In this document: piece after piece, positions 1 through 64,000 of the stretch | Layout of the letters: the number at the start of each line of letters is the position of its first letter | Numbering within the stretch: the stretch's first letter is position 1 | Virus record (IMG/VR): IMGVR_UViG_3300017917_004503 | Location: 1-64,000 of that record | Length of the DNA: 64,000 bases | Source: a virus | Direction: 5' to 3' (one strand) | Notes under the pieces: generated by a model | What the model saw: only the letters and a program-made list of their open reading frames with translations | Told to the model about the DNA's origin: nothing | The model's database searches: none | Made by a program: the position numbers and the translations under genes

Positions 1-18
1 AAAAATTAATAGATTATT

Positions 19-609
19 ATGAGAATAGATATAAATTCACATTCTTTAGAAGCTGATAATGGCTGGGGATCGATGTATTACGACGTCATTCCTTCTCTAA
101 TAAACAAATTTGGGTTTACGAGTTTAGTTGAGGTTGGTGTAGCTTTCGGTGGACACCTAGATTCAATATTAGAAAAAACTAAAATAGAGAAAGTATATGG
201 GGTAGATTCATATTTTTTACAGAATACCAGCACCGATAGTTTTTCTTATGATTCAAAAAATTATATTCAATCGGATTATGATAATCTTTACATTTTTACT
301 AAACAGAGATTATCTAAATATGGAAAAAGAGTAGATTTAATTAGAAAATCGAGTATTGATGCAGCTAAAGAATTTGAAAAAGAAAGTCTCGATATTGTTT
401 TTATAGACGCAGAGCACACATATAATGGGGTTAAACAAGATCTTGAAACATGGGAAGAAAAAATAAGAATTTCTGGTGTAATTTCAGGACATGATTACAA
501 TCATCCAAATTTTCCTGGGGTTAAAGAAGCTGTGGACGAATGGTGTAATTTACACAGCTATAAACTGAATGTAGAAAGAGGATATGTTTGGTGGATATGT
601 AAAATTTGA
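19..609 (+). CDS. SAM-dependent methyltransferase (class I, Methyltransf_24-like)
   Basis: The 196-residue protein looks like a small class I methyltransferase. A glycine-containing SAM-binding segment (VEVGVAFGGH, about residues 37-46) is followed by an acidic strand end (YGVDSYF) and a later DIVFIDAEHTYNGVKQDL segment (about 124-141), as in the Methyltransf_24 family that modifies sugars or small molecules. It is the first gene of a sugar-modification operon that runs to 8444, so a sugar or glycan substrate is likely. That is inferred from context only. The start ATG at 19 follows A/T-rich DNA without a Shine-Dalgarno sequence. Its upstream promoter lies outside the window. Confidence 0.75.
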   Translation: MRIDINSHSLEADNGWGSMYYDVIPSLINKFGFTSLVEVGVAFGGHLDSILEKTKIEKVYGVDSYFLQNTSTDSFSYDSKNYIQSDYDNLYIFTKQRLSKYGKRVDLIRKSSIDAAKEFEKESLDIVFIDAEHTYNGVKQDLETWEEKIRISGVISGHDYNHPNFPGVKEAVDEWCNLHSYKLNVERGYVWWICKI

Positions 610-652
610 AACAAACCCCAAGAAATCCCTATATAATCTAAAAAAATTAAGT

Positions 653-3211
653 ATGAAGATAGTAATAACCGGGGGATTGGGATACATCGGAACGGAAATC
701 TGCAAAATATATTCAGGAGAATCAAGATACAAAGATATTACAGTTATCGACTCTAGATTTATCTCAGAGAGGGTAAAACAATTAAGGGATTGGGGCATTT
801 CTTTTAAACAGTGTAGTCTTTTCGATGAAGATATTTTAAAAGAACTGTTAAAGGATGCCGACATCATAATCCACTTAGCAGGTATAACTGATGTTGCATA
901 CACAAAGACAGAATCAAACACTGAAAAAGATTTAGAAATTACAAAGGTTGGTGTAGATGGAACTAGAAATGTTTTAAGATTCTGTCCTCCTAATTGTAAA
1001 ATAATATTTCCATCAACACATGTCGTCTACGAGGGGTTCGATTCAACAAGATTTGATATAGACGAATCTGTTCCGCCGTGTCCTGTGTTAACCTATGCTA
1101 AAGGTAAAGTTCAATCTGAAAAAGACATTGTCGAATCAGGAAAAAATTATGTTATACTTAGACTTGCTTCTGTGTATGGGTATTCTACAGATACTATGAG
1201 AATTGGAATTATGCCAAATCTCTTTTCAAAGATTGCTTCACAAAACGGAACTATCAAACTGTTTTCAGGAGGAGTTCAGCTTAAAAGCTTGGTCCCACTT
1301 ATCGACGTTGCTAGGTGTTTTAAATTTATGGCGGAGAGTAGTTTGAAAAATGAGATTTTTCATCTTTCGAAAGAAAATCTGACAGTCAAGGATGTTGCTC
1401 TGATTTGTAAAGATATTAATCCTAAACTTGAAATTATAGAGACAGACGATGAAATTCCAAACTTAGGGTATACCATATCCAACAAAAAATTACTCGAAAC
1501 TGGATTTACCTTTAGATATAATTTGAAGGATTGTATAAAGGAAATGATCGAAAATTGGTCCGAGAAAAATATCAATGAAGATCTGGAATATGTCATAAGA
1601 GGAACAAAAGATTTTGTAGATGAAAGAGGAAAAATTAGCAACTATGAACTTACTGAACCAATAAATCTCATTGGATATATCGAATCCAAAGCAGGAAGTG
1701 TTAGAGCTAATCACTATCATCCAATACAAGAACAAAAGTGCTTATTGATAAAAGGAAAATACATTAGCGTAATTAAGGATCTTTCGGATCCCAAATCAGT
1801 TATAGAAACTAGAATAATCAAAGAGGGTGATGTAGCAGTGATCAAACCTAATGTGGCTCACGCGATGGTCTTTCTGGAAGATTCTATATTTTTGAACTTA
1901 GTTAGGGGTGAGAGAGAACACGAAAATTTCGGGATCACACATACTATACCTTCGGTAATCGTTGATGAGGATTTTAGGGTAAAACTTTTAAACGGATATA
2001 AAGAAACATGTAGGGTTTGCGGAGAAAAAAATCTGAGTAAAGTAATATCTCTAGGTAAATCACCTCTAGCAAACAATCTTCTTAATAATTCAAGTGAAAT
2101 ACCTGAAACATATCCGCTTGAATTGGATTATTGTTCAGCATGTCACAATTGTCAATTGAATTATGTTGTTCCTCCAAGTAAAATGTTTGATGATTACTTA
2201 TATAAATCTTCTACCGCAGCTTCTTTTAGAAATCATTTCGAAGTGGCAGCAGAGGATTATATTAAAAGATTTAATTTGGATGAAAAATCAACAGTCCTCG
2301 ATATAGGATCTAACGACGGTATTTTTCTAAAACCAATTAAGGATAAAGGAATTAATGTCATTGGTATAGAACCAGCGAAAAATATATCAGAAATTGCTAA
2401 TTCAAACGGTATCCATACTATAAATTCATATTTTGATGAAAGCGTGGTTAGACTTATAGGCACAAATAAAATAGATCTAATCACAGCATCTAACGTTTTT
2501 GCACACTCGGACGATCTTAAGGGTATAGCTTTAAGATCTTTCGAACTGTTAAAAGAAGATGGAGCATTAATTATAGAAGTCCAATATATTTTAGATACAA
2601 TAAGAGACTTAACGTTTGATAACATTTATCACGAGCACACCAATTATTGGTCTGTGATATCCCTTAAAAAATTCTTCGAAAGACTTGGACTTAAAATAAT
2701 AGATGTCGAACACATTGAAACCCACGGTGGATCTATTAGAGTTTTTATTAAAAGAAGCGGACAAGAAACTGAAAATGTTAGGTCCTTTATAGAAAATGAA
2801 ATTAACTTCGGTTTAAAAGAATATAAAACCTACCAGGATTTCGCAAAAAGAATAATCGAAACAAAAAATAATGTTGTTAAGAATTTCGATATGCTGAAAT
2901 CTGTTAAAGGATACAGATTAGTTGGATACGGATCCCCAGCAAAAGCAACGACAGCTTTAAATTACTATGGGATAGATGGAAATTATTTGGACTACACGAT
3001 AGAAGACAATGATCTAAAGATTGATAAAATAATACCAGGTGTAAATATTCCTATAAAAAATAAGGAATACTGTCTAAAAAATCTACCAGATTTAATAATC
3101 GTATTAGCCTGGAATTTCTTTGATGAAATTAAAAAGAATAACTCAGACTTAATATCAAAAGGGGTTAGATTCATATCAATAAAGGATTTACAAAATCCAG
3201 ATTTCATCTAG
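653..3211 (+). CDS. Triple fusion: SDR sugar epimerase/reductase - cupin - C-methyltransferase
   Basis: I place the start at ATG 653 (MKIVITGGLGYIG) because it begins directly at the Rossmann fold. The in-frame ATG at 584 would add 23 residues and overlap the previous gene. Residues about 1-300 form an NAD-dependent epimerase/dehydratase (GGLGYIG, STHVVYEG, YAKGK). About 310-445 is a cupin like that of CapF or WxcM-type proteins (RANHYHPIQEQ, PNVAHAM). About 450-852 is a complete deoxysugar C-methyltransferase of the TylC3/NovU type: Zn-binding N-domain (CRVCG, CSACHNC), SAM motif VLDIGSNDGIF and C-terminal GYGSPAKATT motif. These steps are usually separate proteins. The fusion probably makes a branched or methylated deoxysugar nucleotide; the exact product cannot be read from sequence. 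Confidence 0.85.
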   Translation: MKIVITGGLGYIGTEICKIYSGESRYKDITVIDSRFISERVKQLRDWGISFKQCSLFDEDILKELLKDADIIIHLAGITDVAYTKTESNTEKDLEITKVGVDGTRNVLRFCPPNCKIIFPSTHVVYEGFDSTRFDIDESVPPCPVLTYAKGKVQSEKDIVESGKNYVILRLASVYGYSTDTMRIGIMPNLFSKIASQNGTIKLFSGGVQLKSLVPLIDVARCFKFMAESSLKNEIFHLSKENLTVKDVALICKDINPKLEIIETDDEIPNLGYTISNKKLLETGFTFRYNLKDCIKEMIENWSEKNINEDLEYVIRGTKDFVDERGKISNYELTEPINLIGYIESKAGSVRANHYHPIQEQKCLLIKGKYISVIKDLSDPKSVIETRIIKEGDVAVIKPNVAHAMVFLEDSIFLNLVRGEREHENFGITHTIPSVIVDEDFRVKLLNGYKETCRVCGEKNLSKVISLGKSPLANNLLNNSSEIPETYPLELDYCSACHNCQLNYVVPPSKMFDDYLYKSSTAASFRNHFEVAAEDYIKRFNLDEKSTVLDIGSNDGIFLKPIKDKGINVIGIEPAKNISEIANSNGIHTINSYFDESVVRLIGTNKIDLITASNVFAHSDDLKGIALRSFELLKEDGALIIEVQYILDTIRDLTFDNIYHEHTNYWSVISLKKFFERLGLKIIDVEHIETHGGSIRVFIKRSGQETENVRSFIENEINFGLKEYKTYQDFAKRIIETKNNVVKNFDMLKSVKGYRLVGYGSPAKATTALNYYGIDGNYLDYTIEDNDLKIDKIIPGVNIPIKNKEYCLKNLPDLIIVLAWNFFDEIKKNNSDLISKGVRFISIKDLQNPDFI

Positions 3212-3273
3212 CAAAAATACTTAGAAACGAACAACTAGATTTATTTTATAATAATTTTACTTGAGTTTTAATT

Positions 3274-4080
3274 ATGGAAAATTTTAAAATATCCTTTGGG
3301 ATAATAACCTCTCAGGGTACCCAACAGCATCTTAACGATTGCATCAACAGTATTATATCACAGGGAATCAACAAGGACTCTTTTGAAATCATTATAGTAG
3401 GTAATTGTAATCTAGAATCAGATTCGAATTTGAAGGTTATACCGTTCGACGAATCACAGAAACCATTGTGGATAACAAGAAAGAAAAACATCATAACACA
3501 AAATTCTTCGTTCGATACGATTTGCTTCATGCATGATTATGTTTCTTTAGAAGAAAACTGGTATAAAGGTATGTCTGAATTTGGTTTTGATTGGGATATT
3601 TGTATGAACCCGATACTAAACACGGACGGAACTAGATGTGTTGACTGGATGGGTCTACCTGACGACCCAGTACACGGAAATGTGATGCTTCCCTATGAGT
3701 ATAAAGGATCTGAAGGCATGTACGTACCTGGATATTATTGGGTTGCAAAAAAATCACTAATGGTAGAATTTCCACTTAATGAAGATTTCATTTGGAATGA
3801 GGGTGAAGATATAGAATGGAGCAAAAGAGTTCTTGGTGGATACCCTCAGAGATGGTTAAAAAATTTATCGGATTTTGAAAACGATAAGATAAAAATTAGA
3901 AAACACAGGTACGTATTGAATCCTCATTCTAGAGTTAGGTTCTTAAAACAGAAACACTTTCCAGATGATTTTTATGAAGAATATGATTTGCACAGTGGAA
4001 ACGAAGCAAGGCCTATGCTATCTACACCTGAAAACTATTATTATCTGAAATTCAATAAAAAATCCTACAGAGGAGTATGA
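3274..4080 (+). CDS. Glycosyltransferase, GT2/GT-A fold
   Basis: 268 residues. The N-terminus reads as a GT-A nucleotide-binding fold (ISFGIITSQGTQQHLNDCI). A metal-site-like segment follows (FMHDYVSLEENW, about residues 88-99), and the acceptor side carries WNEGEDIEWSKRV, which resembles the ED motif of family 2 inverting glycosyltransferases. No membrane segment is visible, so it should be cytosolic or peripheral. The donor and acceptor are unknown. It sits between the triple-fusion sugar enzyme and the HAD/nucleotidyltransferase gene, and its stop overlaps the next start (ATGA at 4077), suggesting translational coupling in one operon. Confidence 0.7.
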   Translation: MENFKISFGIITSQGTQQHLNDCINSIISQGINKDSFEIIIVGNCNLESDSNLKVIPFDESQKPLWITRKKNIITQNSSFDTICFMHDYVSLEENWYKGMSEFGFDWDICMNPILNTDGTRCVDWMGLPDDPVHGNVMLPYEYKGSEGMYVPGYYWVAKKSLMVEFPLNEDFIWNEGEDIEWSKRVLGGYPQRWLKNLSDFENDKIKIRKHRYVLNPHSRVRFLKQKHFPDDFYEEYDLHSGNEARPMLSTPENYYYLKFNKKSYRGV

Positions 4081-5432
4081 AATTAATAATTTTCGATTTG
4101 GATGGGGTTTTAATAGAGGCTAAAGACATTCATTTTTTAGCTTTGAATCGTGCTCTAGGTGAATATGCTATAGATTGGGACGAACACATTTCAGTTTACG
4201 ACGGTTTAAAAACCGAACAAAAACTAGAAATGTTAAATAAAAGGAAAGGTTTACCCAAAGAAGAATTTAACCAGATTTGGAAAGATAAACAAAAATTCAC
4301 TTTAGAAGAATTACAAAAGTTACCTTTTAATAAAGATCTATATGAAACTATAAAGCTGCTCAAAGAAGAAGGGTTTAAGTTAGCTGTTTGCAGTAATAGT
4401 ATCAGAAGAACTGTTTATTCTGTTCTTTGTAAACTATCTCTGATGGATCTATTTGATCTGGTGTTATCTAATGAAGATGTTTTGAATAGTAAGCCGCATC
4501 CAGAAATATACTGGAAGGCTATGTCTAAGTTAAAATGCCTACCTGAAGAAACACTCATAGTCGAAGATTCACCATACGGGCTATTGGCAGCTTCTAGAAG
4601 TAATGCAAACATATTAAGAGTCAGATCACCAAAAGACGTTACATACGTTAACATAAAAGATTCCATTAATAAAACCAATCAAGAAAATAATATGAGAACA
4701 CCGGCTTGGAAAGATGAAAAAATGAACATATTAATACCTATGGCGGGAGCTGGTTCTAGATTTGAGCAGGCAGGATATAGCTTTCCTAAACCTCTTATCG
4801 AAGTTAAAGGCAAACCTATGATTCAAGTCGTGGTTGAAAATCTTAACATAGAAGCTAATTTCATATATGTCGTTCAAAAATCACATAGGAAAAAGTATAA
4901 TCTAGATGCTCTTTTGAATCTAATAACTCCAGGATGTAAGATAGTGGAAGTGGATGGTATAACGGAAGGAGCAGCTTGCACAGCTTTAAAAGCCAAGGAG
5001 TTCATAGATAACGAGTATCCTTTATTTTTTGCTAACTCAGATCAATATGTAGAATGGGATTCGAACGAGTTTATGTACAAAATGAACGAATCGAACTCAG
5101 ACGGGGGAATAGTTACTTTTGAAGCAACTCATCCCAAATGGTCTTTTGCTAAAGTGAACGAAAATGGGTTGGTGGTCGAGGTAGCAGAGAAGAATCCGAT
5201 ATCTAATATTGCAACGGTTGGTTACTATTATTGGAAGAAAGGATCAGATTTTGTAAAGTATTCGGAGATGATGATTGAAAGAAATATAAGAGTTAATAAT
5301 GAATTTTATGTTTGTCCTGTATTCAATCTTGCAATAGAAGAAAACAAACAGATTAGGACATATCAAGCAAATAAAATGTGGGGATTAGGAACTCCAGAAG
5401 ATCTTAATTATTTTCTAGAAAAATACAAATGA
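4077..5432 (+). CDS. HAD phosphatase/phosphomutase fused to sugar nucleotidyltransferase
   Basis: Two enzymes in one 451-residue chain. Residues about 1-205 are a HAD-superfamily hydrolase of the beta-phosphoglucomutase branch: motif I FDLDGVL with both aspartates, motif II CSNS, motif III lysine in NSKPHPEIYW, and motif IV VEDSPYG. From about residue 218 an NTP-transferase domain starts (MNILIPMAGAGSRF, then FPKPLIEVKGKPMI), with a later FANSDQYVEW where the metal-binding aspartate is expected. HAD plus nucleotidyltransferase suggests that a phosphorylated sugar or polyol is processed and activated as an NDP derivative. It overlaps both neighbours by 4 bp, so it is part of a tightly coupled operon. 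Substrate unknown. Confidence 0.8.
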   Translation: MKLIIFDLDGVLIEAKDIHFLALNRALGEYAIDWDEHISVYDGLKTEQKLEMLNKRKGLPKEEFNQIWKDKQKFTLEELQKLPFNKDLYETIKLLKEEGFKLAVCSNSIRRTVYSVLCKLSLMDLFDLVLSNEDVLNSKPHPEIYWKAMSKLKCLPEETLIVEDSPYGLLAASRSNANILRVRSPKDVTYVNIKDSINKTNQENNMRTPAWKDEKMNILIPMAGAGSRFEQAGYSFPKPLIEVKGKPMIQVVVENLNIEANFIYVVQKSHRKKYNLDALLNLITPGCKIVEVDGITEGAACTALKAKEFIDNEYPLFFANSDQYVEWDSNEFMYKMNESNSDGGIVTFEATHPKWSFAKVNENGLVVEVAEKNPISNIATVGYYYWKKGSDFVKYSEMMIERNIRVNNEFYVCPVFNLAIEENKQIRTYQANKMWGLGTPEDLNYFLEKYK

Positions 5433-5884
5433 TTTTAATTTCACATAGAGGGAATATAAATGGACGTTTCGAGTCATGTGAAAATGAGCCTACGTATGTC
5501 GATGAAGCCATTAAAGATGGATATGATGTAGAAGTTGACGTTTGGGTTATAGATGGTGTATTATACCTTGGGCACGATAAGCATCAATATGATGTTGATT
5601 TGAGATGGTTTAGAGACAGGTTAGAAAAACTTTGGATCCATTGTAAAAATGTTGATGCCATTAATTTTTTCAGAGATTCTAAATACAGGTTTAATTATTT
5701 TTGGCATGAAACAGACACGATAACATTAACATCTTTAAATTATATTTGGGCTTATCCAGGTAAACAACCAATAGAAAAAAGCATAGCAGTTTTACCAGAG
5801 ATCTTTTCAGACACATTGGATAAATGCTCTGGGGTCTGTAGCGATTATGTTTCGAAATATAAAAAATCCGAAAATATTTTATAA
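5429..5884 (+). CDS. Mini glycerophosphodiester phosphodiesterase (GDPD)-like protein
   Basis: Only 151 residues, against about 240 or more for usual GDPD enzymes, but the N-terminal catalytic signature is intact: ISHRGN (H6, R7), then VEVDV (E35, D37), then LYLGHD (H49). These correspond to the HRG, E-x-D and H-D motifs of the PI-PLC-like TIM-barrel family. The second half of the barrel appears shortened. The protein could cleave a glycerophosphoryl or similar phosphodiester linked to the NDP-polyol product of the preceding fusion enzyme, which is inferred from adjacency only. Its ATG overlaps the upstream stop by 4 bp. Confidence 0.65.
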   Translation: MILISHRGNINGRFESCENEPTYVDEAIKDGYDVEVDVWVIDGVLYLGHDKHQYDVDLRWFRDRLEKLWIHCKNVDAINFFRDSKYRFNYFWHETDTITLTSLNYIWAYPGKQPIEKSIAVLPEIFSDTLDKCSGVCSDYVSKYKKSENIL

Positions 5885-5897
5885 TTGTGCAATATAA

Positions 5898-6638
5898 ATG
5901 AAAGTGGTTAAAAAAATATTATTACATATAATTGCAACGGGGAAATATGACAGGTACATCCAAGGAATCTTGGATTCGGCCAAAAATCATTTTCTGAAGG
6001 ATCAAAAAATAGAGTTTGTAATTTATACTGATTCTGATTTTTTTCTAGAATCGGATGATATCACTATACACAAATTGCATATAGAGCATGAACCATGGCC
6101 AGCTCCGACCCTAAAAAGATTCGAATACTTTAGCCTAGCTGAATCACTGATAAGGGAATCTGATTTTTCTTTCTATATTGACGTTGACAGTCTTTTCATA
6201 AGAGATATAGAACTATCGAATCTGGGAATAAATGAGGATTTTAAAGGAATGATAGGTACACTGCACCCCGGTTATTACGGAAGATGTGGTACTCCAGAGA
6301 GAAGACCGATTTCTCTAGCTTATATACCGAAGGAAGCAAATAATAGTTATTACTGTGGAGGATTTTTTGGAGGGTCTTCTGAAAGCTTTCTTGATTTTAT
6401 TTTTCTCATGAAATCAAATATACAGAATGATTTAGAGAAAGGAATTATAGCTATATGGCACGACGAATCTCATCTGAACAAATATTTTTACACGAATCCC
6501 CCAAAATCAGTTCTGGGTGTTGGATTCACGTGTCCCGAAGAAAGAAGATTTAAGGAAGATTATTTCATGGAGCCATATATTATTTTTCTTAACAAAGAAG
6601 ATCACATAAAAATTGAAAAAGGACAAGATGTTAATTAA
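5898..6638 (+). CDS. Family GT6 glycosyltransferase (ABO blood-group transferase family)
   Basis: 246 residues with the full GT6 signature in order: IIATGKYDRY (11-20), PWPAPTLKRF (67-76), the metal-binding DVD (95-97) in FYIDVDSLF, GTLHPGYYG (120-128), YYCGGFFGGS (151-160) and WHDESHLNKYF (187-197). In vertebrates this retaining family makes the A and B antigens and alpha-galactosyl epitopes, transferring GalNAc or Gal. Short soluble homologues without the N-terminal membrane anchor are known in some bacteria and at least one cyanophage. No membrane segment is present here, as in the bacterial forms. It overlaps the next gene by 11 bp. It probably caps a fucosylated or similar glycan; the acceptor is unknown. 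Confidence 0.92.
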   Translation: MKVVKKILLHIIATGKYDRYIQGILDSAKNHFLKDQKIEFVIYTDSDFFLESDDITIHKLHIEHEPWPAPTLKRFEYFSLAESLIRESDFSFYIDVDSLFIRDIELSNLGINEDFKGMIGTLHPGYYGRCGTPERRPISLAYIPKEANNSYYCGGFFGGSSESFLDFIFLMKSNIQNDLEKGIIAIWHDESHLNKYFYTNPPKSVLGVGFTCPEERRFKEDYFMEPYIIFLNKEDHIKIEKGQDVN

Positions 6639-7464
6639 AGATCTAAAAAATACAACATTTATAATACCCCTGATGGTAGAACATTCTGATAGATACAGAA
6701 ACTCCAGGGTGACACTAGGGTTTCTGAATCATCATTTCGAAACCAATGTATTCATCTATGAAATATCAGAATCGGGTGAAACCAAATTAGATTTTTTAGA
6801 TTCTTTAGAAAATCTGAAAATAAAACATTGGGTCGAAAAAGGTGAAACCCCTATTCCCAACTCAGATGCTTTAGTTTTCCACAGAACAAAGTATCTTAAC
6901 ATAATGCTTGATCAGGTACAAACACCAGTTGTTGTCAATTATGATATTGATGTGATATTGTATCCAGAGTTTTATACTCAATGTCAAGACGATATTATTC
7001 AGGGTGGATCAGATGTCATTTATCCATTTAGATTTGGAAGTAGAGGGCAAATTAGGGTTCTCGATGGATTCGACTACGATAGATTCATCAAGGAGGATTA
7101 TAATTTTCACTATATTAATTCATTTGGTCCAATGGATTACTATGATAGCGAATATGGACATTGTATTTTTTTCAACACGGAGCTATATAAAAAATACGGA
7201 GGTGAAAATGAAAATTTTATTTCATACGGTCCAGAGGACAAAGAGAGAGGATTAAGATTCCAAAAAATAGGGTTGAAAGTTTCTTGGGTCAGCGAGTCGA
7301 TTGTTTATCACTTCGAGCATCACAGAGGAGCAGATAGTGGCCACACGAATCCATTTTTCGGACACAATTGGGAGGTTTTCAATAACCTGAACAGAATGAA
7401 CGGTCAAGAACTCATAGACTATTATAATTCTCAGTCTTATCAACACAAATACCAAAATTTTTAA
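6628..7464 (+). CDS. Glycosyltransferase, GT-A fold with galactosyltransferase-like C-terminus
   Basis: The start is taken as ATG 6628 (MLIKDLKN); ATG 6613 would add five residues and deepen the overlap with the GT6 gene. The chain of 278 residues opens with a strand-rich GT-A core (TTFIIPLMVEHSDRYRN), carries NYDIDVILYPEF as the likely metal-binding DxD region, and ends with YGPEDKERGLRFQKIGLKV, a pattern close to the GGEDDD region of beta-1,4-galactosyltransferase-like enzymes. The final segment is His-rich (HFEHHRG, HTNPFFGHN). It probably acts in the same glycan pathway as its neighbours. Donor and acceptor are not predictable. Confidence 0.65.
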   Translation: MLIKDLKNTTFIIPLMVEHSDRYRNSRVTLGFLNHHFETNVFIYEISESGETKLDFLDSLENLKIKHWVEKGETPIPNSDALVFHRTKYLNIMLDQVQTPVVVNYDIDVILYPEFYTQCQDDIIQGGSDVIYPFRFGSRGQIRVLDGFDYDRFIKEDYNFHYINSFGPMDYYDSEYGHCIFFNTELYKKYGGENENFISYGPEDKERGLRFQKIGLKVSWVSESIVYHFEHHRGADSGHTNPFFGHNWEVFNNLNRMNGQELIDYYNSQSYQHKYQNF

Positions 7465-7469
7465 AATAA

Positions 7470-8444
7470 ATGAAAAGAGCTCTAATCACAGGAATAAACG
7501 GACAAGATGGAAGTTATTTAGCAGAATTTCTGATCGAAAAGGGATACCAAGTTTTTGGTACAATTAAGAGGAATTCGGTTTCAGAAAACCAAACTTCCCG
7601 ATTAAATTCAGTCTACGATGTCATAAAGGGCAATCTGATTTATGCTGATTTATTAGACGTTCCTTCTTTAATTCATGCTTTAAAAGTTTCAGATCCTCAC
7701 GAGGTCTATAATTTGGCTGCACAGTCTCATGTTAGAATTTCTTTCGATCAACCCATATACACTGCTCAATCGACAGGTTTAGGTACTTTGAATCTATTGG
7801 AGTCTATTAGAATACACAATCCCAAAATTAAAATGTATCAAGCATCATCTTCTGAGATGTTTGGTAATTCTATAGATAAAGATGGATTTCAAAGAGAAAC
7901 TACTCCAATGAATCCAGTGTCTCCTTATGGATGTTCTAAGGTATTCTCATACAATATTTGCAGAAACTACAGAAATTCATACAATATGTTTATTAGTAAC
8001 GGTATTCTGTTCAATCACGAATCACCCCGTAGGGGTGTTAATTTTGTCACTAATAAGGTTGTTAAGGGTGCGGTAGAGATTATGATGGGTAAAAAGAAAA
8101 AACTCGAATTAGGCAATCTAAAAGCGACTAGAGATTGGGGACATGCTAAAGATTACGTTAAAGCAATGTGGATGATTCTCCAATTGGAAACTCCGGACGA
8201 TTTTGTTTGTTCTACTGGAATTTCACATAGTGTAGGTGATCTTGTCGAATACGTTTTTACAAAATTGGGTTTGGATTGGGGTGAACACATCGAAATAGAT
8301 TCTAAGTTTTTTAGACCAGAAGAATTAGAGGATCTCAGAGGGGATTCGAGTAAACTAAGAAAAATGACCGGTTGGGAGCCAAGTTACTCTTTCGAGACGA
8401 TGCTAGACGAAATGATAGATTATTGGGTAGAACATTATAACTAA
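7470..8444 (+). CDS. gmd: GDP-mannose 4,6-dehydratase
   Basis: 324 residues, close to the usual length. It converts GDP-D-mannose to GDP-4-keto-6-deoxymannose, the precursor of GDP-L-fucose, GDP-rhamnose, GDP-colitose and similar sugars. The NADP-binding TGINGQDGSYL is at residues 7-17. The catalytic SSSEMFG segment and the YGCSK tyrosine/lysine pair are present, as are NLAAQSHV, FNHESPRRG and TRDWGHAKDYV, which are typical of Gmd rather than of other short-chain epimerases. It is the last gene of the sugar operon and is followed by a strong terminator. Paired with a GT6 enzyme, whose known members often act on fucosylated acceptors, it hints at a fucose-like product. Confidence 0.93.
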   Translation: MKRALITGINGQDGSYLAEFLIEKGYQVFGTIKRNSVSENQTSRLNSVYDVIKGNLIYADLLDVPSLIHALKVSDPHEVYNLAAQSHVRISFDQPIYTAQSTGLGTLNLLESIRIHNPKIKMYQASSSEMFGNSIDKDGFQRETTPMNPVSPYGCSKVFSYNICRNYRNSYNMFISNGILFNHESPRRGVNFVTNKVVKGAVEIMMGKKKKLELGNLKATRDWGHAKDYVKAMWMILQLETPDDFVCSTGISHSVGDLVEYVFTKLGLDWGEHIEIDSKFFRPEELEDLRGDSSKLRKMTGWEPSYSFETMLDEMIDYWVEHYN

Positions 8445-8467
8445 TTCGAACAAATCACTATAATTTA

Positions 8468-8500
8468 AAAATCCCGGGCTTATTAAGCTTGGGATTTTTT
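8468..8500 (+). terminator. Rho-independent terminator after the sugar operon
   Basis: An ATCCC-GGGCTT arm pairs with AAGCTT-GGGAT around a short ATT loop and is followed directly by a T run (8495-8500). It separates the sugar operon from the late promoter box at 8503. Confidence 0.85.
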
Positions 8501-8502
8501 GT

Positions 8503-8510
8503 GATATATA
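8503..8510 (+). promoter_or_regulatory. Late-type promoter box GATATATA (P1)
   Basis: GATATATA lies 21 nt before the ATG of the 8532 gene and immediately behind a terminator. The same box recurs before other structural units (18403, 20129, 27557, 33509, 38696, 44691, 49452, 51667). It resembles the single -10-like element TATAAATA used by T4 gp55 polymerase. Confidence 0.7.
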
Positions 8511-8531
8511 CTACCAAATAATATACACTTT

Positions 8532-9806
8532 ATGAAAATTGGAAAAGTTGTGGATTTTAGAACATTTCACAAATTAAACGAAGCTGAAGGATCCGGCGTA
8601 ATTAGTGCGGTGGATCAAATTGTTAATATATTCTTTTCTGCATATGGTGCATTAGTTACTAAAATTGGTGGTTATAGCGGATACGAAAATGATTTAATAA
8701 AAGTAGCTGAATCTAAACCAGAAGAAAAGGGTAAAGCCATGTTAGAAGCAATTACAAAAGTTTCAAGCAAAGTAGACCCGAAGTACAAAGAAGCTGCTAA
8801 TGAAATGACTTTGGCTGGAAAGAAGATCCAGCAGGCTTATGAAATATTAATAGGAACAGACGAAGGTAAGAAACAGTTAGAAAACATAAACGACAAAATT
8901 TATAGAAAAATCATAGATCTACAGAAAACACTAAAGTCGGTAGCAGCTGACGTCAAAGACGAGAAAACTGAGATCAAAGATTTCAATAGCATTAATTATA
9001 ATGAGGAATCGGCTTTATTTGAAAAGTTTTTCGATAAAACTTTCACAAAGGAGAGGAATCAGCTAGTTTCTAATATAGCTCCTATGTTAGCACAGGCTAC
9101 AGAATTAGCCAAAAATTCTCCAACTGAAAACATGAAAACTGAATGTAAAAAGAAGGCAGAAGAATTAAACGGGTTTGTTAAAAAATTATCTAAGGATAAT
9201 GAAAAAGAGTGGGAAGAAATGAAGAGGAGAGAAAGAGTGGACGAGCTCAAGAGAATTAGCGATAGGGTTAATCTAATACCCAACGAGATTCAAGAAATTC
9301 AAACCAAAACTTTAATCCAATTAGGAATTGACAGAAAAATACAATCTGCTATAACATCAGCTTCGGAGGCTTTCACTAATGCTATGGTCATCTTAAATAA
9401 AGAGGTCGAAGAAACTATTGACGCTTCTGCTGAGAAAAAAGAGGAAGAAACTAAAAAAGATGCTGGGGGTGATGATCAGAAAAAAGAAGCTAAAGGAGAA
9501 TCTAAAGAAGAAATAGTTTCAGGAACAATCGATGTAACAAATTTAAAAAAGGCTGGAAAAAATAGGGAGGCTATTAGAGATTCTCAAAAGAAAATGAATA
9601 TTCTTCTTCCAGAAGACTCTAAAATTAAAGACGATGGTCTTTATGGCAAGAACACAGAAAAAGCTGTTAGAGATATAGCATCTCAGTATTCTTCAATAGC
9701 ACCTGAAATTAAAGGATTAGATGGTAAAAAGATGACTCCTGAATTTAGAAAATTTCTCGATAACTTCGAAAAAAATAAAGAAAAAATAGCAGAGCTATTC
9801 AAATAA
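8532..9806 (+). CDS. Putative virion protein with C-terminal PGBD-like domain
   Basis: 424 residues, rich in Lys/Glu and mostly helical, with long coiled-coil-like stretches (about 90-300). A low-complexity charged linker (about 300-340) leads to a C-terminal segment around 360-395 whose DGLYGKNTEKAV matches the core of peptidoglycan-binding PGBD/PG_binding_1 domains. The first 20 residues end in KLNE followed by AEG. LxE is the recognition pattern of T4-type prohead proteases, which trim capsid-targeting peptides from internal head proteins. It is transcribed from late box P1 together with the similar next gene. Likely a virion protein; whether internal head or tail-associated cannot be decided. 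Confidence 0.55.
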   Translation: MKIGKVVDFRTFHKLNEAEGSGVISAVDQIVNIFFSAYGALVTKIGGYSGYENDLIKVAESKPEEKGKAMLEAITKVSSKVDPKYKEAANEMTLAGKKIQQAYEILIGTDEGKKQLENINDKIYRKIIDLQKTLKSVAADVKDEKTEIKDFNSINYNEESALFEKFFDKTFTKERNQLVSNIAPMLAQATELAKNSPTENMKTECKKKAEELNGFVKKLSKDNEKEWEEMKRRERVDELKRISDRVNLIPNEIQEIQTKTLIQLGIDRKIQSAITSASEAFTNAMVILNKEVEETIDASAEKKEEETKKDAGGDDQKKEAKGESKEEIVSGTIDVTNLKKAGKNREAIRDSQKKMNILLPEDSKIKDDGLYGKNTEKAVRDIASQYSSIAPEIKGLDGKKMTPEFRKFLDNFEKNKEKIAELFK

Positions 9807-9808
9807 TC

Positions 9809-11512
9809 ATGATTCAAACTAGACTTCACACATATCTTACATGTAAGCTTCACAACATTTCAGAAGCAGAAGAATCTTCTAAGAAAGATAAGAATAAGGG
9901 GGAACCTACAGTTAAATATAAGGAAAATCTTTCTATAAGAGAGATACCTGGAGGGGAATCTGCTTTTAAATCTTATATGGGCATGTTTACTCAAGCAATG
10001 AATTGTTTAGATTCGATTCACGCTTTAGCCAAAGCAGCAGATCCGAAATCGAGCTCTTTGGAGAATTTCGATTCAGAAAGAAGAGATATTGGAGTCAAGG
10101 CTGGGAAAACAGAAGAAGCCGTTAACAATGCATGGAAAAAACTTGCACAGGTAGCTTCAGATTTGTTGAATGTCATACCTGAATCGATAAAGAAAAATGA
10201 TGTGATTAAAAAGTATAGGGACGAGCAAGCTAAACTAGATGCAGAATACCAGGATCAAAGTGGAAAGAAAATGAAACGTGATTACTATCTTTCCAAATCA
10301 GAGGAGATCAAAGAGAAGTATTCAGATATGATCGATCCAACTCAAGTCATGTCTTTGACTAAAATGAGTGAGGCTGCCAAACTTTACTTTTTAGCACTTA
10401 AAAACTTTTACAGGGGATCGCAAGTTGAAATTGAATTCATAAAGAATAAATCAAAGGAAAATGAAGAGGTCATCCAAGAATTTTTCGAGAGAGCGGGATC
10501 AGCAATGGAATCTTTAATTCTCAGTGAAAAATTTGCATCAAAAAATATACAAACTTACGAATCGGTAGTATTCGAAGGTATAGCACAAGGTTTAAAAAAA
10601 GTTGTAGGCAAATTAAAAGACGAACCTGTAGGAGATACCGATACCGTAACTTTAAAATATGCGGCTGATAATTTATTAGGTTCACTAATTTCTCTTGCTA
10701 ATGAAATTGATAACGTAATAGCTTATAAATCAGTTGTACAGGGTAGAGAAACGGAAGCTGGAAAAAGAGCAGCTGAGGAGGCAAAGAACTCAGCAGAGGA
10801 AATGATAAAATTCGTAAGGGATTCAGTCGAATACATAAACGGGAATCCTGATAAAGGTATACAAAGCGTTGAAGACGTCTTATCTGACTCTAAGGCTAAC
10901 GTTACACACTCCGAGATAAAGGAAAAGCTGAACGAAATAGCAAACGGTGTAACCAGAATAACTAGAAATGACGGTTTACTTCAAAAATGGAAAACACAGG
11001 TACTTGGGGAAAAAAGGGAAAAAACAGCATCAGGTTCATATCTAGAAAAAGGTAAAGAACTAATGTTTCAGGCAAATGAGATTATGAGAGAAATCTCAAA
11101 AAGAGCAAAGCTTGAGCAGGATGTGAAAAAGCTCGAGCCAGATCAGCTTATTAAAAGAGCAATTAACGCATACAAGGGGAAAGACTCTGATTCGAAAGAA
11201 TCCAAAAAACCTTCAAGAATTAAGAAAAGAAGCGACTATAAATCTTTTAGTTCTAAACCGAAGCAAGAGGACAAAGAAGCAATAAAGGATTTCCAGGAGA
11301 GATTGGTAAAGATTGGTGCTCTACCATCAGGATATAAAGAAGGAGAGTATGACGAAATTACCCAACAAGCAGCGAAAAAGGCAATGTCACACATAGGATT
11401 AGTTACGGGAAAGGTCTACGATACTACAGATGACGCATTTAAAGATTTCACCGTCGATGTTCAGTTCTACGGAGATAATTTAGATAAGATTAAGGACATT
11501 ATCAAAAAATAG
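9809..11512 (+). CDS. Putative virion protein, companion of the preceding gene
   Basis: 567 residues, helical and charged, starting 2 nt after the previous stop. The design parallels its neighbour. A short N-terminal peptide ends in NISE followed by AEE (residues 16-22), which fits the I/LxE processing pattern of T4-like prohead proteases. A long Lys/Glu-rich helical body follows, then a basic linker (about 465-490) and a C-terminal PGBD-like region (about 495-545, EAIKDFQERL and GEYDEITQQAAKKAM). A cell-wall-interacting or DNA-co-ejected virion protein is plausible. There is no recognised catalytic motif and no close family recognised. Confidence 0.5.
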   Translation: MIQTRLHTYLTCKLHNISEAEESSKKDKNKGEPTVKYKENLSIREIPGGESAFKSYMGMFTQAMNCLDSIHALAKAADPKSSSLENFDSERRDIGVKAGKTEEAVNNAWKKLAQVASDLLNVIPESIKKNDVIKKYRDEQAKLDAEYQDQSGKKMKRDYYLSKSEEIKEKYSDMIDPTQVMSLTKMSEAAKLYFLALKNFYRGSQVEIEFIKNKSKENEEVIQEFFERAGSAMESLILSEKFASKNIQTYESVVFEGIAQGLKKVVGKLKDEPVGDTDTVTLKYAADNLLGSLISLANEIDNVIAYKSVVQGRETEAGKRAAEEAKNSAEEMIKFVRDSVEYINGNPDKGIQSVEDVLSDSKANVTHSEIKEKLNEIANGVTRITRNDGLLQKWKTQVLGEKREKTASGSYLEKGKELMFQANEIMREISKRAKLEQDVKKLEPDQLIKRAINAYKGKDSDSKESKKPSRIKKRSDYKSFSSKPKQEDKEAIKDFQERLVKIGALPSGYKEGEYDEITQQAAKKAMSHIGLVTGKVYDTTDDAFKDFTVDVQFYGDNLDKIKDIIKK

Positions 11513-11714
11513 AAAATTTTTACGGATTCAGCCGAAACTTTTTCCCAATTCTTAGCTAAAATCAATATCTATTGAGCCCCGGTTTGATATCCTATACTAT
11601 CTAAGAGGCCCTAAGGCCCAAACTTTAGTTTAACTTATACCCAAACCCAAAGCTTAAATACAGAAACTTCTTCACCTTTTTACAGTATGATTTATAAATA
11701 ATTTGACATAAATC

Positions 11715-12905
11715 ATGGCTAAAACTTCAGGATCATCTTTTTCATTCGCAGCTCTAGATAAAGAGCTTTCTAAAATAGCAGGATTTGAAACTGGTTCGAT
11801 TTTATCAACAAATACTTTCAGTGAGGTTGATGAATGGATTCCAACTGGTAACTATCTTCTAAATGCACAAATTTCAGGAACGCTTTTCGGAGGTGTCCCT
11901 AATAGCAGATCATTTGGTGTTATGGGAGATCCCGGCACAGGTAAATCTTTCTTTTGTTTAAATGTTGTAAGAGAAGCACAAAAAATTGGATACGACGTCA
12001 TCTATTGTGACACTGAAGGTGCTATCGATAAATCTGGGGCTTTAAAATTTGGGATAGATGCTGATAGAATACGTTATCAACCAATTCAGACAGTATCTCA
12101 ATTTCAAACATTCGTTGCGAATGTATTAGATATGGTGAAAAAAGCTAGAGCAGCTGGTGAGAAACCTAAGATTTTATTGGTATTGGATTCCTTAGGCATG
12201 CTAAGTACTGATAAAGAGTTGGCAGATGCTATGAAAGGACATAATGCTGCAGACATGGGTGCTAAAGCAAAGGAACTGAGAAAACTATTTAGAGTTATAA
12301 CACTGGATTTAACCGCTGCTAAAATACCTTTAATCTGTACAAATCACGTTTATGCTGGCGGAGGCTATGTTCCAACCAAAGAATCTTCAGGTGGTGATGG
12401 ACCAATTTTCGCAATGTCTGTTGTTTCTTTCTTGTCAAAAGCACAATTAAAAGATGGTGCTGGAACTAAAACTGGTATAGTTGTTACCTCTACACTTAAG
12501 AAAAGTAGATTCACCATACCAGAACAAGTTAAATTTCACATTTCGTTTGCTCATGGTATGAATCCTTATGTTGGGTTACAAGACTATGTTTCTTGGGATT
12601 CTTGTGGAATTGAAAGAGGAAAGTTCGAAGAGGTAAAAAATCCAGAAACCGGTAAGAAAGAATTAGTGTTTAAGCCAAGTGCATCTTCAACCCGTTGGGG
12701 TGTTAAACATTTGGGCAAAACTGTTGCATCAACCGAATTATTTACAGATAAGGTTTTCACACCTGAGGTTTTAAAGATGTTGGATGAGAATGTGATTAGA
12801 GACAAGTTCAAATTACCAGATTTAGCAGATCATACTGATATTTTAGGTGATCTTGATGAACAAGAACAGGATGATACAAACTATTCTCAAAATGAACAAG
12901 AATAA
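11715..12905 (+). CDS. uvsX: UvsX/RecA-type recombinase
   Basis: 396 residues, close to T4 UvsX. Walker A GDPGTGKS is at 71-78 and Walker B KILLVLDSLGM at about 152-162. The L2-like and C-terminal RecA core regions follow, and the tail is acidic (GDLDEQEQDD), as in RecA and UvsX. It catalyses strand exchange during recombination-dependent replication and works with gp46/gp47 encoded downstream. The upstream gap of about 200 bp contains TATAAATA at 11693-11700 and TAATTTG at 11699-11705, so the promoter class is ambiguous. It is first in an operon that runs to 18382. Confidence 0.95.
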   Translation: MAKTSGSSFSFAALDKELSKIAGFETGSILSTNTFSEVDEWIPTGNYLLNAQISGTLFGGVPNSRSFGVMGDPGTGKSFFCLNVVREAQKIGYDVIYCDTEGAIDKSGALKFGIDADRIRYQPIQTVSQFQTFVANVLDMVKKARAAGEKPKILLVLDSLGMLSTDKELADAMKGHNAADMGAKAKELRKLFRVITLDLTAAKIPLICTNHVYAGGGYVPTKESSGGDGPIFAMSVVSFLSKAQLKDGAGTKTGIVVTSTLKKSRFTIPEQVKFHISFAHGMNPYVGLQDYVSWDSCGIERGKFEEVKNPETGKKELVFKPSASSTRWGVKHLGKTVASTELFTDKVFTPEVLKMLDENVIRDKFKLPDLADHTDILGDLDEQEQDDTNYSQNEQE

Positions 12906-13188
12906 AATTAAATTCAAATACTTGTTAAATGTCTGGAAATTTTTACCAGAGTATCCGACGAAAGAAGACTTGATCTACGAAATCTCAGTTTATCTTATTA
13001 AAGACGGTAGATCAAACGGTGAATTCTCAATTCAGACATTTAACTCGATATTTGGCTCTAGCTGGGAAAAAAACAAGCAAGGAGAAATTATCAAATGTAT
13101 GATTGAAGATGGTGATTTGATAGAATCTTCTAAATCTACTGCTGCCAAGAAATGGTACAAAATAAACCCAAAATATAATTTAAACTAA
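12892..13188 (+). CDS. Small conserved-looking hypothetical protein
   Basis: The likely start is ATG 12892 (MNKNKIKFKYLLNVW), giving 98 residues and a 14 bp overlap with uvsX. The longer reading from 12847 would overlap by 59 bp. The sequence is helical with basic ends and an SSKSTAAKKWYKINP tail. The helix/strand pattern suggests a small winged-helix-like protein, but no family is recognised. It shares the recombination operon, and its stop overlaps the next ATG (TAATG). Confidence 0.6.
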   Translation: MNKNKIKFKYLLNVWKFLPEYPTKEDLIYEISVYLIKDGRSNGEFSIQTFNSIFGSSWEKNKQGEIIKCMIEDGDLIESSKSTAAKKWYKINPKYNLN

Positions 13189-13817
13189 TGATTTTAGGAC
13201 TCTCTGATTATAAAGATAAGTATGACTTTTCTGGTGTAACCGGTGTAATCCACGTCGGAGGACATCACGGTCAAGAATATGAAGACTATAACAATTTTTT
13301 CCGTAAGGATCTAAATATTCATTGGTTTGAACCTATTAGCGAATCGTTTGCTACGATGATTCAAAATATAGGATTGAAGCAAAACAACATTTTCTATAAT
13401 TTTGCATTGGGATCTGAAAAAACTTGGAAAAAAATGTGGAGAGATCTTCAGAATAATGGACAGAGCTCATCTTTTCTTAAACCCTCTAGACATCTTGAAA
13501 TATTCCCACATATAACTTTCAGTGAAACCCCCGATGAAATAGAAATTTACAGACTTGATGATCTCTGCATAAGAGATTCAAATGTTCTAGTAATGGACAC
13601 ACAGGGCTATGAACTTGAAATTCTTAAAGGTGCTAGTGAAACATTGCCCTTTATTGATCATATATTTTGTGAGGTGAACATCAATAACGTTTACGAAAAC
13701 TGTCCCGATTTGCAGTCTATTAATTCTTTTCTTGAAAATTACGGATTTCATTTAAAGGAAAATTGGTGGACATCTAATGATTGGGGTGATTGCTATTGGA
13801 ATAGAAATACAAATTAA
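13188..13817 (+). CDS. FkbM-family methyltransferase
   Basis: 209 residues. The SAM-binding loop GVIHVGGHHGQEYEDY (about 20-35), WFEPISE and the C-terminal VLVMDTQGYELEILKGA motif (about 132-148) are typical of FkbM methyltransferases, which usually O-methylate sugars or glycans. It is oddly placed between uvsX and the replicative helicase and far from the sugar operon, so it looks like a cargo gene inserted into a core operon. The start overlaps the previous stop by one base. The substrate is unknown; glycan methylation is the family norm. Confidence 0.85.
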   Translation: MILGLSDYKDKYDFSGVTGVIHVGGHHGQEYEDYNNFFRKDLNIHWFEPISESFATMIQNIGLKQNNIFYNFALGSEKTWKKMWRDLQNNGQSSSFLKPSRHLEIFPHITFSETPDEIEIYRLDDLCIRDSNVLVMDTQGYELEILKGASETLPFIDHIFCEVNINNVYENCPDLQSINSFLENYGFHLKENWWTSNDWGDCYWNRNTN

Positions 13818-13827
13818 TAAAAAAATA

Positions 13828-15129
13828 ATGGATTTAAGTCATTCGGAGAACATAATTCTTAGGTATATCCTAAATAGTCCAAATTATCTAGAAACTTGTA
13901 AGGATCATTTTTTCAAAAATGATTCTTTAGGTTTAATTTTCAAATCAGCTAAAGAATTTTGGGATAAGTATCACGAGATGCCAACCTCTGATCAATTGAT
14001 TGAATCTTTTAAAATAAATGGAAAATCGGAGGAAGTAAAGGAAGCTGAAATTAGAACTATCTATGAAATTGATCTTAATAAATATGAGGATGATTGGCTA
14101 AGAGAAACGACCGAATTTTTCATCGAGTATAAAAACTTGACTAAATCTGCAATAGATGCTGTAAAATATATTCAATCAACACCGGTTACTTCAGAAAACA
14201 TTAAAACCGTTATAGATACTTTCAAGAATATTGTAATCGAAAGAAACAACATAGATTTTTCTTTCGATGAGGGATTAGATTTTTTCAACCCAAGCTCGCA
14301 TAAACAACTTACGTCTAATACTTTTTCGAGTGGTTACCCTTTTATAGATACTGTTTTAGGAGGCGGATTTTCAGCCAAAGCTTTGTATGTTTTTATGGGT
14401 ATGCCTAAGGTTGGAAAATCTCTTTGGCTGGGAAACCTCGGAGCACAAGCCGTGAAAAATGGTCATCATGTGGCTATGATTTCTTTAGAAATGGGTGATA
14501 GAAAATATGTTAAGAGGATAGGTTCGAATATTCTGGGAATTCCTATATCTGAATATGGCGATAGTGCTAATGATGATCAATTAATTAAAAAGAAATTGAA
14601 TTCTGTAACTTATGACAATTTGAAAATTCCAGGTCAGCTATACATCAAGGAGTTTCCAACTTCACAGGCATCAGTAAATGATGTTGAAAGGTACCTGAGA
14701 AAAGTTGAAGAAATAAGAGGAATAAAGTTCAAGATAGTAATCGTAGACTATATAAACATTATGAAAAATTGGAGAAATGCTAACTCCGAAAACACATACA
14801 TGAAGATTAAACAAATAGCAGAGGATTTAAGAGGTATGGCTATGACCAATAATTGGTCCATATTAACTGCAACACAAACTAAACAAGGAGATTTTGATGC
14901 TTCGGATTTGAGCATTAATTCGGCAGCGGAGTCCTCTGGTTTAGTTGCAACAGTTGACGGTATGTTTGGTATCATTCAGGATCCGATCATGTATGCAAAC
15001 AAAGAATATAAACTCAAAATTCTAGCAAACCGAGATGACGGCTATAAAAACGCATACAAGGTTTTTAATGTTGACTACCGTTTTATGAGAATAAGCGAGG
15101 ACATAAATGCGCAGATGCACGTTGAGTAA
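13828..15129 (+). CDS. 41: DnaB-type replicative helicase (T4 gp41-like)
   Basis: I start at ATG 13828 (MDLSHSENIILRY), 10 nt after the previous stop; the frame is open to 13777 but that would overlap the FkbM gene. 433 residues. An N-terminal helical domain (about 1-140) is followed by a RecA-like motor with Walker A GMPKVGKS (191-198), a conserved SLEM segment (219-222), Walker B VIVDYIN (304-310) and a C-terminal TQTKQGD/arginine-finger region. It unwinds DNA at the replication fork as a hexamer. Its position after uvsX fits a T4-like replication module. Confidence 0.92.
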   Translation: MDLSHSENIILRYILNSPNYLETCKDHFFKNDSLGLIFKSAKEFWDKYHEMPTSDQLIESFKINGKSEEVKEAEIRTIYEIDLNKYEDDWLRETTEFFIEYKNLTKSAIDAVKYIQSTPVTSENIKTVIDTFKNIVIERNNIDFSFDEGLDFFNPSSHKQLTSNTFSSGYPFIDTVLGGGFSAKALYVFMGMPKVGKSLWLGNLGAQAVKNGHHVAMISLEMGDRKYVKRIGSNILGIPISEYGDSANDDQLIKKKLNSVTYDNLKIPGQLYIKEFPTSQASVNDVERYLRKVEEIRGIKFKIVIVDYINIMKNWRNANSENTYMKIKQIAEDLRGMAMTNNWSILTATQTKQGDFDASDLSINSAAESSGLVATVDGMFGIIQDPIMYANKEYKLKILANRDDGYKNAYKVFNVDYRFMRISEDINAQMHVE

Positions 15130-15144
15130 AAAAAATGACATGAA

Positions 15145-15612
15145 ATGGAGTCAGAAAATTTAGATCAAGAACAAAACAAAAAAAAATTAGGTGATAAGAT
15201 ATTTGGAGCACATAACAACCCCACTAGGGATACAGATTTCGATGAAACCTTTGAGATAGACCAGGGCCACAAATTTCTAGAAACCCATTATGACGAGGAA
15301 GACTATCTATATCAGAAAAAGTTAGAAGAAGCTGTCTATGAAGCTTTTCAAACTTCTAGATGGTTTCCTTTGAGTTATAAGAAGAAAATACCTAAGGATT
15401 TAATACCACATCTTTTTCAGGAAGTATTAGATAAGCTGGATGGCACTGAATTTACATTTTCTGAAAAATTTGTCTGTATTTGTGACTATGTACAAATACC
15501 CTATGCTAAAGCTTATGAGATCACTCCAATTAAATATAGAGAAATTATAATTAACGAGCTCGAGGTTAAGTATAAAATCCTATCTAAAAAGAAAATTAGA
15601 AGACTTTTCTAA
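15145..15612 (+). CDS. Hypothetical protein in the replication operon
   Basis: 155 residues, with an acidic N-terminal half (about 1-60, DETFEID, HYDEEDYLY) and a basic C-terminus (KYKILSKKKIRRLF). A central helical part contains TFSEKFVCICDYVQIPYAKAYEI. It lies between the helicase and gp47, so a helicase loader or recombination accessory role is possible, but I recognise no family. T4 gp59-like features were looked for and not found. Confidence 0.6.
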   Translation: MESENLDQEQNKKKLGDKIFGAHNNPTRDTDFDETFEIDQGHKFLETHYDEEDYLYQKKLEEAVYEAFQTSRWFPLSYKKKIPKDLIPHLFQEVLDKLDGTEFTFSEKFVCICDYVQIPYAKAYEITPIKYREIIINELEVKYKILSKKKIRRLF

Positions 15613-15623
15613 ATAAAAAACAA

Positions 15624-16721
15624 TTGAAAAACGAAAACATTAAAAGAATATGGTTTATCACTGATACTCACTTGGGTGTCAGAAATAACTCTAACGATTG
15701 GATAGAAATTGTAAGGGATTACTTTTATAATTGGTTTTTTCCTTTAGTTAGAGAAAATTATAAACCAGGAGATGTTTTATTTCATCTTGGTGATTTCTTC
15801 GATTCTAGACAAAGTATTAATCTTAAAGTTTTAGATTTGGGAGTCAGCATAGCTGAAGAAATGTCTAAGATATTTAAGGATGGTGTTCACATAATTGTTG
15901 GTAACCATGACATATGGGGGAAAAACTCTAATGAAATAAATTCATTAAAGTCTTTGAAATGGATACCAGGGATAAACATTTATGAAGAACCCTTATCGAC
16001 AACACTTGGAAATAGAAGCATTTTTCTTATGCCTTGGAGAAAGGATTATGAAGAGGATTCTTTAACATTGGAACAGTGTGATCCACATGATATTTTGTGT
16101 TGTCACACTGATATAAGAGGACTTCAATTTAACAAGTATGTATTAAACGAAGAAGGATCTGATATTTCTAAATTTTCTAAATTTGGTAAGGTTTTTTCTG
16201 GTCATATTCATTATGCTCAGATCGTTGGTAATATAAACATGCTCGGATCCCCGTATCAACTAACCAGATCCGATGCGGATAATAAAAAGTCTATATGGTT
16301 ATTGGATTTGGAGACGATGTGTGAAGAAAGATTTATTAATGATTACTCACCAAAGTATAAACGCTTTTACTTTGATGAGATATTAAATTCTAGTCCTGAA
16401 CAATTGGAATCAGAATTTAAAAATAATTTCGTTGACATCTTTATAGATCCTGTAATGTCTCTTAGAGCTCCTTTAAGTGTAATTACCGATATTTTAAATT
16501 CACAGAAAAGTTTGAAATTTCATCCCTATGATCCAAATCAAGCTAATTCCCTTTCACAGCAAATTATAGACACAGACGGAAGGCAGTTTAACGTTTTAGA
16601 TTTTATCAAGGAATATGTTAACCATTTAAGCGAAGAACAAGAAATTAAAGACAAATTATACAATAGCCTAGTCAAACTTCACACCATAGTCATAACACAA
16701 GAGCAAGAGACAAAGAAATGA
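15624..16721 (+). CDS. 47: SbcD/Mre11-type recombination nuclease gp47
   Basis: 365 residues, starting with TTG at 15624 (no ATG fits). Calcineurin-like phosphoesterase motifs are in order: FITDTHLG (11-18), FHLGDFFDSR (53-62), IVGNHDIWG (91-99), LCCHTDI and FSGHIHYAQ. It forms the nuclease subunit of the gp46/gp47 complex, which resects DNA ends for recombination-dependent replication and host DNA breakdown. The stop overlaps the gp46 start by 4 bp, so the two subunits are translationally coupled. Confidence 0.93.
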   Translation: MKNENIKRIWFITDTHLGVRNNSNDWIEIVRDYFYNWFFPLVRENYKPGDVLFHLGDFFDSRQSINLKVLDLGVSIAEEMSKIFKDGVHIIVGNHDIWGKNSNEINSLKSLKWIPGINIYEEPLSTTLGNRSIFLMPWRKDYEEDSLTLEQCDPHDILCCHTDIRGLQFNKYVLNEEGSDISKFSKFGKVFSGHIHYAQIVGNINMLGSPYQLTRSDADNKKSIWLLDLETMCEERFINDYSPKYKRFYFDEILNSSPEQLESEFKNNFVDIFIDPVMSLRAPLSVITDILNSQKSLKFHPYDPNQANSLSQQIIDTDGRQFNVLDFIKEYVNHLSEEQEIKDKLYNSLVKLHTIVITQEQETKK

Positions 16722-18382
16722 AAATTAGAAAGATAGAATGGAAGAATTTTTCTTCGTATGGTAATAAAAAACAATCTTTAGAGTTCCCTGAAACCCCGTC
16801 TTTGTTTCAGATTATTGGCGAGAATGGGGCTGGTAAAACGACAATATCTCAGGTTATAGCTTTTTGTCTTTATGGTAAAGTTGAAGGTAAAAAATTAGGA
16901 GATATCCCAAACAGAATAAACGGTAATACGTGGACTAAGATAGAATTCGAAAGTAATCAAAAATATATTTCAGTTGAAAGAGGATTAGAACCTTCTTTTT
17001 TCTCCCTGCATATAGATGGTATCAAATATGACCAAGCAGGTAATAAAAACATTCAGGATTATTTAACAGATGATCTTATAGGAATACCCTACTATGTTTT
17101 CAACAACACCATATCACTGTCCATAAACGATTTCAAGTCTTTTGTTAAAATGAGTCCTCAGGACAAAAGAGCTATCGTTGACAAGATCTTTGGATTTCAT
17201 ATTTTAAATCAAATGAGGGAAACACTTAAAAAGGAATTTAAAAGAATTACCGATGCTTTAAGTGTTTCTGTAGCCAAGGTTGAAACTATTCAATCCAGTA
17301 TAGAGAAATCTACCAACGAGATGAATTTACTTTTAGATTCGATTCAAGAAGAATCTGACGGTAAGATAGAAAAACTAAATGAGTCTTTACAGAAATTCTT
17401 AGAGATTCATTCATTGCATTCAGAAAGAGTAAAAGAATTCAAAATAGAAGAAGCATCTGTATTGAAGCTTCTAACTGATGCAAACCGAAATTTGATAGAC
17501 TCTCGCACAGAATATCAAAGTTTGGAAAGAAGGCTTAAATTATATGAAAATAAGAAGTGTCCAACTTGCGAAAGTCCATTAGATAACGAGTTTCATTCTC
17601 AGATTAAAGATAATCTAATTAAAGAGAAGGATACGGCTTTCATCAAAAAAAGTGACATTGAGACTGAACTTGAAAAGATCAGACAAGCTGAATCTGAAAT
17701 CCGAAAAAAGAAAACAAACCTTTATGAAAAGGGCTTGAAAATAGAAACAAGAGTGAAAGAAATCAAGACCGAAATAGAAAGAGAAAAGTCTTCGGATAAG
17801 AATAAACAAATCGAATCCCTGAAAAAAATAGTTCAGGATCTAGAAAAGGACAGAGATGTCATATTAAGTCAGAAATTTCAAACTGAAGAAAAAAATCTCT
17901 GGATCAAGAAACTGGATGACATTTTAAGCGAAAGGGGTGTTAAACAAATGGCAATTAAAACCATTTTACCTTCTCTTAATTCTGAGATATTTGATCTTTT
18001 AAGAGAGATGAATCTAGAATATCAAGTTATTTTTGATGAAGAATTTAAAGCTTCAATATTTCACATGGGCATAGAAATTCCAGTTCAGACTTTGAGCACT
18101 GGTGAAATGAAAAAGGTTGATTTCGTTGTACTTGTGGCAATAATGAAGCTTATGAAGCTAAAATTCAGTACAATTAATTTACTCTTTTTGGATGAGTTAT
18201 TCTCTTCAGTTGATCCAGAGGGCGTTTATGGGATACTTAAGATTCTAAAAAAGAATACCAGAGAGATGGGTCTTAATATTTTCGTAATCAATCATGCACC
18301 TATGCCACATGAAATTTTTGATTGGAAGCTAGAAGTATCTAAGTCAAATAACTTTTCGTCTGTTACAGTAAATAGATTTTAA
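16718..18382 (+). CDS. 46: SbcC/Rad50-type recombination ATPase gp46
   Basis: 554 residues. Walker A IGENGAGKTT is at 33-42. Two coiled-coil arms surround a zinc hook CPTCESPL at about 280-287. The ABC signature LSTGEMKK is near 457 and Walker B LLFLDELFSSVDP is near 490. It is the ATPase partner of gp47. Length and layout match T4 gp46. It is the last gene of the 11715 operon; a late box follows at 18403, so the structural block starts there. Confidence 0.94.
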   Translation: MKIRKIEWKNFSSYGNKKQSLEFPETPSLFQIIGENGAGKTTISQVIAFCLYGKVEGKKLGDIPNRINGNTWTKIEFESNQKYISVERGLEPSFFSLHIDGIKYDQAGNKNIQDYLTDDLIGIPYYVFNNTISLSINDFKSFVKMSPQDKRAIVDKIFGFHILNQMRETLKKEFKRITDALSVSVAKVETIQSSIEKSTNEMNLLLDSIQEESDGKIEKLNESLQKFLEIHSLHSERVKEFKIEEASVLKLLTDANRNLIDSRTEYQSLERRLKLYENKKCPTCESPLDNEFHSQIKDNLIKEKDTAFIKKSDIETELEKIRQAESEIRKKKTNLYEKGLKIETRVKEIKTEIEREKSSDKNKQIESLKKIVQDLEKDRDVILSQKFQTEEKNLWIKKLDDILSERGVKQMAIKTILPSLNSEIFDLLREMNLEYQVIFDEEFKASIFHMGIEIPVQTLSTGEMKKVDFVVLVAIMKLMKLKFSTINLLFLDELFSSVDPEGVYGILKILKKNTREMGLNIFVINHAPMPHEIFDWKLEVSKSNNFSSVTVNRF

Positions 18383-18402
18383 AATCATAGAAGATTTTTT
18401 TT

Positions 18403-18412
18403 GAATATATAG
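18403..18412 (+). promoter_or_regulatory. Late-type promoter box GAATATATAG (P2)
   Basis: The box lies behind a T run and 17 nt before the TTG start at 18430. Same core as P1. Confidence 0.7.
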
Positions 18413-18429
18413 ACTAAAAAAATCTTCCT

Positions 18430-19329
18430 TTGAGACAGAGACAATCCCAGAAAAGCCAAGTTAATCTGAGTCCAAATCAGAGAACTAATCAAATAAACAA
18501 ACTAAAGGCTCAGTCTAATGGTATGCAAAACATACCAGCAAACTATTTTGTCAGTGGGACTAGTGAATTAGGACTGAGCGGGGTTGGATTACTTAAACCC
18601 GTTCCAGTATTTGCCCAATCATACACCTCACAAAAAAATAATCTGGGTAAATTTGTCTATTCCACATCGGATATTCAAACCTGGATTTATTTTTTTATCG
18701 AATTTAACAATAAAAACGTTAATGTTCTAGAAGGCCTTATAAAATCATTTGCCATAGTTAAAACTTTAAGTGCTACTACGGTAAGAGAAGTCTCGTTTAT
18801 GCTTGGTTCTTCCTATAAGAATATCAAAGGAATATCACTAACTGAATATGAAACTGGATATTTTAGTCATCCGTCATACATAAGTGATGATAATCTTCCA
18901 CTTCAAATAAGATATGCAGAAATTCCTATCTACATACAAAGAACCCCTGGAAGATTAGATAATGTGCCACTTGGTTCACCTAGTTTTGACACTACACCGG
19001 ATGGTGTAACTACGAGACAAGGACCAATACCAACCCCACCTTACACAAATTTTTCGACCGCAACCGGTGCAACGATGCCTATTGGTGTTTCTGCAGGTGC
19101 AACTGTTGGATTTAAAGATATTAGTGTTAGAAATCCTTGGCAATTCGCACCAACCGGATGGTATTGGGAGTTCGGAGCAAGTGCAAGTCCAACTGGAAGC
19201 ACTTCACAATTTCCTTTGGTGACTTATGGTGTGACTGGAATTTATAGCGTAAAATTAACAGCGTCAAACTCTGCTGGATCTACAATTTTAATTAGAAATC
19301 CCTTTGTTTACGTTTCAACCCCAATTTAA
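18430..19329 (+). CDS. Structural protein with C-terminal PKD-like domain
   Basis: 299 residues, using a TTG start that fits directly behind late box P2. The N-terminal 25 residues are Gln/Asn-rich and basic. The middle contains a beta-rich segment (YSTSDIQTWIYFFIEF). Residues about 225-298 look like a PKD/immunoglobulin-like domain (GFKDIS, PTGWYWEFG, YGVTGIYSVKLTASNSAG). It precedes a gp15-like gene and the fibres, so a baseplate or tail-tip component is likely. I recognise no specific T4 orthologue. Confidence 0.6.
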   Translation: MRQRQSQKSQVNLSPNQRTNQINKLKAQSNGMQNIPANYFVSGTSELGLSGVGLLKPVPVFAQSYTSQKNNLGKFVYSTSDIQTWIYFFIEFNNKNVNVLEGLIKSFAIVKTLSATTVREVSFMLGSSYKNIKGISLTEYETGYFSHPSYISDDNLPLQIRYAEIPIYIQRTPGRLDNVPLGSPSFDTTPDGVTTRQGPIPTPPYTNFSTATGATMPIGVSAGATVGFKDISVRNPWQFAPTGWYWEFGASASPTGSTSQFPLVTYGVTGIYSVKLTASNSAGSTILIRNPFVYVSTPI

Positions 19330-19341
19330 AACAATAGATAT

Positions 19342-20091
19342 ATGTCAGGTTTTTTAGAAAAATATAATACAGACGATGTATTTCTTAGGAGCTTAATTAC
19401 AGCTTTTTTAAAATCGCTTAATGATAAGATTACTTACAATCAAATAAACGATCAGCAACAACTTTTACAGGTTTATATCCCATTTTTTTATTCGATGACA
19501 GGAGACGAACCATTTTTACAGGACTTTTTCATCCGATATAAAAATTGTGATACTGATCAATTGATAGCTGAAGGTAACTATGATATTATTCCTAGAGGAG
19601 TCCTTACTTTTACTGGAGCCCAGATAGACACCCAGTCTTTGACCAATAAATTTACCAGAATGTCTTATGCTACTGAGAATTTGCAAGGTGAGATGAAAAC
19701 ATTTTCATCTTATACTAATTCAATCCCTCTTGCTCTGACCTTCAACTGCACAATTAAGGTTGACACTGTTCTGGATTCTTTTAAGATTTTCCAATCTGTT
19801 ATTACAACTTTCTATAAAACGTACCAATTCAGTTTTGAGTATTCTGGATTTAGAATTCCTGTGCAGGTTGGATTCCCTGAAAATTATGAAATTAACAAAC
19901 AGTTTGAGTTTACCTACCAGAATAATCCTCAATTCATAGATTTTTCTTTTATACTTGCAATTGAAACGTATTTCCCAGAAAAAGATCTGTCTACAGAAAG
20001 ATTTAGAGGTAACCTTATGCAAGCAGGTATTATCATGCAACAGGAGTTTGCAGAAGGGATATCACAAAAGATTAACAACGAGATTCTATAA
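19342..20091 (+). CDS. Tail completion/sheath-stabiliser protein (T4 gp15-like)
   Basis: 249 residues. The pattern matches what I recall of T4-type gp15 proteins: an N-terminal helical part, then IIPRGVLTF, a YATENLQGEMKTFSSYTNSIPLALTFNCTI-type stretch (about 111-140), and a conserved helix/strand with VDTVLDSFKIFQSVITTFYK. gp15 caps the tail tube and sheath so that the tail can join the head. It sits 12 nt behind the previous gene in a P2-driven unit. The assignment rests on pattern resemblance and not on an alignment. Confidence 0.5.
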   Translation: MSGFLEKYNTDDVFLRSLITAFLKSLNDKITYNQINDQQQLLQVYIPFFYSMTGDEPFLQDFFIRYKNCDTDQLIAEGNYDIIPRGVLTFTGAQIDTQSLTNKFTRMSYATENLQGEMKTFSSYTNSIPLALTFNCTIKVDTVLDSFKIFQSVITTFYKTYQFSFEYSGFRIPVQVGFPENYEINKQFEFTYQNNPQFIDFSFILAIETYFPEKDLSTERFRGNLMQAGIIMQQEFAEGISQKINNEIL

Positions 20092-20128
20092 GAGAAGTAT
20101 TTTTCTTGATTTTATCTTTTTATTGCTT

Positions 20129-20138
20129 GAATATATAC
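20129..20138 (+). promoter_or_regulatory. Late-type promoter box GAATATATAC (P3)
   Basis: The box lies 18 nt before the GTG start at 20157. It also argues that the in-frame ATG at 20106, which lies before it, is not the start of the next gene. Confidence 0.65.
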
Positions 20139-20156
20139 AATAAAAAGATCACAAAA

Positions 20157-20453
20157 GTGGCAAATGATGTTAGTCTAAATCTTAATTTACTTAATTCTAG
20201 AATCATTGACGGTAGTAATAGCCAGACCCAAGACCAATTGTATTTCGTAGGGACTGGAAACAACTATGTTAAAAAGGTGGATTCTAGTACCTCTATCCAG
20301 GTGAAGCAGTCTGGTAATTTTTACCAAAATACAAACCCGGTTGGTAGTAAATTTTCTGATATTCTCGACGGTGGGGATTCAAGCAGAAGTGAACAACAAT
20401 TTTTGGCTCCGATTGTGGGTGGGGTTGACCCGGTAAATAAAAACGGAATTTAA
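20157..20453 (+). CDS. Small structural protein, GTG start
   Basis: 98 residues from GTG 20157 ((M)ANDVSLNLNLLN). The frame is open back to 20106, but late box P3 lies between, so the GTG fits better. It is rich in Asn, Ser and Gly with no catalytic motif, and ends in PIVGGVDPVNKNGI. It lies between a tail completion gene and the fibre genes, so it is probably a small fibre-attachment or baseplate protein. No family recognised. Confidence 0.55.
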   Translation: MANDVSLNLNLLNSRIIDGSNSQTQDQLYFVGTGNNYVKKVDSSTSIQVKQSGNFYQNTNPVGSKFSDILDGGDSSRSEQQFLAPIVGGVDPVNKNGI

Positions 20454-20467
20454 AATAAACTGAAAAA

Positions 20468-21265
20468 ATGGCATTTAGAATTCAAATCAGAAGAGACGAA
20501 TCTGCAAAATGGGCAGTCAATAATCCAATTTTGCTAGAAGGCGAGATAGGTTATGAAACCAACACTACCTATATGAAAATAGGAGACGGTGTGACACCTT
20601 GGAATAATTTAGGATATTGGCAAGGTGGATTAACTGGTGCCGGATTAGTCGTTAAGAAAAATAACATTACTGTTCAATCCCCAACATCAAATCTTAATTT
20701 TTCTAATGATTTTGTTGTTGTTAGCGGAACTAATTACACTGCAACGGTAGGTTTAGCATCTTCACCTAGTGGTACATCTTTGAGCATATTTGAGGATGGA
20801 GTAGAAGGGTTAACCGGAGCAACTGGATTAAATTTCACAGGTAGAGCCGGAGCAGTAACTACAAACGGAAAAATTGCTAATATTAATCTTTTAGATCCTT
20901 ACAGCTCATACTTCTCAGTGACAGTTCTTCTGAGTGGTGGAAACTTTTCATCTTTTACTTCATCAAGAGGACCTGATGGTAACGCCTTAACCGGATCTCC
21001 GTGGAACTTTACATTAACAAATAGTGGTAATAATATAACGGTAACCCATAACACTGGGGGCAAACCTTTAAATCTTGTGACCTGTGCTACTAATAGTACG
21101 AATGTTTTCATTAAAAATCCTAATGGAACATCAACTGGAGCTTTCTCTTTAGCTTCGAATTTAGCATCTAGCTCTTTCACTGTTTACGGTGTAAATCAAT
21201 CTAATACGGGCGCAGATGCTGCAGGAACTGTTGAAATTGCTTGGACTTTTGGAGCCACTGCTTAA
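20468..21265 (+). CDS. Tail fibre/adhesin with Mtd-type N-terminal domain
   Basis: 265 residues. The N-terminus (FRIQIRRDESAKWAVNNP, LLEGEIGYETNTTYMKIGDG, about 3-45) is the short beta module found at the N-terminus of many phage tail and fibre proteins and of the Bordetella phage major tropism determinant. The remainder is a beta-rich Ser/Thr/Asn adhesin with a repeated TNSGNNITVTHNTGG style. It is probably a baseplate-attached fibre or spike. It lies 15 nt behind the previous gene in the P3 unit. Confidence 0.75.
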   Translation: MAFRIQIRRDESAKWAVNNPILLEGEIGYETNTTYMKIGDGVTPWNNLGYWQGGLTGAGLVVKKNNITVQSPTSNLNFSNDFVVVSGTNYTATVGLASSPSGTSLSIFEDGVEGLTGATGLNFTGRAGAVTTNGKIANINLLDPYSSYFSVTVLLSGGNFSSFTSSRGPDGNALTGSPWNFTLTNSGNNITVTHNTGGKPLNLVTCATNSTNVFIKNPNGTSTGAFSLASNLASSSFTVYGVNQSNTGADAAGTVEIAWTFGATA

Positions 21266-21287
21266 TATATTTTATTGCTAAAAAATA

Positions 21288-23864
21288 ATGGATTTTGATA
21301 GATCGTTAATATTTCCTCCTAAACTTTTATACGGGTACACTGTATTCGGCACTATATCTGTTGATCAAACTTACAATGATCCTGGAAATCCTTATAACGG
21401 ATTCCCCTATAGATGGCAACTGAACATAAACGTTTCACCTCAACAACATTCGAATCCCGACACTCCTACCCCTTATATCTATGATGCAAATGACATCACT
21501 GAAGGTATGTGGATTGGCCAAATCAACGGTTACACTTACAAAATAGTTGATATAATTTCTGTAGCAGGGAATGAGAATTTAGTTGTTATAGTAGAAGATA
21601 CTGATTTTTTAAATTTAATAGCTTCTCCTGAACAAACTGGAAACAATGCTCCGTATGAGGATTTGCCTTTATTAATATTTAATTTGGATGACAACGGAAA
21701 TCCAATATTGAATCCGATCCAATCTCAAAGCAGTCAGCTTCCTGATTATTCCTACTGGATAAATGACATTGAATCTAGATTTAGATTTAGAAACTATTAT
21801 CAAAAATTTTTTTATATTCCACCTGGAGAAAATCCAACTGGATTGACAGGTGGAGACCCTGTTTACTTATCTGTGAACTCAACCTTCATTAAGGTTGATT
21901 CTACAAATCAGGACCAGGTCGATAAACTTTTTGGTTTTGTTAGTGGTGGAAATTTACCCCTACCTGGACATCTTACAGTAACTCCTTCTGGTAAATACTC
22001 AACAGATTTACCAAATCTTCCTGGTGTAACTGGTGACGTTTTATATCTAGACACTGTTTCTGGGAGCAATAATCTTACTAACGTAAAACCTGCTACAGGA
22101 CCGGTTAAACCGGTTTATATTAAAATTACGGACACTACAGGATTACTATTAACATCTGGAGGCGGAGGTGGAGGCGGAGGAAACGATATAGCGGTCTATG
22201 ACTCTTCTAATGTTGAAGTGACTCCCGGTGTAACTGGTTTCAAGTTTGATGGTGATGCAGTTGTTACAGCATCTGGTGATTTCGTAACAGTTACTGTAAA
22301 CTCTGGATCTAGTGGTTCATCAGGATCTAGTGGTTCGTCAGGATCTAGCGGTTCATCAGGAACTAGTGGTTCGTCAGGATCTAGCGGTTCATCAGGAACT
22401 AGTGGTTCGTCTGGATCGTCCGGATCTAGTGGCTCGTCCGGATCTAGTGGCTCGTCCGGGTCATCAGGATCCTCTGGAAACACTGGTCCGACCGGATCTG
22501 TTGGAGCTACCGGAGCGGGGGTTCCTACTGGAGGTGCAACTGGACAGTTTTTAGTAAAGTCATCAGGTGCAGATTATGCAACCGAATGGCAGGATTTAGT
22601 TCCTTCTGGAGCTATCTATCAGTTTGGTGCAACATCTGGATTCCCTGCAACCGGTTCAACCGCTGCTCTTTATATTTCAACAGGAACTAATGAAGGTTGG
22701 TACTGGACAGGGACAGCATATAAGGCACTTAGTCAATATGATAGCGACATAACAGTTTCTTTATCAGGAGGAAAAACTTTAGGAAGATATAGCACCGGAC
22801 AAACCATACCAGCAACGGGAAAAACCCCAAAAGACGTCATTCAATTATTGGCTGTTGAACCTATCAATCCTACAGTTTCATTAACTTCTTCGACTACCAT
22901 TGCTTTTAATCAAACCGCAATTAACAATGTACTGAATTTGAGTTATACCATTAATAGTTTGGGTGCAACGATATCAACATGTTCACTTGAGTGGAGAAGA
23001 GGTGGAGTTGGATCTTGGACTGTTTTATCAACATCAACGACAACTCCAACTACATATACCCATAGTTTAACAGATACTAATTATAACACACTAGCTTTTA
23101 ATTATAGATATATTGTCACTGACACTGTCGGTGGAACCACAACTGCAACACTTAACATTACTCCAGCTTCTTACGTTGCACCTAGTATTTCATTAACAGT
23201 TGCTGGAGTTACACTCACCTCCCCAGAGACGAATTCGACGAGAGAAAAAGGTAACGTTGATACGAATCTAAGCGGAACCGTCACTAGAAATAGTGCGAAT
23301 GTAGCCCTTACTAGTTATACCCTACAATTTCAGGTAAATGGTGGAGCTTTCAGTGATATAGGTAGTCCTGTTTCAATTGGACCTGGTACTAGCTCTATTC
23401 CTCTAACCAATCACAATCCTGTAGCTAATAACACTGCTAATACTATAGGATATAGAGTAAAAGTTATTGACGATTATCAGACCTATTTAGGATCACAGGT
23501 TTATTCTTCTACTTCAACAGTTACGTTTCTTAATCTTATTTTCTATGGTCCAAGCTCAACAGTTCCGACAACATCAGCTAACGTTAGAGCTTTAGGTAGT
23601 AGAATATTCACGACCGGAAGCAATCCTTTTAATTTAAATACAGGAAATACACTTGTTAATTTCACAGCTGCTATGCCAAATACTTTATCAATTACACAGG
23701 TGATAGATTTAGACGCTTTAAATGCTAATATTACGTCTAGTTATATTAACAATCCATTTAACGTTAATGACGCTGCAGGCAATGCTACAGCTTATAAGGT
23801 ATATACAATGACAATTGCTTCACCTTATTCAACAGACCATAGACATCAAATAACTAGAGCTTAA
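21288..23864 (+). CDS. Large tail fibre with GSS/GTS repeat tract
   Basis: 858 residues. A baseplate-side domain (about 1-285) ends in a run of eight glycines. A short beta segment (NDIAVYDSSNVEV) leads to a Gly-Ser-Ser/Gly-Thr-Ser triplet tract (about 340-396), then GPTGSVGATGAG, and a long beta-rich C-terminal region with Ig-like or fibronectin-like repeats. The KTPKDVIQLL stretch followed by NPTVSLTSS also occurs in related form in the next fibre. The triplet tract looks like a trimeric collagen-like rod without proline. Ser and Thr in the tract are potential O-glycosylation sites. Confidence 0.8.
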   Translation: MDFDRSLIFPPKLLYGYTVFGTISVDQTYNDPGNPYNGFPYRWQLNINVSPQQHSNPDTPTPYIYDANDITEGMWIGQINGYTYKIVDIISVAGNENLVVIVEDTDFLNLIASPEQTGNNAPYEDLPLLIFNLDDNGNPILNPIQSQSSQLPDYSYWINDIESRFRFRNYYQKFFYIPPGENPTGLTGGDPVYLSVNSTFIKVDSTNQDQVDKLFGFVSGGNLPLPGHLTVTPSGKYSTDLPNLPGVTGDVLYLDTVSGSNNLTNVKPATGPVKPVYIKITDTTGLLLTSGGGGGGGGNDIAVYDSSNVEVTPGVTGFKFDGDAVVTASGDFVTVTVNSGSSGSSGSSGSSGSSGSSGTSGSSGSSGSSGTSGSSGSSGSSGSSGSSGSSGSSGSSGNTGPTGSVGATGAGVPTGGATGQFLVKSSGADYATEWQDLVPSGAIYQFGATSGFPATGSTAALYISTGTNEGWYWTGTAYKALSQYDSDITVSLSGGKTLGRYSTGQTIPATGKTPKDVIQLLAVEPINPTVSLTSSTTIAFNQTAINNVLNLSYTINSLGATISTCSLEWRRGGVGSWTVLSTSTTTPTTYTHSLTDTNYNTLAFNYRYIVTDTVGGTTTATLNITPASYVAPSISLTVAGVTLTSPETNSTREKGNVDTNLSGTVTRNSANVALTSYTLQFQVNGGAFSDIGSPVSIGPGTSSIPLTNHNPVANNTANTIGYRVKVIDDYQTYLGSQVYSSTSTVTFLNLIFYGPSSTVPTTSANVRALGSRIFTTGSNPFNLNTGNTLVNFTAAMPNTLSITQVIDLDALNANITSSYINNPFNVNDAAGNATAYKVYTMTIASPYSTDHRHQITRA
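22304..22475 (+). repeat. 9-bp triplet-codon tract encoding GSS/GTS (fibre 1)
   Basis: In-frame tandem 9-bp units (GGATCTAGT, GGTTCATCA and variants) encode about 19 Gly-Ser/Thr-Ser triplets. Third-base variation forms local blocks of identical units, which suggests expansion by slippage or recombination. Confidence 0.9.
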
Positions 23865-23865
23865 G

Positions 23866-26800
23866 ATGCCATTAACACCAGGATTACAATTACCCTTTGG
23901 AGTACAACCAGTCAACCCTGTACCGGTTGACACATACTCTGGCCCTTATTCGGGAGTAACTGAATCAGCTGCTCTGAGCTCTGCAAATTCTTCTATACCT
24001 GGAGCTTTAAGATTTCAGTCTTTAGAAGTTAGATTAATATACGGTCCAACCGGATCTGCAGTACCCTATAAATATTGGTATTATGGTGGAACCGGGGATA
24101 GTGATTTAGTTCTTTTTTCAGCTGGTGGATCTGGTGTAACAGGACCAACTGGAGCATCTGGTAGCTCTGGATCATCTGGTAGCTCTGGATCATCTGGTAG
24201 CTCTGGATCATCTGGTAGCTCTGGATCATCTGGAACATCAGGAAGCTCCGGAACATCAGGAAGCTCTGGAACATCAGGAAGCTCTGGAACATCAGGAAGC
24301 TCTGGAACATCAGGATCTAGTGGCTCGTCCGGAACATCTGGTTCGTCAGGTTCTAGTGGTTCAGCAGGAACATCTGGTTCGTCAGGTTCTAGTGGTTCAG
24401 CAGGAACATCTGGATTGTCCGGAGCAACTGGAACCTCTGGATCTAGTGGATCTACCGGAACATCAGGATCATCAGGAACTTCTGGATCTAGTGGATCATC
24501 AGGAACCTCTGGATCATCAGGAACCTCTGGATCTAATGGATCATCAGGATCATCAGGATCATCAGGAACCTCTGGATCATCAGGATCATCAGGAACCTCT
24601 GGATCATCAGGATCATCAGGAACCTCTGGATCTTCAGGATCATCAGGAACCTCTGGATCTTCAGGAACCTCTGGATCTAATGGATCTTCAGGATCATCAG
24701 GATCATCAGGTACTTCTGGATCTTCAGGATCATCAGGTACTTCTGGATCATCAGGATCCTCTGGAACTAGCGGTGTTACTGGTCCAACCGGAGCTAATGG
24801 TATATCTGCTGGACAAGTTTATTATTTCAATGAAAGCCAAAATTCTGATGTATCTGGATATAAGGTTTTATCTATAACCCCGAGTGGGGCAGCTGAACAA
24901 ACAGTAACTACGAATTTAACAGGTCTTCAGCAGAATGTTTTGATTTCTGATTATATTACACCTCAGCTTGGATTTAACGTTATACCTGCAGGAAATCAAA
25001 GATTTCATATTCATCTTTTAAAACCAGCTTCTAACGATAATATTTCTTTGTATGTAGAGATCCAGTTGGCGAATTCGTCTGGAACCCCAATAGGTCCAAC
25101 GATAACATCTAGCGTTGCATCTGTTGGTTGGGTTAGTTCAATAGTTCCAGATACTGTTGAGACTGACATCACTTTATCTACAACTACCATAGATCCAACT
25201 AATAGAATGATAGTTAGACTCTATCTTAATAATAACGACGCAACATCTCACAGCGTTGTATATTATACGGAAGGATCATCATACTATTCTTTCGTTCAAA
25301 CGTCGGTTGGAGCTATAGCAGGAACTAGCGGAACTTCTGGCTCGTCCGGATCATCAGGAAGTTCTGGCTCGTCCGGATCATCAGGAAGTTCTGGCTCATC
25401 AGGAAGTTCTGGATCTAGTGGTCAAGATGGTATTTCTGGAGGTAGACCTTACTTTTTCAATCAGTCTGTTACGCAGACCCCGTTATCATATAAACAACTT
25501 GGACAAAATACTACTGGAGGTATTCAGCAAACAGTAGTCACTAATTTAACATCAAACCAACAAAATGTTTTAGTTGAAAGTTTCATAACTGATGTCGATG
25601 ACCCGTATCTTCTTTTAATCCCACAGGGATTATGGCATTCTTATGTTTATTGGACAAAACCAGCACAAAATGATAATATAACTTATTATTTTACTGTAAC
25701 TAAAAGAACATCAGGAGGGACAGAAACTCTATTGTTTACATCCGATAATAAACAAATTGGATGGGATACTAATAACACTACTCCGGTTGAGGTTGTTGCG
25801 AATGGTGTTGTTCCAACTAACACGTTAAACCTTACCGATAGAATTATAGTAAGTCTATATCTGAATAATAATGAAAATTCCAGTAAAACAGTTACCTTTT
25901 ATACTGAAAATGCAACTTATTCATACATTATAACAACTTTAACAACTCCTTCTGGTACTTCGGGGTCGTCCGGTACTTCAGGGTCTAGTGGCTCTTCAGG
26001 AAGCTCTGGTACTTCTGGATCTAGTGGCTCTTCTGGCACTAGAGGTTCATCTGGTTCATCAGGCACATCTGGTTCATCAGGCACATCTGGTTCATCAGGC
26101 ACATCTGGTTCATCAGGTACTTCTGGACTTGCTGGTATATCAGGGATCAATGGATCTGATGGATCCTCAGGATCCTCAGGTTCTAGTGGAGTGACCGGTG
26201 CATCAGGGTCTTCTGGAAGCAGCGGATCTAGCGGAACGTCTGGATCTTCTGGAAGCAGCGGAACGTCTGGATCTTCTGGAAGCAGCGGAACGTCTGGATC
26301 TAGTGGAACATCCGGGTCTAACGGGTCTTCTGGAAGCAGCGGATCTAGTGGAACTTCAGGATCTAGTGGAACATCTGGATCTTCTGGAAGCAGTGGAACC
26401 TCAGGCTCTTCTGGTTCTAGTGGAACCTCAGGATCTTCTGGAATTAGTGGTTCACAGGGACCAACCGGTTCTACTGGATCTGTTAGCGGACTTGTTCAAT
26501 ATGCAGGTTTAACTTTTACCAGTGGACCTGGATCAGATCTACAAACAATATATAATACCTCTTTGGATCCATCAATAACAGTAGGTACTACCGTAGGCGG
26601 TATAGCAGCTGGTACTACCGCAGGATTTTTATTTGGAAAAAATTTAGTCCAACTTTTTGATGACATATTATTTCCAACTTTATTGCCAACTTACACAATA
26701 CCAACTATAACTTTAACTTCTTCTGTTACTGGAATTTATGAAATCGGAGCTACACTATCTCCAAACCTAACAGCTTCTGGAACTAAAAATGATGCTGGAG

Positions 26801-27513
26801 CTTTTAGTTATCTTGGTATTTCTAGATTACCTAATGGAACTAGTGCGGTCCAAATTGGATCTACTGGATCACCAACGATAGCCTCTGCTACAGCAATACC
26901 GTCACAATTTGGATATGCTAGTCCTAATAACCCGAATTATTCTTATAGCTTCATAAAGGGTGATTCACTCACTGGTCCAGCTCCACTTTCAGGAAATAAT
27001 AGTACATTAGTTTATTCTGCAACTGGTAGCTATAGTGCAGGTTTAGCTAAGCAGAATAATAAAGGTGCAACAGATACACGCACTCCTTTAGTCAGAAGTA
27101 CCAGCGCTCCTCAAGATTCTTCAACGAATTTTGCTGCTTCAAATGTAACTTTGACCGGATATTATCCATATTATTACGGTAAAAGTTCAACACAGCAAAC
27201 AGCTTCTAACATCGTGTCTATCATTCAAAGCGGAACTGGATTTACTAAAGTCGTTGCATCTGGATCTGGATCTTTATCTATGGCTTTCAACGCTTCTAGT
27301 GAATGGCCTTGGTTTGCAATTTTCAGCGGATATTCAACTAAAACAGCTTGGTATGAAACACCTTTAAATAACGGAAGTATTGGATCTCCGACAGATTTGT
27401 TTGCTTCGCCAACGACACTTTCGATTATTTCGCCTGATGGTTATTGGGTTGTTACTTATAAAGTTTACCCTTCAAATAAAATAACCACATTGGGTACAGC
27501 CTCAATTTCTTAA
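23866..27513 (+). CDS. Very large tail fibre with three GSS/GTS tracts and duplicated beta domains
   Basis: 1215 residues. An N-terminal anchoring module (about 15-85, DTYSGPYSG and PYKYWYYGG) is shared with the 27614 fibre. Three GSS/GTS tracts follow (about 96-302, 486-518 and 697-861), separated by two homologous beta domains of about 165 residues (GQVYYFNESQ to VVYYTEGSSYYSF, and GRPYFFNQSV to VTFYTENATYSY). The C-terminal domain (about 870-1215) again carries the LFDDILFPTLLP...PTITLTSS pattern. No S74 chaperone domain is present. It is probably a trimeric host-recognition fibre; the duplicated beta domains are candidate receptor-binding or spacer modules. Confidence 0.8.
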   Translation: MPLTPGLQLPFGVQPVNPVPVDTYSGPYSGVTESAALSSANSSIPGALRFQSLEVRLIYGPTGSAVPYKYWYYGGTGDSDLVLFSAGGSGVTGPTGASGSSGSSGSSGSSGSSGSSGSSGSSGTSGSSGTSGSSGTSGSSGTSGSSGTSGSSGSSGTSGSSGSSGSAGTSGSSGSSGSAGTSGLSGATGTSGSSGSTGTSGSSGTSGSSGSSGTSGSSGTSGSNGSSGSSGSSGTSGSSGSSGTSGSSGSSGTSGSSGSSGTSGSSGTSGSNGSSGSSGSSGTSGSSGSSGTSGSSGSSGTSGVTGPTGANGISAGQVYYFNESQNSDVSGYKVLSITPSGAAEQTVTTNLTGLQQNVLISDYITPQLGFNVIPAGNQRFHIHLLKPASNDNISLYVEIQLANSSGTPIGPTITSSVASVGWVSSIVPDTVETDITLSTTTIDPTNRMIVRLYLNNNDATSHSVVYYTEGSSYYSFVQTSVGAIAGTSGTSGSSGSSGSSGSSGSSGSSGSSGSSGSSGQDGISGGRPYFFNQSVTQTPLSYKQLGQNTTGGIQQTVVTNLTSNQQNVLVESFITDVDDPYLLLIPQGLWHSYVYWTKPAQNDNITYYFTVTKRTSGGTETLLFTSDNKQIGWDTNNTTPVEVVANGVVPTNTLNLTDRIIVSLYLNNNENSSKTVTFYTENATYSYIITTLTTPSGTSGSSGTSGSSGSSGSSGTSGSSGSSGTRGSSGSSGTSGSSGTSGSSGTSGSSGTSGLAGISGINGSDGSSGSSGSSGVTGASGSSGSSGSSGTSGSSGSSGTSGSSGSSGTSGSSGTSGSNGSSGSSGSSGTSGSSGTSGSSGSSGTSGSSGSSGTSGSSGISGSQGPTGSTGSVSGLVQYAGLTFTSGPGSDLQTIYNTSLDPSITVGTTVGGIAAGTTAGFLFGKNLVQLFDDILFPTLLPTYTIPTITLTSSVTGIYEIGATLSPNLTASGTKNDAGAFSYLGISRLPNGTSAVQIGSTGSPTIASATAIPSQFGYASPNNPNYSYSFIKGDSLTGPAPLSGNNSTLVYSATGSYSAGLAKQNNKGATDTRTPLVRSTSAPQDSSTNFAASNVTLTGYYPYYYGKSSTQQTASNIVSIIQSGTGFTKVVASGSGSLSMAFNASSEWPWFAIFSGYSTKTAWYETPLNNGSIGSPTDLFASPTTLSIISPDGYWVVTYKVYPSNKITTLGTASIS
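24151..24771 (+). repeat. GSS/GTS triplet tract (fibre 2, first)
   Basis: About 69 tandem 9-bp units. They fall into homogeneous blocks, for example GGTAGCTCT/GGATCATCT, then GGAACATCA/GGAAGCTCT, then GGATCATCA/GGAACCTCT. Confidence 0.92.
25321..25420 (+). repeat. GSS/GTS triplet tract (fibre 2, second)
   Basis: Eleven 9-bp units between the two homologous beta domains. Confidence 0.9.
25954..26449 (+). repeat. GSS/GTS triplet tract (fibre 2, third)
   Basis: About 55 units, interrupted once by a GLAGISGINGSDG segment. Contains a 27-bp block repeat near 26220-26300. Confidence 0.9.
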
Positions 27514-27556
27514 TTTTCTTGTTAATCTGATTATTCTATGGAAGAGTTGGAAACCT

Positions 27557-27566
27557 GAATATATAG
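27557..27566 (+). promoter_or_regulatory. Late-type promoter box GAATATATAG (P4)
   Basis: Located 47 nt before the ATG of the 27614 fibre, with CCT upstream as in P7. The 5' leader would be longer than at other boxes. Confidence 0.6.
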
Positions 27567-27613
27567 TATTGAATAAATCAACAAAACAAATAAGACCGAA
27601 CTCCCTGTAATAT

Positions 27614-29851
27614 ATGGCAATAAATTTAAGTGATAATATTTTAGCAAAAACCACTGCACCCGCAGATGCTAAATATGGACCTTACTCTGGGGGTAGTACT
27701 GCTGCTGCAATAAATGCAGCGACCGGTTATCTTATCTCATCATATAGATACGAAGGTCTGACTATAGGTTTACAAGTAGGTGCTAACCCGATTGTAGAAT
27801 ATTGGTTTTACGGAGGAATTTTAGATGCAAATTTAACTCAAAAGGTTGTTTCTGGCTCGAATGGTACCTCTGGTTCTTCAGGATCTAGCGGAACATCGGG
27901 TTCTTCAGGATCTAGTGGTACCTCTGGTTCTTCAGGTTCTAGTGGAACATCAGGTTCTTCAGGATCTAGCGGAACATCAGGATCCTCTGGTTTGGGTGGA
28001 TCCTCAGGAACTTCTGGACTTGCCGGTATATCTGGTGTTAATGGATCCGATGGAACATCAGGTTCTTCAGGATCTAGCGGGACTTCAGGTTCTTCAGGGT
28101 CTAGTGGGACTTCAGGTTCTTCAGGATCTAGTGGGACTTCAGGTTCTTCAGGATCTAGTGGGACTTCAGGTTCTTCAGGATCTAGTGGGACTTCAGGTTC
28201 TTCGGGATCTAGCGGAACATCAGGATCTAATGGTTCTTCAGGATCTAGCGGAACATCTGGTTCTAATGGTTCTTCAGGATCTAGCGGAACATCAGGTTCT
28301 TCCGGGTCTAGTGGATCTAGTGGATCGGCTGGAACAGCTGGAGCCCCTGGAGTAGATGGCGCATCTGGAACATCTGGAACAGCGGGTTCAAGCGGTTCCA
28401 CCGGTACATCTGGATCTAGTGGTTCTTCTGGTACATCTGGATCTAGTGGTTCTTCTGGTACATCTGGATCTAGTGGTTCTTCTGGAACTAGAGGATCTTC
28501 AGGCTCTTCTGGAACTAGTGGTTCTAGTGGATCCAGTGGTTCTAGTGGTTCTAGTGGAACATCGCCAACGGTATCTGGATCTAATAATCAGATATTAACA
28601 TCTGATGGTTCAGGTGGAATTGTTTCTGAAACTAATTTAGAGTTTGATGGAAATAAACTATCGGTATTATATCAATCTGGTGATGAAGGTGGTGAAATAT
28701 TTTTAAATAAAGCAGTTACAAATACAACATTAAATGGTGGTATAACAATAGATTCATATCAAAATAAATTAAGATTTTTCGAACAAGGAGGCACTGCAAG
28801 AGGAGCTTATATAGATCTAACAGCATGTGCTGCTGGAGTTGGAACCGATTTATTAAGCGGTGGTGGTGGAGGCGGATCTAATGGATCTTCCGGATCAAGC
28901 GGATCGTCTGGCACTTCCGGATCAAGCGGATCGTCTGGCACTTCCGGATCAAGTGGATCTTCTGGAACCAGAGGTTCATCAGGTTCATCAGGTTCATCAG
29001 GTTCATCAGGAACCAGTGGATTGACTTGTACCTCTTATACAGTAACAGAAACCGCTAACTCCGGTGCAAGTTTCGATTATGAACCCTGTGGATCTCCCGG
29101 AACGGTTATTGGTTATATTCTAACTGCTTTGCAATCTGTTACTTTGTGTGCGGTTAACGGAACAGTAGTTCAGACTAGCGGAACTATATCAATTACAGAT
29201 AACGGTTTATGTTCTGGATCCTCGGGATCATCTGGCTCTTCTGGATCCTCGGGATCATCTGGCTCTTCGGGGACCTCAGGATCATCTGGATCTTCTGGTA
29301 CCAGAGGATCATCAGGATCATCAGGTACATCTGGTCAGGCAGGCGCAAGCGGAACTGTTAATACTATATCTAAATTTACATCATCTACAACAGTAGGTAA
29401 TTCTAACGCCACTGACGATGGCACTACATTCGAGATATCTACATCTAATTTGAAAGTTACATCTAGCGTAGCTGTAGGATCTATTACAGCTTCGGGTGTT
29501 TCTGGTCGAATTGATGCTTCGAATGACGTCGTTGCTTTTTCTACATCTGATATTAGATTTAAAGAAAATATTAAACCGATAGAAAATGCTCTAGATAAAA
29601 TTCAAAAAATTGGAGGATACACTTTCGATTGGAAAGACGATCAAAACCTTAAGGTACTCCATGGATTTTCTGGACCTGATGTTGGTGTAATAGCTCAAGA
29701 GATTGAATCGATATTACCAGAAACTGTAAAAACTAAACCTAATGGATTTAAAGGTGTAAAATACGAAAAAATCGTACCTTTATTAATTCAAGCAATAAAA
29801 GAACTTTCTCAAGAAGTTGAAGATTTGAAAAAAATCAAAAATATACAATAA
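27614..29851 (+). CDS. Tail fibre with GSS/GTS tracts and C-terminal S74 autochaperone
   Basis: 745 residues. An anchoring module like that of the previous fibre (KYGPYSGGST, EYWFYGG, about 20-75) is followed by a long GSS/GTS tract (about 81-316), a beta domain, two shorter tracts, a Cys-containing beta domain (about 475-530), and a C-terminal peptidase S74 intramolecular chaperone (about 640-745, SDIRFKENI and VGVIAQEIESILPE). S74 domains trimerise fibres and then cut themselves off at the Ser of the S-D motif, here S645, with K650 as partner. A coiled coil (IKELSQEVEDLKKI) closes the protein. Confidence 0.88.
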   Translation: MAINLSDNILAKTTAPADAKYGPYSGGSTAAAINAATGYLISSYRYEGLTIGLQVGANPIVEYWFYGGILDANLTQKVVSGSNGTSGSSGSSGTSGSSGSSGTSGSSGSSGTSGSSGSSGTSGSSGLGGSSGTSGLAGISGVNGSDGTSGSSGSSGTSGSSGSSGTSGSSGSSGTSGSSGSSGTSGSSGSSGTSGSSGSSGTSGSNGSSGSSGTSGSNGSSGSSGTSGSSGSSGSSGSAGTAGAPGVDGASGTSGTAGSSGSTGTSGSSGSSGTSGSSGSSGTSGSSGSSGTRGSSGSSGTSGSSGSSGSSGSSGTSPTVSGSNNQILTSDGSGGIVSETNLEFDGNKLSVLYQSGDEGGEIFLNKAVTNTTLNGGITIDSYQNKLRFFEQGGTARGAYIDLTACAAGVGTDLLSGGGGGGSNGSSGSSGSSGTSGSSGSSGTSGSSGSSGTRGSSGSSGSSGSSGTSGLTCTSYTVTETANSGASFDYEPCGSPGTVIGYILTALQSVTLCAVNGTVVQTSGTISITDNGLCSGSSGSSGSSGSSGSSGSSGTSGSSGSSGTRGSSGSSGTSGQAGASGTVNTISKFTSSTTVGNSNATDDGTTFEISTSNLKVTSSVAVGSITASGVSGRIDASNDVVAFSTSDIRFKENIKPIENALDKIQKIGGYTFDWKDDQNLKVLHGFSGPDVGVIAQEIESILPETVKTKPNGFKGVKYEKIVPLLIQAIKELSQEVEDLKKIKNIQ
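27853..28563 (+). repeat. GSS/GTS triplet tract (fibre 3, first)
   Basis: About 79 units with a few interruptions (GLGGSSG, GLAGISGVNGSDG, GAPGVDG). A 27-bp unit coding GSSGSSGTS is repeated nearly exactly several times around 28075-28220. Confidence 0.92.
28874..29017 (+). repeat. GSS/GTS triplet tract (fibre 3, second)
   Basis: Sixteen units following a poly-glycine stretch; an exact 27-bp repeat (GGATCAAGC GGATCGTCT GGCACTTCC) is visible. Confidence 0.9.
29216..29350 (+). repeat. GSS/GTS triplet tract (fibre 3, third)
   Basis: Fifteen units directly before the segment that leads to the S74 domain; local exact repeats of GGATCCTCGGGATCATCT. Confidence 0.9.
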
Positions 29852-29853
29852 TT

Positions 29854-30987
29854 ATGGCAGATCCAGTTGCATATAAATATCAAGTTTCTTCGGGACAAAA
29901 TCTAATTACTACCTATTGGAGTTCAGTCTTTATAGGACTAACTGGTCCTTCTGTTCAGAATTTTTCAGAACCATATATAGATGGCAAGTTGAATTTTAGA
30001 AATGGAATTCAGGCAACAGGTGGTTTTAATTATGTTCTTTATTCTGATGAATATAATCAAGGTTTAGGTATCGAAGAAGCTGATTCGTTAGCAGTTGGCT
30101 GGACTTGTTCATCGGATCAGGGAAGTCTTTTATCACTAATCAATAAAATACCGGAAAGATTTAGACAGGCCGAATTTGGATCATATCAGGAAGCTATAGA
30201 ATGGCTAATCTCTCAAAATAAATATTTTTTGGTTAATAAAAGTTACCCGTCTATTGCTTATAACAACAAGACGATGGTTGCTGCATACGATCCAACATAT
30301 CTTGGATGCTATCCTGATGTTGGTAATTTTTTTTATGATTTATCTGGTATATCAACATCACCAGCACAACTTGAAAATGGCGCTGAAATATCGGGATTGT
30401 CTTATTTTAATTTTGATGAGGGTCTTAGTCAATATGCAAATATTCCTAGTGGGGTTTTATCCACATTAGTATCAACGAATAATTTCGAGTGTAGTATTTC
30501 TATTTGGTTTAAATCTGGAAGTATTCCTTCAGGTGGTTCTAATTATACGATATTTCAGCTATCCGCAAGTTCAGGATCTCCTAACCCTGACTGGTTTAGA
30601 CTTTTTATTAATGATGCAGGTGAACTTTATTCTACGTATACTATAAATCAAAAGGATAATTTTACAGATGATATATTAAATGTTACAGTAGGAGCTTGGT
30701 ATCATTTTGTTGTAACTATAAGTCTTAATAAAACTAGTGGTAAAACCGGCGTTACCTATTATATAAATGGCAGCTTTCTCTCTGGATCAGTTCATAATTT
30801 AGTTACTCCTCCTTTTACTTTCGATGGAGTTGAAGATTATAATCATCTTTTTGCAGCAGCCTCATCATCGGGTGCTATAGACAGCAGTAGTTATTTAAGA
30901 GGAAGTATCGGCTCTTTTTACATTTACTCAGGAATATTAGATTCTTCAGAAGTTTCAAAGTTGTATTATGAAACCAATTTTTATTAG
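29854..30987 (+). CDS. Adhesin with LamG/concanavalin-like domain
   Basis: 377 residues. The N-terminal half (about 1-150) is of unknown fold. Residues about 155-377 form a laminin-G/concanavalin A-like sandwich: YFNFDEGLSQYANIPSG, CSISIWFKSGS, WYHFVVTISLNKTSGKTGVTYYINGS and SIGSFYIYSGILDSSEV are the typical strands. Such domains bind glycans. It starts 2 nt after the S74 fibre and is probably the tip or a side adhesin of that fibre complex. Confidence 0.75.
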   Translation: MADPVAYKYQVSSGQNLITTYWSSVFIGLTGPSVQNFSEPYIDGKLNFRNGIQATGGFNYVLYSDEYNQGLGIEEADSLAVGWTCSSDQGSLLSLINKIPERFRQAEFGSYQEAIEWLISQNKYFLVNKSYPSIAYNNKTMVAAYDPTYLGCYPDVGNFFYDLSGISTSPAQLENGAEISGLSYFNFDEGLSQYANIPSGVLSTLVSTNNFECSISIWFKSGSIPSGGSNYTIFQLSASSGSPNPDWFRLFINDAGELYSTYTINQKDNFTDDILNVTVGAWYHFVVTISLNKTSGKTGVTYYINGSFLSGSVHNLVTPPFTFDGVEDYNHLFAAASSSGAIDSSSYLRGSIGSFYIYSGILDSSEVSKLYYETNFY

Positions 30988-31062
30988 AAACACATTCCAC
31001 CTTATCTACTATAATGTATAATTCACTGTATTTTAATCGGTGAAATTTTTAATATTATAATT

Positions 31063-31335
31063 ATGGCAGAACAAATTAAATTACCAGAAGATCTTATTCT
31101 AGAGATCCAAAAACTAAGAGATGAGCTAACCCAAAATGTTGTTAGAATTGGAAGGCTTAATGTTCAGGCTTCTTTCTATAAAAAGGATCTACAGATTATA
31201 GAGAAAGATCTCGAATTACATTACGAAACCGCTGAAAGAATTTCAATTGATGAAGAAAGACTCCAAGCTAAGGTCATCGAAAAATATGGAACTGGAAAAT
31301 TAGATTTCGAAACTGGAATTTTCTATAAAGATTAA
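31063..31335 (+). CDS. Small coiled-coil protein
   Basis: 90 residues, almost entirely helical with heptad-like Leu/Ile spacing (LPEDLILEIQKLRDELTQNV) and a short C-terminal non-helical end (GKLDFETGIFYKD). It is separated from the adhesin by 75 bp with an AT-rich TATAATGTATAAT stretch. It ends 1 nt before the GT4 start, so the two are coupled. Unknown function; possibly a fibre-associated or chaperone-like protein. Confidence 0.6.
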   Translation: MAEQIKLPEDLILEIQKLRDELTQNVVRIGRLNVQASFYKKDLQIIEKDLELHYETAERISIDEERLQAKVIEKYGTGKLDFETGIFYKD

Positions 31336-31336
31336 T

Positions 31337-32344
31337 TTGAGTACATCGGACAAAATAAAAATTGTTTATGTAACACCCCATCTTTCTACCGGGGGGTTGC
31401 CGCAGTATCTCACGAAGAAAATAGAACTTTTTTCTAAAAGCTCTGACGTTTACTGTGTAGAATATAGCTTTTTAGGATCTGATTTCGTGGTTCAAAGAAA
31501 TAGAATAATAGAAATTCTTGGCGAAAGATTTTTTTCTTTAGATAACGATAAATCTCGTCTAGTTGAGATAATATCAAAGTTAGATCCACATGTAGTACAC
31601 TTTGAGGAATTACCTGAAACTTTTGTAGATTTAAATATTCTCAAAAAAATCTATCATCCTGACAGAAAATATTTCATCTGCGAAACCTGTCACAGCTCGA
31701 CATATGAGCCTTCGATTAAGACGTTCAAACCTGATAAATTCATCATGGTTAACAGGTGGATAGAAGAAAAATTCAAAATACTAGATATACCTTCTGAAAT
31801 ATTGGAATATCCAATAGAACATAAAAAGATAGATAAAAGGGCAAGTTTAGAAAAGATCGGGCTCAACCCGGAGATAAAGCACGTTGTTAATATTGGCTTA
31901 TTTACACCTGGTAAAAATCAAGGTGAACTGTTTGAATATGCTAGATCACTAGAGAAACTTCCAATAGAATTTCACTTTGTTGGTAACCAAGCTCCTAACT
32001 TTGAATCTTATTGGTCCGAATTGATGAAAGAAATTCCTACTAACTGTAGGATTTGGGGAGAAAGAAGCGATGTAGAATTATTTTATCAGGCAGCAGATCT
32101 ATTTGTTTTCACCTCTAAACTCGAATTAAATCCACTGGTAATAAAGGAATCACTATCGTTTAAATTGCCATGTATGATTTACGATCTTCACACTTACAAG
32201 GATGAGTATAAAAATAATCCACTCGTTTCTTTTTTAACACCCGATATGGAAAAAAATACCTTTAAAATTCTAGAAATTTTAGGGTTCGTGAAAAAAATTA
32301 AGAAGAATTATGATAATCCACGAATCGTCAATTTCAATTTATAA
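31337..32344 (+). CDS. Glycosyltransferase, GT4/GT-B fold
   Basis: 335 residues from TTG 31337. The N-domain IKIVYVTPHLSTGGLPQYLTKK (about 6-27) carries the GT4 acceptor-side glycine loop. The C-domain has VNIGLFTPGKNQGELFEYA, and FVFTSKLELNPLVIKESLS, where the E-x7-E pair of retaining GT4 enzymes is recognisable. No membrane segment is present. It lies between the fibre genes and a TibC-type O-heptosyltransferase and overlaps the latter by 35 bp, so it probably extends the sugar placed by that enzyme. That is inference. Confidence 0.8.
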   Translation: MSTSDKIKIVYVTPHLSTGGLPQYLTKKIELFSKSSDVYCVEYSFLGSDFVVQRNRIIEILGERFFSLDNDKSRLVEIISKLDPHVVHFEELPETFVDLNILKKIYHPDRKYFICETCHSSTYEPSIKTFKPDKFIMVNRWIEEKFKILDIPSEILEYPIEHKKIDKRASLEKIGLNPEIKHVVNIGLFTPGKNQGELFEYARSLEKLPIEFHFVGNQAPNFESYWSELMKEIPTNCRIWGERSDVELFYQAADLFVFTSKLELNPLVIKESLSFKLPCMIYDLHTYKDEYKNNPLVSFLTPDMEKNTFKILEILGFVKKIKKNYDNPRIVNFNL

Positions 32345-33488
32345 TGACATTGAAAAGTCTGATAATCACATTTTCAGTAATAAAATAAAAATCAAAATTT
32401 GTTTTGATTATCTACCAAAAGTAACTATTGAATTTGGTGACTTTATGAGAGAACCTTATAAGGTCTATATGATCGAAAAATCTGGTCGAATTTTACACAC
32501 TGATCAAATTTCAACCGGAATTTATACTTTAGCATTTAGAAGATGGATTGAAGACCTTGATATTTTAGTTTATGATAATAAAGATGCGTTAGTAAAAAAA
32601 TTTAACCTCTTTGATAAAATAAAATCAGGAAAGGTTTTAATTGCGATTGAAAGTTCTTCATTAGGTGACACCTTAGCTTGGATCCCCTATGTCAATCAAT
32701 TTATTGAGACTCATAATTGTTCTAATGCAACTGTTACTACTTTTTGGAATGATCTTTTTGAAGATCAGTATCCTGGATTTAATTTAAAATATCCAGGATA
32801 CAGAGAAAATGACATTGATGTTCTTATCGGTGTTGGCTGGTATGATGAAGCAGATCCAAATAAGCATAAGATAGATCCTAGAACAGTCCCGCTTCAAAAG
32901 GTTGCTTCTGATATTTTAGGTGTTGAATATTTGGGTGAAATCAAGCCTAGAATAAAATCAACAGGTAAAAGACCCACAGAGAAAACTAAAAATGTTTGTA
33001 TAGCTACCGAATCAACTGCTGCAGCTAAGCATTGGAATAATCCGAATGGATGGCAGGAGCTAATTAATCTTTTGACCCAATCCGGGTATGTTGTTAATGT
33101 GATACAAAAACAACCAACTCATCTATTGGATGTTGTTGATAAAACTGGTGATATTGACATAAGCGAAAGAATAAATGATTTGATTAATTGTGATTTTTTC
33201 ATTGGAATCGGATCTGGACTTTCTTGGTTAGCATGGAGTTTAGATGTTCCTGTTGTTTTAATCTCTGGTTTTAGTAAACCTTTTTGTGAGTTTAGCGATA
33301 AAACTCTCAGAATCATAGATGAGTCTGTGTGCAATGGCTGTTTCAACAATCCCCAGTATTTTTTCGACCGTGGAGATTGGATGTGGTGTCCCGTACATAA
33401 AGATACTGATAGACACTTTGAGTGTACCAAGGTAATCACTCCTTATCAGGTGTTTCGCCAAATAAATTTCTGGAAAAATACTTTATAA
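32310..33488 (+). CDS. TibC/Aah-type protein O-heptosyltransferase
   Basis: 392 residues. The layout matches bacterial autotransporter heptosyltransferases. A beta-rich N-terminal domain (about 25-105) leads to a GT-B core beginning IESSSLGDTLAWIPYV (a hallmark of the family), and the donor side carries ATESTAAAKHWNNPNGW and FFIGIGSGLSWLAWSL, as in GT9 enzymes. Near the C-terminus four cysteines, C341-x2-C344-x15-C360-x11-C372, correspond to the iron-finger of TibC. These enzymes transfer heptose from ADP-heptose to serines of repeated adhesin sequences. The neighbours are Ser/Thr-repeat tail fibres, which makes fibre glycosylation the obvious hypothesis. Confidence 0.87.
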   Translation: MIIHESSISIYNDIEKSDNHIFSNKIKIKICFDYLPKVTIEFGDFMREPYKVYMIEKSGRILHTDQISTGIYTLAFRRWIEDLDILVYDNKDALVKKFNLFDKIKSGKVLIAIESSSLGDTLAWIPYVNQFIETHNCSNATVTTFWNDLFEDQYPGFNLKYPGYRENDIDVLIGVGWYDEADPNKHKIDPRTVPLQKVASDILGVEYLGEIKPRIKSTGKRPTEKTKNVCIATESTAAAKHWNNPNGWQELINLLTQSGYVVNVIQKQPTHLLDVVDKTGDIDISERINDLINCDFFIGIGSGLSWLAWSLDVPVVLISGFSKPFCEFSDKTLRIIDESVCNGCFNNPQYFFDRGDWMWCPVHKDTDRHFECTKVITPYQVFRQINFWKNTL

Positions 33489-33508
33489 GACCTGATAAAT
33501 CGTTCAGG

Positions 33509-33520
33509 GATATATAAATA
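33509..33520 (+). promoter_or_regulatory. Late-type promoter box GATATATAAATA (P5)
   Basis: It contains both the GATATATA core of this genome and the exact T4 late consensus TATAAATA (33513-33520). It is 13 nt before ATG 33534. An inverted repeat CCTGA...TCAGG (33491-33508) lies immediately upstream. Confidence 0.75.
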
Positions 33521-33533
33521 AAAGAAAACACTG

Positions 33534-36023
33534 ATGAGTTTTTACCCTGAAGATAAATTTCCTAAAGAAGGTAATCCTGTTTATAACGGGAATGGTGAGC
33601 AGTACAACTTGACTGATCAAAGATATGAATACCACGATGGACTGCAGAACACTGAAAAGATAAAAGAATCATCGGTTGATAATCTGTTTTCGACCATCGA
33701 TGCCGCTAAGGCTAGATCTCTTCAGATAGGTTGCGGTGGATATCACACTGTAGTTATAAAGGGAGTTACCTATTATAAACCATGTGAAACCCCCGAATAT
33801 TACGCTATAAGATTAGAACAGTTAGAAAGCGCTCTGAATTTCACATATATTGGAAATTATAGAGTTCTGAGCTGGGATTCTCCATTTGAGTATGTTACTA
33901 AATTTAATGGCTGGATAATAGATACAGGATCTAGTTTAGATTATGGATCTATTACAGATGCAAATGATATTGCAATTGATTTTAGATACAGCATTGACGG
34001 AATCACTTGGTCTTTGTGGACAAATGTTGGTACTGCTAAGGGTGGATTGACTAATGAATTTTCGGAGCTTTTTGAAATATCACTAGATCCAGAGAATAAA
34101 TTTTATCCAGAGTTTAGATTTACCTCGGTTCTTGTAAATAATGATGGAACTATAATATATCAAACTGATGAACCAATAGATCCTAATGTAACTATATTAA
34201 ATTTTGATCTAGATCTCGAGTATGCACCAACCCCCGAAAAGATTATAAAAAAACCAGTTGCTATTTGCTCTAATGAGGTTTCAAATAGACCAGTTATATT
34301 TTCAGATTGTAATTTTACTTTTAATCCATATGCTGTAAATAGAGCACTAAATTTATATCAAGATCTGAGTAAAATGGTTAACAGGGTTTTTGGATTGGAT
34401 GTAAATTATTATTCAATACAGCCTCAAGCAAGGGGCAAAGATGTAATACTCAAAGAGTATACATTATTCAATGTAGTTTCTGAAAAGTGTATTAAGGTAA
34501 TGGTACCACAGAACCAATTTCCTGATAATAAAATAAACTTTGATCCCTTTGGACTTAATTTCGATTCTCCGTTCGAAGTTCAGATTGATAAGAGATACTT
34601 TGAAACTATTTTCGGTAGGGGATCACAGCCTAGAAAACGTGATATTATTTACTTTCCACTCACTAACAGAATTTATGAAATAAACTCGACATATTTATTT
34701 AGAGATTTCATGAACTCTCCTGTTTATTTTAAAATGGAACTCCAAAAATATAATCCTAGAAGTAACACATTCTTTCAGGATCCTGCTTATAAAGAGGAAT
34801 TGGATGGTATTGCTTTAACAACTTCTGAATTGTTTGGCGAAGAAACAAGATCTGAAGAAATCCAAGTTTCTAAACCCCAACAATATGCTACGACAATAAC
34901 TCAAATGTCACAGGATCCTATTAGATCTTATATTTATGAGGATCTTCCGATAATCGAATATGATCTAAATAATAACTGGACCATAGTATTAAATAACTAT
35001 TACGATTTATCTGAAGCGTTCTATGATGTTTCGGAGTTTCAATATGATCCTAGAAGATATAAAACTGGTGTAAAATATAAATCTTTACCAAAGTTAACAT
35101 CGAGTGAGGAATTAGCTTTTACTTGTTGGTTTAGCTTAAGAGATTTTTATGACAATACTAAAATGGTAAAAAGACCATATCCCATCTTAAATGCAACGTT
35201 AGAAAGTTCAGATTCAGATTATCTTTATTTTAGCACATATCCACAAAGACACAGACTGGAAAAATGGGAGTCTTACGCTTCTAATCCTGAAGGCTACGTA
35301 GCAGTAAAAGGTGATAAATTGCATTCTGGCGGATATGAAGTCCTTGATGTTATTGATGAATATAGATTTAAGGTAAAGAATAATTCTACAAATTTCTCTC
35401 AGGGAACTATAGTATGGAAAGTTCAAAAAGCCCAAAGTAGAAATTTAATTAGTGGTTTATATGAAGACTCCGATGGTAATATTAAGGGTATTCGCGTCGA
35501 TCTTATACATTCTGGTGTAATGGACGAAAGCACAAATCCTTTCTTGGGACAAGGTTCTTTAGTGATTCGATTGAATGATACCATTATAAATTCTGGACTC
35601 CAATTTACACCAGAATTTGGAGATTGGTATGGCGTTGTTGTGAATGTTTCAAACATTTATAAACAAATAGCTGCCACTGTATGGGGCTTAACATATGATC
35701 CTGTTGATCCTAATGAGCAATCTAGTAAACTTAAAAAACTCCATGATGAGGTAAGAATGTTTACTGACCCTATTATTTTTGATGCACCTAGTGACAAAAT
35801 CACAGATAAATATAGTCCACTTTACGGAACTGAGCTGAATTCTTATAAAGTTTTCACCGGACCCATTTGGCTAAGTAATATTAGATTGTTCAAAAAAATG
35901 ATTGATGTTGATACTCAATCAACAGTTTTAAATCAAAATGTTGTTAGAGATGCTCAGCTTGCCCATATTATAGATAACGCCAAACCACTTTTAAATATTC
36001 CAAAGTTTGCTAGAAATAGATAA
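33534..36023 (+). CDS. Neck/tail-completion protein (gp14-like core) with LamG-like extension
   Basis: 829 residues. The central part (about 345-415) has an FGRGSQPRKRDIIYFPL, RIYEI...YLFRD stretch that resembles the RP.E.DLIYFPL..LFEI pattern I recall from neck protein gp14 of T4-like cyanophages, and the slot just upstream of gp16/gp17 is where T4 keeps genes 13-15. The C-terminal half (about 520-810: ELAFTCWFSLRDF, GDWYGVVVNVSN, GPIWLSNIRLFKK) reads as a LamG-like sandwich. The protein is far longer than T4 gp14, so it may combine a neck role with a decoration or adhesin domain. Assignment moderate. Confidence 0.5.
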   Translation: MSFYPEDKFPKEGNPVYNGNGEQYNLTDQRYEYHDGLQNTEKIKESSVDNLFSTIDAAKARSLQIGCGGYHTVVIKGVTYYKPCETPEYYAIRLEQLESALNFTYIGNYRVLSWDSPFEYVTKFNGWIIDTGSSLDYGSITDANDIAIDFRYSIDGITWSLWTNVGTAKGGLTNEFSELFEISLDPENKFYPEFRFTSVLVNNDGTIIYQTDEPIDPNVTILNFDLDLEYAPTPEKIIKKPVAICSNEVSNRPVIFSDCNFTFNPYAVNRALNLYQDLSKMVNRVFGLDVNYYSIQPQARGKDVILKEYTLFNVVSEKCIKVMVPQNQFPDNKINFDPFGLNFDSPFEVQIDKRYFETIFGRGSQPRKRDIIYFPLTNRIYEINSTYLFRDFMNSPVYFKMELQKYNPRSNTFFQDPAYKEELDGIALTTSELFGEETRSEEIQVSKPQQYATTITQMSQDPIRSYIYEDLPIIEYDLNNNWTIVLNNYYDLSEAFYDVSEFQYDPRRYKTGVKYKSLPKLTSSEELAFTCWFSLRDFYDNTKMVKRPYPILNATLESSDSDYLYFSTYPQRHRLEKWESYASNPEGYVAVKGDKLHSGGYEVLDVIDEYRFKVKNNSTNFSQGTIVWKVQKAQSRNLISGLYEDSDGNIKGIRVDLIHSGVMDESTNPFLGQGSLVIRLNDTIINSGLQFTPEFGDWYGVVVNVSNIYKQIAATVWGLTYDPVDPNEQSSKLKKLHDEVRMFTDPIIFDAPSDKITDKYSPLYGTELNSYKVFTGPIWLSNIRLFKKMIDVDTQSTVLNQNVVRDAQLAHIIDNAKPLLNIPKFARNR

Positions 36024-36026
36024 TTT

Positions 36027-36812
36027 ATGCCAAGAAGAAAACCTAAACCGGAAAAAATAATCCAAGAAAAGATCAAGGAGAATCTAGATTCCATTATTAT
36101 GGAAGAAGCTTTAGATTCTTTGACTGTAGATGTCCAAGATTTACCTAGATTGAAAACCTCAGAATTAATGAATTTCGCTGAGGAAAAACTAACAGCTTTA
36201 ACTGATGCTAGATCTTTATTAGATAAAGTTGCTGAATTTTATGTAGATCCAGGATCACATGGAAACCCAGAAATATTAGAGCTAAAAAAGAAAGTTGATG
36301 CTACAAACATTTCTGCAATGATGTTCCAGATGAAATCTGCACAGCATGCCATCACTAAACTCTTAGAGGAAATAGAGCTGGGTAATATGCACCCTCGACT
36401 TTTTGAAGTCCTAGCTCAACTACAATCACAGATAATGCAAATGCCTAAGGATTATCAACAGTATCTGGAAAAGATGGAAGCAAACTATAAAAAAGTAAAC
36501 ACTGAACTTGAAGAAAAGAAACATCAAGGTGGGGTACTAATGCAACCTTCTCAATCAGAAGACAACTCTTATATAGCTGGAAGTCAGAATCAATCTGGAG
36601 AAGGCATAAAATCGAGAGGAACTAGAGGAATTATGGAAGGAATTCGAAGTATACTCGGAACAGAGGTCGTTGATATTAAACCAATAGAAGTTTCCGAAAA
36701 TGCCGTTGTTAACGCCAAACAAAAAAGAATCCTAGATCAGAGAAACGGAGAAGTTGAACCCGATGATCATAACGATACGAGTTTTTTTGTTGAGGATGAA
36801 ATAATAGAATAA
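36027..36812 (+). CDS. 16: Terminase small subunit (T4 gp16-like)
   Basis: 261 residues, helical. The central helices (about 75-160), with QMKSAQHAITKLLEEIE and MHPRLFEVLAQLQSQIMQ, follow the same pattern as T4 gp16, in which a long helical hairpin is followed by a PRHMEVFATLMGQM segment. The C-terminal third is flexible and acidic. It lies directly before the large terminase gene, as in T4. gp16 forms rings that regulate gp17 ATPase during headful packaging. Confidence 0.75.
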   Translation: MPRRKPKPEKIIQEKIKENLDSIIMEEALDSLTVDVQDLPRLKTSELMNFAEEKLTALTDARSLLDKVAEFYVDPGSHGNPEILELKKKVDATNISAMMFQMKSAQHAITKLLEEIELGNMHPRLFEVLAQLQSQIMQMPKDYQQYLEKMEANYKKVNTELEEKKHQGGVLMQPSQSEDNSYIAGSQNQSGEGIKSRGTRGIMEGIRSILGTEVVDIKPIEVSENAVVNAKQKRILDQRNGEVEPDDHNDTSFFVEDEIIE

Positions 36813-36813
36813 T

Positions 36814-38658
36814 ATGTTTTCTGATAATATAAAAGACGGAAAAAAAGATGTTCTTCAGGATGAAAGTAACGTTTGGAGTACTTTAAGAGTAAATGATCTT
36901 TTAAGAAGAATTGATGAGGAGGGTCTGGATTATAAAGAAGTTGATAATCCTTTTCATGATCAGAATCCTGAATTAAAGAGAGCAAATATCTTATGGGAAT
37001 ATACTCCCGAAGAGATAATGGAGATTAAAAAATGTGCTGAGGATGTAACGTACTTTTCTAAGTATTGTCAGGTAATGACTGACGAGGGACTTTCTTATAT
37101 TAGATTGAGAGACTACCAAGTTTCTGTCCTTAGAGAATATCAAGCAAACAGGTTTAATGTTTTTTTAGCCCCACGACAGGTTGGTAAATCGATTACATCT
37201 TCAATTATCTTAGTGTGGTATTTGTTATTCAATCATGATAAAAACGCCATGATTTTAGCAAACGTCGGTGACACTGCAGAAGAATTAATGGATAAGATCA
37301 AGTCGATTATAAAGGGCTTGCCTTTCTTCCTTAAACCTGGAATGGTTGTGAATAATGTTATGTCGATGAGATTCGATAACGGATGTAGAATTTTAGCAAA
37401 AACTACTACCAAAACTTCAGGTATTGGTTTTACTATTCACTTTTTGTATATGGACGAATTTGCCCATATCAATCCAAATTTCATCGAAGCTTTTTTCAGA
37501 TCAACTTATCCAACAGTATCATCTTCTAAAGTCTCTAGAATTATTATCACATCAACACCTAACGGCCTGAATAAATTTCATGAGATTTATCAAGGTGCAC
37601 TAACAGGAGAAAATAGTTTTAATCCCATCCGGGTTGATTGGTGGCAGGTTCCGGGCAGGGATGAGGCTTGGAAACAAAAAGAAATTGGTAACTTAGGTAG
37701 CGAAGAGCTGTTCAACCAGGAGTATGGTAATCAATTTCTGAGCTCGTCTTCCCTCCTTTTAGGATCTAATGAGCTTTTGAAAATTAAAGCTAATCAGACT
37801 GATTATATTTGGAAGGAGATTGACGTCTTACACAATAATGATATAAAATATGAAAATTTATTGTGGCATCCGAAATTTAATCTCGATTTAGCAGATTCTC
37901 CTGGTAAAAAATTTGTTTTAACGATCGATATAAGTGGTGGAGTTAAGGGTGATTTTACAGTTGTTAATATTTTTAAAGTTACACCTTTACCTAAAAATAA
38001 AATTATATCTTTGACTGAATATGAAGATGAATCTGATTTTTTCGGATTGGTTCAGATTGGTATTTTTAGAGATAATGAGATTAAATTAGAAGACCTTGTT
38101 AAACTTGTAAAAGGCTTAGTCAAATCTTTGGGTATAGATAGAGTCAAAATGGCTATTGAAATGAATTTCAAGGGTGAGCTTCTTTATGATAAACTAATTT
38201 CCGATGATGACTATTACGACGAGATGTTTTTATTTACTAAACACTCAGAAGGATCTAAAGTAATGAAGCCAGGAATTAAGTATAATGAAAAGAATAAATT
38301 AAAGTATTGTGAATTGCTGAGAAGTCTGGTTAGAGAAGGAAAAATATTAATAAATGATAAAAAATGGACAATTCCTGAGCTTTTTACATTTGGACTCAAT
38401 AATAGAGGAACATATTCTAGTCAAACTGGACACGACGATGTTGCTATGACTTTGGTTAACCTCCCTGCCCTTTTTGATGGTTATGATTTCAATCAATTGG
38501 TTGGTGATGTGTTCGATGAGCTAGAAAACGAATACAAAGAATTGATTATCCAAAAATTAGAGATGAATTTAAATGGTGATCCCGAAGACCCGTATTCTTC
38601 AAGAGGACCCGTTACCAAGGATGGCAAAAATTATAGCGGATTCAGCAATTTGATGTAA
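36814..38658 (+). CDS. 17: Terminase large subunit (T4 gp17-like)
   Basis: 614 residues, the same size as T4 gp17. ATPase part: Walker A APRQVGKS (119-126) and Walker B FLYMDEFAHI (210-219) with the catalytic Glu. Coupling motif: ITSTPNG. C-terminal RNase H-fold nuclease: LTIDISGGVKGDFT (about 371-384), an acidic AIEMNFKG strand and GHDDVAM (about 542-548). It powers DNA packaging and cuts concatemers. It starts 1 nt after the gp16 stop. Confidence 0.96.
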   Translation: MFSDNIKDGKKDVLQDESNVWSTLRVNDLLRRIDEEGLDYKEVDNPFHDQNPELKRANILWEYTPEEIMEIKKCAEDVTYFSKYCQVMTDEGLSYIRLRDYQVSVLREYQANRFNVFLAPRQVGKSITSSIILVWYLLFNHDKNAMILANVGDTAEELMDKIKSIIKGLPFFLKPGMVVNNVMSMRFDNGCRILAKTTTKTSGIGFTIHFLYMDEFAHINPNFIEAFFRSTYPTVSSSKVSRIIITSTPNGLNKFHEIYQGALTGENSFNPIRVDWWQVPGRDEAWKQKEIGNLGSEELFNQEYGNQFLSSSSLLLGSNELLKIKANQTDYIWKEIDVLHNNDIKYENLLWHPKFNLDLADSPGKKFVLTIDISGGVKGDFTVVNIFKVTPLPKNKIISLTEYEDESDFFGLVQIGIFRDNEIKLEDLVKLVKGLVKSLGIDRVKMAIEMNFKGELLYDKLISDDDYYDEMFLFTKHSEGSKVMKPGIKYNEKNKLKYCELLRSLVREGKILINDKKWTIPELFTFGLNNRGTYSSQTGHDDVAMTLVNLPALFDGYDFNQLVGDVFDELENEYKELIIQKLEMNLNGDPEDPYSSRGPVTKDGKNYSGFSNLM

Positions 38659-38695
38659 CTACATCTTACGGATCAAATATTCAAATTTTTTTTTC

Positions 38696-38704
38696 GATAT
38701 ATAG
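38696..38704 (+). promoter_or_regulatory. Late-type promoter box GATATATAG (P6)
   Basis: Behind a long T run and 29 nt before the sheath ATG at 38734. Confidence 0.65.
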
Positions 38705-38733
38705 CTATGAGCATAAAAATATCTTAAACAATA

Positions 38734-41700
38734 ATGGCAAATAAGGTTAAAATAGACTACTCACAGTTTAGAGCATCAGGGGTTTACACCCTCGAATTTG
38801 ACGCGTCACAAAACGTCATTTTAACTTCTCAAACTATCAGATTAGTTGTTGGGTTCTCTAATAAAGGACCTTTTAATACACCGGTTTATATCCCAGATCC
38901 AACTACAATGGTATCAATTTTTGGTGACATTGACCGATCTCTAGAAAACAGAGGATCTTTTTTCCAAAGATCTATTCTTACCTGTCTAAATGCTGGTCCT
39001 GTTTTCGCTTTAAATCTTTTAAAATTAAATGACGATCTAGAGTCTGCTAGTCCGGATGAAGTTGATTACAGATCATTCTCTGTTGATACTGAAGAATACA
39101 ACGGTGTGTTAACCAATGAATTATACTCTTCTTACTATAACAAAGAAAGATTTTGGTATGCCGATCCTGCATACTTCTTAGCTACTCTTAGCGTTGCTGA
39201 TACCGGAAAAATTCTTAGCTTAACCAATCTTGGTAAATCGCCATGTAGTGTTATTATTAGAAAGTCTACAGATTCATCGAAGCCCCTCAAAGGATATGAT
39301 ATTTTTGCAATAGACTGGTACGGAGCTAACAACGTTCCTACTTTCATGCACCCATATGATTATATGTCTGATTATTTCATTGACATAATCGCTGTATCTG
39401 GTAATTGGACAAATTATTCTGCTTTGTCTGTTGATCCCGAGTGGGCTCAATATTTCACACCGAATGGATTTATAAAGAGTCAAATTGATAACTTCTTATC
39501 TAACCAGAACGTAAATATTGTAATTTCAGTCACTGGATGTATTATCCCTGATTTTGTTGATCTTAATGGGGTGAATCAATACATACAGACATTAGTTAAT
39601 AATGATACACCTTCTACCGGTTTATTCTGTGCTATTGACGAACAAGCTTTTGATGATATTTGTCAAAATCCTTCTAAAATCGATTTAGTTGGTAATCACT
39701 TAATTGATGAACTTACAGGTAATAGGGATTTATCTACTCCTAGAATTAATTTCTTAAGTTATGATCAAGTTCTTGTAGCTGATTATCTCTACACCCAAAA
39801 CGTAATAGGTGTAACCGGTTCTACTGGTTTTATTGGCCCTACTGGAGTTACTGGATATAGCTCAGGGGTTAAAATCGGAACTCTATTCGCTATAGGTGCT
39901 GGACAAACAGCTGGTGTTGCATATCAATCATTTGAACCCTATGACTCTAGTGCTTATGACGCAGGATCACACTATTTGCAAACATCAGGAACTGGTGGAA
40001 CTGCAGGATATTTTGTTACCTCTACTCAGAAAAATGAGCTCAAGACTTTCTTAACTGTTAACTCATCAGATGATCAAAAATTTGTTTTAGGTATCGTTAA
40101 TGGAATGTCTGGAGCAACAGGATCTTTAGTAAGCCAATTTTCTAATTTTGATCTTGTTAAATTGAAAGTAACAGGAACTAAAGATGTGAGCGGAGAACTT
40201 AGAATTTTCTGGTCTCATCCTTTAGATACTTCTTTCTATAGATCACAAGGAATTACGGTTACCCCTGTTTATCAAGTTACTTCTTATAACACTGGTGCTT
40301 CAGGATCAAATAAACCATTCTATACAGATTCATATCAATTTGGTGATTCTGATTACATTGATATTGTGAGTGCAACAACCCCTGACGGTGTTACTGGACC
40401 TAACGCTCCACTTGGTGTTTCTAATGTTCTTCAAGGATATAATTCTTCAGATTTATTCCAAGATTCTAAATATGATGAGATTGCAGATGGCGATTTAGTT
40501 TGGTTAAACTCTTCAGGATCTAGTGTTAATTACCTAAGTTTTGAGGCAGGAGTTGATAGAGATCAGTTTGATTTCGTGAATGTTAGATCTCATACCAATG
40601 TTTCTTTATCCGAAACAACTATAAATAATATAGCAAACTTTGCTACGATGTATGCTTCTGATAATATAGGTTCACCTGTATCTTCTCAGAAATTCGACAT
40701 CATATCACAAGAAGGATCTATAAATTCTTTCATAGAATGTACTAGAATTGATACAACTTCATTTTATGTAAATGAAGATTCAAATGGAAATGTGCCTTTC
40801 TCTGTTGGAGATTTGGTAGTTTCCACTGATCTTGATATCTGCGTTCCAGCTTCAGGAAATCAGCAAAACAGATTGTCTAAAATTACTGTAGTAGCCCAAA
40901 CCACAACAGCAGGACAATATAGAGTGGTTTCTTCAAGACCTGTATTATTCTATTCAAGCGCAGGAACTGGATTCAGAGTTCAAAAATTCCAATCGATAGC
41001 TCAGTTTACTAGATCTTTTGATTTTACATATCTTTCAGGATTTACAATGAAAGAAAGTCACAGACCAAATGGAAGTGACGCTAGAATATCTGAGATATTA
41101 AATGTCATGTATGACACCAATATAGCTAAAACACTTGCTTCTAAGGATGTTATTTCATTTAGATATATTGTTGACACTTTCTCTGGACAGATTCTTCCTA
41201 ATTCGAAGTATCAGCTTTCAAGACTGGCTAAATTGAGACAACAGGCTTTGGCATTAATCAATGCTCCTTCAATGGCTCAGTTCCAGGCAAGTACAGATCC
41301 TAGATTTACTAATGCTCCTACCGCAGCTAATCCGTACCCTAGTTTGAATACTTCTTATATCGTAGACGGAGGTAATCTCTCATTAAATCCAAGCTATACA
41401 TTTAGCTTACCTTCTGAAGAAGAAGGATCTAAATTTGCAGCTTTCTATTCTCCTTATATTACGATCAGAGAAACTAACAGAAATATAAACGTTCCACCAT
41501 CAGCGATGGTTTCTAATAATTTCGTTAGAAAGTTCGCAAACGGAGAACCTTATGCTATTATAGCAGGTCAGAAAAGAGGTATATTAAGTGGAGGCGGAAA
41601 TATAGTAGGTGTAGAATATGACTTCACTGACGAAGATAGAGGAAATCTTGAACCTTTTGGTATTAATCCAATTATCAAGAGAAGAGGAGTTGGAGTGGTT

Positions 41701-42081
41701 ATTTTCGGTAATCAAACAGCTTACCAACAAGTGAATTCAGCCTTCAATCTTGTACACGTTAGAGATTTGCTTATTAGTGTAGAAACCGATGTTCAAACAA
41801 TTTTATCTAACTATCTCTTTGATTTCAACGAGGATAGTATTAGACTCGAGATCAAGACTTTGGTTGATAATTATCTTGACGGTGTAAGAGCAGGAGGAGG
41901 TATTTATCAATACCAAACAATCATGGATGCTTCTAATAACACACCAGCAATTATCGATATGAATATGGGTGTAATAGATGTTATTATTGAACCTGCAAGA
42001 GGAATACAGAAATTCATCAATAGAATTACAGTTACAAGAACTGGAGGAATCTCTTCTGGAGGATTTATCCAATTCGTGTAA
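38734..42081 (+). CDS. 18: Tail sheath protein (T4 gp18-like), enlarged
   Basis: 1115 residues against about 660 in T4. The N-terminal region (GVYTLEFDAS, LVVGFSNKGPFNTPVYI) and the last 170 residues (RRGVGVVIFGNQTAYQQ, NLVHVRDLLISVE, GVIDVIIEPARGIQKFINRI) are the conserved sheath core that forms the contractile handshake lattice. The extra mass lies in the middle (about 330-720) and includes a short collagen-like GVTGSTGFIGPTGVTG stretch. These are probably surface-exposed insertions on the sheath. Transcribed from P6 together with two tube genes. Confidence 0.93.
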   Translation: MANKVKIDYSQFRASGVYTLEFDASQNVILTSQTIRLVVGFSNKGPFNTPVYIPDPTTMVSIFGDIDRSLENRGSFFQRSILTCLNAGPVFALNLLKLNDDLESASPDEVDYRSFSVDTEEYNGVLTNELYSSYYNKERFWYADPAYFLATLSVADTGKILSLTNLGKSPCSVIIRKSTDSSKPLKGYDIFAIDWYGANNVPTFMHPYDYMSDYFIDIIAVSGNWTNYSALSVDPEWAQYFTPNGFIKSQIDNFLSNQNVNIVISVTGCIIPDFVDLNGVNQYIQTLVNNDTPSTGLFCAIDEQAFDDICQNPSKIDLVGNHLIDELTGNRDLSTPRINFLSYDQVLVADYLYTQNVIGVTGSTGFIGPTGVTGYSSGVKIGTLFAIGAGQTAGVAYQSFEPYDSSAYDAGSHYLQTSGTGGTAGYFVTSTQKNELKTFLTVNSSDDQKFVLGIVNGMSGATGSLVSQFSNFDLVKLKVTGTKDVSGELRIFWSHPLDTSFYRSQGITVTPVYQVTSYNTGASGSNKPFYTDSYQFGDSDYIDIVSATTPDGVTGPNAPLGVSNVLQGYNSSDLFQDSKYDEIADGDLVWLNSSGSSVNYLSFEAGVDRDQFDFVNVRSHTNVSLSETTINNIANFATMYASDNIGSPVSSQKFDIISQEGSINSFIECTRIDTTSFYVNEDSNGNVPFSVGDLVVSTDLDICVPASGNQQNRLSKITVVAQTTTAGQYRVVSSRPVLFYSSAGTGFRVQKFQSIAQFTRSFDFTYLSGFTMKESHRPNGSDARISEILNVMYDTNIAKTLASKDVISFRYIVDTFSGQILPNSKYQLSRLAKLRQQALALINAPSMAQFQASTDPRFTNAPTAANPYPSLNTSYIVDGGNLSLNPSYTFSLPSEEEGSKFAAFYSPYITIRETNRNINVPPSAMVSNNFVRKFANGEPYAIIAGQKRGILSGGGNIVGVEYDFTDEDRGNLEPFGINPIIKRRGVGVVIFGNQTAYQQVNSAFNLVHVRDLLISVETDVQTILSNYLFDFNEDSIRLEIKTLVDNYLDGVRAGGGIYQYQTIMDASNNTPAIIDMNMGVIDVIIEPARGIQKFINRITVTRTGGISSGGFIQFV

Positions 42082-42122
42082 ATTTTGATCAATTTCTAGA
42101 TAAAAGATAAATATAAAAGAAT

Positions 42123-42677
42123 ATGGCAGGATTACCACATTATCAGAACTCACTCTCTGCAACCAATAGGTTTGAACCTGTTTACCTCAACCAGTTTGAG
42201 GTAACAGTTATACCACCAGCGGCTGTTTTGGGAGGAGAGATACTTTTACAGCATGTTACCAAAGTAAGTGGCTTATCTTTGGATAAGAATCCTGGATTAG
42301 TTACTCAGAAGTATAAATTCGCTAAAAGAAACTATGCAGGATCTAAACCGGATAATACTTATATGGATCTAAGCTTAAGTTTTACAGTTAACTTGAACGA
42401 TGACAATTCAATGTATGTTTTTAAGACTTTAAGACAATGGAGTGATTTGATCTATAACCCTTTAACCGGTGCAATGGGATTAAAGAACGATTATGTAGGG
42501 ACTTTAGTTGTTTCTATTTATAATAAACAGGGAGATGTTTTCAGAAGGATAACTTGCAGAGATTGTTACCCAACAAAGCCTGTTAATCCTATGAATCTAA
42601 ATTACACCTCGACTGACATTTATAAAATAGATGACATGACTTGGGCGGTTGATTACTGGGAAGATCTATTCTTATAA
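42123..42677 (+). CDS. 19: Tail tube protein 1 (T4 gp19-like)
   Basis: 184 residues, close to T4 gp19 (163). Typical features are an N-terminal LNQFEVTVIPP strand, YMDLSLSFTVNLND, WSDLIYNPLTGAMGLK and a C-terminal DDMTWAVDYWEDLFL. It polymerises into the inner tail tube. It lies 41 bp after the sheath gene, and an AT-rich GATAAATATAA precedes the start. A close paralogue follows. Confidence 0.9.
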   Translation: MAGLPHYQNSLSATNRFEPVYLNQFEVTVIPPAAVLGGEILLQHVTKVSGLSLDKNPGLVTQKYKFAKRNYAGSKPDNTYMDLSLSFTVNLNDDNSMYVFKTLRQWSDLIYNPLTGAMGLKNDYVGTLVVSIYNKQGDVFRRITCRDCYPTKPVNPMNLNYTSTDIYKIDDMTWAVDYWEDLFL

Positions 42678-42694
42678 AAAAAGATTGAAACTAA

Positions 42695-43270
42695 ATGGCA
42701 GGTTTACCACATTTTACAAATTCGAGAGCTGCGATAAACAACTTTGAACCTGTTTATCTAAACCAATTTGAGGTCATTATAAACACACCACCTGGAATTC
42801 CAGATTCCAGCACAACATTTAAAGGTGAGACTATTTTAACCCAACAGGTGAAATCTATTACAGGTTTAGCCGTTGATATTCTTCCGGCTTCTAATGTTGA
42901 GCAAAACTATAAGTTTGCCACAAGGAGATATGCTGGAGGAGAACCTTCAACATCCGATATGACACTCACTATGGAATTTGAAGTTAACTTGAACGATGCA
43001 AATTCGATGACGACATACAAGATATTAAGACAATGGAGTGACTTAATATACAATCCATTAACTGGTGCAATGGGACTTAAGACAGATTATGTTGGATCTA
43101 TGGTTATATCTATTTTTAATAAAAGGGGAGACGTTTTCAGAAGAATCAGAATTCCTTCTTGTTTTTTAAGTGAGGCTATAAATCCAATGGAACTAGATTA
43201 CGAAAACCCTGCTATATACACAGTCAGTACGTCTTGGATATGTGATTACTGGGAGGATCTTTTCCTATAA
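42695..43270 (+). CDS. Tail tube protein 2 (gp19 paralogue)
   Basis: 191 residues, clearly homologous along its whole length to the preceding tube protein (FEPVYLNQFEV, RQWSDLIYNPLTGAMGLK, GDVFRRI and DYWEDLFL are shared). An extra segment lies in the N-terminal third (GIPDSSTTFKG). Two gp19 copies in tandem could give a mixed tube or a specialised first or last ring. In T4, gp54 is a remote gp19 homologue that initiates the tube, so an initiator role is an alternative. Confidence 0.88.
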   Translation: MAGLPHFTNSRAAINNFEPVYLNQFEVIINTPPGIPDSSTTFKGETILTQQVKSITGLAVDILPASNVEQNYKFATRRYAGGEPSTSDMTLTMEFEVNLNDANSMTTYKILRQWSDLIYNPLTGAMGLKTDYVGSMVISIFNKRGDVFRRIRIPSCFLSEAINPMELDYENPAIYTVSTSWICDYWEDLFL

Positions 43271-43291
43271 GATAGTATCTATAAAAATTAT

Positions 43292-43325
43292 AAAAAAGAG
43301 ACAAATTAATTTGTCTCTTTTTTTG
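43292..43325 (+). terminator. Bidirectional-looking terminator after the tube genes
   Basis: A perfect palindrome, AAAAAAGAGACAAATT with AATTTGTCTCTTTTTT, centred at 43307/43308 and followed by further Ts. It closes the sheath/tube unit. Confidence 0.88.
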
Positions 43326-43331
43326 TTTTCT

Positions 43332-43346
43332 GTTATATAATATAAA
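43332..43346 (+). promoter_or_regulatory. Possible variant late promoter box (GTTATATAATATAAA)
   Basis: An AT-rich box between the terminator and ATG 43365. It has TATATAA but lacks the GA before it seen in the other boxes, so it is a weaker candidate. Confidence 0.4.
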
Positions 43347-43364
43347 ATAACAGAATTCTGTATT

Positions 43365-44507
43365 ATGGACTTTATGCAAAACTTTTCTCCTGAAGAAATA
43401 CTGAGAAAAAAAGAACTCGAGGGAGGGATTGAATATGATCCAATCCCAAATGATCAGGTATCTGATCCAATTAATAATATACCTCAAACCGAAGATCCAC
43501 CTCAATCTATAATTAAATCACTGGAGAGTAAATCAACAGGAGCTTACGTACCCAACGATCAGATTCCTTCTGAATCTGATCTAATACAACCCGAAACTGA
43601 GCCTGTACAGCAAAATTATCCAAACTCCTTTGGTAAGTCTCAGAAAGTTGCTATGAACGCGCCAGCATCAAATTTAGGATGGAAAAACATACCTATTTCT
43701 TTTTTACCTTCCATGGGAATGTTTTATCCGAATGGAACCAAAATAGCAATAAGAGCTGCGGAGGTAAAGGAAATTAGACATTACTCTACTATCGACGATG
43801 CTGACAATTTGGACATAGAGGAAAAATTATCATATGTCCTCGAAAGATGTTTCAAGATGGAATTTTTAGGAGAAGGTGTTGTTTCTTACAAAGATTTGAA
43901 ACAAGAAGATAGATTTTTTATTATTCTGGCTATTAGAGACCTAACTTTTACCAAGGGCGAGAATATGATAATTCTTAAGCCATATAAAAAATGTAAGGAA
44001 CTTCCAGATTGTCCTTTCTCTGCCGGAATAGAATTAAGAACTGGGGTACTTAACTCTTATGAGATTGACCCTAAAATCCTTCAGTATTATGACGAACAGG
44101 CAAGATGCTTTACTTTCAGTCCTAAAAAATTAGGTAAAAGCATCAACGTTTACATTCCTTCTATTGGTGTAAATCAGGAGATAACATCTTTTATCTCCGA
44201 ATGTTCTAAAAGAAAGATAGAAGTTGATGATGGGTTTATTTCTATAGCTCCTTTTTTATTTAGTGATTGGAGAGATCTTGATTTCAATAGGATATTAGGC
44301 AAGATGAGAGAAATTGATAATTTTTGGAGCAAAGAAGAATATAGTTTATATTTTGAATTGTCCGAAAGAATTAAACTAGGAACGAAATCAGAGGTTAAGT
44401 TAGAATGTCCAACTTGCGGTGAGAAGGAGGTCACCGCTAGCATTACCTTTCCCAGAGGGCTCAGATCTCTTTTCGTTATTACAGATATCTTTGGAGAACT
44501 TTTTTGA
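43365..44507 (+). CDS. 26: Baseplate hub/assembly protein (T4 gp26-like)
   Basis: 380 residues. The N-terminal 110 residues are Pro/Gln-rich and flexible. From about 110 on the sequence matches the T4 base plate protein family (gp26): ISFLPSMGMFYPNG, EEKLSYVLERCFKMEF, and a C-terminal LECPTCGEKEVTASITFPRG with a two-cysteine knuckle. gp26 acts in the baseplate hub assembly pathway. The stop TGA at 44505 lies in a TTTTTTGA run and overlaps a small ORF in the +1 frame. Confidence 0.8.
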   Translation: MDFMQNFSPEEILRKKELEGGIEYDPIPNDQVSDPINNIPQTEDPPQSIIKSLESKSTGAYVPNDQIPSESDLIQPETEPVQQNYPNSFGKSQKVAMNAPASNLGWKNIPISFLPSMGMFYPNGTKIAIRAAEVKEIRHYSTIDDADNLDIEEKLSYVLERCFKMEFLGEGVVSYKDLKQEDRFFIILAIRDLTFTKGENMIILKPYKKCKELPDCPFSAGIELRTGVLNSYEIDPKILQYYDEQARCFTFSPKKLGKSINVYIPSIGVNQEITSFISECSKRKIEVDDGFISIAPFLFSDWRDLDFNRILGKMREIDNFWSKEEYSLYFELSERIKLGTKSEVKLECPTCGEKEVTASITFPRGLRSLFVITDIFGELF

Positions 44508-44685
44508 TGTAAAATTTAGGCTTTGGAATGAACATGGACTGGATCCAGAATGGGTTGAAAATATACCTTTCTATGAATACCAAATATGGATAGATAAACT
44601 AAATAAAGTTATCGAACAGGAAAATGCCGAGACCCAAGCAAAAAGTGGACTGAAGCAGCTTTTCAGCTTTAGTAAGGGTAATTAA
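44491..44685 (+). CDS. Small baseplate-assembly-like protein overlapping gp26
   Basis: In the +1 frame relative to gp26. I favour TTG 44491 (64 residues, 17 bp overlap); an ATG at 44419 in the same frame would give 88 residues but would bury 89 bp in gp26. The conserved-looking part is LWNEHGLDPEWVENIPFYEYQIWIDKLNKVIEQENAE, typical of small phage chaperones that follow a tail assembly gene. A +1 slip of gp26 at CTT TTT TGA would fuse the two products. T4 gp51 is an analogous small hub-assembly factor, but I cannot show homology. Confidence 0.6.
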   Translation: MENFFDVKFRLWNEHGLDPEWVENIPFYEYQIWIDKLNKVIEQENAETQAKSGLKQLFSFSKGN

Positions 44686-44690
44686 TTCCT

Positions 44691-44700
44691 GAATATATAA
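44691..44700 (+). promoter_or_regulatory. Late-type promoter box GAATATATAA (P7)
   Basis: Follows CCT, as P4 does, and lies 19 nt before ATG 44720. It supports ATG 44720 over the in-frame TTG 44708, which is only 7 nt away. Confidence 0.7.
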
Positions 44701-44719
44701 AGTAAATTTGTTTTTACAA

Positions 44720-46228
44720 ATGGACAACAACCAGAAATTAATATCACAAATAGCTGACCTTAGCAGAAATCTTAATATTGTTAATGATTCTCTGAAAGCA
44801 AATAACAAGGGTATCGAATCACTTTTAGAAACACAAAAAAAATCGGAAAAGAATAGACAAATAGGTTCCGATAAAAATGCACAATTGGATTCAATATCTA
44901 ATGATTTTTCCACGTTTTCCAAAGATATTAAAGAGATGTCTAAATCTCTTTCTAAAATGACAGAAGCCTTAGAAAATCAGAATCTTAAAAATTTTGATTT
45001 CAAAAGTCAACAAGTTAAAGGATCTTTCCAAAACGGAGGCGTGGCCAAAGAAAGTGGAAACTATATAGTAGGAGAGAACGGTAAAGAAATCGTAACACTC
45101 CCTAAAGGTGCTGGAGTTATCCCAATCAACACTAAAGATTTAATAGAAGGCTTAAAAAAAGTTCCCGAACTATCAGGATTACTTAAGGATGGAGATTCAA
45201 TAAATGTCACTGGTTCAATATCAAGTAGAGATAGGGGAATTTTATCTAACGATGGTAAAAAAATAAGCTTATATAGACTGATTGATAATTACGAAGAGGA
45301 TCTGGCTCTAGCAGATGACAAAGATCCTGAAATTAGCAAAACACTAGAAAAAATTAGTGGATATTTACAATCACTGGAAGCTTTAGATGCAGAAGCTGGA
45401 AAAAGGATTGATGCTGAATTTAATATGATTAGGGAGGAGAGAAGTAAGCTTAAGGAAAAAAGAGGTGGGGAAGAAACTTTTGAAGATTTTAAAGAAAAAC
45501 AAAGAATTTCAGAGGAGATAAAGAAAAAACTCCCTCCCCAAGAATATAATGAACTGGGAATTGCTAAGGCTGAACTTGAAGCTGAGAAAATGATCCTCTT
45601 AAAAAAGACGGAATCTGGTGAGATTAAGAAACCTCAGACTGAAGAAAAAGCTGAATTCACTTCAGCTAAAACCGATTTGAAAAAATCTGTTAAAGAACCT
45701 GAAGTAGAGAAAAAAGAATCTTCTCTATTCTCTAAGATCTCTTCTAGTGCTGGCAGGATAACAGAAGGAGTTGCCGAAAAAACTGGTTTAGGTGGGGTTT
45801 TATCTTTAGCAAAAAAAGGAATTGGTAAACTTTCAGAAAAATCTGTTGCTAAAAGCGAAGCTGAAGTACAAGGATCATCTCAAAATGCTCCTAAAGCAAA
45901 TATGGAAAAGAATATTAGTAAGCTTTCTCCTATACCATCTAAACCTGAAATTAAACCAGAATCTAGTATTTCTGAGAAAAATACACCTACTCAGACTGCA
46001 CCAAAAAGTACACCACCCCAGGCAGCACCATCTAAACAACAGGAGTCTAATCAATCTTCTAAAAAATCAGAAAAGACCTCTTCTACCCCAACAGATAATA
46101 AGGGTATAAGTTCAGATGATCTAAATGATATTAAAGGTGCTCTTATTAGAATTGCATCTTTGTTAGAAGGTCCACTTACTGTTTCTCCGTTGGATTCCCC
46201 ATTTAGACCCGACTCTAGAAGAATATAA
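44720..46228 (+). CDS. Tape/hub-like structural protein
   Basis: 502 residues. The N-terminal 90 residues form a coiled coil (LISQIADLSRNLNIVNDSL). A glycine turn segment, FQNGGVAKESGNYIVGENGKEIVTLPKG (about 100-128), resembles the 'GG-apG.yivGE.GpE.v.lp.Ga' motif common near the C-terminus of phage tape-measure proteins. The rest is Lys/Glu-rich helix and then a Pro/Ser/Gln-rich disordered region (about 390-470), ending in a short ordered tail. It could be a tape-measure or hub protein or a tail-tip chaperone. It is short for a tape measure, so the role remains open. Confidence 0.5.
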   Translation: MDNNQKLISQIADLSRNLNIVNDSLKANNKGIESLLETQKKSEKNRQIGSDKNAQLDSISNDFSTFSKDIKEMSKSLSKMTEALENQNLKNFDFKSQQVKGSFQNGGVAKESGNYIVGENGKEIVTLPKGAGVIPINTKDLIEGLKKVPELSGLLKDGDSINVTGSISSRDRGILSNDGKKISLYRLIDNYEEDLALADDKDPEISKTLEKISGYLQSLEALDAEAGKRIDAEFNMIREERSKLKEKRGGEETFEDFKEKQRISEEIKKKLPPQEYNELGIAKAELEAEKMILLKKTESGEIKKPQTEEKAEFTSAKTDLKKSVKEPEVEKKESSLFSKISSSAGRITEGVAEKTGLGGVLSLAKKGIGKLSEKSVAKSEAEVQGSSQNAPKANMEKNISKLSPIPSKPEIKPESSISEKNTPTQTAPKSTPPQAAPSKQQESNQSSKKSEKTSSTPTDNKGISSDDLNDIKGALIRIASLLEGPLTVSPLDSPFRPDSRRI

Positions 46229-46291
46229 CATTGATTATCAACCCGTTTAAAAATTGTTAATGTTTGATTTTTTCTTCCCGTTTATTTTTAC

Positions 46292-46299
46292 TAGATTTG
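46292..46299 (+). promoter_or_regulatory. Host-type (Bacteroidota) -7 box TAGATTTG
   Basis: A perfect TAnnTTTG match 16 nt before ATG 46316. A TTTG lies upstream at 46262 but at a longer spacing than the usual -33/-7 distance, so only the -7 element is convincing. Confidence 0.5.
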
Positions 46300-46315
46300 T
46301 AAAAATTCTCACAGT

Positions 46316-46921
46316 ATGGAAATCTCACTATCAACCGGAAGCTTTAGTACCTTTCTAGATTTTAACATTTTAGAATCCGGACTCATTGATGTAAACAACT
46401 GGAAGATCTCCCACAACAAAAATGATGGATTCAAAACTATCAAATGGGATAATTCTGAATATCTCAATCCTGAACTATTAACTCTACACGAAAACCAGAA
46501 ATTACTTAGGAATGATTTGATCTATTTAAAAATGGCTTCAATCTGGGGAAAAAATTCACATTGCAAAAGAATGCAAGTCGGGTGTCTTATGGTAAAAGAT
46601 AAATCTATTATATCTGACGGTTATAACGGATCACCCACAGGATTTCCTAATATTTGTGAAGATCAAGATATGACGACTTTACCGTATGTTTTACATGCAG
46701 AGGCCAATGCAATTACTAAATTAGCCAAAAGCACCCAAAGTTCAGATGGATCTACAATATATGTAACACTATCACCCTGTTACGAATGCTCTAAGTTAAT
46801 TATTCAATCAGGAATTAAAAGAGTAGTTTTTAATGAATTATATAGAAAACCTGAGTCTCTTCAATTTCTTTTTGAAGCAGGTATCGAAATTGTAAAAATA
46901 TCTAACCTTAACCAAATTTAA
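46316..46921 (+). CDS. cd: dCMP deaminase
   Basis: 201 residues. Zinc and catalytic motifs: HAEAN with H127 and E129, and PCYEC with C155 and C158. These are typical of deoxycytidylate deaminases, which convert dCMP to dUMP for dTMP synthesis. KMASIWGKNSHCKRMQVGCLMVKD opens the catalytic domain near residue 73. The first 65 residues are an extension of unknown role compared with common phage dCMP deaminases. A host-type -7 box precedes the gene, consistent with expression before late genes. T4 has the same enzyme (cd). Confidence 0.9.
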   Translation: MEISLSTGSFSTFLDFNILESGLIDVNNWKISHNKNDGFKTIKWDNSEYLNPELLTLHENQKLLRNDLIYLKMASIWGKNSHCKRMQVGCLMVKDKSIISDGYNGSPTGFPNICEDQDMTTLPYVLHAEANAITKLAKSTQSSDGSTIYVTLSPCYECSKLIIQSGIKRVVFNELYRKPESLQFLFEAGIEIVKISNLNQI

Positions 46922-46927
46922 GTTCAC

Positions 46928-47539
46928 ATGCAGCAATCTAAGGAAACCAACATTCAAAAATTAGCTGAAGATTTTATCAGCAAAAAAACCGACAAATCCT
47001 TTGCGGATCTTTTTAATCGTCTCAAACCCGGGGTTTCCAATCATTGTTTTCTCATTCTCAAGGACACTGAGCTTGCAGAGGATGCCTTTTTAAACACCAT
47101 GTCTAAAGTTTGGCAGAAGATAGATCAGTATAAATTAGAGAGAGGTAATTTTTCTACCTGGTGTTACAATATTGCCCGAAATGAATCTCTTTTACTAATG
47201 AAATCCAGAAAAAAACTGGTTAACCATGAAGAAATAGATTTAGAGTTTCTATCATCTAAAAACACCCTTGGGGAAATAGGCGGAGTTTACACAATAGAGG
47301 ATGATCCAGCATACGCATTCTTCAGTGAGGAGAACACCATCGACTCTGTCTATGAGTCTGTTTTGGACGAGATCAGATCATTACCCGAAACCTATAGAGA
47401 TATTATGATAGACCGTGAGATCCACGGTATGAAATATAAAGATATAGCTGATAAATATGGCATAAAGAAAAGATCGATTGCTACCAGAATCAGAAGAGCT
47501 AGAGGTAGAATAAGAAAGAAGATTGACGAGAAACAATAG
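46928..47539 (+). CDS. ECF-like sigma factor
   Basis: 203 residues with both conserved sigma-70 regions. Region 2 spans about 20-95 (ELAEDAFLNTMSKVWQKIDQY, NFSTWCYNIARNESLLLMKSRKK). Region 4 is a helix-turn-helix at about 150-200 (RSLPETYRDIMIDREIHGMKYKDIADKYGIKKRSIATRI), with a basic C-terminus. A linker of about 50 residues joins them. This is the architecture of ECF (group 4) sigma factors. It follows dCMP deaminase by 6 nt. A second, gp55-like factor is encoded at 54504, so this phage appears to carry two specificity factors. Which promoters it reads cannot be told from sequence alone. Confidence 0.88.
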   Translation: MQQSKETNIQKLAEDFISKKTDKSFADLFNRLKPGVSNHCFLILKDTELAEDAFLNTMSKVWQKIDQYKLERGNFSTWCYNIARNESLLLMKSRKKLVNHEEIDLEFLSSKNTLGEIGGVYTIEDDPAYAFFSEENTIDSVYESVLDEIRSLPETYRDIMIDREIHGMKYKDIADKYGIKKRSIATRIRRARGRIRKKIDEKQ

Positions 47540-47562
47540 CACAAAAAATCATATAATCTAAT

Positions 47563-48006
47563 ATGTTAGCGATATTCAAATTTATAAAGGTCTGGAAAGA
47601 TGTAGCTATTTATAGGGATTATTTAAAGATAATAAAGAAAGAATCTCTAAATTCCCCTGTTTGGTCTAGAAAAAATCTGAGAAAGGATTGGTTCGGAAGA
47701 ATCTATACCGTCGTGAACTTACCCCCTGAAGTAATTTTTTCGGCTGATTTACCTAAAGAATCCAGACCATCGTTTGTTATGAATGAGATCAAGCCAATTA
47801 ACGACTATATGAAGTCTCTTAATCTCCAGGAGATATTAACTTTAAGTATAGAGGAGGTTGAGAGCACAAACGCTGAGTCTTATTTGGTTGTTTATCAATA
47901 TCTTTTTAGAGAGTTAAACTGGATTTGGATTTTTAGATTTGTGATCGAGTTGATTTTTATAACGACATTAATTATTAAATGGGATTGGATAATAAGCCTC
48001 TTTTAG
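47563..48006 (+). CDS. Small membrane protein, C-terminal anchor
   Basis: 147 residues. A basic N-terminal half with no recognised motif is followed by a hydrophobic C-terminal segment rich in Trp/Ile/Phe (about 117-147, LNWIWIFRF, LIFITTLIIKWDWIISLF) that should be a membrane anchor. The 28 bp overlap with the nuclease gene suggests coupling. It could be a superinfection, lysis or membrane-tethering factor; no family recognised. Confidence 0.55.
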   Translation: MLAIFKFIKVWKDVAIYRDYLKIIKKESLNSPVWSRKNLRKDWFGRIYTVVNLPPEVIFSADLPKESRPSFVMNEIKPINDYMKSLNLQEILTLSIEEVESTNAESYLVVYQYLFRELNWIWIFRFVIELIFITTLIIKWDWIISLF

Positions 48007-48818
48007 TACCTGGCCATGATCATCTCATGCAAGCTAAATCTGAAATTGAAAAAAAGCTTTTAGTCTTTAAAGATAAAAACTTTACTTTCGATGAAGATTC
48101 TCATACGTATAGGTTTAACGATATTAAATACGACTCTGTTACGACATTTCTTAAGACATTTAAAGTTCCCTTTGATCGTGAATATTGGTCGAGAAAAAAG
48201 GCTGAAGAGAGAGGCGTAGACGTTTCCGTTGTTTTGAATGAATGGCAAGAAAAAGCTAATAATGCGACTAGTTTAGGTACAAGAGTACATAAATACATTG
48301 AAGATTTTTGGAGCGGTGAAAATCCTGAATTTCCCAGTGATGAGAAATTGCTAGAGAGAATTCAGAGCTTTGTTGATATCTATAATAGAAAACTTCATGT
48401 TTTGCTTCCTCTTAAATCAGAGTTGAAAATTTTTTCAAGGAGATGGAGATTGGCTGGAACTATTGATCAGCCTTTTCTTTTTTGGTCTTTTCATCATGAA
48501 AGACCTTTTTTGATTATAGGAGATTGGAAGACTAATGGCGAATTTAGAGACGATTCCCACCCAAAGGGTAGATATAAAAAATTACTCCGACCTTTTTCAC
48601 ACCTTTACGAAAATCACCATAATGAATATTCTATACAGATTAGTCTCTATAGGTTAATTTTAGAAGAAGAAGCAAACATAGAAACTCAGGATGGATTTTT
48701 GTGTCACATAGGCCCAGAAGGACCTGCCAAAATCTATAGAACTAAAGATTTGAGAGAACCACTTAAAGTGTTTCTAGATCACAATAGAACTGAATTTGAT
48801 ATTTTTAATATTGATTAG
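47979..48818 (+). CDS. PD-(D/E)XK nuclease
   Basis: 279 residues. The middle to C-terminal core carries the RecB/Cas4-type active site: LGTRVHKYIEDFW (conserved histidine region, about 96-108), RLAGTIDQPF (about 156-165, motif aspartate), LIIGDWKTNGEF (about 179-190, D-x-K) and YSIQISLYRLIL (QxxxY-like). Such phage exonucleases act in recombination or genome processing. The N-terminal VTTFLK, EYWSRKKAEERG region is also seen in this nuclease group. The start is uncertain: ATG 47979 overlaps the membrane gene, and ATG 48027 is an alternative. Confidence 0.82.
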   Translation: MGLDNKPLLVPGHDHLMQAKSEIEKKLLVFKDKNFTFDEDSHTYRFNDIKYDSVTTFLKTFKVPFDREYWSRKKAEERGVDVSVVLNEWQEKANNATSLGTRVHKYIEDFWSGENPEFPSDEKLLERIQSFVDIYNRKLHVLLPLKSELKIFSRRWRLAGTIDQPFLFWSFHHERPFLIIGDWKTNGEFRDDSHPKGRYKKLLRPFSHLYENHHNEYSIQISLYRLILEEEANIETQDGFLCHIGPEGPAKIYRTKDLREPLKVFLDHNRTEFDIFNID

Positions 48819-48862
48819 AAACAAAAGTGGATAATTGATCTAAAAAAAAGAAAAAGAAAAAT

Positions 48863-49387
48863 ATGGCAAATAATAAAGCATCCAAGAAAATGACAGAAAC
48901 CGGTCCTGGAGCATCATCAGAGGTAGATTTCCAAACCATGAATCCTGAATCTGATATTATGATAGATCAGGAATTAGTTAAATCACTTGAAAACAAAATC
49001 AAGGATAAAAAAGAGGAAATTAAAAACAAGGTTTATGCTATTACCTTCTCTGAAGATCTTCTACAGAAGTATGAAAAATTCATAAACGAAGAAGCTGAAT
49101 GGAATTCGACCGAGGCTATTGGAGTTAAAGAGATAGCTAAAAATATACAGAAAATAAAGAAGGATGGTGTAAAAAACGGTGTTATTTATCTAGGAGCACT
49201 GGCTTTAGAAGCTACCCATTATTTTATTTCTAAGAGTAAGGGCAAGGGCTTAAAACAAGCCGAAGCTTTCATTGATCTCTATAAACCTTTTGACCAGGCA
49301 CTATCTGATGCTAAGATGGATGCAGCAGAGGTAAAAGACCTAGATAAACAACTTGCTGCAGCAATGCAAGGCATTTCTTTAGGATAA
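48863..49387 (+). CDS. Hypothetical helical protein
   Basis: 174 residues. A polar, probably flexible N-terminus (ASKKMTETGPGASSEVDF) is followed by helices, with a short hydrophobic helix GVIYLGALALEATHYFI (about 111-127) too weak to call a membrane span. An Ala-rich C-terminus (LDKQLAAAMQGISLG) closes it. Preceded by an A/G-rich stretch and followed by a good terminator. Function unknown; a virion protein is possible. Confidence 0.6.
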   Translation: MANNKASKKMTETGPGASSEVDFQTMNPESDIMIDQELVKSLENKIKDKKEEIKNKVYAITFSEDLLQKYEKFINEEAEWNSTEAIGVKEIAKNIQKIKKDGVKNGVIYLGALALEATHYFISKSKGKGLKQAEAFIDLYKPFDQALSDAKMDAAEVKDLDKQLAAAMQGISLG

Positions 49388-49408
49388 ATTACACACTAAA
49401 TAAAACAA

Positions 49409-49437
49409 AACCAGTCATTTTTGATTGGTTTTTTTTG
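49409..49437 (+). terminator. Rho-independent terminator
   Basis: AACCAGTCA pairs with TGATTGGTT (nine pairs, one G-T) around a short T loop and is followed by eight Ts. Separates the 48863 gene from the late box at 49452. Confidence 0.85.
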
Positions 49438-49451
49438 TGACTTTTAAATTT

Positions 49452-49460
49452 GATATATAA
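49452..49460 (+). promoter_or_regulatory. Late-type promoter box GATATATAA (P8)
   Basis: 16 nt before ATG 49477 and directly behind a terminator. Confidence 0.7.
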
Positions 49461-49476
49461 ATGAAGTAAATTAATT

Positions 49477-49785
49477 ATGAAACAGCTACAAAAAATCAAA
49501 GAAAATTCTTGGGCAATAACTTTAGTTTTAAGTGTTTTGCTTTTCTTTAAACAATGCGGAGTTAGTAGGGATATTGATAGAATACAGAAGGATCTGAAAG
49601 TAATCTCTAAAAATGTTGATTCAACACAAAATCAACAGATGACTAAAGATGAGGTAAAACAAACTATGAATGAAGTTATGTTTGATTTCCTTATTTATGA
49701 AGACGATTTCGATAAAGGTAAATCTTCTCTATCAGATATTAAATCAAAAATTAAATCGTCGGTTGATGGAAAAGGCCAAGAATAA
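49477..49785 (+). CDS. Small protein with N-terminal membrane anchor and coiled coil
   Basis: 102 residues. One hydrophobic segment (about 12-26, WAITLVLSVLLFF) is followed by a charged helical region (ISKNVDSTQNQQMTKDEVKQTM). The cysteine after the hydrophobic stretch (FKQC) does not fit a lipobox well, so a membrane anchor is more likely than a lipoprotein. The layout is that of an i-spanin or a similar lysis accessory protein, but no family is recognised and no o-spanin is apparent. Overlaps the next membrane gene by 20 bp. Confidence 0.6.
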   Translation: MKQLQKIKENSWAITLVLSVLLFFKQCGVSRDIDRIQKDLKVISKNVDSTQNQQMTKDEVKQTMNEVMFDFLIYEDDFDKGKSSLSDIKSKIKSSVDGKGQE

Positions 49786-50449
49786 GTTAGTAAACGGTTT
49801 TATAATTAGCACCTTTGTTGGACTTTATTTAATCGTTTCAGTTATCTCTACTATCCACGTTATAGAGTTCTTCGAACTCTCTAATCCTAAGTGGCTCGCA
49901 ATCTCTTTGGCATTAGCTTTCGAAGTTGGTGCAGCAGCATCATTGTCATCACTTATAGTTCTTGATAAGATGAATAAATTTTTGGTTTGGATCTTGTTTA
50001 TAGTTTTAACATGTATGCAAGCTATGGGTAACACATATTATGCTTATACCCACATACACGATTTCCAATCATGGAGTGAGCTATTTGGTCTTGTCGATGA
50101 TGATTTAATATATCAGAAAAGATTGTTATCTATTATAAGTGGTGCAATTTTACCTTTAGTTTCATTGGGATTCATAAAATCTTTGGTTGATTACATTAGA
50201 CCAGAAGACAAAAAAGATGAAGTGCCAGAATCTGATTTAATAGAACCTTCTTTAGAGCCAGATTCTAAAGAAGATCCTTCAGAAATCTCAGATATTCTAA
50301 ATACTGAACAAATAGAAGAAGCTCAAGAAGCTCCTGTAGAAAATCCTATAATAGAACAGATAGAGCAACCGGTTGAAGTAGTGCAATCTATTAATAGAGG
50401 TAAAACTGGATACATTCCTCAGGATCTGAATCCAACAAAAATAAAATAA
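49766..50449 (+). CDS. Four-helix membrane protein with acidic tail
   Basis: The likely start is ATG 49766 (MEKAKNKLVNGF), giving 227 residues. Four hydrophobic segments are visible: about 10-34 (FIISTFVGLYLIVSVIS), 43-66 (WLAISLALAFEVGAAA), 73-93 (FLVWILFIVLTCMQA) and 120-142 (LLSIISGAILPLVSLGF). A long acidic Pro/Glu-rich cytoplasmic-type tail (about 150-227) ends in GYIPQDLNPTKIK. It is expressed with the previous membrane protein from P8. A holin-like or virion-membrane role is possible; no family recognised. Confidence 0.6.
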   Translation: MEKAKNKLVNGFIISTFVGLYLIVSVISTIHVIEFFELSNPKWLAISLALAFEVGAAASLSSLIVLDKMNKFLVWILFIVLTCMQAMGNTYYAYTHIHDFQSWSELFGLVDDDLIYQKRLLSIISGAILPLVSLGFIKSLVDYIRPEDKKDEVPESDLIEPSLEPDSKEDPSEISDILNTEQIEEAQEAPVENPIIEQIEQPVEVVQSINRGKTGYIPQDLNPTKIK

Positions 50450-50455
50450 GAAAAA

Positions 50456-51127
50456 GTGTCGAATAACAATCTTGATTTTGATGGGGGTTCAGCTCTATCC
50501 GTTGGAACCAATAATTTTCCTGGTGGATCTGCCGGATTTGCTCTGGATCCTATGGAAGGAACAACAGGGCCACAAACTTTCGTTACCACATATACTAACA
50601 TAGCCCAGAAAAAAGCTGATTTAACAAGAGTTAATGCAACTTTTAGGGATTTTAACGATCAGCCAGAAATTAAATTTATCAAGGAATCTTTTGATGTCAT
50701 TCAGCAAGCGGATACGCTCGATTATCTTGATGTTGCTTCTTTTTTTCATCCTCTCCAATCTTTTTCTGATTTCCAGAAGCAAACCTTTATAATTGGACCT
50801 AGAAATTCTGTTAATTTAGACCCTTCTGGATTCGAAGGAACATCTGGTGAAGCTTCAATGCTTATGGCAAGAGCTTATTACTTGCCAGAAACTGAAGAAG
50901 ATGAGAAAATATTGTTCTGGGATTATAAAGGAATGGGTAGGAATGTGATGGGTCAATTCATGGTTTTAACCGGAGCAATAAAAGAAGATTCTCATTGGAA
51001 GGGATGGGATTTAGATCCCTTTTCGACGTATGGACACACAGGACCTGCCGATTCTGCACAGGGTGGATTTATTTTCACTAATCCCACAGAACGAAATGTT
51101 AAATTAACAATAATAACAGCTAACTAA
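50456..51127 (+). CDS. Small structural protein A (GTG start)
   Basis: 223 residues from GTG 50456. A Gly/Ser/Asn-rich N-terminus (about 1-50) is followed by a beta-rich body. The C-terminal part (FWDYKGMGRNVMGQFMVLTG, then GWDLDP, then GGFIFTNPTERNVKLTII) aligns by eye with the end of the next gene, so the two are paralogues. Probably a decoration, head fibre or baseplate component. No known family recognised. Confidence 0.6.
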   Translation: MSNNNLDFDGGSALSVGTNNFPGGSAGFALDPMEGTTGPQTFVTTYTNIAQKKADLTRVNATFRDFNDQPEIKFIKESFDVIQQADTLDYLDVASFFHPLQSFSDFQKQTFIIGPRNSVNLDPSGFEGTSGEASMLMARAYYLPETEEDEKILFWDYKGMGRNVMGQFMVLTGAIKEDSHWKGWDLDPFSTYGHTGPADSAQGGFIFTNPTERNVKLTIITAN

Positions 51128-51130
51128 AAA

Positions 51131-51613
51131 ATGGCAACTCAACCGATAATTTGTCCTTATGAAGAGGGTACAGGATTTAGATTCCATAGAGGAAATCTCG
51201 TTTTAGATGAAGGTGGCATGAAACTCCCAGTTTATCTAGAATTAGGTGACATGTTCCAGGAAACACCAGCTTTTAGCAAAAGTAGGGTTTTTCTAAAAGC
51301 GGGTAAATGTTTTTTACTCAGCCAAACTAATATAGGCGATAATGACGGATATGTGTCATTCATAGCAGTTAAAGTTACATATCCTTCTTCTGTAGTTGAG
51401 TCTAAAAAATATTTGGAGTGGACATATTTAGGAAATACCTATTACATGGGTGAATTAATGGTTTTATCTGGTAAAAAGCTATCAACAACAGATTCTATAC
51501 AGGAGGGATGGTTTTTATCGAAACCTGGTGTTGAATCTCAATTAGGTGGTATAGTTTTTTGTAATACACATACTGATATAGACGTTAAAGTAGAAATACT
51601 TGTGTGTAAGTAA
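51131..51613 (+). CDS. Small structural protein B (paralogue of A)
   Basis: 160 residues, beta-rich. It shares with protein A the sequence of an aromatic strand (LEWTYLGNTYYMGELMVLSG), a GW segment and a terminal strand GGIVFCNTHTDIDVKVEIL. It starts 3 nt after protein A. The pairing suggests that the two assemble together or at alternative positions in the virion. Confidence 0.6.
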   Translation: MATQPIICPYEEGTGFRFHRGNLVLDEGGMKLPVYLELGDMFQETPAFSKSRVFLKAGKCFLLSQTNIGDNDGYVSFIAVKVTYPSSVVESKKYLEWTYLGNTYYMGELMVLSGKKLSTTDSIQEGWFLSKPGVESQLGGIVFCNTHTDIDVKVEILVCK

Positions 51614-51666
51614 ACAAAAAATAAGATTTAGGTTAAATATATAGTAGAAAGTTTTCGTTCCCTATT

Positions 51667-51675
51667 GGGATATAT
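51667..51675 (+). promoter_or_regulatory. Late-type promoter box GATATATAA (P9), with a second TATATA box upstream
   Basis: 24 nt before ATG 51700. A related AAATATATAG occurs at 51634-51643, so two starts are possible. Confidence 0.65.
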
Positions 51676-51699
51676 AATAAGAATAAAAAAAACAAGACC

Positions 51700-54255
51700 A
51701 TGGATTTTATAAACCAAGTGAAAAAATTAAAAGAGCTAACTAAATCACCTGAAGTTAGACAAATCTGCGAGAAATATCTTAGCGGATCAAATGAGGTCTC
51801 AAAGGAACAGGTAGAGGCCGTTATTAATGAACAAGCTACTCCTGATGTTAAGAATCATTGGGATTCGATTGCTCAAGAGCAATTACAGGCTTCTAAAAAA
51901 GCCGCTCAAGCTCTTATGGAATCTTGGGGAGGTTTCGGAAGAGGATCTTCGAATTCTGGTTCTTATAAACCTTCGGTTAAGCAAGAAGAAAACACTTCAG
52001 CTCTTTTAGAGAATCTTAATACTATATCGATTGAAGATAACAACGCTAAATCTTTTGTTGAAGCTCAGAACTTAAAAAATCTTGGGATCTTAGAATCTAT
52101 TAACAAGATTAAAGGACTTTCTATTTCTGAATATCCTAAAGTTAAAATAGTTTGTGAGCAATACTCTAACTTAATCGTTAACAAAAACATTCCTGAGTTT
52201 TCTTTAATCAATGGATTTATCTCTGAAATGGAGTCTTTTAAATGGGACGTATCTATATTACCAGTCATAGAAAATCTAAAAGAAAAATCTTCTAGATTTT
52301 CAAGAGAAATCGAAGTTGCTAAAGTTATCGAATCTATAAAAACTAGTGGATCAGCTTCTTTTTATTCTGACTTGTCAGAATCGCTAAATTCTTGGTTAAT
52401 CTCTGAAAATAAATCCTCTGGATTATTAGCAAAAGAAATTAGTAAATGGTCTTTCAATCCTGTCGTTAGAAATCTAATCAATTTCTTAAATGCTAATGAA
52501 GCAAGTAACACATCTAAGCTGGAGTTACCTGTGAATGCTCAAAACGAGTCAAGGGTTTCTAGAATTTTTTCACCTATTTTAATCGAAGGTGAGACTACAT
52601 ATTTCACCGCAGGAAAGAGTATCTTCCAAATTAAAGATAGCTCGATAAAAAGATTAAATGAAAAAGAGATCGCTTCAGTTCCAGGAGAGTATATTTCTTT
52701 GGTTAACGCTTGTTTAAAACCTTATGTTCAAATTTCAGAAAGCGGAGTTAAAATATCTCTAGGTAAGAAATCTGTTAGCATTATCGAAGAGAAAGAAGAT
52801 GTTTCAGTTTATCTTGGTAAATCTAGATTAAACTTTAGATCAGTTGCAGAACTTGCTAAAATACTTGGTCTTGAATCTAGCAGCCATTTCGGAGTAAATG
52901 AGTCACAAGTAGTTGGAGATATTCTTAACATCTATACTAACTTCAGAAATATAGTAGAGCTTGATTTCGCTAAAAACATTTCGTCTAATATCTACGAAGG
53001 TGTTTCGGTTAATCTTATTAAATGGGATAATAATATCTTCTTACAGAGAATAAACGATGCAATGAGAGAAAATTCTGTTTATAAAGTTAATGGATCTCAA
53101 GCCGTGAAAATGGTTAAAGATTTCTTAAGATATGACATATCAGAGGGCTTAACTGAATTCTTGGATGGAGAACAGAAGATCAAGTCTATTATGGTAAATG
53201 ATAGAACTAAGGTCCTTGAAAACATCTCTCGTGTTGAATCAGAAGTTAACAAACTAGAGACATTGATGGAAAGCAATCCTCTTTATGCTGCTTCAAAGGA
53301 AATAAAATCAGCTCATGGATTATTAACCAGTGAACTTTCAGTTCTTAGAGAAAAATGGAATCAGATTAATCTTGAGATCTCTAAGATAGAATCAGAACCT
53401 AATATAGTATCAGATCTTTTTGAAGATCAAAAATTCAATATTGGCGATCTAGTTAAAATTAAAGAATCAGGTGAAACCGGAAAGATTATTTCTGTTGATG
53501 GAAGTTCTGGCAGATATACAATCCTTTTAGACAATGGAAGAACTTCGGATTACATGGTTAATGATATAGTTGATCTTGAAGAAGCATTAGCTCAAGCAGC
53601 AGAAAGAAACGAAGAAAAAGCTGGTGAAGATAGATCAGAGGAAGAAGGATCAGAAGAAATGAAGGAGTCAAACAACCTCAATAAATCTAATCTTTCAATC
53701 GAAGAACAGAAAAAACTTTTAAAAACTTTTTCAACAGGTCATTCTTTTTCTAAAGCTCCAGAAGACGAGAACGAAGAAATAGAAATGGAACTTGATAGCT
53801 TACATGGATACAATGTAACTATGAATGAAAAGAATCAAACAACAGCTAAAGCACCAGGCGATAGTAAATTAGAATCAGGTAAAGATGCTAATAAAAAGAA
53901 TCTAGCAACTGCACCAGGATCTCATAAAAAAGAAAAGGCAAAGGCTGAAGGTGAAGATTTATTAAGCGATAATGCACCTGAAACTAAAAAGAAAACCGAA
54001 TTTGATGGTAAAGATGCTGAAGGATCTAAATATGAAATCGGATATAACATCAGAGAAGGTAAAGCCGAAGACGAGGGTAATATGGTAGAAGCTCCTGAAA
54101 AGGGGAAAAATGCTAAAGAAACAACTGCTAAGGGTAACTTAGAAAAGATGATGAATTTGGCCGAGGCTCCAGGTAAAGAAGGTAATATTGATTTCGAAGT
54201 AAACGATGAAATGGGATATAACATTCAAGAATCCGACGAAGTAAAAAAAAACTAA
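51700..54255 (+). CDS. Large virion-type protein with KOW/SH3-like and acidic repeat regions (zero-frame product)
   Basis: 851 residues in the zero frame. A mostly helical N-terminal two thirds (about 1-570) contains a coiled coil (about 505-565). A KOW/SH3-like barrel follows at about 580-630 (FNIGDLVKIKESGETGKIISVDG, YTILLDNG). The last 200 residues are acidic and repetitive, with recurring KAP/EAP words and GYNV/GYNI words (LHGYNVTMNE, IGYNIREG, MGYNIQES). The zero-frame stop at 54253 follows A AAA AAC, and the same kind of acidic sequence continues in the -1 frame to 54410. Own promoter P9 and own terminator. Likely an abundant virion or head-assembly protein; no family recognised. Confidence 0.7.
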   Translation: MDFINQVKKLKELTKSPEVRQICEKYLSGSNEVSKEQVEAVINEQATPDVKNHWDSIAQEQLQASKKAAQALMESWGGFGRGSSNSGSYKPSVKQEENTSALLENLNTISIEDNNAKSFVEAQNLKNLGILESINKIKGLSISEYPKVKIVCEQYSNLIVNKNIPEFSLINGFISEMESFKWDVSILPVIENLKEKSSRFSREIEVAKVIESIKTSGSASFYSDLSESLNSWLISENKSSGLLAKEISKWSFNPVVRNLINFLNANEASNTSKLELPVNAQNESRVSRIFSPILIEGETTYFTAGKSIFQIKDSSIKRLNEKEIASVPGEYISLVNACLKPYVQISESGVKISLGKKSVSIIEEKEDVSVYLGKSRLNFRSVAELAKILGLESSSHFGVNESQVVGDILNIYTNFRNIVELDFAKNISSNIYEGVSVNLIKWDNNIFLQRINDAMRENSVYKVNGSQAVKMVKDFLRYDISEGLTEFLDGEQKIKSIMVNDRTKVLENISRVESEVNKLETLMESNPLYAASKEIKSAHGLLTSELSVLREKWNQINLEISKIESEPNIVSDLFEDQKFNIGDLVKIKESGETGKIISVDGSSGRYTILLDNGRTSDYMVNDIVDLEEALAQAAERNEEKAGEDRSEEEGSEEMKESNNLNKSNLSIEEQKKLLKTFSTGHSFSKAPEDENEEIEMELDSLHGYNVTMNEKNQTTAKAPGDSKLESGKDANKKNLATAPGSHKKEKAKAEGEDLLSDNAPETKKKTEFDGKDAEGSKYEIGYNIREGKAEDEGNMVEAPEKGKNAKETTAKGNLEKMMNLAEAPGKEGNIDFEVNDEMGYNIQESDEVKKN

Positions 54256-54410
54256 GTCGTAATTTTTACTTCGCACCGAAAGATAAGAATCAAAATTCAC
54301 CGGGACAAAAATTTGTAGATCCTATAGAAGGTAGAATGAGTAAAGCTCCAACAGGAAAGGAATCTGAAGAAATAGAGACTGATTCTGATTCACAGGAAGA
54401 TTCTAAATAA
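54246..54410 (+). other. Putative -1 frameshift site and 52-codon extension
   Basis: A nine-A run (54243-54251) gives A AAA AAC in the zero frame, directly followed by UAA. After a -1 slip, reading continues as CTA AGT CGT for 52 codons to TAA at 54408. The extension contains RNFYFAPKDK, VDPIEGRMSKAPTGKESEEIE and an acidic Asp/Ser end, matching the composition and KAP words of the zero-frame C-terminus. The stop at 54410 lies 10 nt before the terminator. No strong downstream pseudoknot or hairpin is visible. A homopolymer sequencing error is the main alternative. Confidence 0.7.
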
Positions 54411-54420
54411 TTTTAACATG

Positions 54421-54453
54421 AAAAGAACGTAAAACCTACGTTCTTTTCTTTTG
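54421..54453 (+). terminator. Strong Rho-independent terminator
   Basis: AAAAGAACGTA pairs perfectly with TACGTTCTTTT (11 bp) around an AAACC loop and is followed by CTTTTG. Ends the 51700 unit. Confidence 0.9.
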
Positions 54454-54503
54454 AAATAAAATCCACCTTTAGTAGTATAATTATTTAAAATTATTGAATT
54501 TTA

Positions 54504-54863
54504 ATGGCTAAGGATTACGTAAAAAATAGCGATCTAATGGTTGCTATAATAGAATCAAAAAAAGCAGGCAAGCTAACACCCGATGCCATTGCTATGTTTG
54601 GACTTATGATACAGGGAATATCAAAGAAAATGGCATATAAGGATCCAGAAGATAAAGAGGACTGTATGGCTTTTGCTATGGAGGATCTTTGCAAATATTG
54701 GGATAGATTTAATCCTGAAAAATCAAATAACCCTTTTGCTTATTTCACACAAATTGCAAAAAATGGATTTGCAAAGGGATGGAAAAAAATACATCCACCA
54801 AAAAGTCCAAAAACTATACCGTTTAGTCATATTACAGGAGAAGATAACACATATAACATCTAA
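54504..54863 (+). CDS. 55: Late-transcription sigma factor (T4 gp55-like)
   Basis: 119 residues, shorter than T4 gp55 (185). The match runs along the core: NSDLMVAIIESKK, then AIAMFGLMIQGISKKM, then a helix with MEDLCKYWDRFNPEKSNNPFAYFTQIAKNGFAKGWKKI, which parallels the gp55 order NNKELLQAIIDWK ... IMLIAEGLSKRF ... [23 protein letters not shown]. gp55 is a minimal sigma-2-like factor that directs host RNA polymerase to TATAAATA late promoters with the sliding clamp. Here the C-terminal part beyond the core is short. It is the prime candidate reader of the GATATATA boxes. Confidence 0.85.
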   Translation: MAKDYVKNSDLMVAIIESKKAGKLTPDAIAMFGLMIQGISKKMAYKDPEDKEDCMAFAMEDLCKYWDRFNPEKSNNPFAYFTQIAKNGFAKGWKKIHPPKSPKTIPFSHITGEDNTYNI

Positions 54864-54865
54864 AG

Positions 54866-55351
54866 ATGACCGATATTAAAAAGGTAAAACCTAATGGAGA
54901 GTATAAGTCTGGTTTATATGAACCACAAAATCCAGAAAAGTACATAGGAGATATTCACAATATCATATTTAGATCGTCTTGGGAATATAGATTTTGTGTA
55001 TACTGTGATACTAATGAATCAATATTAAAATGGAGTTCAGAACCTCTTAAAATACCGTATTACAATCCTCTGGATAAAAAGGAACATGAATATAATGTTG
55101 ACTTTTATGTCAGAGTTTTAAAAGAATCTGGTGAAGAACAAGAGTGGATCTTAGAGATTAAGCCCGAAAGACAAACAAAAAAACCGGTATTTGAAGGAAT
55201 AACTACTTTACAGAAACTGAAATCGTATAATCATAATATGCAGATCTGGATTACGAACCAATCTAAGTTTAAAGCTGCAAAACACTGGGCTGAGAAAAGA
55301 GGTTTTAGATTTGGTGTCGTTGATGAAAATTTCTTATTTAAGAGTAAATGA
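54866..55351 (+). CDS. 4: Head completion nuclease-like protein (T4 gp4)
   Basis: 161 residues, the T4 gp4 (gp50/65) size. Conserved pattern: PQNPEKYIGDIHNIIFRSSWEYRFCVYCD (about 20-48), WSSEPLKIPYYNP, then VDFYVRV and WILEIKPERQTKKP. The E...D-x(n)-E-x-K arrangement makes a PD-(D/E)XK-type core. gp4 acts at the filled head before tail joining. It starts 2 nt after the sigma gene stop and overlaps the next gene by 4 bp. Confidence 0.92.
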   Translation: MTDIKKVKPNGEYKSGLYEPQNPEKYIGDIHNIIFRSSWEYRFCVYCDTNESILKWSSEPLKIPYYNPLDKKEHEYNVDFYVRVLKESGEEQEWILEIKPERQTKKPVFEGITTLQKLKSYNHNMQIWITNQSKFKAAKHWAEKRGFRFGVVDENFLFKSK

Positions 55352-55947
55352 TTCCATATTCACAGGAGGTGCTTCAGTATAAGAATTCGTATAAAAATTT
55401 ATCTGAGGTTGTTAGTAAAACTAACTCTAAATTTTCAGAAAAGTATTATAGAGATGCTAAACCCGAGAAACCCTTCTCTCTACCGTTTATACCTGGTCAA
55501 ATTTATAGCTTTTTCTATAAGACAACAAGCAAAATAACTCCGGAAAGAACTTTTATAAACAGAAATCCTGTTGTTCTTTGTACTGAATCTTTTCAAAACA
55601 AAGAAGGTGAGCTTATACTCAAGGGTATAGATTTAATAACAGTTCCTCCTGATTTGAGAATGATTATTCTTGAAAGAATTTATAACAGTTTCTATTATAA
55701 TATAAACCCAGGTTCCTACGAGAACCCAAAACCTATATTGCTTAATCACGAAACATTAAAGAAAATACTTACAGACACTGGATACTCGAGTTCATTATTT
55801 GGTTTTAGAACCAAATTTTTTGGTGAAATCTTTACCGTCGATGTTAAAGATTGGATCATGTTACCCTATCTAACAGAATCACTCATAGAAGGCACGAATT
55901 TACAAGGGATATATACGACATATAAATCGAAATTAATCCGAGAATAA
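55348..55947 (+). CDS. Conserved structural or head-end protein, unassigned
   Basis: 199 residues. The pattern FIPGQIYSFFYKT, then NRNPVVLCTE, then LKGIDLITVPPDLRMIILERIY (about 45-115) resembles a protein type common in T4-like phages (P-G-x-I-Y-F-Y, wished-for L-x-L, 'LP..lR..lL..l'), but I cannot name it with confidence. It occupies the slot after gp4 where T4 has gp53, a baseplate wedge protein of nearly equal length, yet I see no clear gp53 sequence match. Coupled to gp4 by ATGA. Confidence 0.5.
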   Translation: MIPYSQEVLQYKNSYKNLSEVVSKTNSKFSEKYYRDAKPEKPFSLPFIPGQIYSFFYKTTSKITPERTFINRNPVVLCTESFQNKEGELILKGIDLITVPPDLRMIILERIYNSFYYNINPGSYENPKPILLNHETLKKILTDTGYSSSLFGFRTKFFGEIFTVDVKDWIMLPYLTESLIEGTNLQGIYTTYKSKLIRE

Positions 55948-55962
55948 ACACTAAAAAGAAGA

Positions 55963-57561
55963 ATGGCCGGTTTTGTAAATAATAACGATCCCCAACAGTC
56001 ACCAGTAATTACCAGAATTAGAGATTCTGTGAGAAAGCTGAGCACTTTCGGGATGAAGTATGATGATATGGTCATACGAAACTCTCAGGCAGTTGGTGTT
56101 ACTGAAGCAGCATTCTTAAACAAGAATAAATCCAATGTTGAGGATGAAAGTATGCTATGGACTCTTGCGAAGCAAGATATTACATCAAAGCAGTATGTTT
56201 CATATTTCGATAAAGATTATAAGGGTAAAAGAGATTACCTAAGAAAATTCTCTCTTAATCCTGAAATAGAATGGGTTTTAGACACTGTGTGTGATGAGAC
56301 TATTTCTTACGATCCTGCCAATTTTTTTGCTTATCCTGATTTTTTAGACCTGTCAGACATCAACGAAAAACTAAAGGATTCTCTTTATGAGACGTATCGA
56401 AAACTATATGATGTTTGGGGATTCTCTGATGATATAACTGCATGGCAGTATTTTAGACAATTCCTCGTTGATGGATTTCTTTGTTTCGAAATTATCTATG
56501 ATAATGAGGGAAAGAATATAATAGGATTTAAAGAATTAGATCCTGTTACTATAGTACCTAGCGTAGAAAAGCAAGTAGACGGAAGTTTTTTAAATACCTG
56601 GACCCAATTTCCACAGGATCCAAGAAGAAGACGTGTTCTATATGATCCCCAGATTATTTATATCTCGTATGCTAAGGGCAATTCAATTTCCAGAATAAGT
56701 TATATCGAAAGATTAATTCGTCCTTATAATATCCTTAGAATCATCGAATACACCAGAATTATCTGGTCTGTTATGAATGCTTCTTTTAAATTGAAGATGA
56801 CTGTTCCTATTGGTACTAAATCCCAACAAAAAGGAATGCAAACTCTAGGAGAATTAATGAGCATCTATAAGGAAGACGTTCAATTGAATGATGAAAGTGG
56901 TGAATTGTTTATAGACGGAAGACCTAAAATTCAGTTTTACAAGAATTACCTAATGCCTTCTGGAGTAAACGGAACGCCAACAATTGAACCTTTAACAACA
57001 GAGGGTCCAAACTTAAATGACCCTGCTCCTTTATCATATTTCTTTGATAAGTTTGTACAAGAATCTAAGGTACCTCCATCAAGATTCACTGGTCCAGATG
57101 GAACTAATGCTTCGACCTACACAAATGCTGCTGAGGGATTGGATAAAGAGGAGATTAGATTTGCTAAATTTGTAGAAAGACTTAGATCTATATTCCAGGA
57201 GATATTAACTAAACCTCTGTGGATACAAATGGCTAAAAAATATCCTGAGTTAGAGAAGGACTTTATGTTTAAGAGCCAGCTAGGTCTCGATTATTTTTCA
57301 GATAACCCGTTTAAAATAAACCAAGAAATTGAAGTAATTAATAAAAGAAAAGAATCAGTAACAGCTATGTCAGGTTTACTTGATGATGAGGATAAACCCT
57401 TTTTCTCAGTTCCTTTCCTAATTGAAAATTTCTTAGGAATTTCTAGACAGGATATTGTAGCAAATAAAGAAGCCAAAGAAAGGAAAGAGAAGGAGAAAAA
57501 GAAAGATAGTAAAAAAGATGAAGGCGAAAAAGAGGGTGGAGAGGAAAGCATAACTTTATAA
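55963..57561 (+). CDS. 20: Portal protein, copy 1 (T4 gp20-like)
   Basis: 532 residues, the size of T4 gp20 (524). Conserved landmarks: FGMKYDDMVIRNSQAVG, LRKFSLNPEIEWVLDTVCDE, RQFLVDGFLCFEIIYDNEGK, YISYAKGNSISRISYIERLIRPYNILRIIEYTRIIWSVMNA, then GELFIDGRPKIQFYKNY and PPSRFTGP. The portal forms the dodecameric ring at the head vertex that DNA passes through. The C-terminus is a charged Lys/Glu tail (about 500-532). A full second copy follows 1 nt downstream. Confidence 0.92.
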   Translation: MAGFVNNNDPQQSPVITRIRDSVRKLSTFGMKYDDMVIRNSQAVGVTEAAFLNKNKSNVEDESMLWTLAKQDITSKQYVSYFDKDYKGKRDYLRKFSLNPEIEWVLDTVCDETISYDPANFFAYPDFLDLSDINEKLKDSLYETYRKLYDVWGFSDDITAWQYFRQFLVDGFLCFEIIYDNEGKNIIGFKELDPVTIVPSVEKQVDGSFLNTWTQFPQDPRRRRVLYDPQIIYISYAKGNSISRISYIERLIRPYNILRIIEYTRIIWSVMNASFKLKMTVPIGTKSQQKGMQTLGELMSIYKEDVQLNDESGELFIDGRPKIQFYKNYLMPSGVNGTPTIEPLTTEGPNLNDPAPLSYFFDKFVQESKVPPSRFTGPDGTNASTYTNAAEGLDKEEIRFAKFVERLRSIFQEILTKPLWIQMAKKYPELEKDFMFKSQLGLDYFSDNPFKINQEIEVINKRKESVTAMSGLLDDEDKPFFSVPFLIENFLGISRQDIVANKEAKERKEKEKKKDSKKDEGEKEGGEESITL

Positions 57562-57562
57562 G

Positions 57563-59215
57563 ATGGCAGGATTTTTAGATCTATTTAAACCAAACGAATC
57601 TGCTTTAGGTAACATTCTTAGAAACCTAGGCAAAGTCTCCAAATTTGGGATGGAGTACGATGATATGGTTGTTCGTAATTCTCAAGCAATAGGTAAAAGC
57701 GAAGGATCCTTTTTTAATCAGCAGGGGACTGGGTTTACTCAGGATGATGCTTTTTATTGGACTCTTTCTTATCAGGATACGAAGGTAAGAAAATACATAG
57801 CTTATTTTGATAAGGATTATATTGAAAAAAGAAACTTTCTGAGAAAATTTTCACTCAATGGTGAGATAGAATTTATTTTAGATACTATCACTGACGAATG
57901 TATAACCTATGACGATAGAAATTTTTTCGCAAATCCTTCTTTCATAAATCTTGATTTGAAAGAGAAAATTCTAAATAAAATAACTTCACATTACAATCGC
58001 CTTTATAACATTTTTGGATTTCAGAATTCTATTTTGGCTTGGCAATTATTTAGACAGTTTCTTATTGATGGATTTTTAGCTTTTGAAATAATATACGACA
58101 ACAAAGGAAAAGAAATTATTGGATTTAAAGAATTGGATGCAACCTCTTTGCAGCCAGCAGTAGAAAGAGTTGGTGAAAATGAGTACAAACAATTTTGGAT
58201 TCAATACCCAAAGAATCCTCAGATGACTAGAAAACTCACTAATGAACAGGTTATCTATATTTCTTATGCCAAGGGTAATAGTATTTCCAGAGTTAGCTAT
58301 ATAGAAAGATTAGTAAGATCATATAATATTTTGAGAATCATGGAGAATTCCAGGGTAATCTGGAATGTTATGAATGCTTCTTATAGATTAAAGTTTGTAA
58401 TACCAACTGGAAGCCAGTCTCCTCAAAAAGCTATGCAAACATTAGGACAGTTAATGTCAAATTATAAAGAGGAGATAAGCATAAATGATGCTTCTGGTGA
58501 ATTGACTGTAAACGGAAGACCTAAAGTCCAATTTTACAAAAATTATTTATTTCCTGAAATGAATGGACAATCTCCACAAATTTCATCACTAAATCCTTCC
58601 GGTCCTGATTTTAACGTTATGGAAAATGTTGTTTACTTCTATAATAAGTTAAAAATGGACTCTAAACTTCCTTATGCTAGATTTGCAGCTAGAAGTGCAG
58701 GTCCTTCTAATTATAAGGTAAGTATTGATGCTCTTGAAAGAGATGAGATACGTTTTGAAAAGTTTCTCCGTAGATTGAGATCTATATTTCAAGAAATTTT
58801 GGTTAAACCTCTTTATATACAAATGTGTTTAGATTTTCCTGAATTATCTAGAGATAGAAGCTTTAAGGTTAATCTTGGATTAGATTTTCACAGAGAAAGT
58901 GAATTTGAAGAAATGGTTCAGCTTTCGAATTACACTAAAAGAAGTGAATTTATCAAAGGACTCTATGAATTTAAAATTAAGGCTGGTGATGAGGAAAAGC
59001 CATATTTTGATAATGACTTTCTAATTCAGAGATTTCTAGGTCTGACTCCAGATCAGATTAAAATGAATGAAGAATATAAGAAGAAAGAGGAAAAACAAGC
59101 ACCACAAGCTAAACCTGCCAGTGGAGAAGGCGAATCACCAGAAGGAGAAACGTCAACCCCTCCAGAGGGAGAAGCTCCAGAGGGAGAAGCTCCGGAACCA
59201 GAAGTAACACTTTAA
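57563..59215 (+). CDS. Portal protein, copy 2 (gp20 paralogue)
   Basis: 550 residues. It is collinear with copy 1 over about 500 residues (YDDMVVRNSQAIG, LRKFSLNGEIEFILDTITDE, RQFLIDGFLAFEIIYDNKGKEIIGFKELDA, YISYAKGNSISRVSYIERLV, RLRSIFQEILVKPLYIQM). It differs most at both ends and in the region after the MPSGV/FPEMN segment. The C-terminal tail is Pro/Glu/Gly-rich (PEGEAPEGEAPEPEV) instead of Lys/Glu-rich. Both copies lack obvious lesions, so both are probably functional. A hetero-oligomeric ring, or one copy serving another dodecameric position, is possible. Confidence 0.9.
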   Translation: MAGFLDLFKPNESALGNILRNLGKVSKFGMEYDDMVVRNSQAIGKSEGSFFNQQGTGFTQDDAFYWTLSYQDTKVRKYIAYFDKDYIEKRNFLRKFSLNGEIEFILDTITDECITYDDRNFFANPSFINLDLKEKILNKITSHYNRLYNIFGFQNSILAWQLFRQFLIDGFLAFEIIYDNKGKEIIGFKELDATSLQPAVERVGENEYKQFWIQYPKNPQMTRKLTNEQVIYISYAKGNSISRVSYIERLVRSYNILRIMENSRVIWNVMNASYRLKFVIPTGSQSPQKAMQTLGQLMSNYKEEISINDASGELTVNGRPKVQFYKNYLFPEMNGQSPQISSLNPSGPDFNVMENVVYFYNKLKMDSKLPYARFAARSAGPSNYKVSIDALERDEIRFEKFLRRLRSIFQEILVKPLYIQMCLDFPELSRDRSFKVNLGLDFHRESEFEEMVQLSNYTKRSEFIKGLYEFKIKAGDEEKPYFDNDFLIQRFLGLTPDQIKMNEEYKKKEEKQAPQAKPASGEGESPEGETSTPPEGEAPEGEAPEPEVTL

Positions 59216-59261
59216 TTTTTTATGTCCATTTAATCAATTTTTTTTTCGCGAAAAATTCATT

Positions 59262-59269
59262 TACTTTTG
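59262..59269 (+). promoter_or_regulatory. Host-type (Bacteroidota) -7 box TACTTTTG
   Basis: A perfect TAnnTTTG match 19 nt before ATG 59289, downstream of a T-rich stretch. No clear -33 TTTG at the usual spacing. Confidence 0.5.
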
Positions 59270-59288
59270 CTTAAAATAAATTGAAAAA

Positions 59289-60638
59289 ATGATAAACGAA
59301 ATTAAAACTCTCACTCTTTTAGAAGGTCTAACTGGTGAAGGCTCACAGAAAGCCAAACAGGAACTAATAAAAACCAGAATCAATCCCAGACTTTCTTTCA
59401 TCTTGGATGTCTGTTTCAATCCTTTCGTAACAACAAAACTTCACAAATTAAAATTTATTGATTCACCCATCGATTCTCCTTACAGAGAATTTTCTGACGA
59501 TGAACTTTGGAATGAGTTTAAATCGTTAATTGATGATTTGAAAAAAGCACCAGCAGCAAACGATAATCTTCGATCAAGAGCACAGCAACTGATATCTTAT
59601 CGTTTATCTGATGTTGAACAAGAAGATTCAGAGGTAAGAAAAAACCTCATGAAGATTCTAACCAAGAGAATGAATATTGGTATTGGAGCTAAACTTATCA
59701 ATAAAGCTGTTGGTAAGGAATTGATTCCTGATCCTTCATTAATGCTTGCGACCGATGATCATGAGACTATAGAAAAATGGAATTCAATTTATTGTGAAGA
59801 AAAATATGATGGTGTTAGAGTAATAGCTATCTATAAAAATGGTGAATTCTCTTATTTTACTAGAGCTTTTAATGAACTAGATTCGTCTTGTTTCCCTAAG
59901 ATTACTTTCGATCTTAAATTATGTATGATAAATTCTGGCCTTTCTGGCAATTGGTTTTTTGATGGTGAATTAACAGATTTAAATCGTAAATCTGTAAGTG
60001 GAAAGGTAACACAGATTCTTAAAGGAACGGTAGATCATAAAATAGAAGAAGGAATGCTTTTTAATGTTTTTGATTTTGAAGAGCTTTCGACACTAGATAA
60101 AGGTCACGGTGTTATAAACTATGAAACCAGACGTCACACTCTGGAAAAAGTACTTCAAAGTTTAGATTCTTCTTCACCTGTAAAGTTAGCCCAGATGTGG
60201 AAATTAAATGATGCTTCTGAGGTATCTTCCATTTATAAAAAAATAGTAGAACTTGGCGGCGAAGGAGTTATTTGTAAAGATAACGGTATCTATGAATGCA
60301 AGAGATCTAAATCTTGGGTGAAATTTAAAGAAGTTAATGATTGTGATCTTGAAATAGTTGGTTGGTATCCGGGTGAGGGAAAAAGAGAAGGTTTTATCGG
60401 TGGATTCTTTATGACAGATAGTTCTAAAACTCTTCAAGTAAAAGTTGGATCTGGCTTTACTGAAAGCGATCTTAAAAATCTAAGTACAGATCCGGATTCT
60501 TATATTGGTAAAATCGCAGCCGTTCAGTATAATGTTACGATTACTGATAAACATAACAATAGATCTCTTTTCTTACCTCGTTTTATTGAAATTAGAAGTG
60601 ATAAATCAATAGCCGACGATCTTTCAACGAAATTCTAA
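59289..60638 (+). CDS. 30: ATP-dependent DNA ligase (T4 gp30-like)
   Basis: 449 residues, near the T4 ligase length (487). Motif I EKYDGVR has the adenylated lysine at K172. Motif III/IIIa FFDGELTD and FNVFDFEEL, motif IV GGEGVICKD and motif V WVKFKEV follow in order, then an OB-fold C-terminus. It seals nicks in replication and recombination. Preceded by a host-type -7 box and followed by other replication genes, so it starts a non-late unit. Confidence 0.95.
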   Translation: MINEIKTLTLLEGLTGEGSQKAKQELIKTRINPRLSFILDVCFNPFVTTKLHKLKFIDSPIDSPYREFSDDELWNEFKSLIDDLKKAPAANDNLRSRAQQLISYRLSDVEQEDSEVRKNLMKILTKRMNIGIGAKLINKAVGKELIPDPSLMLATDDHETIEKWNSIYCEEKYDGVRVIAIYKNGEFSYFTRAFNELDSSCFPKITFDLKLCMINSGLSGNWFFDGELTDLNRKSVSGKVTQILKGTVDHKIEEGMLFNVFDFEELSTLDKGHGVINYETRRHTLEKVLQSLDSSSPVKLAQMWKLNDASEVSSIYKKIVELGGEGVICKDNGIYECKRSKSWVKFKEVNDCDLEIVGWYPGEGKREGFIGGFFMTDSSKTLQVKVGSGFTESDLKNLSTDPDSYIGKIAAVQYNVTITDKHNNRSLFLPRFIEIRSDKSIADDLSTKF

Positions 60639-60673
60639 GAAACAAGAATTAAAAATTCTACTAAAAATCCAAT

Positions 60674-61618
60674 ATGATACAAGATTTATTAACAGAAAAA
60701 CTAAGACCCAAGGAGCTAAAACATATGATTTTACCTCCTAGAATTTATAAACAATTTGAATCGGGACTTAATCAAAACGTGCTTTTAAGCGGTCCTCCAG
60801 GATGCGGTAAAACAACTCTAGCCAAGATACTTGCTTCACAACTTCCTTATCTTTTTATTAACGTTTCTGATGAAAGCTCTGTGGAAACGATTAGAGTTAA
60901 AATTAATGATTTTTGCTCAACTATATCTGTACTTGATGGCAAATCTTCTAAAAAAATTGTAATCCTCGATGAGTTTGATGGTGCATCGGATCAGTTTTAT
61001 AAAGCTCTAAGAGGAACTATTGAAAAATTTGCTTCTAATGCCAGATTTGTAGCAACTTGTAACTATATAAACAAAGTTCCTGATGCGATTCAAAGCCGAT
61101 TTGAAGTTATCGATTTTAATCCTGTAAGTTCAGAAGAAGAAGATTTGTTAAAAATGGAGTGGAATAAAAGAGTTAAACTGATCCTGTCTAAACTTGGTAT
61201 TTCCATTGAAGATGTATCCCTTGAAGAATTTAGAAGAAATTATTATCCAGATTTCAGATCTGCACTTAATAAAATTCAATCCTGGATGATAGAAGGAGTG
61301 AAAGTTGTAGATTCTGCTAAAATCAACGAACTTGGTTGGTCCTACGAAGATCTTTACATGATGATAGCCACGTCTAAAGATCCCGTTCAAAATTATCAAA
61401 GTATCGTAGGAGAATATCAAGGCAAAGTTGATGAGGTTATGTCAGCTTTGGGCGGCGAGTTTATAGATTGGATAATCAAAAATCATCCAGATTTAAAGAA
61501 GATCATTCCTGGAGTAATTGTTTTAGTTGCAGACCATCAGGCTCAAAGAACCCAGGTTATCGATCCTATGGTTTCTCTTCTTTCTTTAGTTTTTCAAATC
61601 CAAAAACTTATTTCTTAA
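60674..61618 (+). CDS. 44: Clamp loader large subunit (T4 gp44-like AAA+)
   Basis: 314 residues (T4 gp44 has 319). Walker A LLSGPPGCGKTTLA at 37-50, Walker B IVILDEFDGA at about 95-104, sensor 1 FVATCNYIN and the arginine-finger-like AIQSRFEVIDF. It loads the sliding clamp at replication forks, and in T4 the clamp also activates late transcription. The small loader subunit (gp62) was not recognised. It starts 35 bp after ligase. Confidence 0.93.
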   Translation: MIQDLLTEKLRPKELKHMILPPRIYKQFESGLNQNVLLSGPPGCGKTTLAKILASQLPYLFINVSDESSVETIRVKINDFCSTISVLDGKSSKKIVILDEFDGASDQFYKALRGTIEKFASNARFVATCNYINKVPDAIQSRFEVIDFNPVSSEEEDLLKMEWNKRVKLILSKLGISIEDVSLEEFRRNYYPDFRSALNKIQSWMIEGVKVVDSAKINELGWSYEDLYMMIATSKDPVQNYQSIVGEYQGKVDEVMSALGGEFIDWIIKNHPDLKKIIPGVIVLVADHQAQRTQVIDPMVSLLSLVFQIQKLIS

Positions 61619-62152
61619 ATGATTCCTCTTTATAAAAGATTGATAGTTGTTGGTAAAGGTGGTTCTGGAAAGGATTATCTTGTAAAACTTCTTAAGGATA
61701 ATGGATATACTTATTCTGTTTCTCATACCTCTAGACCTCCAAGAGAAAATGAAATTGATGGGGTTGATTATTACTTCATAGAAAAAAACATTGCTTTAGA
61801 AATGGCTAAAAAATCTCTTTTCTACGAGTGTGTTGAATTTAACGATTGGTTCTATGGTACATCTCTTGAAGAATTCAATAGAGCGAATCTTTTTATTATG
61901 ACACCATCAGGAATATCCAAATTAAAAGAGGAGGATAGAAAAGAATCTTTTATTATTTTTTTAGACATTGATGAAAAAATACTAACCTCTAGACTGATGA
62001 ACAGAAGAGATGCTGATAGTACAAATAGAAGGATACAAGCCGATAAAATAGATTTTGCTAGCTTTAATGATTTTGATTTGAGAATAACTAACCCAAATTT
62101 CACCATTAAAGATGTTTTAGAAGGCATAGATTCAGTTCATTTTGGAGTTTAA
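61619..62152 (+). CDS. Guanylate-kinase-like nucleotide kinase
   Basis: 177 residues starting at the base after the gp44 stop. P-loop GKGGSGKD (12-19), then YSVSHTSRPPRENEIDGVDYYF (about 32-53), the GMP-binding hallmark of guanylate kinases, then YECVEFNDWFYGTSLEEF, and LTSRLMNRRDADSTNRRI as the lid/arginine region. It probably phosphorylates GMP or dGMP. T4's own dNMP kinase (gp1) is a different family, so this is a functional replacement. Confidence 0.85.
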   Translation: MIPLYKRLIVVGKGGSGKDYLVKLLKDNGYTYSVSHTSRPPRENEIDGVDYYFIEKNIALEMAKKSLFYECVEFNDWFYGTSLEEFNRANLFIMTPSGISKLKEEDRKESFIIFLDIDEKILTSRLMNRRDADSTNRRIQADKIDFASFNDFDLRITNPNFTIKDVLEGIDSVHFGV

Positions 62153-62213
62153 TGATAAGTATTGAATTTAGAAATTTTTTTCAATAGAAGCACTATAAAA
62201 TTGAAATACGATT

Positions 62214-63362
62214 ATGATTAATATTTTGGTTGATGGAAATTATATTTTCCATAAAACTTTCGGGGTTTTTGCAGGATATGGAAGTGTAGATCCAGGAAAG
62301 GTGTTAAAAAATAAATCAGATCAAGCAATGTTTATTAGAAAAGTTGCAACTGATCTTACATCTTCACTTCGTCTTTTACCTGGAGGCGGACGTTTAGTTT
62401 TTACATCTGACAGTAAAAGCTGGAGAAAGGATATAGAAATTGAGGACGGAGGATATAAATCAGGAAGAGTTAAAGATGAGAATGTAGACTGGAGCATTTT
62501 CTTCGATCTTATGCAATCATTCGGAACACATTTAGAAAAGATGGGATTTATTTTTTCTAAAGTTGAAGGTGCGGAAGGTGATGATTTGTTACTTTTTTGG
62601 TCTAATAAATTTGTAAGCATGGGTGAAAGCTGTATTATTATCAGCGGTGACAAAGACCTACATCAACTAGTTAAGATGTCTGGACCTGATGCTTGGACTT
62701 GTGTTTGGAATAACAATTCTAAGAAAAACACGCTCTCTGTACCTATGGGGTGGAAGGACAATTGGCTTAATGAAGCGAATCATTCTGAAGTTACTATTTT
62801 CAATATGGGATCTACTATATCCCCGGAGAAAGAGAGATTAAAGGATTTCATTAAAAAGGTTGAAGTTGAGGAGTTAGATTGTTTCCCTTTTGTCTTCAAT
62901 AAAATTTTGATAGGAGACAAAGGAGATTCAGTTCCAAGTGTTTGGGAGTATGAACAATCAGATAAGACTTACAGGTTTACACAATCTAAAGCAGATAAGA
63001 TTTTCGAACTTTTTAAAGAATCTGAGTTTAAATCTCTTGGGATCACTGAACTCTATGAAGATGATGATTTTCTTAATTGGATTTCTCCTTTGATATTAAA
63101 ACTTTCTAAAGGCGTAGATAGTACAGACAATCGCATCAAAGTGAAAAACAACTGGATCCGAAACCTTAAGCTGATGTGGTTAGATTCATCTATAATACCC
63201 GAAAGAGTATCTCTTTCTACAGAAATCGACATTGAAAGAGGCCTGAAGATGCCCAAAAAATCAGTAACCCTTGATAGAATTAAAATTCTGGAGGGGACAG
63301 ATTGGGTTAATAGTAATTATCAACCTAAAGGATTTGATCCTTTTGAAAATTTTTTAAAGTAA
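62214..63362 (+). CDS. rnh: RNase H / FEN-type 5'-3' exonuclease (T4 Rnh-like)
   Basis: 382 residues, longer than T4 RNase H (305). FEN-family acidic residues are at ILVDGNYIFHK (4-14), RLVFTSDSKSWR (about 60-71), EGAEGDDLLLFW (about 118-129), IISGDKDLHQLVK (about 142-154) and LIGDKGDSVPSVW (about 231-243). It removes RNA primers and flaps. The final 120 residues are helical and less conserved. A TAAAATTG sequence at 62196 is a near match to the host -7 box. Confidence 0.92.
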   Translation: MINILVDGNYIFHKTFGVFAGYGSVDPGKVLKNKSDQAMFIRKVATDLTSSLRLLPGGGRLVFTSDSKSWRKDIEIEDGGYKSGRVKDENVDWSIFFDLMQSFGTHLEKMGFIFSKVEGAEGDDLLLFWSNKFVSMGESCIIISGDKDLHQLVKMSGPDAWTCVWNNNSKKNTLSVPMGWKDNWLNEANHSEVTIFNMGSTISPEKERLKDFIKKVEVEELDCFPFVFNKILIGDKGDSVPSVWEYEQSDKTYRFTQSKADKIFELFKESEFKSLGITELYEDDDFLNWISPLILKLSKGVDSTDNRIKVKNNWIRNLKLMWLDSSIIPERVSLSTEIDIERGLKMPKKSVTLDRIKILEGTDWVNSNYQPKGFDPFENFLK

Positions 63363-63368
63363 AAGAAA

Positions 63369-63800
63369 ATGCAACTTTTTGATATAGTCAAGCTTATTTT
63401 CACTAACAAAGAATCCGAATGGAAAACTGTTGGAAAAAACGATAAAACCCGAAATTTCTTTATGATTAATCGGATTATGTCAATAAACTTTCCAGTTCAG
63501 GCAAACCAATTTAATAAACTGAAAGTAATACCCTTTCCTGTAGTTGATTGGTGGCACGATACACTCCACACCAGATACACGAGATCACCTCAGTGGATTT
63601 ATACGCAAACTAAAAAATCTAATGATTCTTCAAAATCTGACGATAAGAAAAATTTCGAAGCAACAGAAGATTTTATTAGATCTAAGTACAATATCTCAAA
63701 AAAAGATTTACAGCAAATAAAGAAATTCTATCCAAAGAAGTATGAAAAATGGTTAAACGATGTTTCTGAACAGGTTGGACTACAAACAAAGAATATATAA
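63369..63800 (+). CDS. Hypothetical protein in the replication unit
   Basis: 143 residues. A conserved-looking segment (FFMINRIMSINFPVQANQFNKLKVIPFPVVDWW, then SPQWIYTQTKK) is followed by a Lys/Ser linker and a helical C-terminus (IKKFYPKKYEKWLNDVSEQ). By position it could be a clamp-loader or replication accessory protein, but the expected gp62 pattern was not seen. It starts 6 nt after RNase H. Confidence 0.6.
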   Translation: MQLFDIVKLIFTNKESEWKTVGKNDKTRNFFMINRIMSINFPVQANQFNKLKVIPFPVVDWWHDTLHTRYTRSPQWIYTQTKKSNDSSKSDDKKNFEATEDFIRSKYNISKKDLQQIKKFYPKKYEKWLNDVSEQVGLQTKNI

Positions 63801-63804
63801 AACA

Positions 63805-64000
63805 TGAAAAAGAATTCAACAGAGAATAAGTTAGTAGATAAGATTATATCCAGCTTGGATTGGGACTCTATACTCGAAGTTAATAAGTGCTTCAAGTTAG
63901 GTGTTGGTGAGGGTAGCTCTGTGATACCTGGTATTAAAAGAAAGGTTTTTAGTCCTTCATTGAATAAAAATGACATTAAATCTGAGCTTAAAACGCTTCT
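63805..64000 (+). CDS. Partial gene, cut by the window end
   Basis: An open frame from ATG 63805 runs off the window after 65 codons ((M)KKNSTENKLVDKIISSLDW..., a segment VGEGSSVIPGIKRKVF, then a helix). It begins 4 nt after the previous stop, so it belongs to the same operon. No family can be named from this fragment. Confidence 0.55.

Follow-up and report, generated by a model that had tools for sequence, protein, structure and literature searches.

A thumbless TibC-like enzyme and its GT4 partner as a putative O-glycosylation cassette for collagen-like phage tail fibres

The characterised members of the TibC/Aah family (BAHT; TIGR04414; PDB 4RAP, 4RB4) are protein O-glycosyltransferases that act on Ser, and TibC itself modifies Ser, not Thr. 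In TibC, D110 serves as the catalytic base and T226, K230, R286 and W305 are donor residues, while a beta-hairpin thumb is required for assembly of the dodecamer and for modification of TibA, on which thumb mutants have no activity. Mycobacteriophages glycosylate virion proteins using phage-encoded enzymes; capsid and tail tube subunits carry the glycans at their C-termini, according to Freeman et al. 2023 as referenced in PMC12619734. Mimivirus has genes for collagen-like proteins as well as for collagen glycosyltransferases, and its collagen-modifying enzymes L230 and R699 use hydroxylysine as the acceptor and UDP-glucose as the donor (PMC9546862). In C. difficile, as outlined in PMC7157674, the collagen-like spore surface glycoprotein BclA3 is paired with a dedicated glycosyltransferase, SgtA. 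Two uncultured-phage entries (A0A6J5SVC1 and A0A7S9XE01) and Microcystis phage Mel-JY01 carry, by structure or sequence, the same enzyme type as the one described below; their Aah/TibC or glycosyltransferase labels are automatic or partial, and the literature searched gave no phage substrate for entries labelled Aah/TibC.

Here we analyze a 64,000-nt window, the initial part of a viral record of 151,373 bases (IMGVR_UViG_3300017917_004503), and consider it probable from sequence comparison that the phage O-glycosylates its collagen-like tail fibres with two enzymes, encoded as a cassette in the tail/neck region. The likeness to mycobacteriophages is at the system level, and the acceptor proposed here is the fibre rod, not the C-termini described for capsid and tail tube in that account. 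Mimivirus differs in its unrelated acceptor chemistry and host, and BclA3/SgtA belongs to a bacterial spore and a different system. The ORF coordinates of the three fibres, the GT4 gene and the TibC-like gene were verified, and all five share one orientation (+). The features of the locus are as follows:

584..8444, + strand: sugar gene cluster of this phage, from predicted gene functions (epimerase and C-methyltransferase, HAD and nucleotidyltransferase, GT6, GT7C, GDP-mannose dehydratase)
21288..23864, + strand: collagen-like fibre 1, one GSS/GTS tract (22305-22520, 24 triplets)
23866..27513, + strand: collagen-like fibre 2, tracts 24124-24807, 25321-25446 and 25954-26484 (149 triplets)
27614..29851, + strand: collagen-like fibre 3, tracts 27854-28564, 28865-29026 and 29216-29359 (113 triplets), with a C-terminal Peptidase_S74 chaperone domain
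29854..30987, + strand: LamG/concanavalin-like protein between fibres and enzymes (Pfam PF13385, 44 bits)
31063..31335, + strand: conserved ORF of 90 aa that borders the cassette slot on the left, by slot comparison
31337..32344, + strand: GT4 glycosyltransferase (TTG start; Pfam PF00534), proposed glycan extender
32310..33488, + strand: TibC-like O-glycosyltransferase without the beta-hairpin thumb (TIGR04414, 4RAP, predicted model), proposed priming enzyme
33534..36023, + strand: neck/head-closure protein (phrog_679, head closure Hc2), right border of the slot by slot comparison

An earlier sequence-only reading of this DNA had placed the enzymes directly downstream of the fibres; they do follow in the same orientation, but the LamG-like ORF, whose product is possibly a further virion protein, and the 90-aa ORF intervene after the last fibre. 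The GT4 and TibC-like genes overlap by 35 bases. Slot comparison revealed that the cassette slot is variable between relatives and empty in some, in which case the 90-aa ORF that otherwise precedes the cassette adjoins the neck gene on its 5' side.

As that reading had described, the three fibres carry seven G-X-Y (GSS/GTS) tracts, which range from 14 to 79 triplets and total 286. The several hundred Ser/Thr residues it reported come to 502 when counted (415 Ser and 87 Thr), and its description of the repeats as proline-free is nearly correct, although five Pro lie within the tracts. Ser occupies the Y position in 84% of the window's tract triplets, and none of 2000 shuffles of the fibre 2 protein yielded even an 8-triplet run. 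Whether or not a GSS record has the enzyme, the X/Y make-up of its tracts is about the same, and thus tract composition alone does not predict the enzyme's presence. The autotransporter target repeats of TIGR04415 had no match in the phage record at E values up to 10.

Searching the protein encoded at 32310-33488 against TIGR04414 gave a score of 259.4 bits, above the curated cut-off of 200, and its sequence matched the TibC structure 4RAP at 4e-54. The structural comparison with TibC that the sequence-only reading had suggested was carried out, and 4RAP was the structure nearest to the predicted model (TM 0.85); the N-terminal strands are present in the model, such that the protein is predicted to combine an N-terminal beta domain with a GT-B catalytic fold. 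The segment SLGDTLAWIPYV corresponds to residues 117-128. Alignment to 4RAP showed that D110, T226, K230, R286 and W305 of TibC are kept as D120, T236, K240, R287 and W306, so that the donor site, on which the proposal of heptose transfer had turned, is retained. The predicted iron finger at C341, C344, C360 and C372 likewise held up, as these residues align with TibC Cys 339/342/358/370 and the four Cys are invariant across 106 phage sequences. Models for LPS heptosyltransferases of the WaaC/RfaQ type were also considered and rejected, with scores of 18.6 bits against a cut-off of 185.3 and 16.9 against 437, and the predicted model fits WaaC chains (TM 0.38-0.54) far less well than TibC.

While the fold, catalytic Asp and Lys, donor residues and iron finger are thus those of TibC/Aah, the thumb region of the phage protein spans 20 aa, versus 29-31 aa in 78/80 bacterial relatives, and the beta-hairpin thumb is absent from most phage TibC-like proteins. 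In a phylogenetic tree the phage proteins form their own branch apart from standard TibC with full support, and the phage enzyme further differs in having fibre neighbours, a GT4 partner or fusion, and a genome in which the TIGR04415 repeat was not detected. The homology previously proposed is therefore upheld, but judged from their sequences the phage enzymes are not plainly 'TibC-type'. As TibC thumb mutants are inactive on TibA, the activity of a thumbless enzyme is in doubt.

The call of a GT4 enzyme was confirmed by Pfam PF00534 (Glycos_transf_1; 42.5 bits, cut-off 26.4), by an E-x7-E motif in which E263 and E271 are invariant, and by a predicted model with a BshA-like GT-B fold. A GT4 domain shares an ORF with the TibC-like domain in 12/56 loci, fusions that were confirmed by domain search, and lies within 6 kb in 29/56.

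Co-occurrence of the enzyme with repeat tracts, which the sequence-only reading expected to exceed chance, did so. A GSS-like tract was found within 5 kb of the enzyme at 29/57 distinct phage loci compared to 0/120 neutral loci (p 1e-17) and 0/34 thumb-bearing bacterial loci (p 5e-8), with kinship handled by 85% clustering only. Surveyed from the fibre side, the enzyme was present in 21/50 GSS-tract, 8/46 GAQ-tract and 0/35 neutral records. Gly-X-Y tract counts are conservative, since the strict pattern overlooked the tract of one locus (L090). At about half of the phage enzyme loci the surrounding 5 kb hold no tract, and the enzyme is absent from 29/50 GSS records, although many contigs stop inside repeats. 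Within the phage's own terminase clade, cassette and GSS tracts gave 10/12 versus 10/18 (one-sided p 0.12), which is weak and in the right direction; whole-record scans of the GAQ exceptions in this lineage revealed GSS tracts elsewhere in L003, L011 and L028, and none in the fragments L017 and L020. Independently, in bacteria, a GSS-repeat protein lies near the thumbless enzyme in 3/3 cases; no phage fibre domain is evident in these proteins, and the tract is the shared element. As the enzyme branch and GSS repeats are paired far above chance, the phage probably glycosylates its own fibres. We lean, if only slightly, towards a broader reading in which one branch of the TibC family, widespread and carried mostly by phages, dispensed with the dodecamer thumb and turned into an O-glycosyltransferase dedicated to Ser-Gly collagen repeats, which together with GT4 extenders coats phage tail fibres and the GSS-repeat lipoproteins of a few bacteria.

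Homology and residue conservation are established by comparison, and from these we infer the glycosylation reactions themselves. The TibC-like protein would use a nucleotide sugar to place a single sugar on Ser of the G-[S/T]-S tracts, the acceptor most likely being the near-constant Y-position Ser that directly precedes each Gly, and the GT4 enzyme, fused to it in many relatives, would add a second sugar to this primer. Searches with E. coli HldE, GmhA and GmhB (phmmer) detected no ADP-heptose synthesis gene in the phage or the examined TibC loci; since the TibC donor-site residues are kept, host ADP-heptose is the likely donor, and heptose is a plausible priming sugar in this phage. This may not be general, as the adenine-contacting Arg is missing in approximately half of the phage relatives. 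With the thumb missing, the enzyme is probably an iron-finger-bridged dimer rather than a dodecamer ring like TibC, and a dimer would be better matched to a thin, extended repeat than to the beta-helix of an autotransporter. A dense glycan coat would make the Pro-poor rods stiffer or more soluble, shield them, or adjust contact with the host.

Glycosyltransferases adjoining the fibres of pelagimyophages have been proposed to modify the host surface against superinfection (PMC7029224), and this published reading, as well as the GT6, GT7C and GDP-mannose dehydratase genes elsewhere in the phage, would be consistent with the two enzymes altering LPS core or O-chain. We consider this unlikely, as characterised family members modify protein Ser, LPS heptosyltransferase models and structures fit poorly, the enzyme is linked to Ser/Thr-rich tracts more than to GAQ tracts, and thumbless bacterial relatives likewise lie near GSS-repeat proteins. 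That the enzymes instead glycosylate another virion site, such as a globular fibre domain, the LamG-like protein or a neighbour, with the GSS tracts travelling along as flexible linkers, is also improbable; the LamG-like protein does sit between fibres and enzymes, and the tracts have the same make-up in records without the enzyme, but a phage fibre domain is not evident in the bacterial proteins that share the tract.

The variable and at times empty slot, together with a clade-level association that is not significant, could also arise if the fibre region of large aquatic phages is plastic and gathers both glycosyltransferases and repeat fibres, functionally unlinked. The absence of the pairing from both neutral viral samples, the excess of the enzyme in GSS over GAQ records and the recurrence of the pairing in bacterial genomes make this quite improbable. 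Some phage glycosyltransferases modify DNA, and one relative (L004) has its TibC-like gene near a thymidylate-synthase-like gene; however, a homologue of that gene was not found in this phage, the cassette sits among structural genes and characterised family members are protein O-glycosyltransferases, such that a role in modifying phage DNA is extremely unlikely.

If fibre glycosylation is correct, the Pro-poor GSS/GTS rods in the fibres of many large aquatic phages would act as scaffolds for dense glycans, many phage glycosyltransferases currently read as host-surface modifiers would gain a function, and a simple repeat acceptor would be available for learning how a TibC-fold enzyme works without the dodecamer. 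The sugar cluster at 584..8444 is, from its predicted genes, a possible supplier or further modifier for the fibre glycans.

The window comprises the initial 64 kb of a record of 151,373 bases, and its neck, terminase and sheath genes, the latter two named from sequence, mark the phage as T4-like. All genes reported by the sequence-only reading were found where it had placed them. The seven GSS/GTS tracts of the three collagen-like fibres, which are runs of Gly-X-Y triplets, total 286 triplets and contain 415 Ser, 87 Thr and 5 Pro; Ser occupies the Y position in 84% of triplets, while the X position holds Ser in 63% and Thr in 26%. Two ORFs, one encoding a LamG-like protein and the other 90 aa long, separate the last fibre from the enzyme genes, which are arranged as follows:

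31063-31335, 90-aa ORF
31337-32344, GT4 glycosyltransferase
32310-33488, TibC-like enzyme
33534-36023, neck gene

The 32310 protein scored 259 bits against TIGR04414, the model for bacterial autotransporter heptosyltransferases (BAHT; cut-off 200 bits), and matched TibC at 4e-54. An AlphaFold model built with 26 phage sequences (pLDDT 86.5) was closest to the TibC structure 4RAP (TM 0.85), with LPS heptosyltransferases far behind. Alignment to TibC, read with the TibC paper (PMC4358343), equates D120 with the catalytic base D110, and T236, K240, R287 and W306 with the donor residues T226, K230, R286 and W305; the donor site and the iron finger, with all of its cysteines, are retained as the sequence-only reading had proposed. 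The catalytic Asp and the Lys, Trp and four Cys are invariant in the 106 phage sequences counted, and the adenine-contacting residue is Arg in 47 of these and otherwise Thr, Val, Leu or other. The assignment to the TibC type nevertheless stood only in part: fold, active-site residues and cysteines resemble TibC, but the thumb is missing and no autotransporter target repeats were found.

In TibC, a beta-hairpin thumb couples dimers into a dodecamer, and thumb mutants are dimers that do not modify TibA. The thumb-bearing segment spans 29-31 aa in 78/80 bacterial relatives versus 20 aa in the 32310 protein. Most of 107 phage-side sequences have 19-26 aa here, and roughly a dozen of the phage sequences retain 29-33 aa. 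A maximum-likelihood tree, unrooted and so not fixing the order of thumb gain or loss, separated 27 bacterial from 62 other sequences with full support. The larger side holds 57 phage sequences and five from bacterial assemblies (L089, L090, L654, L091 and L092), two of which look like phage contigs, as L091 and L092 both carry fibre-like repeats and L091 a sheath-like gene. Because two tested BAHT features, thumb and target repeats, fail, we file the 32310 protein as a sister branch of BAHT rather than a member.

Co-occurrence of this enzyme with GSS tracts, which at chance level would by the sequence-only reading refute its claim, is well above controls from both sides. A GSS-like tract lies within 5 kb of the enzyme in 29/57 distinct phage loci, versus 0/120 neutral viral loci of similar length (p = 1e-17) and 0/34 thumb-bearing bacterial loci (p = 5e-8); taking one locus per 85%-identity cluster handles near-copies, and phylogeny incompletely. 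In many phage loci the gene adjoining the enzyme is the fibre. Conversely, among records of at least 20 kb, an enzyme over the family cut-off was found in 21/50 chosen solely by GSS tract, 8/46 chosen by the comparison repeat GAQ, and 0/35 neutral records chosen by a 14-base word (GSS versus GAQ, p = 0.014, or 0.003 without two near-duplicates). Some of the enzyme-bearing GAQ records carry GSS tracts elsewhere. GSS records are longer than neutral ones (median 59 kb versus 42 kb), and the difference in enzyme occurrence persists inside length bands (p = 0.02 and 0.04). IMG/VR contigs such as L003, L010-L014, L018 and L029-L031 often stop within repeat tracts, so short-read assemblies under-report repeat fibres.

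The pairing extends to bacteria. In L089, a Gammaproteobacteria MAG, thumbless enzyme and two lipoproteins consisting mostly of GSS repeats lie 0.8 to 2 kb apart, while L654, another Gammaproteobacteria genome with an enzyme 51% identical to that of L089, carries, 107 bases from the enzyme, a gene for a 112-aa lipoprotein that includes a GTS/GTT/GSS tract; lipoprotein status was predicted by eye from signal sequences. In both loci (L089:5905-9077 and L654:837-2419) these lipoproteins have GSS/GTS tails and acidic runs, and the gene sets are a possible surface glycoprotein system. A GSS-tract protein lies 5.1 kb from the thumbless enzyme of a Schekmanbacteria MAG (L090). The enzyme occurs in 2/369 genomes of the L089 class. 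Both belong to the 23 genomes in which a tract was matched; several of those matches are to tracts other than Ser/Thr ones. As the bacterial GSS proteins share little else with the phage fibres, the tract is the best acceptor candidate.

The 31337 protein is a GT4 enzyme with an invariant E-x7-E motif and a BshA-like fold, and its gene overlaps 32310 by 35 bases. In a search with this protein, GT4 shared an ORF with the TibC-like domain in 12/56 phage loci and lay within 6 kb in 29/56; in 31/56 the TibC-like domain sits inside an ORF of at least 560 aa, and in those of the long ORFs that were scanned Pfam detected GT4, accompanied in some by an FkbM methyltransferase. Within the clade of this phage, the slot flanked by the 90-aa ORF and the neck gene holds the whole cassette or is empty, and the two genes therefore behave as a unit. 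In one record (G141) the slot is empty, a GSS fibre is present and the enzyme lies elsewhere. Four records (G098, G099, G142 and G155, of loci L478, L434, L451 and L494) have two TibC-like genes each, one in the fibre-neck slot and the other elsewhere, usually within an ORF of ~780 aa.

Beyond what comparison establishes (fold, active-site residues, iron-finger cysteines, missing thumb and association with GSS proteins), we propose that the enzyme, working as a dimer, would O-glycosylate Ser residues of the tracts, that the retained donor residues would make heptose the first sugar in this phage, and that GT4 may extend the glycan. No heptose genes were detected in this phage, so ADP-heptose would be host-derived. 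TibC acts on Ser, not Thr, which by analogy would suit tracts whose Y position is nearly always Ser. Possible effects on the virion are stiffness, solubility, protease resistance or receptor contact. Published work on fibre-adjacent phage glycosyltransferases instead takes them to modify the host surface (PMC7029224). Against fibre glycosylation, a nearby tract is missing from about half of the loci, even if contigs frequently end inside repeats, the enzyme is lacking in the majority of GSS records, and cassette and GSS tracts were not significantly associated within the phage's own clade (one-sided p = 0.12). Activity of the predicted thumbless enzyme is also not to be presumed, since TibC thumb mutants are inactive on TibA.

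Virion glycosylation is known in mycobacteriophages (cited in PMC12619734), and mimivirus encodes collagen glycosyltransferases (PMC9546862). One phage protein in a public library already carries the Aah/TibC label; the literature searched, with most subscription journals outside it, names no substrate of any TibC-like enzyme from phages. A protein of Microcystis phage Mel-JY01 (L007, PP395634.1 4750-8430) is labelled 'methyltransferase FkbM', but domain scans detected no FkbM domain in it; they identified GT4 and, at the C-terminus, a TibC-like domain (317 bits). In another locus (L004:9776-13774), a TibC-like gene has a thymidylate-synthase-like gene in its vicinity, along with further ORFs resembling glycosyltransferases; this locus has no repeat fibre, and its acceptor may differ. 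The window also carries an FkbM methyltransferase at 13188-13817 and a cluster of sugar genes at 584-8444 (an epimerase/C-methyltransferase fusion, a HAD/nucleotidyltransferase fusion, GT6, a GT7C-like gene and GDP-mannose 4,6-dehydratase). These genes could provide or lengthen a glycan of the virion or of the host surface. A PF00483 domain at 4077-5432 (hmmscan, 1.2e-10) was missed by a looser genome search, a false negative. Beyond the window, at 148933-150822 of the genome (in locus L525), a 629-aa ORF reads from its start as a full-length DnaK/Hsp70, judged from sequence.

Follow-up and report, generated by a model that had tools for sequence, protein, structure and literature searches.

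Does a reading frame that meets its stop codon through nine consecutive adenines end there, or is it also continued in the frame one base back? If it is continued, is the slip made by RNA polymerase or by the ribosome, and what would the longer product do? The question arises at positions 51700-54255 of the window (the whole 64,000-nucleotide stretch of DNA analysed, part of a virus record of 151,373 bases), where the gene referred to here as gene X, an 851-residue reading frame in its short form, terminates in GTA AAA AAA AAC TAA. A sequence-only reading of this DNA had the frame ending at a slippery heptamer followed by a stop, with the -1 frame then open for 52 codons and closing shortly before a terminator. 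Base by base, the heptamer (54246-54252), the TAA (54253-54255) and the 52 open codons (54252-54407, stop at 54408-54410) are as claimed, and the extension that they encode is acidic. The terminator also stands, although the distance from the extension stop to the start of the hairpin stem at 54420 is 9 nt and not the 10 nt given; the hairpin was found by folding (z -7.9) and is absent from the list returned by a terminator pattern scan. The features of the locus, all on the + strand, are as follows (a slash marks a predicted cut).

51700..54255, +, gene X, short form, 851 aa, frame 0
51913..51921, +, predicted protease site LME/S in an LMESW motif (LMESW in 37/38 relatives, LTESW in 1/38)
53437..53559, +, small SH3/Tudor/KOW-like barrel, residues about 580-620, suggested by weak similarity (MSSS Pfam E 0.0011, below cut-off; AF2 model; Foldseek)
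53749..54252, +, disordered-looking tail with a variable number of [K/E]AP ... GYN[LI]xE repeats, from sequence
54223..54231, +, predicted prohead-protease site IQE/S, 7 residues upstream of the short-form stop (L/I-X-E consensus)
54243..54251, +, nine-A slippery tract (nine A in 44/46 distinct ends, ten A in 2/46)
54246..54252, +, heptamer A AAA AAC inside the A tract, read from sequence
54252..54410, +, -1 frame extension LSRNFYFAPK...SKAPTGK..., 52 codons and stop, a conserved reading frame
54253..54255, +, frame-0 stop TAA abutting the tract (TAA, TGA or TAG in relatives)
54420..54448, +, intrinsic-terminator-like hairpin with a U-rich tract after it (MFE -17 kcal/mol, z -7.9)
54504..54863, +, next gene, gp55-like late sigma factor, a conserved neighbour (match and synteny)
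54866..55351, +, gp4-like head closure protein, a conserved neighbour (match and synteny)

Runs of at least nine A or T number just 8 in the whole record. A second nine-A run lies at 15178-15186, in the first codons of an ORF at 15145-15612, and an A-rich leader, with eight A in the window, is found at 51685-51692, right before the start of gene X.

T4-type phage contigs that make up a deep family share this arrangement. Searching IMG/VR at the protein level brought up 41 loci, and both the A run and the extension at -1 are present in all 34 whose sequence extends to the gene end. A search with a DNA pattern that describes only the extension peptide, without the run, recovered 48 stretches, and a profile search supplied the best 80 of 165 loci, with identity down to 41% among the matches listed. 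Distinct gene ends, 46 in all, were recognised by the extension peptide, and the run was not used for finding them; 44 carry nine A and two carry ten, and eight or eleven never occur. In 43 of these ends the extension is read at -1, and a stop, be it TAA, TGA or TAG, immediately follows the run in 41. A distant clade has an extension that is nearly unrecognisable (LKKILSRVWSFAPTGK...MSVAPDGK), but keeps the same run and offset and a stop (TAA or TGA) directly behind the run. The motif is present in 154 of 168 locus records, which overlap widely and include some contigs up to three times, and each time 9 or 10 A precede it. The 14 records without the motif as searched are L116, L079 and 12 in which neither a gp55 start nor the gene end was located; L116 carries the variant RHFYFAPK behind nine A in an unchanged layout, and L079 has nine A but its sequence breaks off within the extension. 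Upstream, L034 and L116 appear damaged or misassembled, the former with an internal frame break and the latter with an in-frame TAG. The 37 related loci compared (468 kb) contain 60 runs of at least nine A, 37 of them at this site and at every locus; two of the other 23 are intergenic elsewhere and only four fall in ORFs of at least 80 codons. The remaining 17 sit 16-17 nt upstream of the gene X start codon, where 17 of the 37 loci have nine or ten A. Aligning relatives, the check that had been proposed for the frame change, thus finds both the A run and the offset frames conserved.

Selection on the site was followed in 38 sequences taken from the 46 ends and selected for nine A, C or G next and an adjacent stop; they are related, so that counts over them are not independent, and they form 17 groups below 85% identity. 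Left aside were L100 (near-identical to L101), L146 (gene start missing) and, for their different arrangement, L120, L128, L130, L132, L085 and L135; the pN/pS sets also omit L134 and L139. The run is spelled by a codon NNA (GTA 13, TTA 13, TCA 11, CTA 1) followed by AAA, AAA, and the first of these always ends in A though its residue varies (Val 13, Leu 14, Ser 11). The third codon after it is AAC in 32 and AAG in 6, the base after the run is never T, and AAT, which makes up 72% of Asn codons in the larger ORFs of the window, is yet never found after KK here. Synonymous differences affect 47% of same-residue codon pairs gene-wide (33% for Lys, 41% for Asn), 13 of 224 pairs at the first run codon and none at the KK[N/K] codons. 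The selected feature is the run of nine A, longer than a heptamer requires. The extension itself has pN/pS values at -1 of 0.34 in 25 close sequences and 0.37 in 11 distant ones (range 0.27-0.37), near those of the gene X core (0.35 and 0.26), and the 60 codons upstream of the run score higher (0.66 and 0.50). Read in the two remaining frames, the first 40 codons of the extension score 1.2-3.8 and are interrupted by stops in all sequences. Purifying selection acts on the extension in its -1 reading. With run, offset and extension protein sequence all conserved, the programmed -1 frame change first suspected from one sequence is supported, and we regard it as nearly certain that two C-terminal forms are made through such a slip.

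The exceptions are instructive as to its history. L128 has nine A in a different register and no adjacent stop, and L130 (and L046/L067) has ten A. The extension is continuous in frame 0, with the run still of nine A, in L060/L061/L066/L085/L090; it is a separate ORF starting MSSNKILDFFSYINEENADVKKNLSRNFYFAPK in L062/L081/L088, and in the split-gene lineage L135/L136/L138 the separate ORF has a leader, MSSNKILDFFSYINE, followed by the same extension. In a tree of the core, L128, L130, L132 (=L060) and L135 (=L081) form one clade with support of 1.0, and the fused and split forms are sisters (0.99). Because the standard arrangement is found on both sides of the deepest split, outgroup L044 aside, and the exceptions fall in one clade, the slip is best taken to be ancestral, with replacement in a single subclade. 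Since L132 and L085 fuse the extension in frame 0, the long form does not always need slippage.

Which enzyme would slip is a closer matter. The heptamer noticed at the outset implied the ribosome, and it is there; the tract, however, is kept longer than a heptamer, and slippage by RNA polymerase fits this better. We favour the transcriptional origin, as the likelier of the two, because the strictly kept tract exceeds the heptamer, and the run length of nine is retained in L128 despite its change of register. At a length of nine A or T, bacterial RNA polymerase is reported to slip very efficiently in vivo (PMC5009743), and single-base insertions predominate at A/T runs (PMC5574713). A poly(A5) reporter series gave more insertion when C followed the run than when G or T did (PMC6260861), and the bias towards C after the run seen here agrees with those reporters, which had five A and for which the passage available names no polymerase. 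The same study counts against transcription in that E. coli polymerase slipped little at eight A or fewer (PMC6260861). A search of 6 records for an rpoB-type RNA polymerase gave no match while detecting its positive control; a phage-type RNA polymerase search gave no match either, but its control was silent too, so it carries little weight.

Programmed -1 ribosomal frameshifting, in which the tRNAs on AAA AAA or AAA AAC slip back by one base, is a serious contender, if the less probable one. The slip would take place directly before a stop codon and would need no stimulatory structure. Each of the 38 selected sequences has A AAA AAC or A AAA AAG, and L128 and L130 have A AAA AAA; the run holds tandem heptamers, A AAA AAA and A AAA AAC, one codon apart, and because these lie within the run much of the observed pattern would be expected from the ribosome too. 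The adjacent stop (41/46) and the -1 offset (43/46) are as expected of the ribosome, and there are phage precedents for -1 frameshifting in virion genes, namely the T3/T7 coat, A2 and lambda G-T (PMC5009743). Against this, nine A are kept although seven bases suffice, even where the register has shifted in L128. No downstream stimulatory stem-loop is conserved in the 38 sequences (ViennaRNA, pseudoknot-free; mean z -0.58, -0.36 and -0.39). AAG makes the better site in E. coli (PMC5009743), yet it is rarer than AAC here, and wide ribosome sliding yields little product at A9 or A10 (PMC4363877).

The gene X protein has no Pfam match above cut-off and no PHROGs match. Two AlphaFold2 runs on residues 1-647 gave models of low confidence (pLDDT 69-71, pTM 0.39); with the first, Foldseek found 8 matches at E <= 0.001 in BFVD, all uncharacterised phage proteins except one annotated as a DNA ligase, from phage pT24, and with the second a PDB structure search found nothing at E <= 0.001, only SH3/Tudor-like fragments. 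A PDB sequence search with the gene X profile gave no informative match, and nothing comparable to the KAP repeat motif occurs in other proteins of the record. No homology to gp22, gp67, gp68, IP or Alt was recognised by PHROGs or by Pfam above cut-off, and no capsid-targeting-like leader was seen at the N-terminus. Gene X is thus treated as working like the gp21-processed core proteins of T4, not as a member of them. In Tenacibaculum phage PTm1, the head-gene region was inspected and a counterpart of gene X was not pinned down.

The neighbourhood comprises gp55-like, gp4-like, weakly gp2-like and two portal-family genes, in an order kept in relatives. The same record encodes a prohead protease of the Peptidase_S77 family joined to a repetitive part that resembles a scaffold, as well as a Gp23-type capsid protein; an S77 prohead protease is found in 11 of 11 relatives too, and the site SLNE/SAGAYN of the major capsid protein is invariant in 9/9. 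The suggestion that gene X is a virion-type protein is plausible from the predicted head-protease sites and the head-gene neighbours. Several other genes deserve mention. The portal gene is duplicated, adjacent genes at 55963-57561 and 57563-59215 both matching phrog_213, and both are present in relative L032. At L095 6013-7977 (record 70013-71977) the S77 protease carries a tail in which a unit like YSKYLAENLDKNI is repeated about a dozen times, so that protease and scaffold apparently form one protein. Starts of the F.EW..LNEA or HKLNEAEG type occur at L095 9809-12153 and at 8532-9806 and 9809-11512 of the window; they resemble T4 capsid-targeting sequences, and the proteins that carry them may be internal head proteins. 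Adjacent tail-tube-like genes at 42123-42677 and 42695-43270 have near-identical starts, and at 23866-29851 large ORFs enclose long low-complexity out-of-frame ORFs, which suggests collagen-like or similar repeats.

The predicted protease sites give the slip a possible purpose. T4 gp21 cleaves after L/I-X-E and reduces core proteins to peptides (PMC9026906, PMC9958956). The last predicted [LI]xE of gene X, whose tail repeats read GYN[LI]xE, precedes the short-form stop by 7-10 residues in 36 of the 38 sequences (shuffled sequences: mean 2.5, maximum 8), a placement found in 16 of the 17 groups below 85% identity; within the extension [LI]xE occurs in none of the 38 (shuffled: mean 17, minimum 6). 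We propose that RNA polymerase, most likely, now and then inserts one A at the nine-A tract, and that mRNA with the added A would be translated beyond the frame-0 stop in the -1 frame. The products would be the 851-residue short form and a long form bearing the conserved acidic extension of 52 residues. Gene X protein would probably be a component of a T4-type prohead core, and a gp21-like protease would probably cleave it after the [LI]xE 7 residues before the slip. Cleavage of the long form would then yield an internal-head peptide of 57-84 residues (59 here), and that of the short form a stub of only 7-10 residues; because only the long form would free the peptide, slippage would set its dose. 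We give this explanation as a whole, comprising slippage signal, prohead core protein and protease-freed peptide, a probability of roughly 0.5. The release of an internal-head peptide, with cleavage and head location predicted from sequence motifs and gene order, is put forward tentatively. Less probable again is the full proposal that RNA polymerase slippage sets the packaged amount of a peptide freed by the head protease and given its own gene, with a capsid-targeting leader, in one lineage. In that split-gene lineage the peptide follows an FFSYINE leader, which suggests that it is a unit of its own; the leader resembles the F.EW..LNE starts of proteins adjoining the capsid gene and appears capsid-targeting-like.

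Alternatively, the extension could be a cleavable C-terminal targeting tag, such that gene X would enter the prohead only in its slipped form and afterwards lose the tag to the protease. With the predicted cut upstream of the slip, both forms would mature to one C-terminus, and gp21 does process T4 Alt at its C-terminus (PMC5694885). The L135 lineage, however, has the extension detached from gene X and provided with its own leader, and L132 fuses it to every copy; the former fits a free peptide better, and so does the latter, when set against a tag that limits dose. We consider the tag unlikely.

Phase variation classically involves a homopolymer placed where frames meet, as in gene X. Mutation of the run at the DNA level, switching populations between short and long forms, is nevertheless very improbable: nine A are found in 44 of the 46 ends and ten in the other two, never eight or eleven, and no lineage mixes run lengths at otherwise identical ends. 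Weakest is the possibility, raised at the outset, of a one-base sequencing or assembly error in an otherwise continuous gene, which we reject as scarcely credible: homopolymers are error-prone and one clade (L060/L061/L066/L085/L090) does have a continuous frame, but that clade also has nine A and is nested in one subclade, and an identical offset (43/46) and a stop adjacent to the run (41/46) whose identity varies (TAA, TGA, TAG) recur in diverged contigs.

If slippage coupled to peptide release is correct, T4-type phages widely carry a recoding site among their head genes, and frame slippage is linked to the proteolytic maturation of the head. Since standard gene calling goes no further than the stop, a conserved family of phage peptides would be missed. 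The locus would also offer a natural system in which single synonymous changes separate transcriptional from ribosomal slippage.

The literature, as far as it was available, already records frame slips for capsid and tail genes of phages and transcriptional slippage for bacteria, and slippage has been suggested in a phage methyltransferase gene (PMC2853527). For a slippage-extended prohead-core protein no precedent was found in a literature search that left most subscription papers outside. Homologues in Prevotella Lak phages and LR756500 share the gene X core at 21-27% identity, and LR756500 also has the same gp55-gp4 neighbours; neither a nine-A run nor an NFYF extension was found at the gene X loci of the Lak phages and LR756500. 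The Lak phage homologue at L043 4281-9329 is 1682 aa long (TAG read as Gln) and has very long acidic stretches past the shared core. T4 gp22, gp67, gp68 and the internal proteins share with gene X the repeated [LI]xE, an S77 protease and the expectation of short peptides (PMC9026906, PMC9958956). They show no sequence homology to gene X that we could find. We know of no T4 peptide that is dosed via a frame slip. Thermus thermophilus dnaX, which has nine T, and Shigella spa13/mxiE resemble gene X in that polymerase slippage occurs in coding sequence, and in both it gives a defined mix of short and long C-termini (PMC5009743). They are cellular genes with measured products, whereas gene X is a gene of the phage head region known from comparative evidence. 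Gene 10 of T7/T3, Lactobacillus phage A2 and lambda G-T share with it the -1 C-terminal extension of a phage structural or assembly gene (PMC5009743). Unlike these, gene X has a nine-A run, an abutting stop and no conserved structure, and its extension would be detached at a predicted protease site.
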